A stretch of DNA of 64,000 nucleotides, from contig OY987237.1 of the NCBI GenBank assembly GCA_963920705.1, positions 8,462,601-8,526,600 of the forward strand, given 5' to 3'. Below the pieces are notes generated by a model. It searched no databases. It was not told where the DNA came from and worked only from the letters and a program-made list of their open reading frames with translations. This document shows positions 1 through 64,000 of the stretch, piece after piece (position 1 is the first letter of the stretch; the number at the start of each line of letters is the position of its first letter). The translations under genes were made by a program, and so were the position numbers. The stretch is from Odiellus spinosus (lineage: Eukaryota > Arthropoda > Arachnida > Opiliones > Phalangiidae).

Positions 1-2640
1 TTTATTATTACGCTTTGAGAGTGTATTTTTTGTTTTTTTTCCCTGATTTTTAATATTCGTTTTTTTATCAGTGACCTTATATGGTTAGTTGAGGCCATTG
101 TCCAGATTGAAAGAGTTTTTAGAGTTTTTGAAACAGCCGCCAATACATCGGCGATGAGCGTGTCTACATCGTAAGAAGGCTGGTTTACTTTCGGCCAGCC
201 TACTGCATTCTAAGAAATTTGGCACGCAAGTGTCGATGTAACAACCTGTAATTGTGGGAAAAATCTTTACTTTTTGTCAAAACATATCATACGTTAGTGG
301 TTTTATTAGCAAGATATACGAAAACCTTCCCTGAGTAAAGCTAGATATATGAATCCCCATCCTCTAGCGAATACCGCGGCGAGTGGGGCTGGGTGGGAGA
401 AAAATACCTCTCAATCCGTGTAAATGGATCTGGATGTGACCATCGCTCATTAATAACTACACAGTGCTAAGCTTAGTATATTCGATGTCAATTCCACACA
501 ATGATTCACTTCTATGCCTAGTATTTAATACACTTCTGATATTAGAGGTGACGCGCCATACAGGTGTTACCTTTCGAACAAAGTCTGCGTATAATCAACT
601 CGTTATGCAATCGATCAGCATCATATGTCGATAACCTATCTCTTATAAACTACTTCAAACGGTGGCAATGAACGTTATACTACTACAATCTTTCTATTCT
701 CAACCACTCGTATACGCCTACTTGCTTGAAATTGCTTTGGTTTCAAACATTACTTGGTTCTGTAAATGACTCATAATTTCTTGAGTTATTTTAGCGGTGG
801 GGTTTATACACTCTTTTTTTTCCTATGGTTCGAAATATACCTCTTTCATTTATTACAGTGCATTTAACTGTGATGCTTTTTTTACCCCAATGACTGCACC
901 AACAATTACGCGCGAAAAAGAGTACAGTTTGGAGATTATAAAACACGCGTTCAGCCGTTCAGCGACACTTACCGGAGATACCACAGAAATTGAAAATACC
1001 TTAGTCGGTAGTCTACCGGACGCTTGGTATACGTAGCTGAACGCAGCCATTGTTGGAATCGATTCTAAATGTCAATAAAGCTTAAGATTCAAGGTTAATC
1101 TTACCAACAGCATTGACAATCGATGTACCGATAGAGTTATCGGCTGTGAAAAAGTCAGCTATTACGAAAAATAAAAAAACGTGTTTTGTTGAAATGTTTA
1201 AAATAATCAAAATAATAAAATGGATAGGATATAATGGCAATTCGCAGTACCATTTGATGTTTCGTCATCTTCTGATAAAGCTGGCGACTCGGATTTTTTA
1301 CTCCACCACGCTTGGCCAATTAGAAAATCAGGAAGTAGTTAAAATTAATTAAACTATGACAAATTAAAAATCAAATTTACTCAACTATTTCTCTTTTCCA
1401 CGCTATCTTTCCACGAATTTGACATTAATGACAAACCTTCATCGTGCAATCCTAGAAACAAATAACTCCAATTACCGTTGAATGGTTAAGCTTAATAAAC
1501 GTAATCAATACCGAATACTTGGCGATTTTCGAAGTATCCAATAGCCAATAAAATTATTACAATATTGGAGTTCATTTTGATTTTATTATTATTATTTTAT
1601 AAATTTTAAAAGTATAAAAGGGATTGTGAATGGTGAGATTTTTATGATGGAGGTCCGTCTTTGACCGACGGCGGACGTGTGAGTGGACGAATTTTCTTTC
1701 TTACACTCTCTTTTTAAGCCTCGATATTTATAAGTTTCTGCTCATTCGCCCGCTATCCAAAGCTTTTGGTGATCTAAACCCCAAGAAACCTCCAAGGAAA
1801 TCATGTCTATCTCGTGTCCGACAAGTAATCCCGCTTTTTCGTAATATAGACCGTGTCTCTGGGGTCCCTAAGATCAGGGGTCAATGTCGTTTATCGAGGT
1901 TTTGGGAAAACCACAAACTATATCCACGCTGCATTTCATGTTGAGAATACAATAGGGTTCAGTCAAGATCATGGTTTAAGCCTAATTAGTTACGGTACTA
2001 ATTCTGGAAGAAAGCTTTCGAACCATTCCCTATTCTGATGGAATGAATTGGAAAATGGAGCTACGCCGTCATTCAGAAATATTTAATGCGGGTGTAAATG
2101 TTGTTGGAATAAGGGTATGTAATTGAGATTCATTATTTATTTATATTTTCATCAATAGAACAAGGTTTTCGATTTGGATTCTGTCCAGTCTATACATTTA
2201 GTTCAATTCCCTTTGTACCTAACATGGCTAATATCTTCTACGTTGATTTTATTTTATCAGAAGCTATTTTGTTTCAAATTATCCTTCAATTGCATGTTTT
2301 AGAATTTTATAATGAAAGATAAATCACAAATATTGAGAAAAAGTATTCTCAATTTTCCCGGAAAAAGTTCGAAAACCTCCGAGCTTGTAGAGAAAATATT
2401 GGGCGTACTCATTTTGCACCAATGAAAGGACATAATGTCTCTGACGTTCTTTTACGCACATTCTGTCGTCCGCTACCTTGTTTTATATTTTTTTTTTCCT
2501 AAAGAATGATTTTGAGGCGTAGCTAACTACGATTGCTAATTCATTTTTCGCGTGTTAGTTTAAATTTACTGTAAAATTATAGTTTTTTTTTGTCGTTGCA
2601 AAGGTTGTGCTTTCACAGGACTGATGTTCATTTCTTCCAG
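1..2640. other. Upstream flank of Hsl without a recognisable gene
   Basis: AT-rich sequence with only short, unconvincing open frames (for example 797-1036 and 1853-2038) that resemble no protein I know. A GC-richer patch at about 1640-1690 has a small dyad (GTCCGTC ... GACGGCGGAC). The Hsl promoter and any noncoding first exon should lie towards the right end of this stretch. Confidence 0.5.
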
Positions 2641-2647
2641 TGTATCG

Positions 2648-2976
2648 GTAAGACATAATTTTAGAATACTTTCCCAGTGGAAACATTTACTATATATTTG
2701 TCAAAGGCTTAGAGAAATAGTGAAATAATTTTCAAGTGATTTTAGTAAAATATTGTGTAATTCCTAATTGTAACCGAGCCAGTTTCGAAAAAGGAGGTCA
2801 AGCAGCGAATTCCAATCAGCTTATTTCCCGGAGAGATAATCTAGAAAATTATCTGCGGTTTATATTTATCAGCATCCGTGATTAGAATTAGATAGACGGT
2901 CCCAAAGTAGAAGTCGAGGAGCCTTGTGAGTCAGTATTATAGTTGCGATTCTTAGTCGAAACTTTATTAGTTTTAG
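2648..2976 (+). other. Candidate 5'UTR intron of Hsl
   Basis: A good donor (TATCG then GTAAGAC at 2648) and an acceptor-like pyrimidine tract ending TTTTAG at 2976 lie directly before the Hsl start codon. If used, the coding exon starts exactly at its ATG and a noncoding leader exon ends at 2647. This rests on splice-site appearance only, and the TSS was not identified. Confidence 0.3.
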
Positions 2977-5418
2977 ATGATGACAGGAGTCACGTCGCAT
3001 AGTGCCAATATGGATCAATCCTCAAATAAAATGGATACTAACCATCTTCTCTACACTACTCTTCATGCGTTAGTTGTTAATAACTTGGACTATTTTGGCC
3101 GCGCATCTATGTCAAGTGTTTCATTCGCGAAATTTGTTTCTATACTTAAATCTATACGCGAAAATCTGGAGTATATTGAAACTGAGAGGGAGAACTTAGT
3201 CAAAATTGTTCATCTGTACGATGTTGATGAAAATACACCGGGAAACGGATTCCGCAGCTATATTAACTTAATGGATATTTTTGTTACCAAGACTATAGCT
3301 GTATTGCGCTACATTACCGTAAACCGTCAGTCACTATTCTTTAGAATCGAGAATCAGTGTAAGGAATTGGAGACGTGCGCCACAGTTTTTAGCGGGTTTC
3401 GTACTGGTTTGGATTATTTAAAAAAAATGATGGCAAATAATAAAGAAGGCGATCTATTTTCGCTGGATGGCCATCTAACTGGACAAGAATTACTCGACGA
3501 ATATGGAAACTTAGACCAAACTGGATTTTATGGAAAATATCTCGGGTTTTACTATTGCGAATCTATGCGAAGGACTCTAATTGGGGTTGCCGTTGTTATG
3601 GCTTCTTTCTCGGATCTGTATCAAAAAGGGGGTGGTGCTTTAATTCACGCCGCATCTTCTGTCATAAATGGGGGAAAATACTCCTTGAACTCTGAACTAA
3701 GATCCAGACAAATAGTCCATGTGGCCCAAAACGCCTCGATTGAATTTCTGAAAGCGTTCTGGTCCCTGAGTGAAACCAACTTGATGAAGCAAGTACCCAG
3801 CTGGCTTTGCTCAGTACCAGCCATTAATGAAGAAATTTATGTTCCTCCCGAAATTTTATTCGCCGACAAAGTCGTTGGTGGGGGCTGTGTGGAAATACCC
3901 GTGCCCCATTCGTATTTACCAAAAGCTCCAGTTAGATGTCGCCTAATTTGCCATTTGCACCGCCAAGGTCAAAATCCGCCCAATGGAAGGATGAAAAAAT
4001 CACCGGCCGAACCATCTTCCTCCCTCTTATTACACGTACACGGCGGTGGATTCGTTTCTCAATCACCTGAAGCGCACGAAATTTATCTGAGAGACTGGGC
4101 GGCTGAACTCAACATTCCAATATTTTCCATCGATTACTCTTTAGCGCCGGAAGCTCCTTTTCCAAGAGCTTTGGAAGAAATTCTCCTTTGCTACGTTTGG
4201 GCTATTCAGAATTGCCTACAATTAGGATGGACCGGGGAGAAAGTTTGCCTGGCTGGAGACAGCGCCGGTGGCAACTTGGTCATGGGTCTGACCCTGAAGA
4301 CAATCGACTTAGGAATCCGAATCCCAGATAAGGTATTTTGCGCCTACACTCCATTTGTTCTCGATTTGGTTCCTTCACCATCGAGACTCTTATGCGTCAT
4401 GGATCCTCTTTTACCTCTCGGTTTCATGCTGAGTTGTTTGGATGCTTACGCCGGTTCCAACAGTACCTTAGACTTGGATGACGAAGTTGCTTCTCCATCG
4501 TCTAGAAGTCGAAGAACGTCGGTGATCCAAGCGCTCGATTCAGGAATCCATTTACTTATGGGATTTAAAAACTTGGACGTTGAAGATAGCGCGGTTGAAG
4601 CCGGACAGTTCTACGAAGAGGACGAGGAAAACGGTCACGCGGAAGCCACACCCGCTATCGTTCATACTCCAAAGCACAAACGCCTGAGTCGCCAATCAAC
4701 GACCCTCGACACTACGGTTTTACGCCCAGATAATCAATCCATCGTTGGAATGATATCGGCGAACGCCAACGAAACTCTAGTTCCTAACGCCGGGGATTAC
4801 GCCGAAAATTTTATCGACCAGTACGTTAAACCTGGTCAAGATAACCAATTGGAAAACTCTTTCGACCAGGAAGAGCATTTATTATACGATTTACCTAACG
4901 ACATATCTTACAGTTTGCAAAAACGAGCCCGCAAAACCTCTCGGAGCTATTTCAAGAAGGTCGTCGATTTGGCAACCAACAATAACTTCTACAAGAGACA
5001 CATCGCGTTCGCTAAAGTCATGGACGGGGACGTCGTCGACAACGGCCGAATTCCTCAAACGAGCGTTCCTTGGTTCAAGGAGTCGAAACGAGCGTTGGCC
5101 AAGAAATTCAAGCAGATACGCATCATTACCAGTAACCCTTTCATGTCGCCCATTCTCGCCACCGATGAGATGTTGTTGCAAATGCCTCACGTCTACTTGC
5201 TTTGTCCCACCTACGATCCTACCCTGGATGACTCCGTCATGTTCACCAGAAGGTTACGTCGCCTGGGAAAATCAGTCACTTTAGACATTGTAGATAAGCT
5301 CCCTCACGGGTTTCTGAGTTTTTCTCCATTTTCGAAGGAAGCTCACGAGGCCTCAAGGTTTTGTGTCAAACGTATTGCTGAAGCGTTAGATTTGCCAACA
5401 ACCAAATCGGCTTTATAA
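2977..5418 (+). CDS. Hsl: Hormone-sensitive lipase, complete and intronless
   Basis: An uninterrupted 813-codon frame for hormone-sensitive lipase, which hydrolyses diacylglycerol and other esters at lipid droplets. An HSL N-terminal domain fills roughly residues 10-315. The alpha/beta-hydrolase fold begins near 345 with the oxyanion motif HGGGF (355-359). The nucleophile motif GDSAGG is at 427-432 (Ser429), the acid is Asp747 in YDPTLDD, and the base is His777 in LPHGFL. A low-complexity acidic and serine-rich insert (about 494-712) splits the catalytic domain, as in animal HSL. It contains RRTS (Ser515) and KRLS (Ser571), which resemble basophilic (PKA-type) phosphorylation sites. Length is close to vertebrate HSL (about 775). 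The first ATG is chosen; a second Met follows immediately and a third is at codon 12. The absence of introns is unusual beside the finely split neighbour, suggesting intron loss or a retrocopy. Confidence 0.95.
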   Translation: MMTGVTSHSANMDQSSNKMDTNHLLYTTLHALVVNNLDYFGRASMSSVSFAKFVSILKSIRENLEYIETERENLVKIVHLYDVDENTPGNGFRSYINLMDIFVTKTIAVLRYITVNRQSLFFRIENQCKELETCATVFSGFRTGLDYLKKMMANNKEGDLFSLDGHLTGQELLDEYGNLDQTGFYGKYLGFYYCESMRRTLIGVAVVMASFSDLYQKGGGALIHAASSVINGGKYSLNSELRSRQIVHVAQNASIEFLKAFWSLSETNLMKQVPSWLCSVPAINEEIYVPPEILFADKVVGGGCVEIPVPHSYLPKAPVRCRLICHLHRQGQNPPNGRMKKSPAEPSSSLLLHVHGGGFVSQSPEAHEIYLRDWAAELNIPIFSIDYSLAPEAPFPRALEEILLCYVWAIQNCLQLGWTGEKVCLAGDSAGGNLVMGLTLKTIDLGIRIPDKVFCAYTPFVLDLVPSPSRLLCVMDPLLPLGFMLSCLDAYAGSNSTLDLDDEVASPSSRSRRTSVIQALDSGIHLLMGFKNLDVEDSAVEAGQFYEEDEENGHAEATPAIVHTPKHKRLSRQSTTLDTTVLRPDNQSIVGMISANANETLVPNAGDYAENFIDQYVKPGQDNQLENSFDQEEHLLYDLPNDISYSLQKRARKTSRSYFKKVVDLATNNNFYKRHIAFAKVMDGDVVDNGRIPQTSVPWFKESKRALAKKFKQIRIITSNPFMSPILATDEMLLQMPHVYLLCPTYDPTLDDSVMFTRRLRRLGKSVTLDIVDKLPHGFLSFSPFSKEAHEASRFCVKRIAEALDLPTTKSAL

Positions 5419-5850
5419 GGAATTTGACTATATTATTTAATATGAAATTGCGTGTAGTGGTGTGATGTTTTTATTAAATGAGAATATTCATCCTCAGACT
5501 AAAATTGCCTAACGAGTAACTACCATTGTTAAAACAAAACCAAAGCGTCAGTATTTTACATTTTATTTATGTTTATTTAGAATTACGGATTATTTTTTAA
5601 AGATACTCTTAATTTTTTTTTAAATTCGTCAATGGTTCGCTAGTTTTTTTAATGTTTAATTATAAGTTTATAGGTTATTATCGAAATATGTTTAAGCACA
5701 AATGTTAAATTACACTGATATATCTTATTTATTTAAAATATATCAAAAATATTTAGTATTTATATCGAAAAATAAAAAAGCTTATTTGTTAATTGTATAA
5801 TTGTTTAAAAATAAATCAAATTTAATCTTAAACTCGTCGATTATTTCAAA
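5419..5850 (+). terminator. Hsl 3'UTR with polyadenylation signals
   Basis: Very AT-rich sequence after the Hsl stop, with AATAAA at 5771-5776 and again at 5810-5815, each followed by T-rich sequence. Either could be the cleavage signal. No encoded poly(A) tract or flanking direct repeat that would mark a recent retrocopy was seen. Confidence 0.45.
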
Positions 5851-6273
5851 AGATTATAGTCATCTAACAAAATTTTCAAATGTGACAGGTAAATACCTAT
5901 ATTTCAATACTTTTTTTGAATCGTGTATGAAAAATTATTTTAGTTGCTAAGTAGAAAAACTTGGGAAAAAGTTTTAAATTCCAACTTCTGAATCTTTGGG
6001 ATTAAATTATTACACTCAACAAAATTAAAAAAAAAAAAAATACTTAATGCTAAAACCCAAGTCCATTTGAAATAGAATCCCACGAAAATTTAAGCTCTTC
6101 GCTCGTTAGATAGCTAGAATTACGCAATGATTACCATTCCCCCCTTTCGTGCCAGTCGGCTTTACTTTATATATCTTGGGGTTAAATTAATAGTTTTATT
6201 ATTAGTTAACTTTTATAGTGGGTCCCCCTTTTTACGTTTTTTCGTTTTGTATTTTTGTTTAGTGGTCATAATT
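5851..6273 (+). promoter_or_regulatory. Short intergenic region and 5' leader of aminopeptidase O
   Basis: About 420 bases between the Hsl polyadenylation region and the aminopeptidase O start. They must contain its promoter, but no clear core element stands out. An A-run lies at about 6028-6041. An in-frame upstream ATG at 6127 would add 49 mostly hydrophobic residues (see findings). Confidence 0.35.
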
Positions 6274-9200
6274 ATGGATGAAGAGGTAGATGAATCGGGT
6301 GATCTACCCTTATGTTCAAACACCGACGAAATCTTGGTTAATCATTATAAATTTCAATTGCAATGCGACATTGAAAAGAAAATGTTTTTCGGCCACGTAA
6401 CTGTGTTTTTAAACGCCGTAAATAATGACATTAATAAATTATGTACTTGCGTCAACGACAAGATTTCCTTTAGAAATGATCAGCCCTTTTTCTGCGTGCT
6501 TGATTGTAAAGACATAACGATTATTAGTGTTAAAGAAGTAATAACAATACACGAAGAAGGAAATACTACGCGACAACTTCGTCAACTCGACTTCAAGGTT
6601 GATTGCTGGTCGTTAAAAATATGGAAAACGGCTTCTTTTTGTCCTTTTTGTTTCCCAAAAGTTTTAGAAATAACTTATCAGACAAAAGAGATTGGTAAAT
6701 CATTGCAATGGGTGAAAGATCAAGACTTAAAGTAATATTTTCTTGTTTTCTAAAAGAGATGAAAGAGTTACTCTGTAAACAAGTTGTTTTTAAACGATTT
6801 GGGCTGTTAGAATATGCTTAAAATTCGCTAAAAAAGTAATTTCACAGGGCTAGCCACTTTAATGAAAAATATATACACCTTATTTCTGATTTTCGAAATT
6901 TCCTGTGATTTCTGATTCGCGATTTGTGATTTTTAATATTTCTTGAGATTTCTTTCTATATTTTTCAATATTTTCGTCAATATAAATTCTTAATATTTCC
7001 AATATTTCTTCTGATATTTCCATTATTACTTCCGTAAGTGATTTCTTGAAATACTTAAATCTATATCTCGCTAATGATTTCTTGCCCCTCGGAAATTTCA
7101 AATTTATTTCATAAGGACTTAATTGCTGATTCCAATGAGAGTTCGTCTTTAAAATGACGCTTGAACCGAAAGCTATTAAATTGGTCCATTTTATACGAAT
7201 TTTCATTGGCATCAGCAATTCCGCTTGTATCAGAATTATTAGTTTAAATTTCTTCAAATCCGATTTAGGCATAACCAATCCAGTTCGCAACTATTTGATA
7301 ATTAATTTTAAATTACCCCGGATCCATTGATGAGTATTTTAACAGTTCAAATCGATTAAAAATAAATTTTTATCAGAATCTTTGAGAGAGTTGTGGCGAT
7401 TTAGGAATTTTCCATATCCTCTTTCGTTTGTGCAGGGTTCATATGGTAATCTTTGAAAGCTGCTACGGAATATTATAATTAGGATTTAAATATTAGAAAA
7501 TCTCTGGAAAATAAAATAATTCCTAGTAATTATTTCCTGGAAAATTTTCAAGATTATCATAGTGACGTAAGTGTTACACGTTTCCACAGGCAGAAAGGAA
7601 AGCATCAATTTTGTAGCCTTCATAATGTTATCAATGATTATTAAAATCTTATAGAGAGTTTCAGAACCGATGGGGAGTTTATGAGATTGAAGTTAAGAGA
7701 TAGTGACGTTATCAAACAAGAATGGAAAAAATATATATTAATGCAAAAACTAAGATATTGTCCTGTACCAATTTTTCTCTGGTGCCAGGTAATACTGCAT
7801 AATCATCATAAAATATAACACATTTAAATTTTGATAATTAGGGATAACTTTAACACAAAACTTAATTCCAGATTTTTTGCAATTGTGGTCGATTCTTAAA
7901 ATTTCAAATCTCGCGATCGAGTTTGAGATATAAAATCTCTTTTGCGCCCGATTTACCAAAATTACGCATTTTATAGTCCTTCCCAACATAGTCTAGCTCG
8001 AGGAAAAACTTTAATAATTTCATTTCGTAACATATTTGACCTTAATTTTCTCCACATAGCTATTCTAAAACCAAAATTGTTTTTACACGAGTGAAGTCCA
8101 AGGTTATGTTGCCTATTCCATTTCATACTCGTGTCAGCCGCGGGGGCAACGTGGGCAAGCGCCCAAGCTCTGTTTACTTTACTAGCTATTATAATCATAA
8201 TAATAAAAACTTTTTTATTGGATAATCCATAAGATTAAAAATCTGGTGGGAACGTAGCTATATGGGGTAGAGAATTTTCAATATTTATAACAATTAAAAT
8301 TATCGATTAGTTTCGCAAACCCGTTCATCAAATCTACTGAATTTATTTGAATTGCCATTGTAAATTATAGTCGAGGTATCAGTTAAATGAACGTTTTCCT
8401 ATCCATTGAAATATCTCTTTCTTCTCGTATGAACCCTGACGACCCTGACGAGAATCGAAAATTCCATCCATGTCACAATTACTGAAAGGAACAGAAGTTC
8501 AACTTTTTATGTCGTGAATTCCTTTTAATTATACCCACGATTGTTGATTTGAATTAGACCTTGCGTCTATACTTACGGAGCGTGGATAAACAACAGGTCT
8601 TTATTTCCTTGCCAAGAACCTCCGAACGCCATGGCCACTTGGGAAGCCCGAATCAGAGTGGAAGAGTCGTTGACTGTACTCATGAGTGGTGACGAACATT
8701 CACAGACCTATCTAAATAATGGCGCGTATTATTATATTTAAATTAGGGATCATTCGAGGTATCCGACCTGGTATAAGTCACGGATCACCGGGTTTTCATC
8801 CTCAACTTGAGTCTGGTCGGAAATGGCAAATTTTATAGTCGAGTTTTCCTGAAAAATCAAACCCTTGAAAATATCACTTGATGCAAAAAACGTCAATCTG
8901 AGGTTCCTTAAAAGGAGAATGCAACCTAAAAACAAGTTTTTTTATCGTGTTCTTACCGATCCACCAGAAAATAAGTTTACAAAGAAATATTAAGCTAGAA
9001 ATCAATTTAAAATTTACAAACGGAAAATAGGCTTAGCTGGATTAATGGCGATCTTGTATTTCTTCCCATTAAAGGGTCAGCGACCAATCGAATGTTATTC
9101 GAAGTGTCAGGGAGTTTACGCCTTAACGAATGTCATTTGCTCATTGGCTACTGACCCATTAATTTGAAAAATTCAGAATATCCATGAATCCAGCTAAGCC

Positions 9201-12200
9201 TATTTTCCGGGTAAGATTTAAATTGATTTCTAGTTTAATATTTGTATGTTGCATTCTCCCTTTAAGAAATGCCTGCCTTGGTACTTCGGTCTTGTTAACA
9301 CCCGTATAATATATAAGAGCACGTATTAACTTTAACTTGGCATTATCTTTCAGGCATGAAAGAATTTTATTTTAGAACAAGGTCGGTTTTACCGATGTCA
9401 ACCTTAGCCATAGCCGTAGGACATTGGCAAGGAAAAACAATAGAGTAATTTACTTTAGATCGAAATGAACTTCGAAATTATAATTCAGCTGATGGGGATT
9501 TTGTTATTCTTTTGTTTTCAGAGTGAAAGGCAAATTAGAATGCAGATTGTTCGCGGCGAGTTCCTTACTAAACAAAAGCCTTGACGTAATTAAAATTTAT
9601 CAAATCTTTTAAAAAGTGGGTGAATATTTATATAATTAGATTTTTTTTAATAATTCGCTTTTTTTTAATAATTCGCTTTTTTACAAGAATATAGGTTTAC
9701 ATAGTTATTGTAGTTTATGTCTTGAGGTCTTTTCATATTAACAGAAGCCGATGAAACCCTCCTTTGAAGTCTATTACTCCCGAGTCTTGTCTACCCGTCT
9801 CTGTATGGGTTAGTTTCAAAAAGCGCGATTCGTACGCCTCCTAACAGTAGATATTTTCGGAGCGGGAGATCGTCCAGGGAATATCTCTAACAACCTTGGA
9901 GTTCGTCAACCAAACGTCGTCGTATGTGGAGAGAGAGAATTTCCAATTTTCCGTAGACGTATGAAGTAGGACCCCTCCGAGGCTCAGATCTCCTAAAATT
10001 GGGAATTTTACACATACAGAGAGGAGCGCTATATGGAACATTAGAGTACTTCAAAGGAGGGTTTCATCGGCTTTTGATATTATTTTCTCCAGATCTGTCA
10101 AGAAAACGTTCGTTAAAGGGAGAATGCAACCTAACAAGTGTTTAAATAGGCTTAATACACACAAAAAAATTACAAATTTTAAACTAGAAATAAATTTAAA
10201 GCTTAGAAAATTTAGAAAGGGGTTTAATGATTAAATATCTATTCACCCTTGAGTTAAAAACGTCAGTATTTACTTATCCATTTTCAATGAATCGAATTAA
10301 TTCATTTATTCAAGGCATTTTCCATTTACATTCCGTCTTGTATTGAAGCTACAACAAAACACATGGGATCATATCCATTTCCGAGGGTCGATTTTCTTAT
10401 CGTTCCTAGAGGTTTTGGAAGTTTGGGAATGGCTAGGTCAATAACACACGTGATTTTTCTAAATTACTTCTTTGTTTTTCTCAAACGTTTTCAACGCAAC
10501 TCCTCTTTGCGTAAAAGAAACTCGTTTGGTTATAATAATTATTAACTGTCGGGTATTTTTGACAATTACGCTTATATATCTAGTCCCAATATCGTCTTCT
10601 TGTCTCAATCGTGCGTGACTCGTGATGGAAGCATGAACGTTCGTTTGGCTCACGAATTGGCCCATTCTTGGTTCGGTCTCTTAATCGGAGCTAAAGATTG
10701 GACAGAAGAGTGGTTGAGCGAGGGATTTGCCACATTTTTGGAAGATGTTTTTCATACGACTGCAATGAATGTAAGTCTATTTTCTAATTCTTGGGTATCA
10801 CGAATACGCTTGATACTGACCCATGACTAAAAGTGCATTAATAAAAAAGTAACATTTCATGGAAACATAAGATCCCATTTTGAACTTTCTGAAATTCATT
10901 AATTAGTTTTTGGTATCGGTTAAACCATCAAGTGCCGCCTATGAGATCATGTGTTAAATTTGACCTCACAAAGTAAATAATGTACCTAATATATAATACT
11001 CCACATCCAAAATATTTAATGGAGAGAAATCCCCCGAAGCTAAAATAAAGACAAAATCCCACGCAATACGTTTTAGGATACTTTTTTATTTTTAAACCTT
11101 TGTGTGTTCCCGTCAAGGGTTAGAAGATGGGTACTTAAGAGCCCAACTGTTATGGTTATCATTTTCAAGTTAAAAAAACGAATATTTTTGCAACTGATAG
11201 TGGGATTTGTATTTTGGTGGGGGTATTTTGGATTATGTATGGGAGGGAGATTATGGCTGGGGGGATTGGGTTTGTATACCTAATTGTAAATATAATTGAA
11301 TCTTTACCCCGTTTACTAAATTGATATTTAGGCCAAATTTTTGATTTTTAATCACCGCAAAAACATATGTCGAAATACCAAGATATCAAAATGCTAATTG
11401 TTTGAATGTTTAATGAATTAAAAAGTGGGATGAATCGCTCTCGTCCGATTACAAGGAACTGCGTTGCTGGATTCGAGCGCAAACGTTACGAGCCGAAGTA
11501 GAAAACACTGCAGATGACCTTCAAACTCTTAGGTGTGTTGCCCAAAAGATTCTTGCTCGAAGTCATATTGTCGCCAATAAAGAACGCGCGAATTAAGAGG
11601 TCATTTACAGACCAACTAAAGGTCAAGATATATCGGCTCAGGTGGATGACATGGACACCAAAATGGTTAAGAATGGCATGAACACCGAAAAAGGTTTCTT
11701 ACAAGTTCATTACATAAAGGTAAAATGCTTAATATATTAAAACCTTATAAAAATATGTTTTCAGGGTATATTTTGAATATCAATGAAAATATGTCCTTCA
11801 TTTTTGTCTTCAAAATAATTGAAAATTTTTAAATCTAAATAACCATTTTTTCTTTCAGGGTTATTTCCTATTAAAGTATTTAAGCAAATTGGCTGGAGAA
11901 AACAATTTTATGGCTTTATTGAAAAATTACGTACAAATTAACAAAGGAAAATTAGTAGATTCAAAAGTAAGATGATTTTCTAAACTTAAAAACCAAATAA
12001 TTATTAAATTATTGAATTATTAATAATTATGAAATTTTATTAAATTTTCAAGGAATTTTTAGAATTTTTCTTTTCAACTTTTCCCGATATTAAGTACGCT
12101 TCTTTTAAAACTTTTATATATTATTTTAAAGTGAGACTATCACGGATTTTTCCAATTAGTTCCAAATGAAATTTGGTTAGCATTTCCAGAAAGATCGTTA

Positions 12201-13960
12201 AAGCCTCACTTTAATCATCAATTTCAATAATTAGGAGACCCTTTACTGTTTTAGGGGAGAAACGACTGAAAGTTTAACTAACGATTGGTTGGATTCACCT
12301 GGAATTCCCGAAGTATTATATTATATTAAGCTTAATACATTCGTTTTCTTAAACTGAAATCTATTCATTCAAAGTAGAGAATTTTAGAGAAAAGTTTAGA
12401 CAATTTAGATTAGCTTAATTCCATTCCTCTATTCAAAAAGGACAATGTTACATATTTTTAATCAATTTTAATAGAAATTACATCAAGTTACACCTTCAGA
12501 GAGCAACGCCTTATATCAAGAAGCCATCAAATTGGTAAGAATTTATTTTTCAAGCCGAATTAAAGTTAAAGATAATTAATGGTTATTCTCTATTACAGTC
12601 AAAAATCTTGCAAACGTGGCTTAAATGCCATAAAAAACGCAAAAAGAATTCAATAACAATATCTTTTCCGTCAATTGACATATCAAAGGTAAATCTAACT
12701 ATAGACTGATCACGTCGATGCTCAGTTTTCGATCGAAATCTCCCAGTTTTAAATGACTGTATTCTTTAATTTCATTTTGATCGAGAAGCATATAAGAAAT
12801 CCTACTTATTTATCGATTTCGTCAAGGAGGTCGATATCGAGAAACAATTTACAGTTAATTATCAAAGTTGCGAATCGAGACTCGAAGTAAATTAAGATTG
12901 AAAAAAATACAAATTTTCTATTGCCAATGAGAGTTCGTCTTTGAAAGAGTTTCAAATTGGTTCAGTCAGAGTTTTTAGGCAGTCTCTCATTTATCTCTCG
13001 AAATATCTTCTAAACGGATTTAGGCTTAGCGAATTCAGTTCGTAACTTTGATAATTAACTGTGAATTATCTCGAAACTTTTGGTGAGTTTTGATAACGTT
13101 TAGTGCCAATCGATTAAAAATAACTTGTTTTCAAAGTCTAGTATCCTTTTAAAGGGCCCGTGTGCGATTTTTAAAGCCCCTTTAAACTGGCCTTCTTTCC
13201 TTACTTATCAAACGACATTGACCGTAACCAATTGTACAGTCAATTCTAGGCTGTGTGCATAAGGAAAGATGTTTTTAAAGGGGAAAATTCTAGAGCAGAT
13301 AGTACCTTTAAAGATTATATAAATTATTACTCTACTTTATTGAGCTACTGTAAATTCCCACAGATTCAGATTCAAGAGCAGTTAGTCATTATATTGGAAA
13401 TTTTAATAAATCAAGAAGAAGCCATTCCATTTGAGGCTTTTAAAGAGATAAGAGAAAAAATATCAATGACAGATAAAAACCCAGAGGTGAGCAAGCCTAC
13501 AAAGATAAGATTTTGTCATAACTATATAACCTTAACCTGTGGAATTTTTAAATCTTAGGTTCGACATCGATGGTGTGAATTAATTGTGAAACACGAGATT
13601 AAACGTTACTATTGCGACGTTGAATACTTCATCGAAAATGATCTTGTAAGATATTGTACTTTGGGAAATCGAATTAATTCGCTTTAATTGAACAAATCTT
13701 GTCACGAGAGCAATGAATTGTACCTAACTACAAATTCGGGTTCTTCGTTCGATTTCTCACACTCTCAGATTGAATCCTTGAATTTTTCTAATTATTAATA
13801 AAATTCGATGATTTAGGCTATGGGTATTTACCTCTACGGAGAACTAATTAACTCAAAAGTTAACGCGCAAAGAAACTTGGCTAAGAAAAGTTTCCTTAAA
13901 CTTAAAAATGAAATGGAACCCAACTTCAATATTGAAATTAATAAAATGTTTAATTCATAA
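6274..13960 (+). CDS. AOPEP: Aminopeptidase O (M1 metallopeptidase), 16-exon gene
   Basis: Exons: 6274-6731, 8558-8688, 9354-9444, 9522-9585, 10315-10436, 10584-10770, 11426-11532, 11611-11719, 11859-11966, 12053-12093, 12255-12312, 12475-12534, 12599-12688, 13250-13486, 13559-13645, 13817-13960. They sum to 2094 nt with phase preserved, giving 697 aa (human about 819). The product is a zinc aminopeptidase. Zinc site HELAH (312-316) and Glu335 fit HEXXH-X18-E; Tyr421 in VHYIKG is the likely M1 transition-state tyrosine. The usual GXMEN motif is replaced by GSLGMAS (283-289), as in human aminopeptidase O. Other matching blocks are PCVYT..INNR.LFPCQEPP (exon 2), DWTEEWLSEGFAT (exon 6), VRHRWCELIVKH (exon 15) and MGIYLYGEL (exon 16), the last two in the C-terminal helical domain. 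The Met at 6274 aligns with the human start. Weak points: exon 2/3 junction, exon 10 donor (GTACGC) and poor pyrimidine tracts before exons 5 and 7. Confidence 0.88.
7100..7375. repeat. Family C repeat, degraded copy in AOPEP intron 1
   Basis: It shares CCAATGAGAGTTCGTCTTT, a GGATTTAGGC-like block, CAGTTCG.AACT.TGATAATTAA and TCGATTAAAAATAA, in the same order, with 12924-13145. It has no open frame. Boundaries are approximate. It is an old non-autonomous element by divergence. Confidence 0.55.
8912..9261. mobile_element. Family B TTAA-flanked foldback MITE, full-length
   Basis: A 350-bp element between two TTAA tetranucleotides (8908-8911 and 9262-9265). Termini are AAGGAGAATGCAACCTA and the inverse of AGGGAGAATGCAACAT. 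The two halves are imperfect inverted copies of each other; an internal pair AATAGGCTTAGCTGGATT / AATCCAGCTAAGCCTATT lies at about 9030 and 9190. It sits in AOPEP intron 2 and has no coding capacity. Confidence 0.8.
9742..10076. mobile_element. Family A MITE, copy 1
   Basis: A 335-bp element with terminal inverted repeats starting CAGAAGCCGATGAAACCCTC. It is flanked by ATATTAA (9735-9741) and ATATTAT (10077-10083), a 7-bp target duplication with one mismatch. It is in the same orientation as the copy at 30709 but clearly more diverged. It lies in AOPEP intron 4. Its short open frames are by-products and match no transposase. Confidence 0.9.
10117..10210. mobile_element. Family B MITE, single-arm fragment
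   Basis: TTAA (10113-10116) is followed by AGGGAGAATGCAACCTAAC and then the AATAGGCTTAAT and AACTAGAAATAAATTTAAA segments found in the other copies. The second arm is missing. It lies only 40 bp from the end of the family A copy. Confidence 0.65.
10584..10770 (+). CDS. AOPEP: Aminopeptidase O exon 6, zinc-binding catalytic exon
   Basis: This exon carries the whole zinc-binding signature, HELAH followed by 18 residues and the third ligand Glu in WLSEGF. The acceptor is TATATCTAG before 10584 and the donor is GTAAGTC after 10770. It follows exon 5 after a 147-bp intron. The split serine codon (AG + T) restores the SPNIVFLSQ block that corresponds to human SPHIMFLSQ, which fixes both splice sites. 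Confidence 0.93.
12130..12210. mobile_element. Family D TTAA-flanked MITE, short copy
   Basis: An 81-bp element between TTAA (12126-12129) and TTAA (12211-12214), with inverted termini AGTGAG / CTCACT. Internal sequence GTTCCAAATGAAATTTG and ATCGTTAAA is shared with the longer copy at 38399, so it looks like an internal-deletion derivative. It is inside AOPEP intron 10. Confidence 0.7.
12836..13145. repeat. Family C repeat with long inverted arms, AOPEP intron 13
   Basis: The arm at 12836-12875 (ACAGTTAATTATCAAAGTTG) is inversely repeated at 13038-13078 (AACTTTGATAATTAACTGTG). Sequence to the right continues to match the copy in AOPEP intron 1. Outer limits are uncertain. Confidence 0.6.
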
Positions 13961-14690
13961 TCATAAGAGTGAAAATTGATGAATTAACAATAATTTGAAA
14001 AGTTACTCTTATTTCATTGATTGGTTTGCGAAAGTGCGAGCTGAAAGAAGAAATGGAATTCAATTTTAGTGTGGTTTAATCATGAGTGAATATGTTTAAT
14101 TACGTTGATTTGAAAAATAATCTTTCAATGGATTGAGTAGTTTGAAAAAAGGCGTCGATTTTAATATAGAAAATGGTCAATAGATGGAATAGATGGCAGT
14201 TGCGCATCATCAATAACAAATAGAGGAAATATTTGGCGCGAAAACCAGATGAAAATACACCGAAGGTGCTTTTTGAACGTGTTCAACGATGTATACCGAA
14301 GTTCCCGGTAGGATACCGATTAATGTATTTTCTATGGTGATAAAAATATTCCTACTATCAATTGTAAGGTTACTACTACGAAGGTTGCCAGAGATCCGAG
14401 GGTATGACGTCGCTGTGACTTTTCTATAGGTAGTGCTTGGTCAGAGGCGGGAGTAGGTCTTACCACAAGTAAATGATCCCTACGAGTCCATTTTGTAGTA
14501 ATTAGTCTTACATAACAAAATATCTTAAGCAATGTATCTTTTTTTGAAATTGATTCGCCTCTCATCGTCCAATTCTCCCTTTGTGTCATTCTCCCTCCCC
14601 TCCCTTTTTCCATGGTTTTTTGCGCCTTCGTTCAGATTATACATATAGCTGTGTACATACAAGCGTGACACTGTGCCATCCTGTATCTGA
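13961..14690. other. 3' flank of aminopeptidase O, no gene seen
   Basis: AT-rich sequence after the TAA. No strong AATAAA lies immediately downstream, so the polyadenylation site is not placed. Open frames such as 14332-14613 on the minus strand have no recognisable features. Confidence 0.5.
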
Positions 14691-14694
14691 AAGA

Positions 14695-14703
14695 GACCAC
14701 CCA
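14695..14703 (+). promoter_or_regulatory. Perfect Ci/Gli site 1
   Basis: GACCACCCA, the reverse complement of TGGGTGGTC, is the core bound by Cubitus interruptus/Gli zinc-finger proteins. The extended context AGACCACCCAAG is shared with sites 3 and 4. Binding is inferred from the sequence only. Confidence 0.5.
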
Positions 14704-15680
14704 AGTTGAGCTTATAGGGATTGGGATTCCTATCGAATTGCCATTATCTTCTAAAACCTTTTCTTTATCCGACGCTATCATACCTTAAAGCTTTGACCCT
14801 ACATATCTCATAGATCCTTCTAAATAAATCCATATTTTAGGTTTAAATTCATTTCCATTTTTTGTGCCAAAGGTGTAATAAAATATTAGATTCTTGAATG
14901 ACATTATACGTAATAATCTTTTAAATTTCACCTATAATTATTTTGGCCTCGAGTCTTCAAATGTATATTTTGTGGTTCAGTTAGGCTTAGCTTTAATATT
15001 GATCTGTTAAGATATATTAAAGGCAATATCTTCTCAAGAATCTGCCCCTTGCTAGGTTTTTTAGCAAATTTCGTCAGATAAGCTAGAAAAAAGGCTACTT
15101 TAAAGGGCTCTTTAAAATCGTAAATAGCCCCTCCAAATGTTGTTTGAAACCATCCAATTTCCATTGTGTAGAGATAAACAGCTGTTGAGAAAACAATTTT
15201 AGCGGCATAGACAATAAACAGGAGGGATAGCCTTTGTAGTGCATTGATTCATTCATCGCCCAAAACTGCATGACGTTTTTCTATATTTTCTATTGTTAAA
15301 AAGGTAGATTTAGAACAAATCTACCACGTGATTTCAATGGCAAAGAGGTGTCCTTGTGTATAATGTATCCATGTGAGACGTAAAAATCATTTATCGCCGG
15401 TTAGTTGTTGGCATACTTATGTTTAATTATTATACTTATGATCTCACTGAATATAAGATCGCACTTTCTCTTCCTTATTTAATCACTGGTTGTATTATTG
15501 TTTAAAGATGATTCCACTTATGTCTACACTAAAAATCTTAAAAAATGTTTCGACTCATGTCTACAATATATTCTTTAAATATATCTTAAAAAATGTTTCA
15601 GACTTGGCGCCGATTAAAGCGACCCTAGTAGGTATCGCCACCTAGCGGAATATTGTTTTTTAGTTTTGAATAATTGCCAT
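14704..15680. other. Gene-free stretch
   Basis: No coding or RNA gene seen. A partial direct repeat (AAAAATGTTTC...ACTCATGTCTAC-like) occurs around 15,500-15,600. Confidence 0.45.
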
Positions 15681-15689
15681 TTGTGTTTG

Positions 15690-16077
15690 AAGCGTGAATG
15701 AGAGCGCTTACAAGTGTTTCGCGAAGTTTTTTTTACGCGGGAAATCGGAGCGAGGCCGGTTGTTTTACGTAAATTTTCGGGAAACAGTATCGGATTTACC
15801 GTACCTCCTGGATTGGACGACGAGGCTTAATTATTTTATATTTTCGAACACTTTTACTCGGCGCGGCGTGACGAATTAGTTTCGCGAGCTCGGAAATCTA
15901 TTAAAGTTAATCTCTTCCCTTAACTAATCAAGCATAGCGGGCGCCGTTCCTTTGATCTTCGCCGACGGATTTTTATCTCAATCGTTCCCCTTACCCCCGT
16001 CGCTATTTTGGTGGCCGCCCGCGAGCCTCCCTCACGACCATCCAGTTGTTTATTCATCAATTAACTCGTAAACAGAG
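15690..16077 (+). promoter_or_regulatory. GC-rich island ending in a splice donor; candidate noncoding first exon
   Basis: About 390 bases with dense CpG in an AT-rich surround, ending ACAGAG then GTAAGATT at 16078, a strong donor. The only sizeable frame (15694-15879) stops well before the donor, so a transcript from here would begin with a noncoding exon. It lies between Ci/Gli sites 1 and 2. It could be an upstream alternative patched promoter, the promoter of an unseen gene, or a noncoding RNA start. Confidence 0.35.
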
Positions 16078-16485
16078 GTAAGATTACCATACTTTCGTAT
16101 TCTAAATTTTTCTAATCGCGGTAATCTCTCGCGTTAGTTAAGACTGTGTAATTTCGTAAGTAGATTTTTGGGTTTAAGCCCAGACTCGGGTTAAGGTAAC
16201 GATCTTGTCAAGATTTAAATAGCCACGGAAGCTCTTCCATTCCACAGGGGACACTTTGAGGAAGTAGAAATTAAATGGTTACTAGAAAACAGCGTGCAAC
16301 ACTTGTGCCAATAATTTGACTTAGTGTAACACCGGGTCAAAAGTGTAGCACTTTTGAAGGCAATGGTTTCCCACTAGTGTCAGTCAAAAAGGGGAAGCTT
16401 GTGCCGCGCGATCGCGTGAGTTTTAGCTCGCCAAGTTTTAAATTCTGTAATATCAAAAATTAGGCTTATCAAAATTTCGTATTAG

Positions 16486-16488
<3 letters not shown>

Positions 16489-16525
<37 letters not shown>
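16489..16525. repeat. Poly(T) tract, 37 bases
   Basis: An uninterrupted T run. No SINE body or target duplication was recognised next to it. Confidence 0.9.
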
Positions 16526-16954
16526 CTCCCCCGATTGAATCATTGGGTAATGTAAGGGAGATGAAATGAGTTTTTTTTAATATCGACCAAGACTATTTTA
16601 ATGAATAGTTCCTTCTACTTCTATGACATCTACTGTATATCACAAATTATCGAGTTCAACGCGTGTTGCGGGGATATTCTCAATCCAAAGGTGGGGGCAT
16701 CTTTTGATTACTCTGAGGTTCTTTTAATTGAATTATGCCAAAAAAAAAACGCTTAACGGGAAAACCTTAACGTAAGAACGAATAATCTTGAAAATAACTC
16801 AACTTCGATCGCGAAAACAAGTTGTCATAATTGTTGCGTAACTGTCGTGGCTCTATGGACCATCTTGTTAAAATAATAATAGACATTATAAGCGGGCGGG
16901 TACGGAAAAACCCTAAGTATTCAAATATACAATAATCATTTTTATCTATTTTTG

Positions 16955-16963
16955 GACCACCCA
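16955..16963 (+). promoter_or_regulatory. Perfect Ci/Gli site 2
   Basis: GACCACCCA in the context TTGGACCACCCAAAGAG, in the same orientation as the other three sites. Binding is inferred. Confidence 0.45.
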
Positions 16964-18874
16964 AAGAGAAAGGGGGATGAAAAGCTATAGTTTTTAACGT
17001 ATGTCTCTTTCCGTTGATGTCAATGTGTGTTTTAAATGATTGTTCGGTCATTTTTTATTTCAAGCAATTAGCCCCCTAAACTAATTGAGAAACATTTTAT
17101 CTCCATTAGCATTGACAACGAGTTATATTAATTATTATAAAATTTTCAAGAGGGATGTCACCATTTTCATCTAGGGCATGGTATTTTCATACAATTCATA
17201 TTCAAAGTTGTATTCTTTTTGAGAAGCTTCAAATACAATAACAAGATATGTATTTCTCTATGAACAACTGTTTGTCTGTCTGTCAATCAGGAACGATAAA
17301 GTGTCCACGCGACGTTATTATATCTGAAGCGAATTAATACATAATGTTAAACTCCATTGGGAAAAAGTAGTCTTTGAAAACTCCCCTTGAACACGAGTAC
17401 AGAAACGCTAATTTTTATTGCAAACGCCTGGGTTTAATTACAAATATTTATAGCGAATTAATTGCTTAAAAATTACATGTGGCCCATTATTTTTTATAAA
17501 AAAAATTATTCTAGAATTTTAATTTAAAGGGACAGGCTTTTGAATTTATTATAAAAATCGGCTCACAAAACTACGGGTAAAATATTTCCACAATTTTAGT
17601 CAATTTTTTAGCGCTTAATTTAAATTCTAGATTTTAATACACTTTAATTTAAGAGACAGATTATTCTTTCTCTAGTTAAAAACTATTCAACCCAGAGGTG
17701 TAAAATTTTTAATATGGATTTTTGATAGTATGAATAAACTAAAAATTAATTGCATTACATTCCTTTGCCATTCCCTAACAAATAAAAACCCGAGATTGGG
17801 ATGAGTAACTATCAAATACAAGTTAAATTTCGTTCAGATATCAGTGGGAAACCTTGCATTGTCTCCAAAAGTGCAACATTTTTGCCCAGTGTTTAACACA
17901 TAATAAAAACTATTGGCATCAGATTCTTTTTTAAACTGGAATCTATTGGCCAGTGTTTTTTAAAGAGTGTTACACTACTCAACCCAAATTGAAAGTAGGG
18001 GGAATTATCAGTGTCACGAAAAAAAAACTAGCAAGTTAAACAAAAACCTGAAGTTAAAACCTTTAGCCAACACTAATTACACAAATGAAACAATAAAATT
18101 TGATGAATCGCGTATCAAAATGTAAATTTCTAAATGTATTCAAATATAAATTGGAGTTTTGATACTGCTACATGTGTGGAGGGTAGTGTAGGCCAAAAGT
18201 TTATTATTGGGAAAATAAACCATTTTTATTTCGTGGAAATTGGAACACTGGGCAGCGCTACAACACCAGCAACGCTGACTTTGGATAGCCCGAGAGGAGC
18301 CAATGGTTTTCCACTATTTAAAATAGCCTTAGATCATTTCAATATTCTCTTTTCTTCATTTTTTTCTTTCAATTCACACCCTCTAACAACAACACCAACA
18401 AAAAAAAAAAAAAAAAAAAAAAAAAACATTTAAAATCAAACTTAAAAGTTTCGCTCGAATAATTTTTACCAAATTGAAATTCTGTTTCGGCCGAACAGTT
18501 TCGTGTCCAAAGATAATCGTACTCTGCCTATAATCCATCCTCCCCTTGAAATTGATTACGATGCGTCTTCGAAAGCTATCGAATGACCCTACAATTAATT
18601 TTTTCGTTTTTTATATACATATATATATCAGTTCCGAGAAAAATATAAATTAAATAAAATTTTTTTTTTTTCGAAGGCAATGCCTATTTTGTGATTTACA
18701 ACGTGGTTTTTGATTTCCCCTAGTTCCAATCATTGGTAAATTTAGCTCTTAAGCCTCCCCCCACCTTTCTTGGGTTTAAGTTATAGTTTAGATGAGGCTA
18801 GGAGAATGAGTGGGGGGAATTTAGGAGGGGTAGGGACGTCTCTAGCGGGAGAAGTGTATATATCTCTTAAGATA
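16964..18874. other. Gene-free stretch with simple sequence
   Basis: No gene recognised. It holds an A27 run at 18400-18426 and a TATATA-rich patch at about 18,620. The open frame 18134-18433 runs into the A-run and resembles no protein. Confidence 0.45.
18400..18426. repeat. Poly(A) tract, 27 bases
   Basis: A run of A preceded by AACAACAACACCAACA. No retroposon body is recognisable upstream. Confidence 0.85.
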
Positions 18875-18883
18875 GACCACCCA
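18875..18883 (+). promoter_or_regulatory. Perfect Ci/Gli site 3
   Basis: GACCACCCA in the context GATAGACCACCCAAGTAGA. Three of the four perfect sites fall within 14.7-18.9 kb. Binding is inferred. Confidence 0.5.
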
Positions 18884-20366
18884 AGTAGAAATCGCGATAT
18901 CTCAGGCAATGGTGTGCATACTCCGCAATTAAGGGGTTCCGCTTTTTGGAGGCGTTCCTCATGAGCTCCGCGACCGAGAAAATATAATTGTCCCATCATA
19001 AACCTCCCCAGTTTTGTATGATAATATCGATTTAGGTTTAATGTAAAATTGTTTTTAATTCTCTTAAATTAAAAGTAAAATTGCGTTCATGATTCCGTGG
19101 GTTGTTTTGAAATTTAAAAATTCTAGATTTATAATTGATTAATACATTTGAATATATGTCGAAGCGTTCGACGGAGTTGAAATGGTTATTCGGATAGTTT
19201 GGTCGATACCACTTTGGTGTTGCACTATCAATAGTTTCTTAGTTCAATTTTATGCTTTTTAAAAGTTTAATTTTCACCAATTGCATGTTTGTTGGGTTAA
19301 ACTTGTAGCATCAGCCCAAAGTATCATTAAGAAGGGGCGCGAGCCCCTGGACCCCAAGCAAGCAGGGGCATCCCAGGTTACCAAACATCACAATTTGGGG
19401 ACTCAATTCAATACTTATGCGCCCCTCCCCCTCTCGCGATATTGATCTTAATCCAGCAATATTTCAGAAGACCTATTCACCCCTATTCAGCAAAATTTAT
19501 CAAGTCTCACCTGTTTACCCCTATTCAGTTCAGCTCTCTGGAAAAATAGAACCTTACTTTTTATGCAATGCTCCGAAAATAATATTATATTCTCTGTAAT
19601 GGTGCTCAAGGTTTTTCCAGAATTTAAGTTCTAAAAGCATATTTTTCCAAACAAAGTCGTGAAAGAATGACAAGTTGGGAAACCAAAATATTACCTCCCC
19701 GACAAACCTAACCGAATCTAACCCTACCTTAAATAAATTAAAATATGTTTGCAGAGTATTGGAAGAAAACATTGGTGATAACGATCTATGTTACAGTGCA
19801 TAAATACTTATCACACTAAACTTGAATAATCAGAGAATTAAAAAAGGGAGCCATGACCTTTAACCATTATTTTATGTTATAGGTCCTAGGCTCATTTAAG
19901 TTACACAAAATAAAAACCACTATTTATTTTTGAAGTAAATATGTGGTAATTAGTCACTGCTGGATGGACACGTGGAGTTGGCAGTAAGGTGGTAGTGAAC
20001 TGATCAATCTTGGCCAAGTTGGTTACACACCTTACGTGGTTCCTTTTTGGCATATGGTTGTTTCCATCCCACACACGGCATTCTACACTTTCTTTGCCTA
20101 GGTCTAAGAGACTTACTATTTTCATATCACGTGACATCCGGATATCCGCGAACACTGGAAGTTTTAAATGATTGACACACACATTTACACATACAGATAT
20201 GACCAGTATAAAACCTTCCAGTTGGGGATGTAAAAAGTATCTATATACGAAAGGAATTATTAGCCATTTGATGTTGCCAAATTTATTTCGGTATCACAGC
20301 GCGATTTTTACGTATGGTTAAAATTATTGGCGAGGTTGAAGGTTAGATAGATCCCACTCGGAGCTA

Positions 20367-20369
<3 letters not shown>

Positions 20370-20397
<28 letters not shown>
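20370..20397. repeat. (GA)n microsatellite
   Basis: About 14 uninterrupted GA dinucleotides. Such tracts can bind GAGA-type factors, but nothing here shows that. Confidence 0.9.
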
Positions 20398-20400
<3 letters not shown>

Positions 20401-20820
20401 AGTCATACGCGGAACGATCTCTGCCAATTGATTACAAGCTCCTATCACATTCATTAGGTTCAGCTTCTGGTTATTGGTATCGTAAATTCTTTCCCGTAAA
20501 GGTCCTGGTTCGAAACCATTTGAGGTCGTATAACGTCAAATTCTTAACGTAACCCTTGGCTACAATTCTTCTTAAGGGGGTTATTTTTTATACTTTTTTG
20601 ACGTACGAGATACTTATATTGAAGTATTACTATAGATTCTTTGGGTTTTTTCTTCTCAAAATTAACTATCCCCTAAAAATCTATACCACAAAGATTTAAC
20701 TTGCGAGGTTCCAGGAATGCAACTGGTTTGCATTAGGTATGAAGTTAGGCTTTACTCCATCTTTATTTTAAAGGAAGAATGGAACATAACGAGCGTTTTT
20801 TATATCAATTCCATTTCATT

Positions 20821-20948
20821 AAAATAGGCCTAATCCACCAGTAAAAAATTTGCAAATAAATATTAGAAATGAATTTAAAACTTACCCGGAAAATAGACTT
20901 AGCTGGATTCATGGAGGTCCTGAGTTTCTTCCCATTAATGGATCAGCG
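20821..20948. mobile_element. Family B MITE, internal fragment
   Basis: It matches the left-arm interior of the other family B copies: AATAGGCCTAATCCACCAG, then TTACCCGGAAAATAGACTTA, GCTGGATTCATGGAG and TCTTCCCATTAATGGATCAG. No TTAA-bounded ends remain. Confidence 0.65.
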
Positions 20949-23900
20949 TACAGAAAATTTCCTAATTGACGCAATCTTATAAAATCTAACCAAAGCCAAT
21001 TTTGTTAGTTAAATAATCATTAAGGAATAGGCCACTTTTCACTATTTTAATTGGTACAAATTAAGCTCAATGTATAGGTTAACGTAACGAAATGTAACCA
21101 TGCAGCTTAGTATATACGGCGAGCTAGTAGCTACAGTAAATATTTGCTCTTTTTTTCAATCAACTATTATGCTATTATAGACAGAATAAGAAATTTCGTC
21201 AAAAATAACCAAATTTATATTAAATTCAATTATTAGTTTAATTGCCGTTTCAAATCGTATATTTTTGGATATTACTTTCTTGGAGTTGTTCCGCAAAACC
21301 AGTCTCTCGATCGAAAGATGGAATTTAATATGGTATATTTTAAAGGGATACTTAAAAACACTCTTACAAGTTTATATTTTTAATTTAGAGCCACCCTATT
21401 CTCTCTCTCCTCACGCGGTGTGGGGGCTCGTTCCCTATTTTTATCCCCCTCAATTTTCCCATAAATCTTAAGACTTTTTTCCCGCGCCTTATGAAGAGGG
21501 CTACCATTTTGCCCGTTCTCCTTAGTTCCGCCCCCAGTCCACCATTTTTGTCACCAAGAAACGAGGTGATAGTTTTTTTTAGTAGACATTAGTAGAGCCA
21601 CTGCGGTGGAAAGATCTAACGCTGGAGATATTTCATACTGGTCTCCCTCACTCCCCTAGAAGACTCTCTAGTTTCCACAACACAAACTGTATAGTTGCCG
21701 AAACTCTATCTATCGTAGTTTTAACCTTAACAGTAGTACCTATTGCGTCGAAAACACTTCCTGAGTGCAGGGTTACCAAAACAATCTTTCGTTTAAGATG
21801 GCGACCTTCAATTTAAGGCGCCGCAAAAAGTCTCTAGCGTCCTCATTTGAGAGACCATTGGTGCCATTTTAGAAAAGATCCAAACCTATATGAGCGGCTT
21901 TGTCACGAAAATCACGCCTCATTGAATGGCTACTTTGATACTTACGGTCATTAACAATAATACAAAGTAAGCAGCTGCCCATGGACTCTGAATATTTTGG
22001 GGCCTCGAAGGGGCCCAGAGAAAATCATTTTCTAAAAATTTCAACGGATTTGTTAGATTTTATGTAGAAAACTCAAATTTAAAAAAAAAAACTTGTGAAT
22101 TTAAGTATCACTTCAAAAAGTAATGTATTTGGCATTTTCATTAGTATGGTGACAGCCCGGGGGTCCGTGTAAGTAAAGCAATAAAATTGTATTAATTCCC
22201 TCCCATCCAATTTTGTTTCTAAATTACCAGAGAAACAATTAGATAACCGAGATCATCGAGAAGCTATAAATCGTGGGAATATCTCCGGGGCAACTAATTA
22301 AAACATTTTATTAGTTTGTTTTTAAATCATATATCGCGTATCGGGTACGAACAATATTAGTTTATGGTCTAATTTAGCATAATTTATTCAAAGAAAGAAA
22401 CAAACATCGTGGGCCTTTGGGTACAACATTTATACCTGTATTTCTCATTCCATAATTTTATAATAATATTTTAATTATTTATGGTATTATAAATTTTAAA
22501 CCTATAAAAACCTGTGCAAATCTCAAAACGATTGAATGATCAACAGGTAATGGGAGTCGTAGTCGCATTCTACAAAATATCTAAGGGGAGTGGCTCACTT
22601 ACTATCCGCCTTTTTTTTCTTTTTGTTTTCTTTAAATTTCCTTGAAAAAAGTTTAAAACAGAATCAATAATCATTAGTCTCCGAATTAATAGGGCATATT
22701 TTTTTGGCAAATTAATCGAGTTAGAGCCGCACTAAAGGCCCCCGAGCCACGAATAGACTTCCAATCCAGACTTTTTCTCAAACCGTGCTCGATTTTTGAA
22801 TAATCGCTCTATTGGACGATAACATCTTAATCGTTGGTTCCTAATAACAGGCTTGGACCCAGATATTTTAAAATAAAATAAATTAAATCGAGCTGGCGTT
22901 CGACCCAAATTATGTACTCGTGGGAATTAGGTAATCGTCTTTTTCGAATTAAGAAACTTAGATGTTATCAACGTATGAAATTAATACGAAACACTATACA
23001 TCTTTCAAATATTTGTTCTCAGCCGCGTCCATCTCATGATGCTTACGACATGTTGATTTATATAGACAGTTAATTTTATAGAATATAACAAGGCTAATTA
23101 TAGTTAAAAAATTAAAATACGTATGTTCAATTATGACTATATAACATTTAAGCTACGATCACACTAGCATTTCTTAATCGCTTTGAAACGGTAAAATTAA
23201 ACCGATATTCAAATCGCCAGGAATCGTTTTAAGCGTCACGTGTTCACGCATTATCTTTATAAATCGATTTATTGTAGCTTTATCTATCGGTTGTTGAAAC
23301 CCAATCGGTATGAGCTGTTTCCCGAAGCATGCAGTTTCTAGAAATGAGTCAGATTGATTTGAGAAAAGACGTTTTCCTGTTCACACGACTCCAGTGAAAC
23401 ATTTTGAATCGGTTTAAATCGATTCCAAGATCTAGTATGAACGCAGCTTTATTAAATTGAACTGCGTTCATCTTCTTCGAAAGTCGTATACAAAACAAAT
23501 AATAAAACTATCCATAAATCTTAGAATATCTCGAAGTAGGCACGCGTGAACTCTGTGAAATTTAGGGTTAAATGTTACACGATGCTGTATCGGATAATAA
23601 CCGGGGTGTCACGCAAAACCGACGGTATGAAGTAATTAATCTATTTTTGTCTTCGGAATTTGGGAAACAACCTTCGACATCTAACCCCCAACTCGAACGA
23701 GTAAAAAAATTAGAGAAGGCGTGAGAAAATTGAAAGACACTATATAGGCTATCTGCGCGTATCGTTCTTGTGGGAATTCCATATATGCAAAACGAAACCA
23801 CCACCGTAAACCCATACCACCCTCAACCACGTTGGTTATGTACTGTTGCAGTCATACATAGCTGTATCAATATCATTAGTAAATGACAATCTCCTGTGAG

Positions 23901-24116
23901 TTAGTGAGGTCTTGTACAATTACCAGCTGGTGTTAATAATCGTCATCTAACGGCAAACATTGGCAAAAGACTTAGTAACTAACAAAACCCAAGTCCGCGT
24001 GTGCCTATTCTATATCCACAGAAGCCACCAACGAGATTTTTTTAGTAACTAATTTTGCCACTGTTTTCCGTTTGGAGACGCTAATGAACGCTATAGGTTT
24101 TGTTATTCACTTTTAT

Positions 24117-24452
24117 CAGAAGCCGATGAAACCCTCCTTTGAAGTCAACTACTCCAATGTTCCATATAGCGCTCCTCTCTGTATGGGTAAAATTCACAAT
24201 TTTACGAGTTAGAAGGGGTCCTACTTCATCTCCCCTGTCTACGGAAAATTGGAAATTCTCTCTCTCCACAAACGACGACGTTTTTGGACGAACTCCAAGG
24301 CTGCTAGAGATATTCGCTCGACGAACTCCCGCTCCGAAAACATCTACCGTTAAGAGGCGTACGAATCGCGCCTTTTGAGAATAACCCATACAGAGAGGGG
24401 TAGACAAGACCAGGGAGTAATAGACTTCAAAGGAGGGTTTCATCGGCTTCTG
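24117..24452. mobile_element. Family A MITE, copy 2, inverted
   Basis: A 336-bp element flanked by a perfect 7-bp duplication CTTTTAT (24110-24116 and 24453-24459). It is in the reverse orientation to copies 1 and 3. By eye it differs from the reverse complement of copy 3 at only about 7 positions, so both are young. Confidence 0.93.
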
Positions 24453-24960
24453 CTTTTATATATTAAGATAAGTGTGCATTTTTAATAGTACTAGGTGAGG
24501 TTATGACCGTATAGCACCAAAAATTAAACTGAATTTGAATTTATTTTCAAAAATTGCTCCCAAAATTAGAAATATTTTGCAGTTTTTTGGTGGTCATGTT
24601 TCGTTGAATTTAATTTAATGCAAAAATCGGACCAATCGTATTAAGTTTGCCTTTAAAATTCTATTCTAAATTTCGGTTTTGGTTGGAAATTATGAAAATA
24701 AACTGGAATTCCATTTTTAATTTAATTTCAACATTCATTTTAAATAGTGAAGTTCGATATATGTAGCAGGGGAATGAGTTACGGTAGTTGATGTTGTCTC
24801 ACTTTCATTTATTCTTTGCTTGCTAATGCCCAGAGAGAAATTTTTAAATGGACTAGATACATATAGCAACAAAATGTGCGTTGCTATTTCACAGGGCATT
24901 GTTATTGTCTCACGCTATGTCAAGGATACGAGTGAGGAGGTCTAGGGTAAGATTTATCCT

Positions 24961-24973
24961 CCCCCCCCCCCCC
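24961..24973. repeat. Poly(C) run, 13 bases
   Basis: Thirteen C in a row. A second C12 run follows at 25126-25137 and another C13 at 41573-41585. Such runs are unusual in a genome this AT-rich. Confidence 0.85.
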
Positions 24974-25944
24974 TCACCTTTCTCCTTCTAGCTTCTAGCG
25001 GTCGAGAGCGGTAATGATCGGGGACCACACAAGACGCTTCCACGTGCCACAAACACCAACGAGCATGCGCGCCAGATAGCTATAGGAACCCCCGTCGCCA
25101 AAACACAACTTTCTAAAAGATTAAACCCCCCCCCCCCTACATCCTCCACCAGATTTTTTTCTTATGATTCTCTCTGAGAATTAAACGCGAAACCGAAACT
25201 AGTTACTGAGATTTGAGATTTTGTGACTTAGTTGAGTTCAGACTAAACTATGAAACTTGATGGTTGTAAAGTTTGGAAGGGTTGTTTTGTTAATTTTCCG
25301 TGTAACTATAGATCGATAACGTTCGATTTGACAAGTAATATTTATGGAATTTTAAGGCTTATTGGGTGCCTAACATAAAAAACAAAATATTCGCAACTGC
25401 TCAAGTTCAAATTTGGTTATCTATATTCCTTACCTGTGTTCCGACTATCCGTTTTTCTTAGAAGGTTTATCATTTTGTATCAATCGCCCTCATCCAGTTG
25501 CCCTTGAAGCGTAATATAAATTCTGAAACAAAAGTTCATAAGAATAAGTTTTAAAACATCGAATTATAAATAAAATCAGTTTGCAAATCTTATTCCTCAC
25601 TGATTTGATTTTTAAAGTGAGGCTATCACCATTTTTTTCAACTGCATATATGTGTTCAGCTATATCTTACTATTAAAACGCCATGCCCATATTCAAAATG
25701 CTCCACCTCTGGGTTGAGGCGTTTTTTAGAAACTTTAAATGAAAAACTATAGTTGGAAAGTTAATGTGAAAATATAGTATTTTTTTTATGAACTTTCAAT
25801 AGGTCCCAATGATATAATAAACGTGATATATATTATTTAAAATAAGGCCTACAGCATCCACAAACATTTGAAGTTGGTTGCTATTTTACTCTTGTTCGAG
25901 TTGTTCACGAATAGATGATAATATAAATTCTGACTATACGTCCC

Positions 25945-26152
25945 AACCTTGAAAAAGGCAACATCTTCCGTAGAAACGGGTTCTATTTAACGGCTATTTT
26001 TGTTATTTCAAGGCTGGAAAAAGTATAGAAAATTCTATACTTTGAACCAACCTTGAAAAAACGTAACATCTTACATACAAACGGGTGTTTTTTAACGGGT
26101 ATTTTATCTGTTTCCAAGATAATAGAAATGTCTATTGTCCGAGCTGTGGCTG
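25945..26152. repeat. Diverged tandem duplication, about 104-bp period
   Basis: AACCTTGAAAAAGGCAACAT at 25945 recurs in variant form (AACCTTGAAAAAACGTAACA) at 26049. Both are followed by ATCTT(C/A)C..A.A..AACGGG, then T-rich sequence, TTTAACGG(C/G)TATTTT and a TTTC(A)AAG block. Confidence 0.65.
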
Positions 26153-29100
26153 CTTGATTTACGATCACAAGAGAGACTTTGAAACCGTTTTGAATATGTT
26201 CAAATATATTTTTTAAGTTAATAACATAATTTTGTATTTATTTAGTTGACCCTCAAATGTTACAGTATGACCTTTCCATAACGGTTATGCTAAACTTCAT
26301 ATCTCCAACATTTACCTTGAAAATATTGTGCTTTAACCCGGGGAGGGGGGGTCATACCAGTGCTTTAAGTGAATGTGTCATTTGTTAAAATATGTACTAA
26401 TTGAGAATCAATTGGTATCTTTCTTTTCTAGCTATAATGAATCGGGCTGATTCGGTATTCAATGTGGTTTACAACAAGATTGCAATCATCGTGGACGTGT
26501 GACTTACTACAACAATAATTGTTCATCAGGTACCGTAAAAGTCTTCAATACATATTCGTATAATATTAGGAATAGGTTATATTGTGTTAATTTTTATCTC
26601 GCTTATAACGTATAACCTTTTGATCCCGCGAATTTGATTTCTTATCCGAAATATTAAACCCGATGGGTTGCGCGGGTTTCCCAAATGCCGTTACCACCCG
26701 CGGAGAAGAAGCGAGGGAAAAAAAATATAAAAAACTTTGTAGGATTTTTGTGGCTGTCTTTTGAGGCGTCGCGCTTGACGGGCTTGCGACCCTACGGAGG
26801 TCGTGGCCAGGTCGAAACCGTGTGCCACTAAAAAATAGAAAGAGAAAGGTTACCCGAGAGAGCTAGCTGCTGGGAAGAGAGAAGTTTAAAAAAAAATAAC
26901 AAGATAAGTAAGACCACATATGAACCACCCTAAAATGAAGGATGTGAAAATCGGAATTGGCAATTCAATATGATCAATTATAATAATACTTAAGAATTAA
27001 TATAAAAGCTACTTTGCACCGTAAAAATGTAGTCATACGCCCGAAACCAACTTACGACGGCTAGCTTGATTTAGGACCATGTTCCATTGAGATACTCGCA
27101 TTCCTAATGAAATTATTTATCATATTATTGGGTTATTAATTTGAATAAGTCAATCTAAAATCTCGAAGAGTAGTCTGTGTAAGAAGGTTTTTCTCGTAAA
27201 GAACTAAAACAAAAATACTCAGGAACTCATTCTAAAATTTTACTTCTTCGTTGGAAGTAGTTTTGTGTTTTTGACGTATTTTCACACGAGATACTTCCTC
27301 TTTTAACAAGATAGTGAAGTTACGTAAAACGTTCTATATTCTCCTAATTCACGATCATTTTATCGTCCACTACACTACATAAGAGTCAGATAGCAAAAGC
27401 CAAAAAAACCTAAGTTTCTTTTGGGGTTTAAAAACGCGTTCGTTTCGACGACAGAAAAACTTTGGATATAAATTTTCCCATCTAACGAGGATCTCTCTCT
27501 CTTTCTTCTCCATCTATTCCCGGACTCCCAAAATCTCACCATCACCTCTCGCTCGCTCTCTGTATTATTTTTTCCCAAAAATCCCTGGAAACGTTTTTTC
27601 CCCAATGGCCAAGGCTATTGAGCTATTCAATTTTGAGATGTTGCTCTTATTATCGGAATAATGCGTCAATTGAAAGACATGGGAGAAGTATAGACGGTGG
27701 GAGTAGAGTTTCGGATTTTTGTTAGTGCTTTCATAGACGCGATCAGCTTGAAATTGCAGCACGCACAAACCTATGACATCTCTATCTCCAAGGAAATAGA
27801 TTGTAGAGATAAGAGGAGCCTTTAGCTTTGTACGTTGCGAAAACTCAATTTATTCTTAACTATAAACGGCCAGGGTGTCCCGGATGTCATCTCAATGCCG
27901 GAATGTTTGAAAAACGTGATTTTCCGAACGGAGTCGAGCTTTACACTGTGGGGTGCACCGTGGTTTATGTTAGTTTAAGGGTGAGAATGAAAGACTGCCA
28001 CAACTTTATATATATTTTTTTCATGCTCAATTTTTATGTATTTTCATATACATTCCTTTTTTTCTCATGGGGTTATCATCAGTCACGCTTATCTAGTCTT
28101 AAATCGCCACAAAATGTGGGTTCCGGAATTTCGCAAAGTGTTACAAATAAATTTAAGTTCCTTTAAATTCAGGAACTTGCTGGACAGGTCATGCTCTAAA
28201 AACAATACTAATAATGCTGGAATGGCCAAAAAAAATTAAAATTTATATTTTGATTACAAAAACGAACCCTTTACGAACTTTTGAGATTTTACGCGGTTTC
28301 GAACTGTCCCAAATAACTTCATCTAAATGCCACTTGTCCCATGAAATTTGCTTCCTGATTATGTAACGATTATTTAAATACTAATTAAGTTACAGAATTT
28401 TATAAATTGTAACATTTAAGTTAGTAAACGGGGATATACTATTAAGATAATTCATAATGTTTGCACCAAATTTGATGGCAAATTTGTCAATTTTCACACA
28501 GGTTACCTATAATTGAAACCTTGCAATTAATTCCCATGCGATATGATAATTCGTTTGAATGTGCACCTCATAATTACAATTCTTCAGCATATATTTTCCA
28601 AATTTAAACAATATTTCCATTGAAGTCTATCACACTTAAACCCGGTCCCAATTAAGCCTTACATTTTAAAATTATGCTAGTATTATATTTTTATTTGAAA
28701 TTTAATTTTGAAGAATGTTATCCATTGAAAACTTGTTCTTAATTAAAACGAATTCAAGTAAATCTTCAAAATTATACCAATTAGTATCTAGCAATTACAT
28801 CAAAATTGTATGAAGTTCTAATACATCTCACGCATCTATCTTCACTCTGATAAAAGCTATACCACACTGCTTATGATTAACAAAGACGTGTTAAAAAGAT
28901 TTCGACCATCATGGCTTTCTTCAAAAGTGTATACCCCATCAAATCAAATGATAAGTAACCCACCAGAACCTCTACCGAATCCCATTCGGGACGCGCACAT
29001 TTGGGATTTCACTCTTATCTCAACCGGGGCCCAATTTACACATTAGTTCCCTGTAGCTTGACTTTAACAACTGCGTATGTGAACCCTTCTTTCCAAGGCA

Positions 29101-30459
29101 GTGTGTTGTGTCCCAATGAAACGGGACCGACAAAGTCCCTTCATGTGAGAGGCCTATATTTTACTAAATGACTCTCATTCGTTATTCTATATCGGCTCGA
29201 TTTTCCCCCCTCCCACCCCCGGAAACGAAATAAAGATATTTCTTTAGAATATTTATATATTTTCTTTTTCACAAATGTTCTTTCGCTAGAAATTTCTTTT
29301 CTTATCCGATCACACCTACGTGTCAAGTAAAATGTCTTCATTAACTGGAACGAAAAGGAATAAGAAGTGAAACTACAAAGGAACCCGACGTACCCGGCGT
29401 CCCGCACGCCAAATGTTCAATGGGGGTGGGAGAGGGAAAGAGTCTTATTAATCGGTTTACACGCCCGCCAAGAAACTGTAGTTTTTTTATGGTTCATGGA
29501 GGGAAAATGAATGAAGTTAAGGCTGCATTATTTGCTAGTGTATTATACTGCATGGGTTGGGTTATATATTTCCACTTGTCTTCTTCAATTTGCATTGAGT
29601 TCTTCTATTTGGTAATCGTTCTTCGGTTTATCCATTGGCAGAGTATGATTAAAAGTAGTGCAGAGTTTTGAAACCATTTCCACAATCCGCATGATTGAGA
29701 TTAACCTCCAGGATTCAGATTTATCTATGAATTTCAGAATTCTCTGAATAAAGGGTTCATAAAAACCTTGAAATATCAGGAAATTTTAATATTGAGGAGC
29801 AAAAATCATTGAAATATCATTGAAACTCTATAAACTATATAGAACTTTAGAAGTCAAGGAAATTTATTGAAGTACCTCAATCACCTAAATTCATTATATT
29901 TATTATGGTTTTTAAAATCAATTAGTGCACCAATTGCTTCTAATCCAGCAGTCTCTCTCAAATTAGCTCCGCAATCTCAATTACCATCTTCTAGGAAGAC
30001 CGCGTAACTACTAGCCTATTCTTACCGAAAATAATGATCCATTAGCTAATCCCACATTCAAATTTAATACGGCTAATCCATACGAATACAACTTTTAATT
30101 AATTCTGGAAGTTCAGTTAGTTTCTCAGTTTTCTCAATTCCCCTTAGCGTTGTGCTCCTTCCTACTTGCTTCATGAGCAGAATAAATAGGCGCGGGCGAA
30201 ACCGCGTTCGATCCGCTTCGTCTTCTCCCTCTCTTTCTCTCTGCTCCGCGTTCCGATATGAGGATGAAGAAGTGAGAGAAGACGTTGAAGGAAAAGAAAA
30301 AAACTCTCAGAAGATGGAGAAGTTAGAAGATGATCAACCCCCAACTAAAGGGAAGACCGTAGCAAAAGAGGGGGCTAGAATGAATGAGGGGAGGATTCGG
30401 ACGACTGCCTCGACTCTGTGTATACGTTCACTGCTGCCGCCGCCGGAGAAGTCGGATAA

Positions 30460-30468
30460 GACCACCCA
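30460..30468 (+). promoter_or_regulatory. Perfect Ci/Gli site 4
   Basis: GACCACCCA in the context ATAAGACCACCCAAGAAG, in a locally GC-richer patch about 20.8 kb upstream of the patched start codon. Binding is inferred. Confidence 0.5.
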
Positions 30469-30708
30469 AGAAGATCTTACTAATAGGCTGGGCTAGCCAC
30501 TGCTGGCCGCTTTCTAACCACCCCAAATCTCTCATTTAAAGGGAGCCCGAAATAGAAAATTAAGTCATTTTATTCCAGTTCTATTTACCCTTATAGTATA
30601 ATCTGAACTTCTGGATTATTTAAAAATTTAGATATGTATGATACGAAGCTAAATTTAAAGATAGAAATGAAAAATTAGAGCGCGACGCTTTTGGGGAATT
30701 GGTATTAC

Positions 30709-31044
30709 CAGAAGCCGATGAAACCCTCCTTTGAAGTCTATTACTCCCGGGTCTTGTCTACCCCTCTCTGTATGGGTTATTCTCAAAAGGCGCGATTCGT
30801 ACGCCTCCTAACGGTAGATGTTTTCGGAGCGGGAGCTCGTCGAGCGAATATCTCTAGCAGCCTTGGAGTTCGTCCAAAAAACGTCGTCGTTTGTGGAGAG
30901 AGAGAATTTCCAATTTTCCGTAGACAGGGGGATGAAGTAGGACCCCTTCTAACTCGTAAAATTGTGAATTTTACCCATACAGAGAGGAGCGCTATATGGA
31001 ACATTGGAGTAGTAGACTTCAAAGGAGGGTTTCATCGGCTTCTG
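30709..31044. mobile_element. Family A MITE, copy 3
   Basis: A 336-bp element flanked by a perfect 7-bp duplication GTATTAC (30702-30708 and 31045-31051). Terminal inverted repeats are about 38 bp and near perfect, with patchy complementarity continuing inwards to CTCTCTGTATGGGT. No transposase is encoded. Confidence 0.93.
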
Positions 31045-34000
31045 GTATTACCACGTGATAGGGTCATGTGACCATTTCTACATTTCTCACCCGAAGAATT
31101 GCATGCTTCTTTCGTTCTGAATGAATATATATAGTATATAGTGTGGGAAATAAGACTTAATCGGGTTCAATTTTATTTCTGTAGTTATTACCCAGTTTAT
31201 AACGTTTATCCCACATTAAAACGCATAGAACCAAAAATGAAATGCATTGACATAAAACCATCGAGTTTTTTTCTCTTTCAACCTCCCTTTAAGAAGGGGG
31301 CAGATCTAATATTAAAAAAAAAAGTAGAAAGAAAACGTCCTCATCTCTCGGAAAAAAAGAGGGTTCTCTTGATTCTTCATTTCCTAACCCCGTGAGAAGA
31401 AATATCCTTCGCCGTTTTCAATCTAAATTTCCCCCGCTTGCGCGTTTGGACATTGGTAAAAACGTTCTTACAGTCACTGTTGTCACGTGACTGGTCGTTT
31501 GACCCCCTCCGCCAAGACAGTTCAGGTGTATTTTTCCGAATTTACTTTAAAACTTGGTAGTTAAGCGGGATTTCGCGTATTTGATCGCTCTGACGTTGGA
31601 CTCGTAACACGTGTGTTTATACCGTCGTCTGCTTATATAGTTTAAAACATTTTGAGCTCGACAACCGAATTTTTTGTCTTTGGACTGTCATGGGCTGAAC
31701 GATATGAAGTTGCTTAGTTGTGAAAGTATCAAGGTAGGGATATTTTATTAATTACGGCCTTACGTACAATTTTAATTCATCGTGTTTATTAAAGTCGGGT
31801 TAACCATTTCTGCAGTAAAATCTGTACACTGAATACGATGTTACTTAACTGATTACATCCTTTGATAATTATAAATACTTACCCAGTTTGGGCACCAATT
31901 ACGTGAAAAAATATAACTCTTTCATTAGAATTTCAACAAGAATTATTTTCCGTCAATTGTCACCGTCCCATTGTTACGCAATTTATCTTTAAACTATCAA
32001 CGGGGGCCCTATAATTACCAAGTTCCGTTATAATGACACTTACCACCCTTAACACGGCCATTATCCATATAACTCCTCAATTACTCTATACCATAGTACT
32101 TCCCTGAGAGAGCTACTGTTTTTGGTTTTATTCACACTGTATTAAAAACGACGTGTATCATTTCGTAATAATTATTAAAAGCTATACGTTCACAATATAG
32201 ACTTTGCCAAAACGTTTAAAAATGCTTTGCGCCCCTGAACCAATAAGTCGCGCCCCTATAATTTGAATCAAACTCTATCCAACATTCCTTTCGCCCTCGC
32301 TCAGGGAACAACTGTATTTCAGTTTGCCCCCAAGAGCGTTCGTTGCGCCCCCAAATAGCCTTGCGCCCCAGGACCCAGTGCCCCTTGGCCCTGTTTAATT
32401 AAGCTTGAAAGCAATCTCCTCCAAGCTCGAATTAGCACCAGAGCTTTCTAAAAAAAGCTAAAAATAGAATCTATAAACCATAAAAAAGTTTAGTCATCAC
32501 TTAAAGTGTGAACGAAGATTCAATTGTCTGCGTAAGAAGTTTGACCTTAATTAACCCCTAGATCTTGTCCTCTCTGCCCTGTGTGTATGGAAGACGAAAG
32601 TTGTACTTATTAAAATGAAGTTGAAGACTGTGAAGTCGTAATTGGTTTTAACACGCTTATGTAAACGACACAGAGAGATTGAGAGAGTTCCTATATAGCC
32701 CGTCTTAATAAATGATTTGAAATGGATGGAGCGTGTTGTATACGGTCTCTAGTTTGTATAGCATTAGGGAGTAAATTTTTTTCTTGGCGCGCCGCTTTTT
32801 TAACTGCGTTTTTGGCGCGCACGCTGTTGCGCACGAAGTACACATATACTCATCCTTCAAATTGTTTATAAGCTGTCGGAATGAATGGACCAAAAATAGC
32901 CCCACTTTCGAAAAACTTTCCGCATTTTACTGTAAACATTTGCAACTGGATGAGGATTTTTATATGTATTTTTTTTTAACTCGAGATCTCGGCGGAACTT
33001 CTCATCGGGGCCACCCGCGCCTATAACCCCGTTCTCGGGAAGTTGAAGGAAGACACACAAATGTGATTCCAAAAGTTGGAGATTTTAACCTTAAAAAATA
33101 GCCCAAGCAAATTAATACGTCCAAAAACACATAATAATATTTATTTCGCAAGTCGTCGCACGGACGCCTATAATTTCCTACACGATTTCCCTGACTAGAT
33201 CTGCGCACGCTCACGCGCGATACAATTTAGAAGTCCAGTGTCAATGCGGCTAATATGTTATGCAAGAAAACGGATAAATATTTCTGAGTGAAAATTTGTA
33301 TTGACACTTTTAGAGAATTGTATAAACCAATTCCAATAGGTTTGGTCTAAAAATATTTTTCTGGCAGTCTTCCTTTAAGTTTTTTTCGCAATTTTTCATT
33401 CTGGAGTTTTTTTATCCATCATTCTTTTCGTTTTTCGTATGTACCAAATTTTTCAAACTTTAGTTAAAGACTTTAAATTGCAATTAATTTAAATTTTGTT
33501 AATTTGGCAAAACGGCAAAAACTGAAATGAGAAATACGATTTTAAACCTCATATAGAAGCGTACAAGTTGTGCAAACTATGTAGTCTCCGCTTGAACAAG
33601 AAAATTTAACCGTTAGGCTCTTCAGATATACCATACTCTTTAAATTTAATTTGTTAAATACTTAAGTGTCAGTAACGTCGTAATAAGAATTAGATTTATG
33701 GATTGATTAGTATCATTTGTTAAAGGAACAGAACGAAACAAAAAACTTTAAGTCTACATTTAAATACGAAAAATCACTCGTTTTTAATTTTACAAAAATT
33801 GAAATGTGTATTTTGTATGTTTGTAATAAATCTAATTCATATTATGACGTTACTGTACTTTTACTTTATAATCAAAGTTCTAATGGTTAAAACCCTGTAG
33901 AAAAGATTAGTAACTTCTCGTAGAGAAACATGGATGTAAGGGGGCAAGCCCTCTAATGTATAAAGAAATGTCAACAGGCAACTAAAGTTAGTGAACTAAA

Positions 34001-35524
34001 TCTCTACAATTAGGCAGAAATTACAAGGCTGCTAACTCTACCTGTAGTTGCTTATTTCATTTTCTATTCTTATACAAAAGGGGTGCATCTTATGTGGAAT
34101 TAAGAATCTGTCTACATCGAACTAAACGGAATATTATGGCGCCTGATATATAAGTATTGCGGGTTGCCTCGTAAATAATGACCTTTAACCCTTTCCCAGA
34201 TATGACTAGCATATTTACATCCCTTCAAAATCGCTCTGAAGAAAAAAAATCCCGCTTATCTGCAGAAATATACATTGAAGCGTATACAATACATACATCC
34301 ATACAAACAAAATCTCGAATTGTTTTTAAAGTGGTCTTTCTCCAATCTATGCTTTCCCTTCTTATCCTCCGATCCTCGACGGCCCCCTCCACTAACTTAC
34401 ACAACTTTACAGAACTTTCTTCATGATTTTTCTTTTTCTACTTTAAAGCTATAAACGTTTACATCTTGTCCCGCGGAACGGCGCCACCGTTCTATCTTAT
34501 ATCTACTTCTCGGGTGGTCTTTTTCGCGCGCTTTTCTCTTTGGCCTTTGGGCTGCCAAAAATTTAACGCAAAATCAGTTATCTGTCATTTTCTTTTTATT
34601 CCACTCTTTTCGCGGGACGCTTTTTCTACAAACAAAGTCAACCCTTTTTAACTGTTTATTTCCAGCCCCCCCTCCCTTTCGTTTTTTAACAACGCCCCCT
34701 TTTAAGATACGGCTTATCCGTCTCTCAGGTTGGAAAGAATCCAAATGGCTCATATCGCACTACTACTCCTTTCCATGTTCTTTTAGCTTGTTCTTTCATG
34801 CATTAACATCCCAAAGAAATAATTTTTAACCACCTGTTCCACATAATCAAAAACTAATCATTAACAAAAAAAATTGTCCAGAAATGTTTCTGATGAAACG
34901 TAGGATATATGTAGAATTCTAAAATCCCAGTAATATTGTGAGTTTGTAATTTACCATAGATTACAATTAGATATAAATTAATTTGATATCAGCTTCTCTT
35001 GAAAAAGCAAAAACTTGAAAAACCCTGATTGAAAACGTGGATGGGAGAGTTCTTATTACTCCCTTAGGGTGGATATTAATGAATTTAATACTCTTTAATC
35101 AAGTAATCCGTGTATTGTAGCGAGGGGAATTTTGGAAAAGCTACTACAATCTTAAGAATTTCTAGAAATTATTTGGGCGACTAATATAAGATAAAATTCT
35201 TGTCATTTTCTAATGCGTGAGTTTTTCCGGTGTTTGAATTCCAATTTCATGCGTAATATATATTTAAATTTTATTAATTGTTATGTACATCAAAAAATTA
35301 AGTATATTGTAATCGAAAGTTAACATTATTAAGATTTTTTAAACTATATGTCTTGAAAGAAACGCTTCATAGAATACTGCAAATTGAAATACCCTTCGTG
35401 AGGTTCAGCTTTCCCTTGAACATTGGTGCACGGGAGTTAAACATTTCTACAGGCGTTGAGTGGAAAAGGGGCCCTGTTAAGAGTTCTAAAATTACAGTAA
35501 TTCTGTAAATTGGAAAATTACGCT

Positions 35525-35563
35525 GTAAATTACCACGACATTTACAGTATCGTGGTAATTTAC
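35525..35563. repeat. Hairpin with perfect 14-bp stem
   Basis: GTAAATTACCACGA (35525-35538) pairs with TCGTGGTAATTTAC (35550-35563) around an 11-base loop. Flanking TTACAG/CTGTAA repeats suggest a relic of an inverted-repeat transposon rather than an RNA gene. Confidence 0.75.
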
Positions 35564-36396
35564 CGGTATTCACAAAATTATTTGTATTTGAATTTCTTTG
35601 ATTTCAAATGCGGAATTTCTCTTATACAAACGCTTCAAAATTACATATCCAATAAGCTAATGTGAGGCAGGGGAAGTGCATATAACGTATAGATCGTTCA
35701 GTGTTGTTTCCGGTTGCCTATCCCTTTAAAATCACCCATATTATGTAAAATAAATCTTTTGATAAACCCAAAAAGCATGCCACGAAGCTTTATACATATG
35801 ACCCCTACAAAAATAACACGTTTTTGCATTCCGGTAGATAAATTCATGATCTAACCTTAACCTCAAGTTTACGAGTCCGCTGGCGATGCTGGGACACGAG
35901 ACCAGCCCACGCGACCATTTGGCTCTTTATCTTATACACTCGGTTCTCTTCCTTGATACATTTAAATAATCCATCGTGCTTGAATTTGTACTCGCCCTTT
36001 TCCGATAAAAGTCATAAACTATTCGGCGTTATCGGAGAATTCTTAGGGGGTGCGGGTGGTGTCTTGACCAATTTGTTAGTATCTCTTCGAGCCACATATC
36101 TACAGCCCACTCTTAGCCAGAACTGCCACGCGCCACCCAAAAAGCTCTTATCAGTTGGCGCATGCCTAAGTCAAAACAAGAACGGAAAGACATTTTCGTA
36201 GATGGGATAAGACACGTAATTTTGATATAAACCAAAATAAATAAAGTATTAAAAGTCCAGGACAGGGCCACCTAGGATGATTGGCCTCTGTGAAGGGTAA
36301 GGACACTTTCGTAAAATTAGAATCATCCTTCTTGGATATTCGCCGGAAAATAGTGACTGCAGGCGCGCAGAGTTCTCCTCGCTCTGCTTATGCTAG

Positions 36397-36477
36397 ACCG
36401 TGAGCCTTCAGACTCGAGATATTCCCGGGGAAAGATTACCGTGAACCTTAAGACTCGAGATATTCCCGGGGATGATT
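36397..36477. repeat. Tandem duplication of a ~41-bp unit
   Basis: Two adjacent copies begin ACCGTGA(G/A)CCTT and contain AGACTCGAGATATTCCCGGG. They differ at a few positions. No function is evident. Confidence 0.85.
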
Positions 36478-38398
36478 TGAAAGTTGATCACTTGGTCCTA
36501 AACCAAGTAAAGTTTAGGAAGATAAATGGCTCCTTAATACCTCCTTAATACAATTATGCTAATGTGTGGAAATAATGACTCAATTAGTGAAGTAATCATT
36601 GGAGTATACAATTCTTACATCAATGAAGATCATTGCTTATTATTAACATAATTTGATCTCTCATTTTGTATTGCTATACGTTCGAAAAAACACTGTACTG
36701 GGGCATAGTAGATACAATACACGGGAACACATCTTCCCAAAAATGCAAATAAAATATCCCGTTCTATAAAAACCGTTCACCCACACGTCGATTATCCGGA
36801 ATATATACGACTTGAACTTCTTTTTATTTTTTTAACTTTTTAAGAGTCTGAAATTTATAGGTGTCCACTATAAGGTATTTTTTACACCCCTGTTTTTATA
36901 GCTGGGTTAAAAAAATATCATTTTCTATTAAAACCAGACTCTTGGAAAACTATACTTTAGTTCGAGAGTTATGGAGTTCTTTTCTGGCTCTAATAATTTA
37001 AAGTGATTTTTCACGAGCCATTTAAATAATGCCTATATATTTAATTTTCTTTAGTGGAAGTTTTAAGGCAATTTATTTTTCCCGCCAATTTTCAAGTTGA
37101 ACGAACTTTCTTTCAAATATTTCTATTTTAAGTCTTAATATTTAAATGTAATTTACCGAAAAACTTAGTTAGAATTTGATGTATTAACTCGAAAAATCCC
37201 CCAAAAAATAAAGTTCTTGAGGGTTTAAACCATTGAGTATCGGCTTCTTAAATAAAAGTCAATTTATAATTTACCATGGTTTATAATTTAAATATTTTTA
37301 TATTTGTGAGAAAAATGACCCTTCGAATAAGAGAGTATAAATCTAAAATAGATTTATGATAATATGCCCTAATTGAACACAATTAAATATACTGGCTCAA
37401 ACCACCATGCAAGAAAGTCATACAACATTTTTAATTAGCATCTCCAATTGAAAGGAAATAATTCAATTTATTCCGCGTCATGAATATGTCTCTTTTAAAG
37501 GAAAACTGTGAGCTAAAATGAAATAATTTTCGGAATCACAACTTTTAGACGATAATTTGGAATCATCTCTGATTGGTTCAATTAATTAACATCAATCTGT
37601 TAAGCTCCAAAATTAAAAAATTGAATTTTTATTAATGTTTTCTCGGTCTTTAATTGGAACACGAAATCTCAATCACACACCAATCTCTCTCACACGAAGT
37701 TAATCGAACGAATAAATATTTCGCTATTGATTAAAATAATAATTTCATTACAAGTAAGATTACAATGATTTAATTCAAAATATCGTAGAATGTTTCGGAT
37801 GGCTTCTTTTTAAAATCATTTTAGAAGACTGTCCAATGAAGTGACGGAGGTCTTTTTATTGGAATTTTGCGCTTTCTTAATTTAAAAGTTCATGAATTTT
37901 ATAAAAGGTCTTAAAAACTATAAAAATAGTGTAGTGTATAGAGAGGATAATGTAATGCTGGAACAAATCCATCCTTAATTTTTTTTTTTTTTTTAAAAAA
38001 CTTGAAAGAGGCCCGCTTTACTTCTGGGGGTATGTTTAAGAATAAATTGTTTCAAAGACAATGTCACCATTGTTTTATGGACTTAAACGTTTAGGAAAAC
38101 TCTCTTCCAGCATTGTTTTAACAGTGAAAACCAAAGATTTTGTATATATACTTAGTTGGTGCTTCTTGGGTGGAATCGGAACCCCTCCTTCTTAGATTTG
38201 TCGGCTATTTTCTTTGATGTTTTTTTTTAAGGGGGATCTAAAGAATCTAGGGGTCTTAGAGATAGACGCTATATAGGTTTGACACGCGTAGAGTTTCTTA
38301 TATATTCAAAAAGTCTGAAAAAGACCGTACCACCGCGAGCTGGTCGGGCCTTTTTCCAATTCGATACAGAGCTCTCCTCCTAAGTCGAAATCAGTTAA

Positions 38399-38854
38399 AG
38401 TGAGGTTGTCATGGGTTTTTCATCAGTTCCAAATGAAATTTGATTTCCCTTTTCGGTAAATCGTTAAAAAAACGATTCAAAATATACATAAATGTGCAAT
38501 TAAAAATAAAAATTAACCGCTACAGTAAAAATAAATATTTACAATCTTCGAAATTTTTTCAAAAAAATTCTCTGCAGTCTTATCGTCATCACTATGGTTG
38601 CGTGTCTAGCTCCTGTCACGTGATATGACGGATTTCATTGCGGTCGTTTTTGTGAAAGTACTTAATATGAGTATTTAATATTAATTCATATTAAATATAG
38701 GAGGGATATTTGACATTTTCCCTTTACATTGTTCCGATTTATAAATCAGTGCTCCATAGAAGGGAGTTATCGCTAAACTTTATTAAATATTCCCGGCTTT
38801 GAAATTCCTTGTAAAACTAAAAATATTACTCATAGGACTCGTGACAGCATCACT
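38399..38854. mobile_element. Family D TTAA-flanked element, long copy
   Basis: TTAA at 38395-38398 and 38855-38858 bracket 456 bp with inverted termini AGTGAGGTTGTCATGGG and the inverse of AGTGATGCTGTCACGAG. The left interior matches the 81-bp copy in AOPEP intron 10. The short open frame inside (38440-38628) is not a transposase. Confidence 0.7.
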
Positions 38855-39300
38855 TTAAATATTTCAGCATCGAGTCTTGTCTTTCAGGTATTTGATGTCT
38901 GTTAAACATAGAAGTTATAAGCATTGTATGTATTGAACTCTAAAACTGTCTCTGGCTTTAGGGTATAGCGGTTCAAAGTTTTGACCATCGTGTGAGATCC
39001 CTCCCACTGATGGGAATATTTTATCAAGCCTCTTTTCGATTATTTTTCCAAATTTACGCTTCAGAGGTTTAGCAAACAATGAAGACATGCTGAGCTTCCT
39101 CAATTAATACTGTAACAACTTCATTAAACCTATATATATATAATCCATACATAATTTAAATTTACCATGTGCACACCCCGAGAGGTTTAAGTCCTATAAA
39201 ATTGGATTTGTTTCATTTGAAACTTTTGAAGAGATAAGCTGATAACTACCTATTTCAATATTTTTGGAACCTTTTATATAGGGGTTGAAGCCCAAATTAT

Positions 39301-40135
39301 AACCTTTGCAAATGAAATCTACTAACCTTTGCAAATGAAATCTACTAACCTTTGCAAATGAAATCTACTAACCTTTGCAAATGAAATCTACGAACCTTTG
39401 CAAATGAAATCTACGAACCTTTGCAAATGAAATCTACGAACCTTTGCAAATGAAATCTACGAACCTTTGCAAATGAAATCTACGAACCTTTGCAAATGAA
39501 ATCTACGAACCTTTGCAAATGAAATCTACGAACCTTTGCAAATGAAATCTACGAACCTTTGCAAATGAAATCTACGAACCTTTGCAAATGAAATCTACGA
39601 ACCTTTGCAAATGAAATCTACGAACCTTTGCAAATGAAATCTACGAACCTTTGCAAATGAAATCTACGAACCTTTGCAAATGAAATCTACGAACCTTTGC
39701 AAATGAAATCTACGAACCTTTGCAAATGAAATCTACGAACCTTTGCAAATGAAATCTACGAACCTTTGCAAATGAAATCTACGAACCTTTGCAAATGAAA
39801 TCTACGAACCTTTGCAAATGAAATCTACGAACCTTTGCAAATGAAATCTACGAACCTTTGCAAATGAAATCTACGAACCTTTGCAAATGAAATCTACGAA
39901 CCTTTGCAAATGAAATCTACGAACCTTTGCAAATGAAATCTACGAACCTTTGCAAATGAAATCTACGAACCTTTGCAAACGAAATCTACAAACCTTTGCA
40001 AACGAAATCTACAAACCTTTGCAAACGAAATCTACGAACCTTTGCAAATGAAATCTACAAACCTTTGCAAACGAAATCTACAAACCTTTGCAAACGAAAT
40101 CGACAAACCTTTGCAAATGAAATCTACAAACCTTT
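39301..40135. repeat. 23-bp minisatellite, 36 full units
   Basis: The unit is AACCTTTGCAAATGAAATCT plus A, C and a variable final base. Units 1-3 end in T. Units 4-29 (39370-39967) are identical and end in G. Units 30-36 mostly end in A and usually carry AACG for AATG; the array ends in a truncated unit. Every unit contains the 8-bp palindrome TTTGCAAA. The array is non-coding. Confidence 0.97.
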
Positions 40136-41265
40136 AAATGAAACAATCTGATAAAAAGACCAAAAAAAGTTATTTCCTTTTTGAGACAAAAAAATTGGAT
40201 TATATCGCTTTATTTAAAAACCCTTCAAATATGTGTGGAATTGACATATTTTGGCAAACCTTTCAAATACTCTGAATTCTTGGATTTTATCGTTTAACTA
40301 CTTTTCTTAGGAAATCGAGTCTTAGACGAGAGATATTCTAAATAATCTGACATACCAAAAAATTTGACATTCCCATAAAATAAGTTATAAATATTTATTT
40401 CGACTATATTAGTAAATCATCAGCTTAAATTAAAATATAAGATTACCTATTTTATAGACAATATATTTTCATTGTATAATTAAAAATTTACGAAAGTTAG
40501 TCTTCCATATCTTTTTTAAATTGCTTAATTTATTTAGTCGCTTAAAGAAGACATTTAAAAACGTAAACGTATGCAAATTTATACCATTTCCTTCAACCAC
40601 GGAGGTATTTAGAGGGAGTAAACCTAATCTACCTTATATATACTTAATGGAAGTTTTTTTACGGGTATATATACAAGTGGGGACCTATTATTAAATTGAA
40701 TTCTAATTTGGGGGAGGTTAAATTGTAATCATTTTAACCTGCATGGTAATCGCATATATTTCTTTACTATGCTGAGAGTGTGTGCGCCTTCTACTGCATG
40801 GAATTCAGGGAGTTAGTATTATGTTTGGGGCTATAACTACTATCTTGGCACGGTTCTAATAGACGATATGCTTATTAAATACTTATAAAGTGGTAGTTTC
40901 ATACGAACGGATTTTGTAATGGGTGAAACCAAGAATTATTCAATAACCACAAAACAGTATCACTCCAGGTCAGTTGGGTGGAGCTTGTTTGCTTCGACGT
41001 AATATACGTCACGCGGTTTATATCCAATCAGCACGTAGATAGAAAAGTATCTTGTTAAAAACATTGGGACTAGATAGAAACATACGCTCGTGGTTTTACC
41101 CTAAATGTGCGTGCGCGAACTAGTTCTATAAGAGTCTCTCTCGATGCATGGGACAGTTGGGATCGAGGCCTGCAGATTTAGAATTTTGTAAGTGCATCGT
41201 TATAGTTTAAGCCCCTCCTATTCTCGGTGAAACTCATTCCCAAGTTTTGGTAAGGCTAGATACTA

Positions 41266-41535
41266 TTCCTGAGCCAATCATACAAAAAAAAAACCTATTC
41301 CAATTATTGATGAGATGATCTCTGTGCGTAAGTCCTGGACCATTATAGAACCAATCATTGAAGAGATATTTTATGTACCCTATGCAAATCGTTGAGGATA
41401 TCTTCGTTGAGAATATGATATATACGTACTCGGCCCTTCATTGAGATAATATCTTCAGCCAGTTCCTGAGCCAATCATGGGTCGGAGGATATCATTACCC
41501 CTTTCTCCTTATTCCTGATCCAATCACTGAAAAGA
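41266..41535. repeat. Degenerate repeat built on CCTGAGCCAATCAT
   Basis: Variants of CCTGAGCCAATCAT(T)GA followed by GAGAT(A/G)AT appear near 41,270, 41,350, 41,460 and 41,515, with related TTGA(G/T)GA(G)ATAT phrases between them. Spacing is irregular. Confidence 0.5.
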
Positions 41536-42345
41536 TTGTACTTTAATATAGTCAAACTTACAGGCGCTTTCTCCCCCCCCCCCCCTTCCGCACGGACAAT
41601 CATTACGAGAAGAGGGTTTTTTTTTCCTCCTGAATAAGAATACTTCATCGTGTGAAATCCTAGTTATATCATAATTCTGGTGAAACTATCCCTCACAGAA
41701 ATAGAGACGTTACACTGCAGCGAGGGTAAAATATTTTTTCCCGCCACAGTTAAATCCGTTTATACGGTGCATGATATAGCCCTGGGCATCCTTGTGTTGC
41801 CGAGTTTTAAAGGAAATGAATATAAAAAACCTATAGAAGAAAAATACATGTTGTTTTTGCTCGGCTATAATTAGGGCTAATCTTGGAACCAAACTCGATG
41901 TGTGGTCCCGGCTTTCAAACGTTACGCTTTATAAGATACGGTGGTGCTCGAAAAAGGTTCTCTATCTCTCACTAACTTCTATATTTCTTTAGTTTAGCGT
42001 CAATCGCTACCACCCTGTTCGGCCCTTTTTCGCTTAATCGTCGGCCAATCTTCGGGCGCGGATAACTTATTCTCAGAATTTACGTTCATAATAGTTATTT
42101 TTTTTTTTCGTAATTGTTCCTCGCTTCTATTCTTGTTTCCCATAACTGCGCCAGTTCTTAAATTCGTTTACTTCTATTCACTCTTTACCAAACAATTCAA
42201 AGATTACTTTGAAGTGCGCGATTCTTGTTCCACATTTTTACCTACGCGTATTGTTTAATTGGTACATATGATTTAGTTTTTATCCAACAATCTAGCCTAC
42301 AAGCCTTGATCCTAATCCTGATCCACACTTTTCTTCTTTATGGCA

Positions 42346-42475
42346 CAGTTTAACATTGATGGGCATGCTTCACGAAGTTTAGTACAGTGGAAGGCTTGCG
42401 AATATTTTTACGCAAAGGGCTTCGCTCGCCTTCCACTGTACTTCGCTCTGTGAAGCATGCCAATCAATGCTGTTT
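42346..42475. mobile_element. 130-bp foldback element
   Basis: Left arm AACATTGATGGGCATGCTTC and GTACAGTGGAAGGC are repeated in inverse at the right as GCCTTCCACTGTAC and GTGAAGCATGCCAATCAATG. The central loop is about 25 bases. Intact complementarity suggests a MITE-type foldback; no target duplication was determined. Confidence 0.8.
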
Positions 42476-42519
42476 AAGAGCTTTTTATTATAAACTTTTG
42501 GTACAATGGACTGGTACTA

Positions 42520-42965
42520 GTGTAACCGTTATCCACACTATTATTCCATAGGATATTATAACCTCATATGCACTTTTCGTATTTTGTATTCAAGTTTATC
42601 GTTGATACACAATTATCTTCCTTCTGGCACTTGTGTAACTTTGAACCACTTCTCCGTTCGATTAATGTTAGTGTAACCTTCCAGTGATAGCGTTATCCAT
42701 TATGTTTCTTTGGATAACTAGTGTAACGTTGGTCTTCGATAACCTTCCTTCGGATATAGTGTAACTATATGGACCACACTTCCTTCTTTCAAAAGCTATT
42801 ATTCACAATTATTTACTTCCTATCAAAGTGTGACCTTTATCCACAATTGCCTTCCTTCCGATAATATATCATTACCTTTATTCACAAATATCTTCATGCG
42901 TAGTGTAACCATTATCTATAATTACCTTCCTTGTACTAATGCAACGTTAATCATCCACATTTATT
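42520..42965. repeat. Degenerate tandem array, about 45-60 bp period
   Basis: Recurrent phrases TAGTGTAAC, (G)TTATCCAC, AATTA(T/C)CTTCC and CTTC(G)GATA appear in the same order about eight times with indels. Examples lie near 42,522, 42,670, 42,718, 42,758, 42,825, 42,898 and 42,950. Confidence 0.65.
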
Positions 42966-45002
42966 GATTTTAATCCTATTCCACCTAATATTGGCAACAC
43001 TCTCAAAGATATAATAACCTTTGCATCTCCGATTTCTTGACTTATAGATACAGGAACCTTAACTTTGTGCGTGCTGCCAACTAGAGGTAGAATAGGTCTT
43101 AATGTAACTTTGATCTACTCTTATACTTTCCTATAAATTGTGGTATTTTTTAATGAAACACTTCTTTCTCCCTAAAGCGATACCTAAGGTTTTTAAACCC
43201 TTTGATTTGATCGAATACTTTTCTCCTAAGGCGATATTATATCTTTTTATCAAACACTTCTCTCGAAGATTACTCGAATCTCTTCTCAAATTAAACCAGC
43301 TAAACAAGCCTACGAATAATCGTCGTACAATCTTAGGGCGTGCATAATTTATTTTGGTGAAACCACCTCGCGTTGCACGCGAATATTTGTAAGTTACTCA
43401 AATTTTTGGTAATCGATACAAGTTGGGGGTTGAGATTAATTTGGCAAATTGATGACGAAGAAGAGTGATTTTCTTTCTTATTCCTATATGTCATATATGT
43501 ACCGTTTCATACTATGGTTTTTGTATATAAGTTTTCTCTTTACTAGATATAGCTAGATAGATAGATCGAGGTTGGAAAAAGGGATTGGTAGATCTGTCAT
43601 CTTCAGATCCGCGCCTGGGTGGCCCGACTTAGATTGACGCAACGATGCCTCTTGCCTCCCCATTGCCCCCTTATCCCCCCTATCTGTTAGTAATGTATAC
43701 TATCCAACACCCCTCAGCCCCCCACCCCATAACCAACCAATATCCCTAAGCTGTATATTCTATTTAGTTTATGGTCATTTTACTATAAATATTTTTGCAC
43801 TTTATTTCAAGTTTTTTTGTGTGTGTATTTTTAAAACGTCTTGTTGGGTATTCCTTGTTTGGGGGAAAGAATGGTTCTGCATTCTTGGTTCTCATCTACA
43901 CTCGGTCATATAATTTCTAGTTGTCAACATGCCCAAAGCTTTACTAGCGTCTCTTTCTAAGATATCAAATCGTAAAGGGAATGTACCACATGGTTTTTGA
44001 CAAATTTTAATTTATTTTATTCGATGATATAGAAAGTATATGGTTATCCTACAACATTTACCATCTAATTTCCGAATTTAACACATTTGACGAGTCAAAA
44101 TACAGAAATTCCAGAGTTATTGAATAGTTTTTCAATACGAAAACGGAAACAACAAATGATATTGAGCGTAGTTTAACGGCAAACCAGGCACGTGTCTGTC
44201 AGCCAAGGCTTAGCTGTTAGTGTTAAGTCTGGAAATTATTTAGCGCTTTGTTCAAAGAATTTAAATTCATCTTTAAAACACGTTTATATTAAGAGCTAAA
44301 TCACACTACTGTCTTACTCACAACCACTATGCACTCGAAAGTCCCAAACTCGTGGACCAAGCTTCAGTTTAAATGAGTAACACCATAACAAGAACTTCGG
44401 TGTTGATTTTTAGGGACACAATTATACATCTTCTTTCAAACAATTCTCTCCTTATTAATTTTCCCCATATCGTGATACTATTACTTTAAGAATAGAAATG
44501 ACTATTTAAGTTAGTGTGTACTGAAAACATGGATTGGTTCTGACTACCCAATAGATGTGCGTATAATGTGTATAGAATGAAACTTGACAATAGCTGTCAT
44601 TGTAACCCAGTGACTTTTTGAAAGATTGTCTGCTTAATATTATACAGGGTTTTTCGCTAGTTTCTATATATACCCCACAAGAAAGAAAAAAAAAAGTAAA
44701 AACCAAGTTTTAGAAATTTGAAAAGATTTGCTACACAATTCAGATCACACCGCGATACCAGTGATTGACCTGTCCAATTGATGTATTAGTTAAAAACTAT
44801 ATAAGGTTTTAATACTTTTGAAGATACCGAACATATTGATCATTTAAAGTGTTGTAGGTCTATGGATTCTATTTTCACATTTGGGCTAGTAAGATTTTAG
44901 GAAACTTCAAAAATTTTTAAATTCCAAATAAATCCCGCTTGATAAAGTAGAGTGGGGCAATACTCTGTTAGCAGCAAGCCATTTTTTATCGATTCCTTAT
45001 CG

Positions 45003-45306
45003 TTTAAATAAGCCTAATCCTCCAATAAAGATTTCCAAACAAATATTAAAATAAAAATAAATCTAAAAATTACCCGGAAAATAGGCTTCGCTGGATTCAT
45101 GGAGATCCTGAAATTCAGAGACAAAACGAATGTTATTGAAAGTCTCATTTAGATCTCGCCTTAACGCGGGCCTTCGCTCATTGGTCACTGACCCTTCAAT
45201 GAGAAGAAATTCAGCTGATCACCTAAGCCTATTTTTTTTTTAAGTTTTATATTTATTTCTAGTTCATTATTTTTGTTATTCGGAAAGGGTAGGTTGCATT
45301 CTCCCT
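45003..45306. mobile_element. Family B MITE, left end truncated
   Basis: The right terminus AGGTTGCATTCTCCCT is followed by TTAA (45307-45310). Internal GGAAAATAGGCTTCGCTGG is inversely matched by CACCTAAGCCTATTT. The left terminal AGGGAGAATGCAACCT is missing. Confidence 0.7.
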
Positions 45307-46706
45307 TTAAAGCTTTTGAATTTATTTTCGGAATCACCATGTCAAAAAACATATTCGATGTAATGTTCTTACAAAAAAAAGCAGAAGCCGGCGATCTTAG
45401 GCATCAAACCCCTGCCTATTATTTTAATGTTAAGACCTTACAAGGGCAGTTGAAGGCTGAAATAATATGATTGGCCCAAATTTATAATACTTTTTTTTTT
45501 TAATTTTATCAAACTTCAGAAATTAAACACCAAAAACGTCTCTAAAAATTCCGTAAAAATTCTGTAATATTTTTTTTGACCTGATGATTCCGAAAATAAA
45601 TTCAAGTTTCCCTTTGTTAGGATTTGTAATTGATTTATAATTATTCAAATAGGAATTTTATGGACTAATGTAATATCTAAGAAGAGTGCGTGACCGTAGT
45701 GGATGAATCTGTATATTTCATTATGAATCGTTAATCTTTAAAAACACACATTTTTCACTAGAAGCTCTAAATTTTAAGACTAAACTTTTTTGACAATATA
45801 TATTTCTTCAAAACCGTGACAACGTCACATTAGGGGTCACGAAGAGGTATATACGCGTTTTAGCCAAGATTTACAACGATCGCGTTCTTATTGGTTAGGG
45901 ATTAAGTTCTATAATATGACACGAAATAGGCTCTTTTGGACACTGAATCATGATTGAATCTATATAGAAATGATGTTTTGGCTTTGGTCACGTAGCGCGT
46001 GTTTTTACCAAAAATGAATTTGAGGAAATCGCGATAAATCAGGATAAATATCGGGGTTCTTCTTGGCATTTTATCGTTTTAAACTAAAATTATGACGAGG
46101 TTTACCCCCCACATCGTCGTTTCAAAATTGTTACATTTAAAATCTGAAATGTTCCCTAAGCCGAACCTATAATCCTATACTTTATTGTCACGATTAAGAG
46201 GTTAAATCCTTTTAAATTAGGAGAAATACGTTAAAAGTATTTAACTTATTATTTGGAATAATCCACAATTATAATTTTATTTCGTTAGAAGTTAATAGAA
46301 TGTTTGTAGGAACCTTGGAAGTTAAAGCGGTGTAAAAATATTGAATACGAAAGAACTGAAAATATCATAATCGTAGATTTTTCGTAAAAAACGGTCAAAG
46401 GCTCACTTAGATTAGAAACGCAACAAGATTCGAACCTTGTCAAAATGATCTTTCTCCAAGATCGCGAATAAAATCTTTAGAAATTGAAAAAATTCGCGAG
46501 ACCCCTGACGAAATATCCATACTCATAAACCAACTTCCAGGGGCTACGGCCATTTTGGGTACAAATATAACAATAAATTATCGAATCACTCTCTCTCGCT
46601 TTCGTACCTATCCATGTATTACACCCGTTGCTATGGTGAAACGCGTCGAGTCTCGAAGCTAGAGGAGAGGTGTTACCGCCTAGTTTGTTTCTCTCTTCAT
46701 AGCTTA

Positions 46707-46780
46707 TCCATGAATAAATTAATAATTATTAAATTAGGGTGGCTATGAATAAATTAATAATTATTAATTTATCCATGGTT
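46707..46780. repeat. Direct repeat with overlapping palindrome
   Basis: ATGAATAAATTAATAATTAT plus TAA occurs at 46710-46732 and 46745-46767. The second copy runs into an inverse of the first (ending ATTTATCCATGG), so the segment can form a cruciform. Confidence 0.75.
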
Positions 46781-48299
46781 TAGCCAATTAGAATCAGAAT
46801 GGGAACTACGAAAGCTACATCTCTTAACAGATCGGCGCGTAATGAGTGTACCCCAATGGCGCGCTGCCCCTGTAAGTTCCTCTTCAATTTCAAATAATTT
46901 GCCTATAGAGCCCGAATCAGGTCAGCTTGCTGCAACTAGCTATAATCATTCCATTGAGTAGTAAATATTTAAACTAGCCTAAACTTCCAATCCCAGATAA
47001 TCTCGCGGGCCAATGTTTTTTAATTAGTTATCTTTAAAAATCCAGCCTATCTGTGAATATACGATAAAAATGTATGTCCGTCCCTTTTTTTAAAAACAAA
47101 TTTAATCTATTCTAATATTGGGGAAAAACATATTTTATTCATGGGAATATTTTTAAAATTAATAGCTCATAGTTTCCCTTTAATTTTACTCGTAATTACT
47201 CGGTATCCGAAATAAACATCACGAGATCCTTTCATTAAAATTTCAAACTTTAAAATTCCCGAGCGTAACGACTTGTTTAAATGGAAATGTTCTCACCGGC
47301 AACGCTGCGCAAGCGTGGATGGGACTCCCCAAAAAGTTTTAATTTAGCGCTTCGAATCGTTTATGAAATTAAAGTGTGAAACTAAATTAGGGCAAAAATA
47401 CTTATTATTAAAGATCGGCTTCTTTGAACTGAGGTTATAATAGAATTCGGCTTTTTTTCTTAAATAAATAAATCTGGTTTTGAAGAAAAATCATTCTTTA
47501 ATTTAATATTCCGACTAATAATTTTGGAAAAATTAAAAGAATAAGTGAGAATAGAGCCTTCGGTCTATCGGTGGTTCTCGATATCTCTATTTAGTTGGAC
47601 CAAGCCCTTGGCAGACTCTCCCCTGAGATACCAGTCGGCTCCTCTTTGGAGAAAGAGTCTAAAAAAAGAAAAAAAAAAAGTACCTTTTTTCGGTTATTAA
47701 GATTTCTAGTCAATGTTCAAGGGAAACGACACCCAAAATTTATTCTATTAAACTTTATTTATTATATTCGATTATATGATTAGGATTTTACTCGTTATAA
47801 AATCTATGCTAATACTAAATGTACAATTTTAGTAGCGTTAACTTTGTTTTTCGCTACAGGTGGCTATAGGTTGCTTAATCTGAACAAAACCAAAAAAATT
47901 ATTAATCCATGACTGAAACAAGATTAATATACTGTCTATGGTGGTGCCGAACTAGCTTTTAAGTCGAATGGTGTAGATGGTGCTATATACTTTAGGTAAT
48001 TTCAAGGCCACTTAAAGGTCGACCCCCTCTTCCTTCAAGGATGTTTGTATAACAGTTATAAAGAGCCCTGCGCCATCTTCTAATAAGGGTAATTAATTTT
48101 GTTCTTCGAAAGAGTGACCGATTTCATGTGTTCGATGTGAGTACCATTGTGAGTACCCCGCCAGTAGGTGGCTCGAACGCCGAGGTTTGATTGGCTAGAA
48201 GGTTCCAGACCTATAGATTAGTTAGGTTTAACGATAGTTCGCGTAAATTATTTATGATATTTTTAAATAAAATCTTTTCAATGAAACCATTCATATTTA

Positions 48300-48570
48300 A
48301 GTTGGTCTTTTCCTTTAAAATATGGGCGCGAATGCTGCGGCGAAGTAAAACTCCCTCGTAAACCGCCGTTTGATTCGTTACGGTCTTCCCGCGTCGCCGG
48401 CCCTCGGCTTTTGTGTACGAAAGTAGCGCCTAAATTTGGCGCAGTGGCGGCGGCGTTCTTTCGTGGGCCGAGGTCGACGGCAGGAGGTCTCTAGAATCGG
48501 CCGACCGTAGCGAATGTCGCCACTGACGGAACTTGGCCGCCGGCGTCTGCACTCTCTGCTGCCGAAAAAG
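48300..48570. promoter_or_regulatory. GC-rich island about 3 kb upstream of patched
   Basis: CpG-dense sequence (GCGGCGAAG, GCCGGCCCTCGG, GGCGGCGGCG, GGCCGCCGGCG) in an AT-rich surround, followed by long T runs (48621-48656). No open frame of interest was found. It may be a proximal enhancer, an alternative promoter or an unmethylated island. Confidence 0.35.
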
Positions 48571-50799
48571 AATCTCTCGGGAGGGAAATTTTATTATTTT
48601 ATATATTTTTTCCATTCCTCTTTTTTTTTTTTTTTTTTTTTTATTTTTTTTTTTTTGGAAATAAATTGTTATATTTTCAAATTGGGTATTGTATTGTAAA
48701 AGAAGATAAGTAAAAATTATTTTTTAGCGATGTTATTTATAGGTAGGTTTTAGTTTTAGAATGATTCGCTCATATTTTTAAGCCTTGCCTTTTTTAATAG
48801 CTCGTTTTATGGCAAGGTAAGCTAAGCATATTTATAAACCCATGGTTATTTGAGAGCTATTGGTTCTTGAAAACCATTACTAACTTTTCCCTGCTAGCCA
48901 TTTTTGAGAACCATTCGATTTAAGTTAACCCTTTATATTTTCTTATATCACCCGCATTATTTAGATTTAGTTTTAAAGAAACATTTTATAAATTTATTAT
49001 GATGTTTAATTATGCAAGGAACAACTTTATTATTGTACCAGAAATATCCCGGTCGTTTACTTGTTAACTAGTTGGGTACACTCTTGGTTTAATATTGGCG
49101 CCAGCTTTCTCTCCGAGGCTTTGAGCGCCATCCTTTGGCAAGATAAGCTTATAATGGCGTACTTGATATTTTTAGTTAATTTGAAGTTTGACAAGTACTT
49201 ATGTAATATCAAGTACCATGCGAATTTAAGTTTATAATTATAGGGTTTAAATTAAAGTGCTTGTATAATGTATTAAGATGTGGTATTTATTTTTATTATA
49301 TAATGAATATCTGTAGTATACACATTAGTTTATCGAATATTGACCTCAAGATCAAAAAACAATTAATTGTGTCACAAAGTATTGGACAACGTAACTCGAC
49401 GCATTTCTGGCAGATGGCAGCGTCTTTACTAAACAGGAACTTGGTTTGAATTTTGTAGGTAGTTCCTCCACCCTCAAGGTTGAATTCCATTTGGTAAATC
49501 AGCAAAGATTTAAAACTTAAGTTACAGCCGGTACGAGCGTTTAGAACTGATAGAAGTTCCTCCTTAACGATGACTTCGTGATCTTTCAATCAAGTATCTA
49601 ATAAAACGAGGAAAACTATTTTTTCTACAAATCCTTTTCTAACGCGAGGCTCGGAGGGGGAAATGAGAACATATCAAAATAAATGTCCATGAAGGCATGA
49701 TAGTAATATTTATAACTGATATTATCGGAGAGCTATTGAGGACATTGATGTCCTATAGCGTGTTCGGCCGGTATACGAGTCCTCGTTTATTAAACGTTTC
49801 TCGTTTCAAAGCTAGGGGCTCTCGCTTTCCCTGTTTCAGTACCAGCAGTCCTTAAATATAGTAGCGTAGTTTCCGCCTCGCTATATCTCCGCTGCCATTA
49901 CGTTTTAGACCACAGAGGGTGGCTACAGAAAAACTTTTCCTTCACGTAAAAATGTTCGGTGCGTTTTTCTGTCGATCCAAACCACATCGTGTGTGGTCTT
50001 CAATATCTCTCTTCTTTCGGGGAAACCTTGCTAGGAGAACGTAATGGCAAGACACGCTACGCTTCTACTGCGTACCGTGTCTCAACAACAATGCCAAACT
50101 GTTTGGGGGTTCTTCGATACATCGTGTACTGAATGTAAAGGAAAAAATATATATATTGGATATATATTTTCGTCGTTGCTTCGGCTGTGATGAATGTGAA
50201 ACGATATCCATTTTCTATTTCATTACTTACAACCCTGCAATGAAGATCGTGTTAAATTATGGTGCATAGATGTGATTGGGGGGTTCCTTACACACTACAT
50301 TGAAGTAGTCAAAGGTGGAGTTTGAACACGCTTCTTTTTAAGTACCAAAAATATATGATATGCATGTTCACATACTCATATTGGACGCAAATGATTGAAT
50401 ACATATTGCGTTAGTGTTTCAAAAGCTCGAAAACACTCAACACGCAGTCCTCGTCATTATTGCATGATGTGATCCCATGAACAATGCGAAGAACGTAACT
50501 CCTTGTTATACTAATTAATTACCAATGATATTGACCTTATCTTCAAGACAAAGTAGGGTAGACCTGAGGATAACAATATTTCCTTAATAAGTTCAGTACG
50601 GTTACGGTTTTGAGACAAGGTTGCTGGAGCGTAGTGATTCTTGCGAGCTGTTGGAACGTAAGATTCCCTAGCCAATGGGAGCGCCGGAAAAGACTGTCAT
50701 CCATCATCTTGGAAGGCGGCGCTTCGCATGCAAAGTTTCTTTCCATCCTAGTCCCCCTTAACTTTTTAAAGTCTCTCTCCTTCGTACTTGTAAGTTAGC
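48571..50799. other. Proximal upstream region of patched, no gene seen
   Basis: AT-rich sequence with T22 plus T13 runs at the left end. Open frames such as 49296-49589 (minus) and 50543-50746 (minus) have no recognisable domains. Confidence 0.45.
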
Positions 50800-51262
50800 G
50801 GCCGAACAGCGAGTGTGTCTATAGTTCGGCTCCGTTTTGGAATCGTAGCCTCACTTCTCTCCAGTCAGTCACAGTGCTGCAATAGAGATATAAACAGGGT
50901 ATCCTCTCGTTCAACGTAAGAGTACTACGTTAGCTGTCGAGTATTTTCGGCGGGGCCTTATTACCGCCAGCCCGTAGACGTGGTGGTTTCCCCTTTTCGC
51001 GAGTGCGATCTCTCGTCTAACAGTGGCTCGGACGGCCGTAGTTCGTCTTAATGAAGCCGACGAAACTATTAAGGATACTATTAAGATTACCGGCGGAACG
51101 ACCGTCTAGATTCGCGATTGAAAGGACTTGGCGGCGATAAAACGAAAAAATTATAAATAGAACGCGCGGAGTTCAAATCGGCCCGCGTTTTTGGCGCGGC
51201 CGCTGCCCCTTGGACTCGCTGCCTACCGCAAAGATGGCACCCGGGACGGCGCGGTTTTCACA
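50800..51262 (+). promoter_or_regulatory. ptc: patched promoter and 5' leader
   Basis: A GC-rich island directly before the patched start. TCAGT at 50865-50869, in CCAGTCAGTCACAGT, resembles the arthropod initiator and would give a leader of about 400 bases. Two upstream ORFs follow: 51051-51140 (29 codons plus stop) and 51234-51266 (10 codons plus stop), the latter overlapping the main start. I see no perfect Ci/Gli core within this proximal segment. Confidence 0.5.
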
Positions 51263-51266
51263 ATGA
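51234..51266 (+). promoter_or_regulatory. uORF overlapping the patched start as ATGA
   Basis: ATG in a strong context (AAGATGG) opens a 10-codon frame whose TGA (51264-51266) overlaps the main ATG (51263-51265). This arrangement is compatible with termination-reinitiation or repression of the main frame. A separate uORF lies upstream at 51051-51140. Confidence 0.55.
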
Positions 51267-51768
51267 TTCAAATGAAACCGAATTTCCAATCATTCCAGGG
51301 CACGACGGTCCCGCGTAAAAGGACTCGCCTCAGAATCGACAGCGAACTCTTAACTAGGACCAGCTGGGTGGACGCCGAGACCGCGCTCCTTCAAATTAGA
51401 AAAGTAAGTACATATCTACGAACCTAGGCTTAAGTTTGAAGCTAATCGTAAGCCTCGGTATCCGACCGCGCAACCGCGCGGGGAATGTAAACAAAACGGG
51501 CTATGCGTGACTTCCTTAATAAAAAAAAACTATACGCTTAAGTCTAATTAAGGTTACTGTTTTTACTCTTTATAGGGGAAGGCGTCCGGCAACCCGGCAT
51601 CGCTATGGTTAAGGGCCAAATTACAAATACATTTATACCAACTCGGTTGTTTCGTTCAAAGGCACGCGGGCAAAGTTTTATTTGTCGGACTACTCGTGCT
51701 TTCCACGTTTTGTGTCGGATTAAAATCGGCCACAATGGAAACGGACGTAGAAAAACTCTGGGTAGAAG
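51263..51768 (+). CDS. ptc: Patched (Hedgehog receptor), first two coding exons; 3' part outside window
   Basis: N-terminus of Patched, the twelve-pass RND-type receptor that binds Hedgehog and restrains Smoothened. Coding exons: 51263-51403 (donor GTAAGTA) and 51576-51768 (acceptor TTTATAG, donor GTAAGAC, phase 1), together 111 codons plus one base. Exon 1 carries LLTRTSWVDAETALLQI (arthropod Patched has RTSWVDA.A at this place). Exon 2 carries WLRAKLQ, QRHAGKV and the first membrane segment (about residues 81-96, FVGLLVLSTFCVGL), then KSATMETDVEKLWVE. The ATG at 51263 is chosen because it is the first ATG in frame after an upstream stop and has A at -3. An additional ATG lies three codons on. 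I could not find exon 3 in the remaining 12 kb, so intron 2 is probably long. Confidence 0.95.
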
Positions 51769-53016
51769 GTAAGACATTTTTTGTATTTCCTTTATTGCGC
51801 ATTTTGTAGAATTCTTTTAAAACCTCCCAGGTAATAAACGATACGTTGGTCTAGGGTAATGATCAAGTATCGTGGATTTTGTACCCAAATGTATATCTTT
51901 TCTCTAAATGTGATGAGGAAACTTATTTCAATAAGTCACTGTGGCTATTATGGGACTCTTCGATACATTACCACCGCCAAAGAGACTGCATATATATTTT
52001 TGAGCGCCTAAAAATACATGGGCTAGCATGCCGGTGCTACGGGTCTATTAGGGGTCATACACTGTTTTGATAACAAGTAGTACAAATGAGAGTTCCAGAC
52101 CTCGCATATTTAAAATTAATGGTCTTTAAAGTCAATGTCACTATGTCTGACTTTAGTCATTAAGTAAAGTACAATAATATTTTATCACTAGAAATATTGA
52201 AGAAATATTGGTGGTACAAGGGCGTTGTTTTGCCACCTCATTCCACGTGTGTTTTGTCCTCCGTCTGGGAGCGTTTTTAACACCAAGTTCTATATCGAAC
52301 AGACTCCTCCCAGATGTGCGGCTGACTAGTGACGTGTGGTTATTTCCACTATTCAAGTGTCCCTGCTAGTACTTTTCGATATTTAAGGTTTACTTGACTT
52401 CGTGGTTTGCGAAGACTCATTGTATAGTGGGAAGGCAAATGTCAAAAGGGGAAAGAACATCTGACATCATGTAATTTGGGAATGTTTGTAAGGACGAATA
52501 CCATAATTCCCCCTCTAGGGGAAAGGAAATGGGAACGATATGAGAGATAGAAGCCTATGACGTTGCAAGTTCAGGATCCTTTGACATAGTTGGCTGTTTT
52601 AACCTTCGTTACCAGTAGTACAGTATTTTTATAAGTGATATTTTACTGTCAAGTAATATCTTGGGCTGTTTGTGCAACGTTTGCTTCATAATATTAAAGA
52701 ACGAAAAGTTAGAATATAAAAAACCAGTTTTTATTAGGCCTAACGAGTAGCTTTTGTTGGGACCACACACGCCGCGATATACGGTCTTTTTACCGCCTCC
52801 CCAAACTTTTATCCTCCTCCTACCCTACCCTCCCCCTTGATTGAACCTCTAATTCTTTTAGTGCCATATTTCTTGTAAGTTTACAACGTCTCTTTTATTT
52901 TTAGTGTGTATACTACTATATATAAATATATAAAGGAAAAATTGGAGGGTGGAAAGAGAAATTTTTGTATTACCGGAGTTAGTGTTAACTGCCTCTTAAT
53001 CTTTGGGAGTTTATTA

Positions 53017-53035
53017 CTCTCTCTCTCTCTCTCTC
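53017..53035. repeat. (CT)n microsatellite
   Basis: About nine CT dinucleotides. It has the same dinucleotide composition as the GA tract at 20370, on the opposite strand. Confidence 0.85.
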
Positions 53036-54480
53036 GCTTGCGAAATATAATATAAAAAATTTGACCCATCTATGTAGAGAGCGGTAGAGCAGATTTCGTG
53101 AAATTCGATGGTGGTTCAATGTGGCATAATAGATGCTATAAATTAGAATTTTCTTTTGTTAAATACGCTATAAACGTATTCTTACGGTATGCAAAGTATA
53201 TGCTACCATAACCTGATAAAATTCGCGGGACTTTTTTGTCCTGAATTACAATATATATACATTTTAAAGGGTGACTGACACAAAATCGAGATACGTCAAA
53301 TCCGTCCATCGATTACGTGATTACTTAACTGTTTACAGCCTTATTTAAATAATTTAAGTATTAGTCTCTCAGCCTTTTGTCAGATTTGAATAATTATATA
53401 ATGCTAAATACACACTCAGTTACGTAATCGCTTAAGTACCGATGTAACAATAATAAATATTCATATTATTGGTCGTTTATTGGTGCAAAATTTCAACAAT
53501 CTCTTCCATTATGCATTAGCAAGACTGATTTCAAATTTTAACCAATCATAAAAGCGTATATTAACTTATAGTTAATACGTGATTTTGATAATTGAAACTA
53601 ATTCTGATGGTTCCAAATGCTATTAACTTAGAAATATCGAAAATTAAAATGTAAGCTTTAATAGTGCGTGTCAGTTACACTTTAAACCCGTATTGGAGAA
53701 AGAGAAAAAATAAATAAAGAATTCTTGCAAGAAAACCGGCCTCTTTTGTAGTTATTCTCCTTGGAATTTTTTTCTTCGGCCCAGCTTTTCCTTAATAGAG
53801 ATGTTAGAAAGAAATATCTTTATGTAGGTCCCCTCTTTTGTTCCCTACTTTAAGCAAAGAATTCGAAATGAAGATGTCAATGTCGTTCCCTTCACGTAAT
53901 AAGGGAACGTTTATAAAGTTTTATTTCTAAATAGTATAAAAGCGGGTATTGTAGTAGACTTATCAATTCATGGGTAGGGACCGCCCGGGATTCCCCAATA
54001 GGCTGTCGCGTCTGTGGGCCCAGAACGGTGGGTCCTTTTTCAACAATATATTTGGGCGAATAGTTTCCCATAAAAGTGATTCCTCGAATCAATCACCGAT
54101 TTAGGTACAGGGAAACTGAAAGACTGGTTATTTTTTTCGCTTAAATTCGAATCTTACGAATCTTAAATTAATGCTCTCGCCGATTTCTTACGAAACACAA
54201 ATGGAATTTGAGTAGTCAAATTTATTTCCATAATCAGTATCTTATAGCCGAACATTCTGACAATCTCAAGAGTGTGGTAACATTTTTAGAAGAGATGTGA
54301 CGTATCAAAAATACAAATTGATGAAATAAGAAAAAATACGAATAATAATTAAAGTCTAGTATCCAACTAACAGTCAAATTAAAAGACAATTATAGACTTT
54401 CCAAGTCACACGAGACAATAAATGCTAGATAAGACGCGATGACCCCACCGTGAAAGCGTCTCAGGTGCGGTTCTAGTCTC

Positions 54481-54602
54481 TAGAGGGTGGCCCAAGGGGC
54501 CATGACCTCCCAGAAATTTATACTCGTCTCCCATTCTTCCCGCAACTTACCCCCCCTCCCAAGAAAAAAAAAGAAAAAACTTATTGTGGGCCACCCAAAT
54601 CT
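54481..54602. mobile_element. Possible inverted-repeat transposon relic
   Basis: GGGTGGCCCA near 54,485 is inversely matched by TGGGCCACCC at 54,587-54,596, both with CTAG close by on the outer side. The ends resemble those of many mariner-type MITEs, but the element is short and its edges are uncertain. Confidence 0.4.
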
Positions 54603-57600
54603 TTTTTCTAGAATCGCTCCTGGTGTGACTATTATACAGCCAACAGTTGTTGAACTAATCGTTACGTTATAAAAACATTCTTCGCCATTAAGCAATATAC
54701 AGATATATATAAAATAATTAATATGTACTTTTAGTGTTTTAATTTCTATTTTAGTTTCTTAAAAACGCTTCAACTCTGAGATGTAAAACTTTGAATATAT
54801 GTTTTTAAGTACAATCAACAACTCAAGAGCATGGGAACAAAAATAATCTAAACCCATCCTCGTGAAACTTTTTAATGGAAAATAGTACATTACATATAAG
54901 TATTGGCATGATAGTATACATAGTTTTCACTAAAGTGGGTAAGTGCCGTTCCCCCCATGTTGCCAACCACTTGTGAGTGCAGAGGGAAAGGCTAGAGTTC
55001 AGTTTTGAAACTGATCTGTTCTGAACTGCACTCACAAGCTCCTGGCAACCTGGGAATGAAAGCAAAGCTGGGTAAGAGGGGTGGAATTATCTTTTGCCCC
55101 TTTACTGAAAACTATGTATATGGAATAGCATAAAGAATCGGGTTCAGGAGAAAAAATAAATTTCAGAGTTGATCCTAGGGTTTTTTTTTTTTAGAGATCA
55201 GAGAAAGCGAATAGCAAACGAATATTGCCTAGAAAGTATGCGAGGATGATATAAGAGTACCCGAATCAATTCTTGGTACTATCGGAAATTCATAAATATT
55301 CCAAAAAATGACCACAACATCTCGCATTCATGGCTTTCTTTACATTCTCATAATTTTATAGATGACCCCCATAATAAGCCACTAGGGAATATAAATATTA
55401 GCGAATCAAAACCTGGCGACAAACTTTTAAACCCGCTACGAATAACCCCCCAAAAAGGAGGTTATAAATCCTTTAATCACATTTATATTTCTTTGATAGC
55501 TTTTAAAATATGCCTAGTAGTCTCCTTCAAGGCTCTTCAAAACGTTCTTGTTAATATTATAGTATTAAAACTTTATATACGATCCCTAAAAATATTCGTA
55601 AATAAACCCATTTCCTAGATCGCTCCCGTAAATTTTTCTTCTAATCTATTTTTCTCTTTTTTCTTTTTGCATGCTATTTTAAAGGGCAACTCTCGTTAAA
55701 TAATATTCAATATGAGATAGATAATATTCAATACTATTTATAATTAATATCTAATTAATTTGAAGTCTTGAAGAAATCAAGAGAAAAATTAAGTGATTTT
55801 TTTTATTTGATTCTGCTTCTAAAATAAGACATAAGTAAAACAATCAGAAAATGTCTCTTAACTGTAGAAAAATCTGAAAACCTGATTTTGACATTCAACT
55901 AAATAGAAAACCTTCTACTAATCAAAAGACTTCCCCACATTTAGCTTAAGAAAATTCTCGCGGCACGGCCTTTGAAATCGTGGGCAATTGTGCGTACAAC
56001 AGCGCGTGTCCCGGATACTTTTTAAAGTTTATGAAGCCCAAGGTGATTAGTTGGATGTTCTCATTATAATTTAACTATGCAAAATTTCAGATTTATTGTA
56101 CAATTCATAGACTTACTAGTTGCGCAAACATGTTTTATTTTAAGAAGCATAATCATTAAAAGAGCATATTTCTTTTCTTTCTCCCTTTAATTTACTGTTA
56201 TGAACTTTTGTTCATAGCATGTTTTCTTTATTTACGGGCTATTACGGTGTAGTTGTTTTGATTTTAAATCTTTCTATGAATTGTATCTTGATCCATATAC
56301 TTCTCCTTTAAGGTATTTTCTTCTTTGAGGATTGAGTTTAAGCCTTGGTCAGAGCCCCTTGTAGAGTACGTAGGGCGCGAATGTTTCAAATAGAGGGGGT
56401 TGACACGATTAAAAATTTTCTAGCCACGTTGCCACCATTAGCGTGGTCGTCTACAACGAGCTTTTTCTTATTTATATATAGAAAATTCTATAGTTTTTGC
56501 AGCGGTCAATTGCGTATGCAGTGGGCCCTTTTGATGCAGCCGCTCTTTCTAGAAAATAAAAAAATAATAAATTGTAAAATGAAAATCCATTCAAGAAAAT
56601 TTTTGTAATTTTTATATAACGATAACAACCTTAAATGTCTTATTTATTATCCGACGCGAGTTCGCGATCGTAAGAAAGATATTACGAGATTTCTCTTAAC
56701 AATGTTGGGTTTTGTTTGGAGGTTTTTCGACTTTACAAGAAAGGCTTTAATACTGAAAATCTAAAGGCATAGTGAAACGAAAATTTCATTATTAGTTCCG
56801 AACTAATTTAACTTATAACTATGACAAGGGGTCAGTCACTCTTGAATTCGCTGTAGACCTGAGTTCAGTTTTGACAGTACATTGAAGCTTGAGAGTTAGG
56901 CTTAACAGATTATCAAATTTAAAACCATGGGATCTGGTTGGTCGAGGGATCAATATAATTCCCACCTATTTCAAGGGGAATATAACATCATTTTGTACAT
57001 CACACGAAATATTTAATATTTAGGGTTAGTGTTAAGGGGGCTTCTATAAAGTCTGGAGATGTCACGAAAGATCCTACTTATCAAATCGACAAATTTCTCG
57101 CTTTTCATTGTACCTTTGTTCTATTAATACCACGTTTTGTGACACATTTGTGATTTCGGATCTTATCTTTATCGATATAATAATTATTTTACCACATTTT
57201 AAGTAGCTTTCCCAGGAACACTTTCATTTGAAATAGTTTTGACCCTCCAAGTTGAAATATGTTTTAAAAAATAGATAAAGCTATAGATTGTGGATGTTTT
57301 TACCTACCGTGTATTAGAGTTCTAATGAAGACATTTTTTTTTAAGTTTTTATTCTGTTTATACTTTGGCTTCACAGATAATGTATTGGCGCCATCTCATT
57401 CTCTTTCACGACGTCAGACACCTGCGTAGTTCCCACTCCCTCCCTATACCTTGTTATTTATATTTTCGTGTTTCATCCTGTATAAACAATGAAAGGAAAG
57501 CTGTGGAAGAAGGATATTTAACCCTAAAAAATAGAAACCATGACCCAAATATAAAGCTTCATCTTTATTGAATATACAAGGTGAATTAAAAGGTATTTTA

Positions 57601-60600
57601 CACAATGGGGGTTTTCAGACTTTTAACCTTATAGGCGGGAAATAATCTCAGGTAATCGCGGGAAATTATAAAGTTGGTTAAAAAAACGTTACTACGATGC
57701 GTGTACGGAGTTCGTGCGAACATGGAAATATCATGGAATTTCAATGTTGACAAAAAAATCAGGGAAATATTAAATATTTGGGATAAATCAGGAAAATTTA
57801 TGCAAGTATTTGATCATGAGCTAAGTTGGTACGACCTTTATCAGCTAAATTCAAAGTATTATCCAGGAAAATCATGGAAAATGAATTTCCAAATTCTGAC
57901 GTAGAAGTTTTTAAGAGATCTATAAACACTAGTGCTTTCAAAACGAAGGCTAGATGAAGAGATTTGAATCTAAGTGATCGATACTCAAATTAATTATCAG
58001 TTGGTGACAGCCTCACTTCAAATTTAAAAACATTACCTATAGATGTTCTTAGCCAAAGCTCTCTTTCAAGTCATAGTTCCAGCAGTTAATAAACTCAATC
58101 AAATTATTGGGGAGAACCTTTGCTTAGCCTGGACTTGAATTTCATTTGGAATAGCGTTTTTCTATGGATAATTGGGTTTCTTCCAACCTTATAACCTAGA
58201 ACCTGATCTAAAGCCCGGTTTACACGAGGAGAACTGAACAGCAAAGTGTTATTTAGGTTCTAATATTCTAGAAAATTAAATTTTGAGCAATGTGGGTTCC
58301 TAGATTATCAGATAATTATTGATCCATATTCTCAGCATCCTCGCGTCGCCTCGTCTGACCAAGGCTTAATGAAAACACAGCTTGAAGCTCGAATATAGTC
58401 CATTCCATATCTGATGTTCAGTATTATGCAAATATTTTATTTATGAAAAGCATTTATCTTAAGAAGCGTATCTACCTTCTCCTTTGGTGAAAATTCAGAT
58501 CGTACAACATTATAAAGGAAGGCAATGAGACGCCGGTCTCAATTGTCAAAATCAGTTTAAGTTTTCTGTTCGCCCAAACGTAAGTTCTAATTTAATAACG
58601 ATTTAGTTTCTCCCACGTGAAAGACGAATCTAGTTTTACGCGTGTTGAAACCTCAAGATGATCCGACTCTACCTCCAAACAAGAGGGGGATAAAATATTT
58701 CGATTCCTTTTGGAATCGCGGCCTGCTGTTTGTTGTCCCAGAACTAGTTGTTAGCGGTTAAAACTCTACCCTCCCGTCGTGTTTAATTATATTGACTAGA
58801 CACAATACCATGGGTATAAGTCTGATTGAAACGGAAAACTGGGAATGAGATAGACGATAGCCGCGCGGCGCTTGGTCGAGCGTCCGAACAAATTCATGTT
58901 TGTGACTTTTTCCTCGGGATTGAGACGTTTTCGTCGTAGGTGGCGAAGCTTCCCCGGTGACTTTATACCCCCTATGTGTCCCTCCCGTCGGTCCAGTAAA
59001 AGGGGACAATCCGCGGGAGTTCCAAGAGAGAGGGGGTTCTACCCAACTTGGTGTAGTTTTCTTTTAATAAGGGTAGATAAAAAGGAAAATAGACAAAATT
59101 GAAAATATTATTAAATTTGGTAAAATAAAATAAGACGGTAATGGTAATAACGTTTTCAAAACTAATAATAATTAGATTAGATATATCAGCGCTGGTTTTT
59201 TAGTTTGTTCGGCCTTTGCTTGACCTTTCACAGTTTTGAGTACAGGATTTTGAGATTTTAAAGGAATTTTTAGGATAAATATTGGTATTTCAAATATTAA
59301 ATTTAGGATTTCGCCCTTAATGTACAGACTTTAGCCTAATGTCTGATTCTATAGGTTTATTTGGGGTCATTCGTAAAATAATGGACCTTCTTTAAAGGAG
59401 CCCTTGTGGGTGCTTTGAATTTAAACCCATAGGCTCAAATTGTAGTTAACATTGAACTTTCGTATGGTACACTAGCTTGATAACACTAGTCTTAGATCAC
59501 ATGTGGCGAAATTGGCCTCTTGGTAAAAAATCGTTCAGATTCATATAGGTTCACTCTCTCTTTACATTTAGACAGGGGAGTCTTTATATATATTTTTACG
59601 ATAGCCCCTGACCTATGGGGGAGGGGTATGTGATAGTATACTCGCTCCATTTTTTGCTATATGGGCTACTTCCTGTCGAATCGCCAGGGTACCTAGCTAT
59701 TCTTATTAAAGGATGAATAGCCCGACTGTTTGACCGAGGTGCGCCACCGATATAGAATGAGTCCCAGTTTGATACCTCCCTGTTCTCCGATTCGCTGAAG
59801 ACCCTTTTTCGCGCCAAAATAGGAGCGCATCCATTGCTGGTGTAAATGGGAGAGGAACTCGGTCTTATTTATATATTATGGTGCATCTAAATGGGCACAG
59901 AGCTCTTTAATGGCGGCGCTTTCTATCAAAATTTAAAATTCTTTTAGTTTTCAGCACATTCAAAGCTATAGACTTCATTTCAACTCCATGAATTCATTTT
60001 CAAGAGTAAGCTAATATATTCTAACTGATTGTAAGGTGGCGCACGCAAATGCAAACTCCGTGCGGTATAAATAGAGATCAACATTCTAATGAGACGTTGA
60101 ACCTGGGGGGCTTATTCGCTCCGTTAGAGGAGGATCTGTTACTTTTTGAAACTCGAACAATGCCAGATTTTTGTGGGTTTATAGCATTTTTCGCAGCCAG
60201 AATCGATCATGGCAGAAGGTTGCCCTTCGTGTCAGTTTCTAGCCTGCACGTACCCGAGCCTAACTATATTAAACACTACATTTCTTGCAAAACGGTTTTT
60301 CCTGGTACAGAAAGTGTAATGTAATATTCAAACCAATGTTGAAGTTCTCAAATTGGAAAAGTGTTTGTTCACTCTACTTAATCGGTGTACAAGCCTGTAG
60401 CTTTGACTGCACTAATATAGTTCGTATTTAGCATTACCAACCACCCCGTGACGTACCATGTAGCTAACGAGCTGATTGGTAAGCGACTTTAACTATAGCC
60501 CTTCTCTGACGCCAAATGACAAATTGCAGACTCATTTTAATCTCCGAATTTAATTACCTAATAACCTGCAAACCGAGCTTTACTATACCGCCAACAATTA

Positions 60601-61544
60601 AAACAATAGAGTGTGTTACACTTATGCTTTAATCAATTTATGTCATGGGTGTAAGTTCTTAATTAACCTTATAGAAGCGCTTTAAGAAAATTCCTAATCC
60701 TCAAACGATTATCCGGTCCCATAAACCAAATGTTAATTATGCTTTAATTTAAATGCAAGCTTCTTATCCATGCATGCCATTTATCAATCTTATAGATCCG
60801 CTTTAAGAAATAGTATTTAAAGGCGAGATTAAATTAATTATGTATCCTCAAATGATTCTCCCATAAACCCAGTTAACTCCTGATTGCAAATATATCTTTC
60901 CAACACGATTGGGAAAAGTTTTATGGGTCTAAGTGATAAAACTCTATATGCAGGATTTAAGAATCAACCTTGATTTTTTTTTAGCATTTATTCAGTTCAC
61001 ATTTAGCGTTTCCTGTTTATATTACTGTATAGCGTAGATTCTGATCAGTTTCTTATTTTATGAGACTAAAACAAGCGGAAAAGGGAGAGAAACAGGAAAA
61101 AAAACCACACGTGGTGCATGATGGGGCAACGAAAGCCAGGAAAAGTGTCAAATTTCTACGCACTGTACATTCATGGATTTTTAGCTCTTATTACCGTTAC
61201 GAGCGGAAACTCGCTTTCAATTCTAGGCGACTTTAAAGGGAGGTTATAAAGAAAATTCAAGTTATAGTTTATTAGATTCAAGAATTATGCACTTTAATGT
61301 AGCTATAACCACTGTACCAAGTTTACAAAGTTCAGATTTCGTAGTGCAACGAGGGGCTAATCACTCTGGGATTTCCTGTATACCGTTTAATTTTTAAACG
61401 GTCTACTAAAAGCCTTGAATGACTTGATTAATCTTTTTTACTCTCTCTTTAATATCCCATCAGTTGCCCCCAAACTATAGCATTAAATTCAACCTTCGTA
61501 CGACCCCCGCAAGGCCACACAAACATTACTTATTCACGATATGC

Positions 61545-61564
61545 TTTTTTTTTTTTTTTTTTTT
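61545..61564. repeat. Poly(T) tract, 20 bases
   Basis: A simple T run inside the presumed patched intron. Confidence 0.9.
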
Positions 61565-64000
61565 ACCAAATTCCTACATCGTAACGCCCCTCATTGGCAT
61601 AAAGTATATATAACGTAATGTTGTGTGCCATCTGCGATCAGTTTTAATCCGTATATTGCTTTACTTTCTGCATTTCATGGTGTTTTGGAAACACATCGAG
61701 GTTCGAGGGCCCCAATGTTATTTGGTATTCACAGTCGGTAACTTGGTATACTTAACAGTCTTATTCACCTTAGGCTGATGGTATACACTAAATAGATGGA
61801 GTATATAGGGAATAATTCGGCTGCTTACACTGTCTGCAAGTCGTCTGCTATTTGAAGTCTTTAATCAAGGTTAATATCTAACCATTTTTAGGTTTTTTAA
61901 ACAATACAGCTTGTTTTATTTAATATACATTCCAGCAAAAAATAATTGGGTTTTGAAACAAGAATTTGTTATGGTCGTTAGAAATCGTTGCCTGGTGGTG
62001 GCCGCTAAGACTATTAACAATTAACACCTATGTTAACCGACACAGATTAATGACAAAACTGTGCGTTAATAAGCGCCCTCTAACGGCAAACAGTGGCAAA
62101 AGTAGGAACTATCAAACACGGCGCGCCATTGAGGATGGAAAGGGTTTAAAAGCACCACAATCGAAGATGAAGACTGCACGATTTTTATGAATTTTTTGGC
62201 GACTACACCAAAGTTCCCGAGAATCCTGACACTTCGTCCCTCTGGAGTCTATAGTTTGTCCTACGTACTCCCAGATTTCTCTTATATTAAACGGAACTGT
62301 TCCATTCCCAATTTGTTGCCCCAGTCATGGCATCTCGTAGGCTTCCTATAATAGAGCGAACTAAAATTTTAGAATTAAGAATTTAATTTTCCCGGCAAAA
62401 ACCAAAGTGCCGAAATATCCCCATTGAATGACTTATAATTATATATGGCGTAGTTTAGAACGGTCCGAGTATATGGATCATATTATGTCTTAACACCAAT
62501 AATAAATGCTTAGGGTTGTACGTGATGCCAGGCGCGTGGAAGAAAGAACAATTTTCAGACCATGCAAAGAATATACGCCCTTATAGTCACCCTATTCTTT
62601 TTCTTTTTGTATATTAGCATGAAAATACCGTTTAGAATGTTAATGGCCTGTTTAACTCTCGTCCTATTAAGTTTTTTTTTCTTTTTTCGCTGAACCTCTT
62701 GTTTTTATTTTTCTTTACTATGAGTTGAAACTACACCTTGTGTTACTTCATGTTCTTCTTCTTTTAAATCATCTGCCGGATTTTCATTTCCGTCACCTTC
62801 GTGGGGATTAGTTGATAGCGAACATTGAATCCAAGAGATCGACTTTGAAATGATTTAACGTAAATTGAGCTAAAAAACTAACTTATATAATCTTATCTAA
62901 GTCGTTTCGATTATTGGATCAAGCCTGTACCGTTTAGAATGCATTTTAAAAGAAGTTACGTCATTCCCCGTGTGTTTATGATTACGACATCTCTTTGACG
63001 TCATAAAAGGGTAAAAATTACTGGAATATCTCGATTGGCTGATTACTCTATGTAATCGGTGTACTCTGCTCTATTGCTCTGATTGTGCTAGAATAATTAC
63101 ATAAATCAGTACTTATTTAGCGTTAACAAGAGCCGTAATTAGTTACGTTTAATCACGTATACAGATTTTATGGAGGTGTGATTAACTTCTCCGAATATCA
63201 ACCAATCAAAGGGAATACCGGAAAACGAAACTAGAATGCAAAAAAGAACAAAGGCTGGAGTTTCTATTCCTTGACTAGGTTTAGCCGCTTAGCGCTAAAC
63301 TGATCCGTGACTGAAAGAACCCTAATAGATGGCGACATATCGAGCGACCCAATCAGAGTGTATGGCTTCTTTGTTTTCATAAATTAGTTCTTGGTAACAA
63401 TAATATACAATTTCGGTTAAAAAAAACAACCTGCAAAGACGAAAAAACAAACTTCAGTTATCGAATTCATTCGTCCGTTGCGCAATGTCTTCATACCGCA
63501 AAAAGTAGGGGAAAAGATTGGAGGGCGGGTGGAAAGTTGTACATAAAGAACTAGAAAGAGATATAGAGAAATAGAAATCAAGATATCAAGAAACGCATTA
63601 AACCTGTCGTATATAATTTCTCGTGGTACGCTTTGATGGTTTACAAAAAAACCCGCGCTCTGAGTATATAGGAACGATACGGTTCTTGTGCTCTTATAAA
63701 GTCATTAAATAAAATAACTCGAGGCTAGAGGGTGGCTTTATATAGCTCGTATAGAAATAAATTGCGTATCCCCCTTGCGTATCCACGTATATACCCTCCT
63801 TGGCAATTCAAAACTCATCCATGTCGACTAAATAGCATGGCGGCTCTCCTCTTTGAACTTTTGAGAACATAGCGATATATAGATAGAGTTGGGATCATCC
63901 CTGCTTATTTTTTTTTATATCATCATCTTTTTCTATATCATTTGCCAAACACACGCAACGAAATCCTTTGCCCCTAGTTGATGTCTACTAACTATGATCA

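Follow-up and report, generated by a model that had tools for sequence, protein, structure and literature searches.

The patched (ptc) gene of Odiellus spinosus is accompanied by eight Gli-type words in the window, which is the whole 64,000-nucleotide stretch of DNA analysed here. Four of them are GACCACCCA and four are GACCACACA (Gli variant 7A). We believe that these words are probably direct Ci/Gli sites regulating ptc, with a probability of about 0.7. That Ci/Gli directly controls patched is textbook knowledge and has been documented in flies and vertebrates. The present analysis adds a named set of candidate, testable sites in another arthropod genome, and one rare word common to ptc and engrailed, the second gene not having been chosen beforehand. 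The features of the window are as follows.

2977..5418, + strand, hormone-sensitive lipase exon, left neighbour
6118..13948, + strand, M1 aminopeptidase gene, neighbour, traced by fragments
14694..14710, + strand, long Gli-type site AGACCACCCAAGTTGAG, with two identical 17-letter copies at engrailed
16954..16970, + strand, Gli optimum site GGACCACCCAAAGAGAA, without the AAG of the long form, GA kept at the end
18874..18890, + strand, long Gli-type site AGACCACCCAAGTAGAA, with one identical 17-letter copy at engrailed (match of 26 bp at 92%)
25023..25031, + strand, GACCACACA, Gli variant 7A
30459..30475, + strand, long Gli-type site AGACCACCCAAGAAGAT, fits GACCACCCAAGNNGA but not the final R
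41899..41907, − strand, GACCACACA, Gli variant 7A
49990..49998, − strand, GACCACACA, Gli variant 7A, 1.27 kb upstream of the ptc start codon
51263..51403, + strand, patched, first coding exon, with an inferred start codon
51576..51767, + strand, patched, second coding exon, matching PTCH1 in PDB (E 9.2e-20)
52761..52769, + strand, GACCACACA, Gli variant 7A, within ptc intron 2

The initial annotation named the gene patched, and the PTCH1 match of the second coding exon bears this out. The M1 domain of the neighbouring aminopeptidase lies in the open frame 10546-10827. Its C-terminal trace (13820-13948) is weak. E values among the fragments that trace the gene were 0.11 and 0.02 (the latter below the cut-off). 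Six-frame Pfam scans found no domains between this last trace (13948) and 51240, so the upstream sites adjoin patched with no recognisable gene between, small exons being within what such a blunt scan may miss. Because the exon 2 of ptc itself gave no Pfam hit, the 37-kb stretch that had been called gene-free can be described as lacking recognisable domains, which is not proof against exons.

All four GACCACCCA words were found where they had been reported, at 14695, 16955, 18875 and 30460, each exact and on the + strand, with none on the − strand. They are identical to the published Ci/Gli optimum and carry C at positions 4 and 6, which matter in Gli sites according to PMC2830928 and PMC4692483. 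Dinucleotide shuffles of the window (n = 100) contained GACCACCCA 0.13 times on average and once at most. The genome (443,074,358 bp) has 1101 copies (585 + 516), and the reversed-word control has 1079. The resulting rate is 0.159 per 64 kb, and the probability of at least four copies is 2.3e-5. About 0.16 windows of 64 kb with four copies would be expected genome-wide by chance. By over-representation in the window, GACCACCCA ranked 29th among 131,072 canonical 9-mers, several of those ranked above it being simple repeats. The four copies of GACCACACA compare with 0.094 expected from genome counts; for both words together, 8 copies were observed versus 0.25 expected (P 3e-10).

The Gli optimum, the patched gene and the excess of the initial reading all stand, and the longer word is not a dispersed repeat; the co-orientation and the compact enhancer found no support. 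Co-orientation was dropped as a signal, since four of four words fall on one strand 1 time in 8 by simple arithmetic, and the three 12-mer copies at engrailed, described below, run +, −, −. The three left-hand sites had been taken for a clustered distal enhancer. They are spaced about 2 kb apart and span 4.2 kb, which is beyond the roughly 0.3-3 kb of homotypic Ci clusters, sizes drawn from PMC4692483 (Table 1). Three of four random points come this close 4.4% of the time. The density of relaxed Gli sites at 14.5-19.1 kb was 0.87 per kb versus 0.95 per kb across the window, and no relaxed (near-consensus) site was found within 500 bp of the three. Clustering is not strictly required, as orthodenticle has one site (PMC4692483). 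One compact enhancer at 14.5-19.1 kb is weakened rather than excluded.

A Ci/Gli protein with matching zinc fingers is encoded in the genome. The Ci gene lies at C7:22.803 Mb and is 77-84% identical to GLI1, and recognition helices 2-5 read the same as in human GLI1 in the alignment. Ci would bind the four GACCACCCA and four GACCACACA words, across the 37 kb upstream, the promoter region and intron 2. Upon Hedgehog signalling, the Ci activator on these sites would raise ptc transcription and the signal would be dampened, which is negative feedback. When no signal is present, Ci in its repressor form would keep ptc down. The word GACCACACA also resembles a RUNX site. On a PTCH1 reporter, it was equal to or above the consensus and fully active (PMC2830928). 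In Table 1 of PMC4692483, the four clusters at the head of the list include ptc -0.6, inv +16.8 and inv +18.6. Only 4/17 of the top clusters were active there, but at targets that were known or suspected the figure was 4/5. Nor is an optimum site necessarily active, because PMC4887206 describes possible repression by optimum sites in embryos and a cut in enhancer activity when two sites were optimised.

Three of the four window sites extend, as had been noted, to the 12-mer AGACCACCCAAG (starts 14694, 18874 and 30459). This word was fixed from the window alone, before the genome was searched, and the second gene was not preselected. The whole-genome search gave 28 copies (reversed control, 16). 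Three are at ptc, and three fall in a span of 50.2 kb around the one gene in the genome in which an engrailed signature was found; this is the only triplet besides that of ptc. The three copies at ptc compare with a rest-of-genome rate of 0.0036 per 64 kb (P 8e-9), and the chance of such a 50.2-kb triplet among the 25 remaining copies is 1e-4. Two further 12-mers on C15 (15.79 and 15.85 Mb), 61 kb apart, are compatible with chance (P 0.08). A weak search with short peptides over the 25 kb that precede the homeodomain exon revealed no upstream engrailed exon. A dispersed repeat was ruled out as the source of the 12-mer: it has 28 copies in 443 Mb, alignments between copies stop at the edges of the element except for one 26-bp pair, and no repeat within the window was found to cover any of the four sites.

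The informative unit extends beyond the 9-mer, and the four GACCACACA also count among the strong sites. All five genome copies of the exact 17-mer AGACCACCCAAGTNGAR (a count without control) and six of the nine copies of the 15-mer GACCACCCAAGNNGA in 443 Mb (control 5) are at ptc or engrailed, counts that are partly circular because TNGAR and NNGA were derived jointly from the ptc and engrailed copies. GA stands at the NNGA place in 6/6 of the ptc/engrailed 12-mers versus 2/22 of the others (P 7e-5), with the same circularity, as the pattern came from these copies. G at position 14 was found in 7/7 ptc/engrailed sites versus 1/11 others (P 2.5e-4), or 4/14 others when three sites fetched for carrying this G are included. 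A C at position 14 is reported to aid affinity (PMC2830928). The strand of this C is ambiguous: read as opposite to G14 it fits 4/4 window sites, and read on the same strand at offset 14 it fits 0/4. The flanks of the six ptc/engrailed 12-mers were also more like those of PTCH1 BS2 (P 0.03) and of the GLI probe (P 0.01) than were the flanks of ten others. P values computed against random flanks were disregarded, since they take no account of the way in which the sites had been selected.

The long element is shared wholly with the human GLI probe and partly with human PTCH1 BS2. The pattern AGACCACCCAAGNNGAR is matched by the published probe AGACCACCCAAGACGAA (PMC6098004; PMC5794963) and by all six long sites here except 30459, which ends in T. 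PTCH1 BS2 has the flanks AGAGA/GGTAG (PMC2830928), compared with AGAGA/AGTAG at one engrailed site, and differs from the AAGNNGA extension at two letters; GACCACCCARGTNGR is the form of the pattern designed to take it in. The human probe and PTCH1 BS2 were tested in vitro or in reporters, whereas the sites here are known from sequence. PMC8266077 was set aside, as GACCACCCAAG is there no more than the last part of a reporter built from artificial repeats.

The concentration of the long form at ptc and engrailed fits a role of both as predicted direct Hedgehog targets. Three of the distal candidate sites at ptc have the long form (GACCACCCAAGNNGA), which is otherwise concentrated at engrailed. 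In flies, the engrailed family is also a Ci target, namely invected (PMC4692483). We think it possible, though less likely than not, that core Hedgehog feedback and segment-polarity genes are marked by a Gli element of 15-17 bp (GACCACCCAAGNNGA), almost double the length of the textbook 9-mer, in the form of isolated remote sites. If so, with nine copies in 443 Mb the element is scarce enough for direct targets to be found by search alone, and the extension would be read by fingers 2-3 of Gli or by a constant partner. If the extension is real, one 15-mer search could list the core Hedgehog targets of a genome; the 9-mer cannot, because its copies are about as many as those of its reversed control. 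In GLI, two fingers make all but one of the base contacts (PMC2830928), which does not obviously explain a constraint over 15-17 bp.

The arrangement resembles known systems in part. Drosophila patched also has the optimum GACCACCCA, and its further Gli-dependent elements also lie upstream and in introns (PMC4887206; PMC4692483). Three optimum sites stand together near the fly promoter; those of O. spinosus are solitary and lie at a distance of 21-37 kb, the strong site nearest the start codon is instead GACCACACA at -1.27 kb, and a promoter-proximal cluster of optimum sites of the Drosophila style was sought at ptc and not found. Drosophila invected, with its Ci-responsive intronic enhancers, is likewise a member of the engrailed family that has strong Ci sites, and it is listed beside ptc among the top clusters of PMC4692483. 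Four sites there lie within 1.2-1.3 kb, whereas engrailed here has three solitary, possibly intronic long sites spread across 50.2 kb. In zebrafish, the Gli2a peak in intron 2 of ptch2 (PMC3828767) contains GACCACACA, as intron 2 of patched does here. The zebrafish site is bound by Gli2a; the present one is a sequence match, and the shared intron may be chance.

It is unlikely, in our opinion, though a serious alternative, that the Zic protein Odd-paired, an opener of chromatin at segment-polarity genes, is the main reader of the sites rather than Ci. A Zic gene is present at C8:11.95-11.96 Mb (best PDB match ZIC3, E 5.8e-57), and the very GLI probe described above has been used in an assay of ZIC3 (PMC6098004). 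In the fly, regions of en and ptc are among the elements that depend on Opa (PMC7190358). A GLI sequence that has this core is bound by Zic2, but less well than by GLI3, and Zic2 favours its own sequence over that of GLI (PMC5794963); the sites here have the GLI optimum as their core.

We also consider it rather doubtful, though again a serious alternative, that the 15-17-bp word is read by another protein common to ptc and engrailed (zinc-finger, Polycomb-recruiting or insulator), with the Gli core incidental. The constraint does exceed the Gli core in length, and engrailed is a Polycomb target. Fly ptc carries a Polycomb/Trithorax element (PMC4887206). However, every copy has, by construction, the Gli optimum as its core, the extension is common to the GLI probe, and GACCACACA, which has no extension, is likewise in excess.

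A chance excess of the 9-mer, noticed by a reader aware of the gene, is improbable. The 0.16 four-copy windows expected in the genome, the near equality of the 9-mer and its reverse genome-wide (1101 versus 1079) and the rank of 29 leave some room for it, but the engrailed triplet was found with a word fixed beforehand, and the second variant, GACCACACA, is in excess too. There is very little chance that the three left-hand sites serve, instead of ptc, the aminopeptidase gene, whose traced end is close by, about 0.75 kb before 14695, since 30460 and the GACCACACA sites are far from it and the M1 aminopeptidase family is not known to have a Hedgehog link. The mapped ptc enhancers of fly and mouse all lie in one domain with a remote 5' boundary (PMC4887206).

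Direct Ci/Gli control of ptc remains our preferred reading, and other Hedgehog and segment-polarity loci were compared with the long word. The comparison took in the 28 12-mers and an additional 15-mer (C3:14150959) on one side and hh, ci, Zic, a Glis-like gene (so labelled from its likeness to GLI1 only), seven Wnt and nine Pax places on the other. No 12-mer or long site was found within 250 kb of hh, ci or the seven Wnt loci. Besides ptc and engrailed, there was one match within 250 kb, C7:10973388, which lies 62 kb from a Pax-type gene. By eye, this Pax-type gene is unlike gooseberry.

An exact search of the window recovered the four copies of the Ci/Gli optimum 9-mer GACCACCCA that the initial annotation had placed at 14695, 16955, 18875 and 30460, all on the + strand. 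They lie 36.6, 34.3, 32.4 and 20.8 kb upstream of the patched (ptc) start codon. Dinucleotide-shuffled versions of the window held 0.13 copies on average, compared with 4 observed. The genome searched (G000; 443 Mb, 286 contigs, the window being C15:8462601-8526600) contained 1101 copies, 585 of them forward and 516 reverse, against 1079 for the reversed word, which gives an expectation of 0.159 per 64 kb and a probability of 2.3e-5 for four or more. About 0.16 windows of 64 kb with such a count are expected genome-wide, so what makes the 9-mer by itself remarkable is chiefly its position at patched.

Patched and its neighbours were placed as follows.
Left of patched: hormone-sensitive lipase
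Left of patched: M1 aminopeptidase, pieced together from fragments, M1 domain match included
51263-51403: patched coding exon 1
51576-51767: patched coding exon 2 (PTCH1 match, E 9.2e-20)
67099 in window coordinates, beyond the window: patched exon 3

The last aminopeptidase fragment (13820-13948) was weak, with E 0.02, under the curated cut-off. Six-frame Pfam scans in three chunks gave no further domain up to 51240. The scan is blunt and small exons could escape it, because ptc exon 2 had no Pfam match and the first aminopeptidase exon reached merely E 0.11. Rfam (gathering thresholds) and ARAGORN (bacterial code) returned nothing within the window. An upstream reading frame of 11 codons (51234-51266, ATG to TGA) runs across the start codon of ptc (51263) and is accompanied by TATAAATAG at 51152. 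Right of the window, downstream of ptc exon 3, a long repetitive stretch (C15:8549060-8554831) produces giant repetitive open frames.

The Gli variant 7A, GACCACACA, was also found in the window.
25023, + strand: GACCACACA
41899, - strand: GACCACACA
49990, - strand: GACCACACA
52761, + strand: GACCACACA

These four copies compare with 0.094 expected (652 in the genome, 366 + 286; reversed control, 859). The position-7 A variant was at least as active as the consensus on a PTCH1 reporter (PMC2830928), and GACCACACA is bound by Gli2a in intron 2 of zebrafish ptch2 (PMC3828767). Together, GACCACCCA and GACCACACA gave 8 strong sites in the window against 0.25 expected (P 3e-10). Since GACCACACA was noticed in the window before its published activity was known, this eight-site excess is a supported test, not a pre-planned one.

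The 12-mer AGACCACCCAAG, taken from the initial annotation, occurred 28 times in the genome, on the forward strand in 19 cases and on the reverse in 9, compared with 7 and 9 for its reversed form. Three copies lie in the window, spanning 15.8 kb. Another three are on C7, where they surround, over 50.2 kb, an exon with an engrailed-type homeodomain. In this exon Pfam matched a homeodomain and the engrailed C-terminal signature, at E 9.1e-23 and 9.8e-21, and the PDB match is engrailed; the signature had a single match in the genome search, at C7:8522978-8523070. In many insects, engrailed and invected are adjacent. A triplet as tight as the engrailed one among the 25 other copies has a chance probability of about 1e-4 (20,000 simulations). 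The ptc and engrailed copies are alike beyond AGACCACCCAAG: AGACCACCCAAGTTGAG has one copy at ptc (14694) and two at engrailed, and AGACCACCCAAGTAGAA has one at each (ptc 18874). All five exact genome copies of AGACCACCCAAGTNGAR are at ptc or engrailed, as are six of the nine copies of GACCACCCAAGNNGA (control, 5); with up to two mismatches, AGACCACCCAAGTNGAR had 147 copies compared with 149 for the control. The AGACCACCCAAGTNGAR and GACCACCCAAGNNGA counts are partly circular, because the extension was derived from the ptc and engrailed copies themselves; the genome result for AGACCACCCAAG is free of circularity. The remaining copies of GACCACCCAAGNNGA are listed below.
C3:14150959
C6:4114541
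C13:883524

No gene could be named at these three places when open frames in stretches of 10 kb were inspected by eye. The long-form 15-mer at C3:14150959 (stretch L031) lies 87 kb from a AGACCACCCAAG at C3:14064386 (L003), where no gene was named either, and L031 carries an additional GACCACCCA at 9834. Around hh and ci, and around the Wnt and the C6 Pax3/7-like places, a search out to 250 kb gave neither AGACCACCCAAG nor a long site (the 15-17-bp extended word). A literature search via GACCACCCA, and via GACCACCCAAG with Gli, found no description of a long site common to patched and engrailed in the accessible parts of openly licensed papers.

The initial annotation had joined the three left-hand sites into a single 4.2-kb distal Hedgehog-response enhancer. 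This proposal is weak, because the sites are isolated and relaxed sites are no denser around them than elsewhere. Several solitary remote elements would be likelier, in agreement with the many-module patched architecture of fly and mouse (PMC4887206). The promoter-proximal cluster of optimum sites of Drosophila ptc is absent at ptc here, and in embryos optimum sites can repress (PMC4887206).

All but one of the GLI base contacts are reportedly made via two fingers (PMC2830928); accounting for the longer constraint may therefore require a partner or a different protein. The best rival explanation is that Zic/Odd-paired reads the sites. Zic proteins have been assayed on, or bind, GLI sequences, a Zic gene was found in the genome, and in flies en and ptc elements are opened by Opa (PMC7190358).

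As for Ci as the reader, the protein is encoded at C7:22.803 Mb, with 77-84% identity to GLI1 over three pieces, and the recognition helices of fingers 2-5 read the same as those of GLI1 in the alignment. The essential human site PTCH1 BS2 has the flanks AGAGA and GGTAG, taken from primers (PMC2830928); one engrailed site has AGAGA and AGTAG, and ptc 18874 has AGATA and AGTAG. The six ptc and engrailed copies of AGACCACCCAAG were closer than ten others to the flanks of BS2 (P 0.03) and of the GLI-binding probe AGACCACCCAAGACGAA (PMC6098004; P 0.01), a modest result. The solitary site AGGGAGACCACCCAAGTAGAC at C13:883524 (L030) has a 5' flank identical to that of the human GLI probe. In Table 1 of a Drosophila Ci-cluster scan, ptc -0.6 is listed first with a mean score of 1.000, followed by inv +16.8 (0.941), the inactive Sox100B (0.920) and, in fourth place, inv +18.6 (0.903); three of these four first-listed clusters belong to ptc and an engrailed relative (PMC4692483).

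A MITE-like element of about 340 bp, whose inverted ends measure roughly 36-48 bp and whose copies are 88-98% identical, covers none of the Gli-type sites discussed. It is also present in the stretches L029, L030 and L039.
9736-10082: MITE-like element
24114-24455: MITE-like element
30700-31050: MITE-like element

A tandem array with a 23-bp period occupies 39294-40143, and the 9-mer GTTACACTA occurs at 7 places in the window compared with 0.38 expected.
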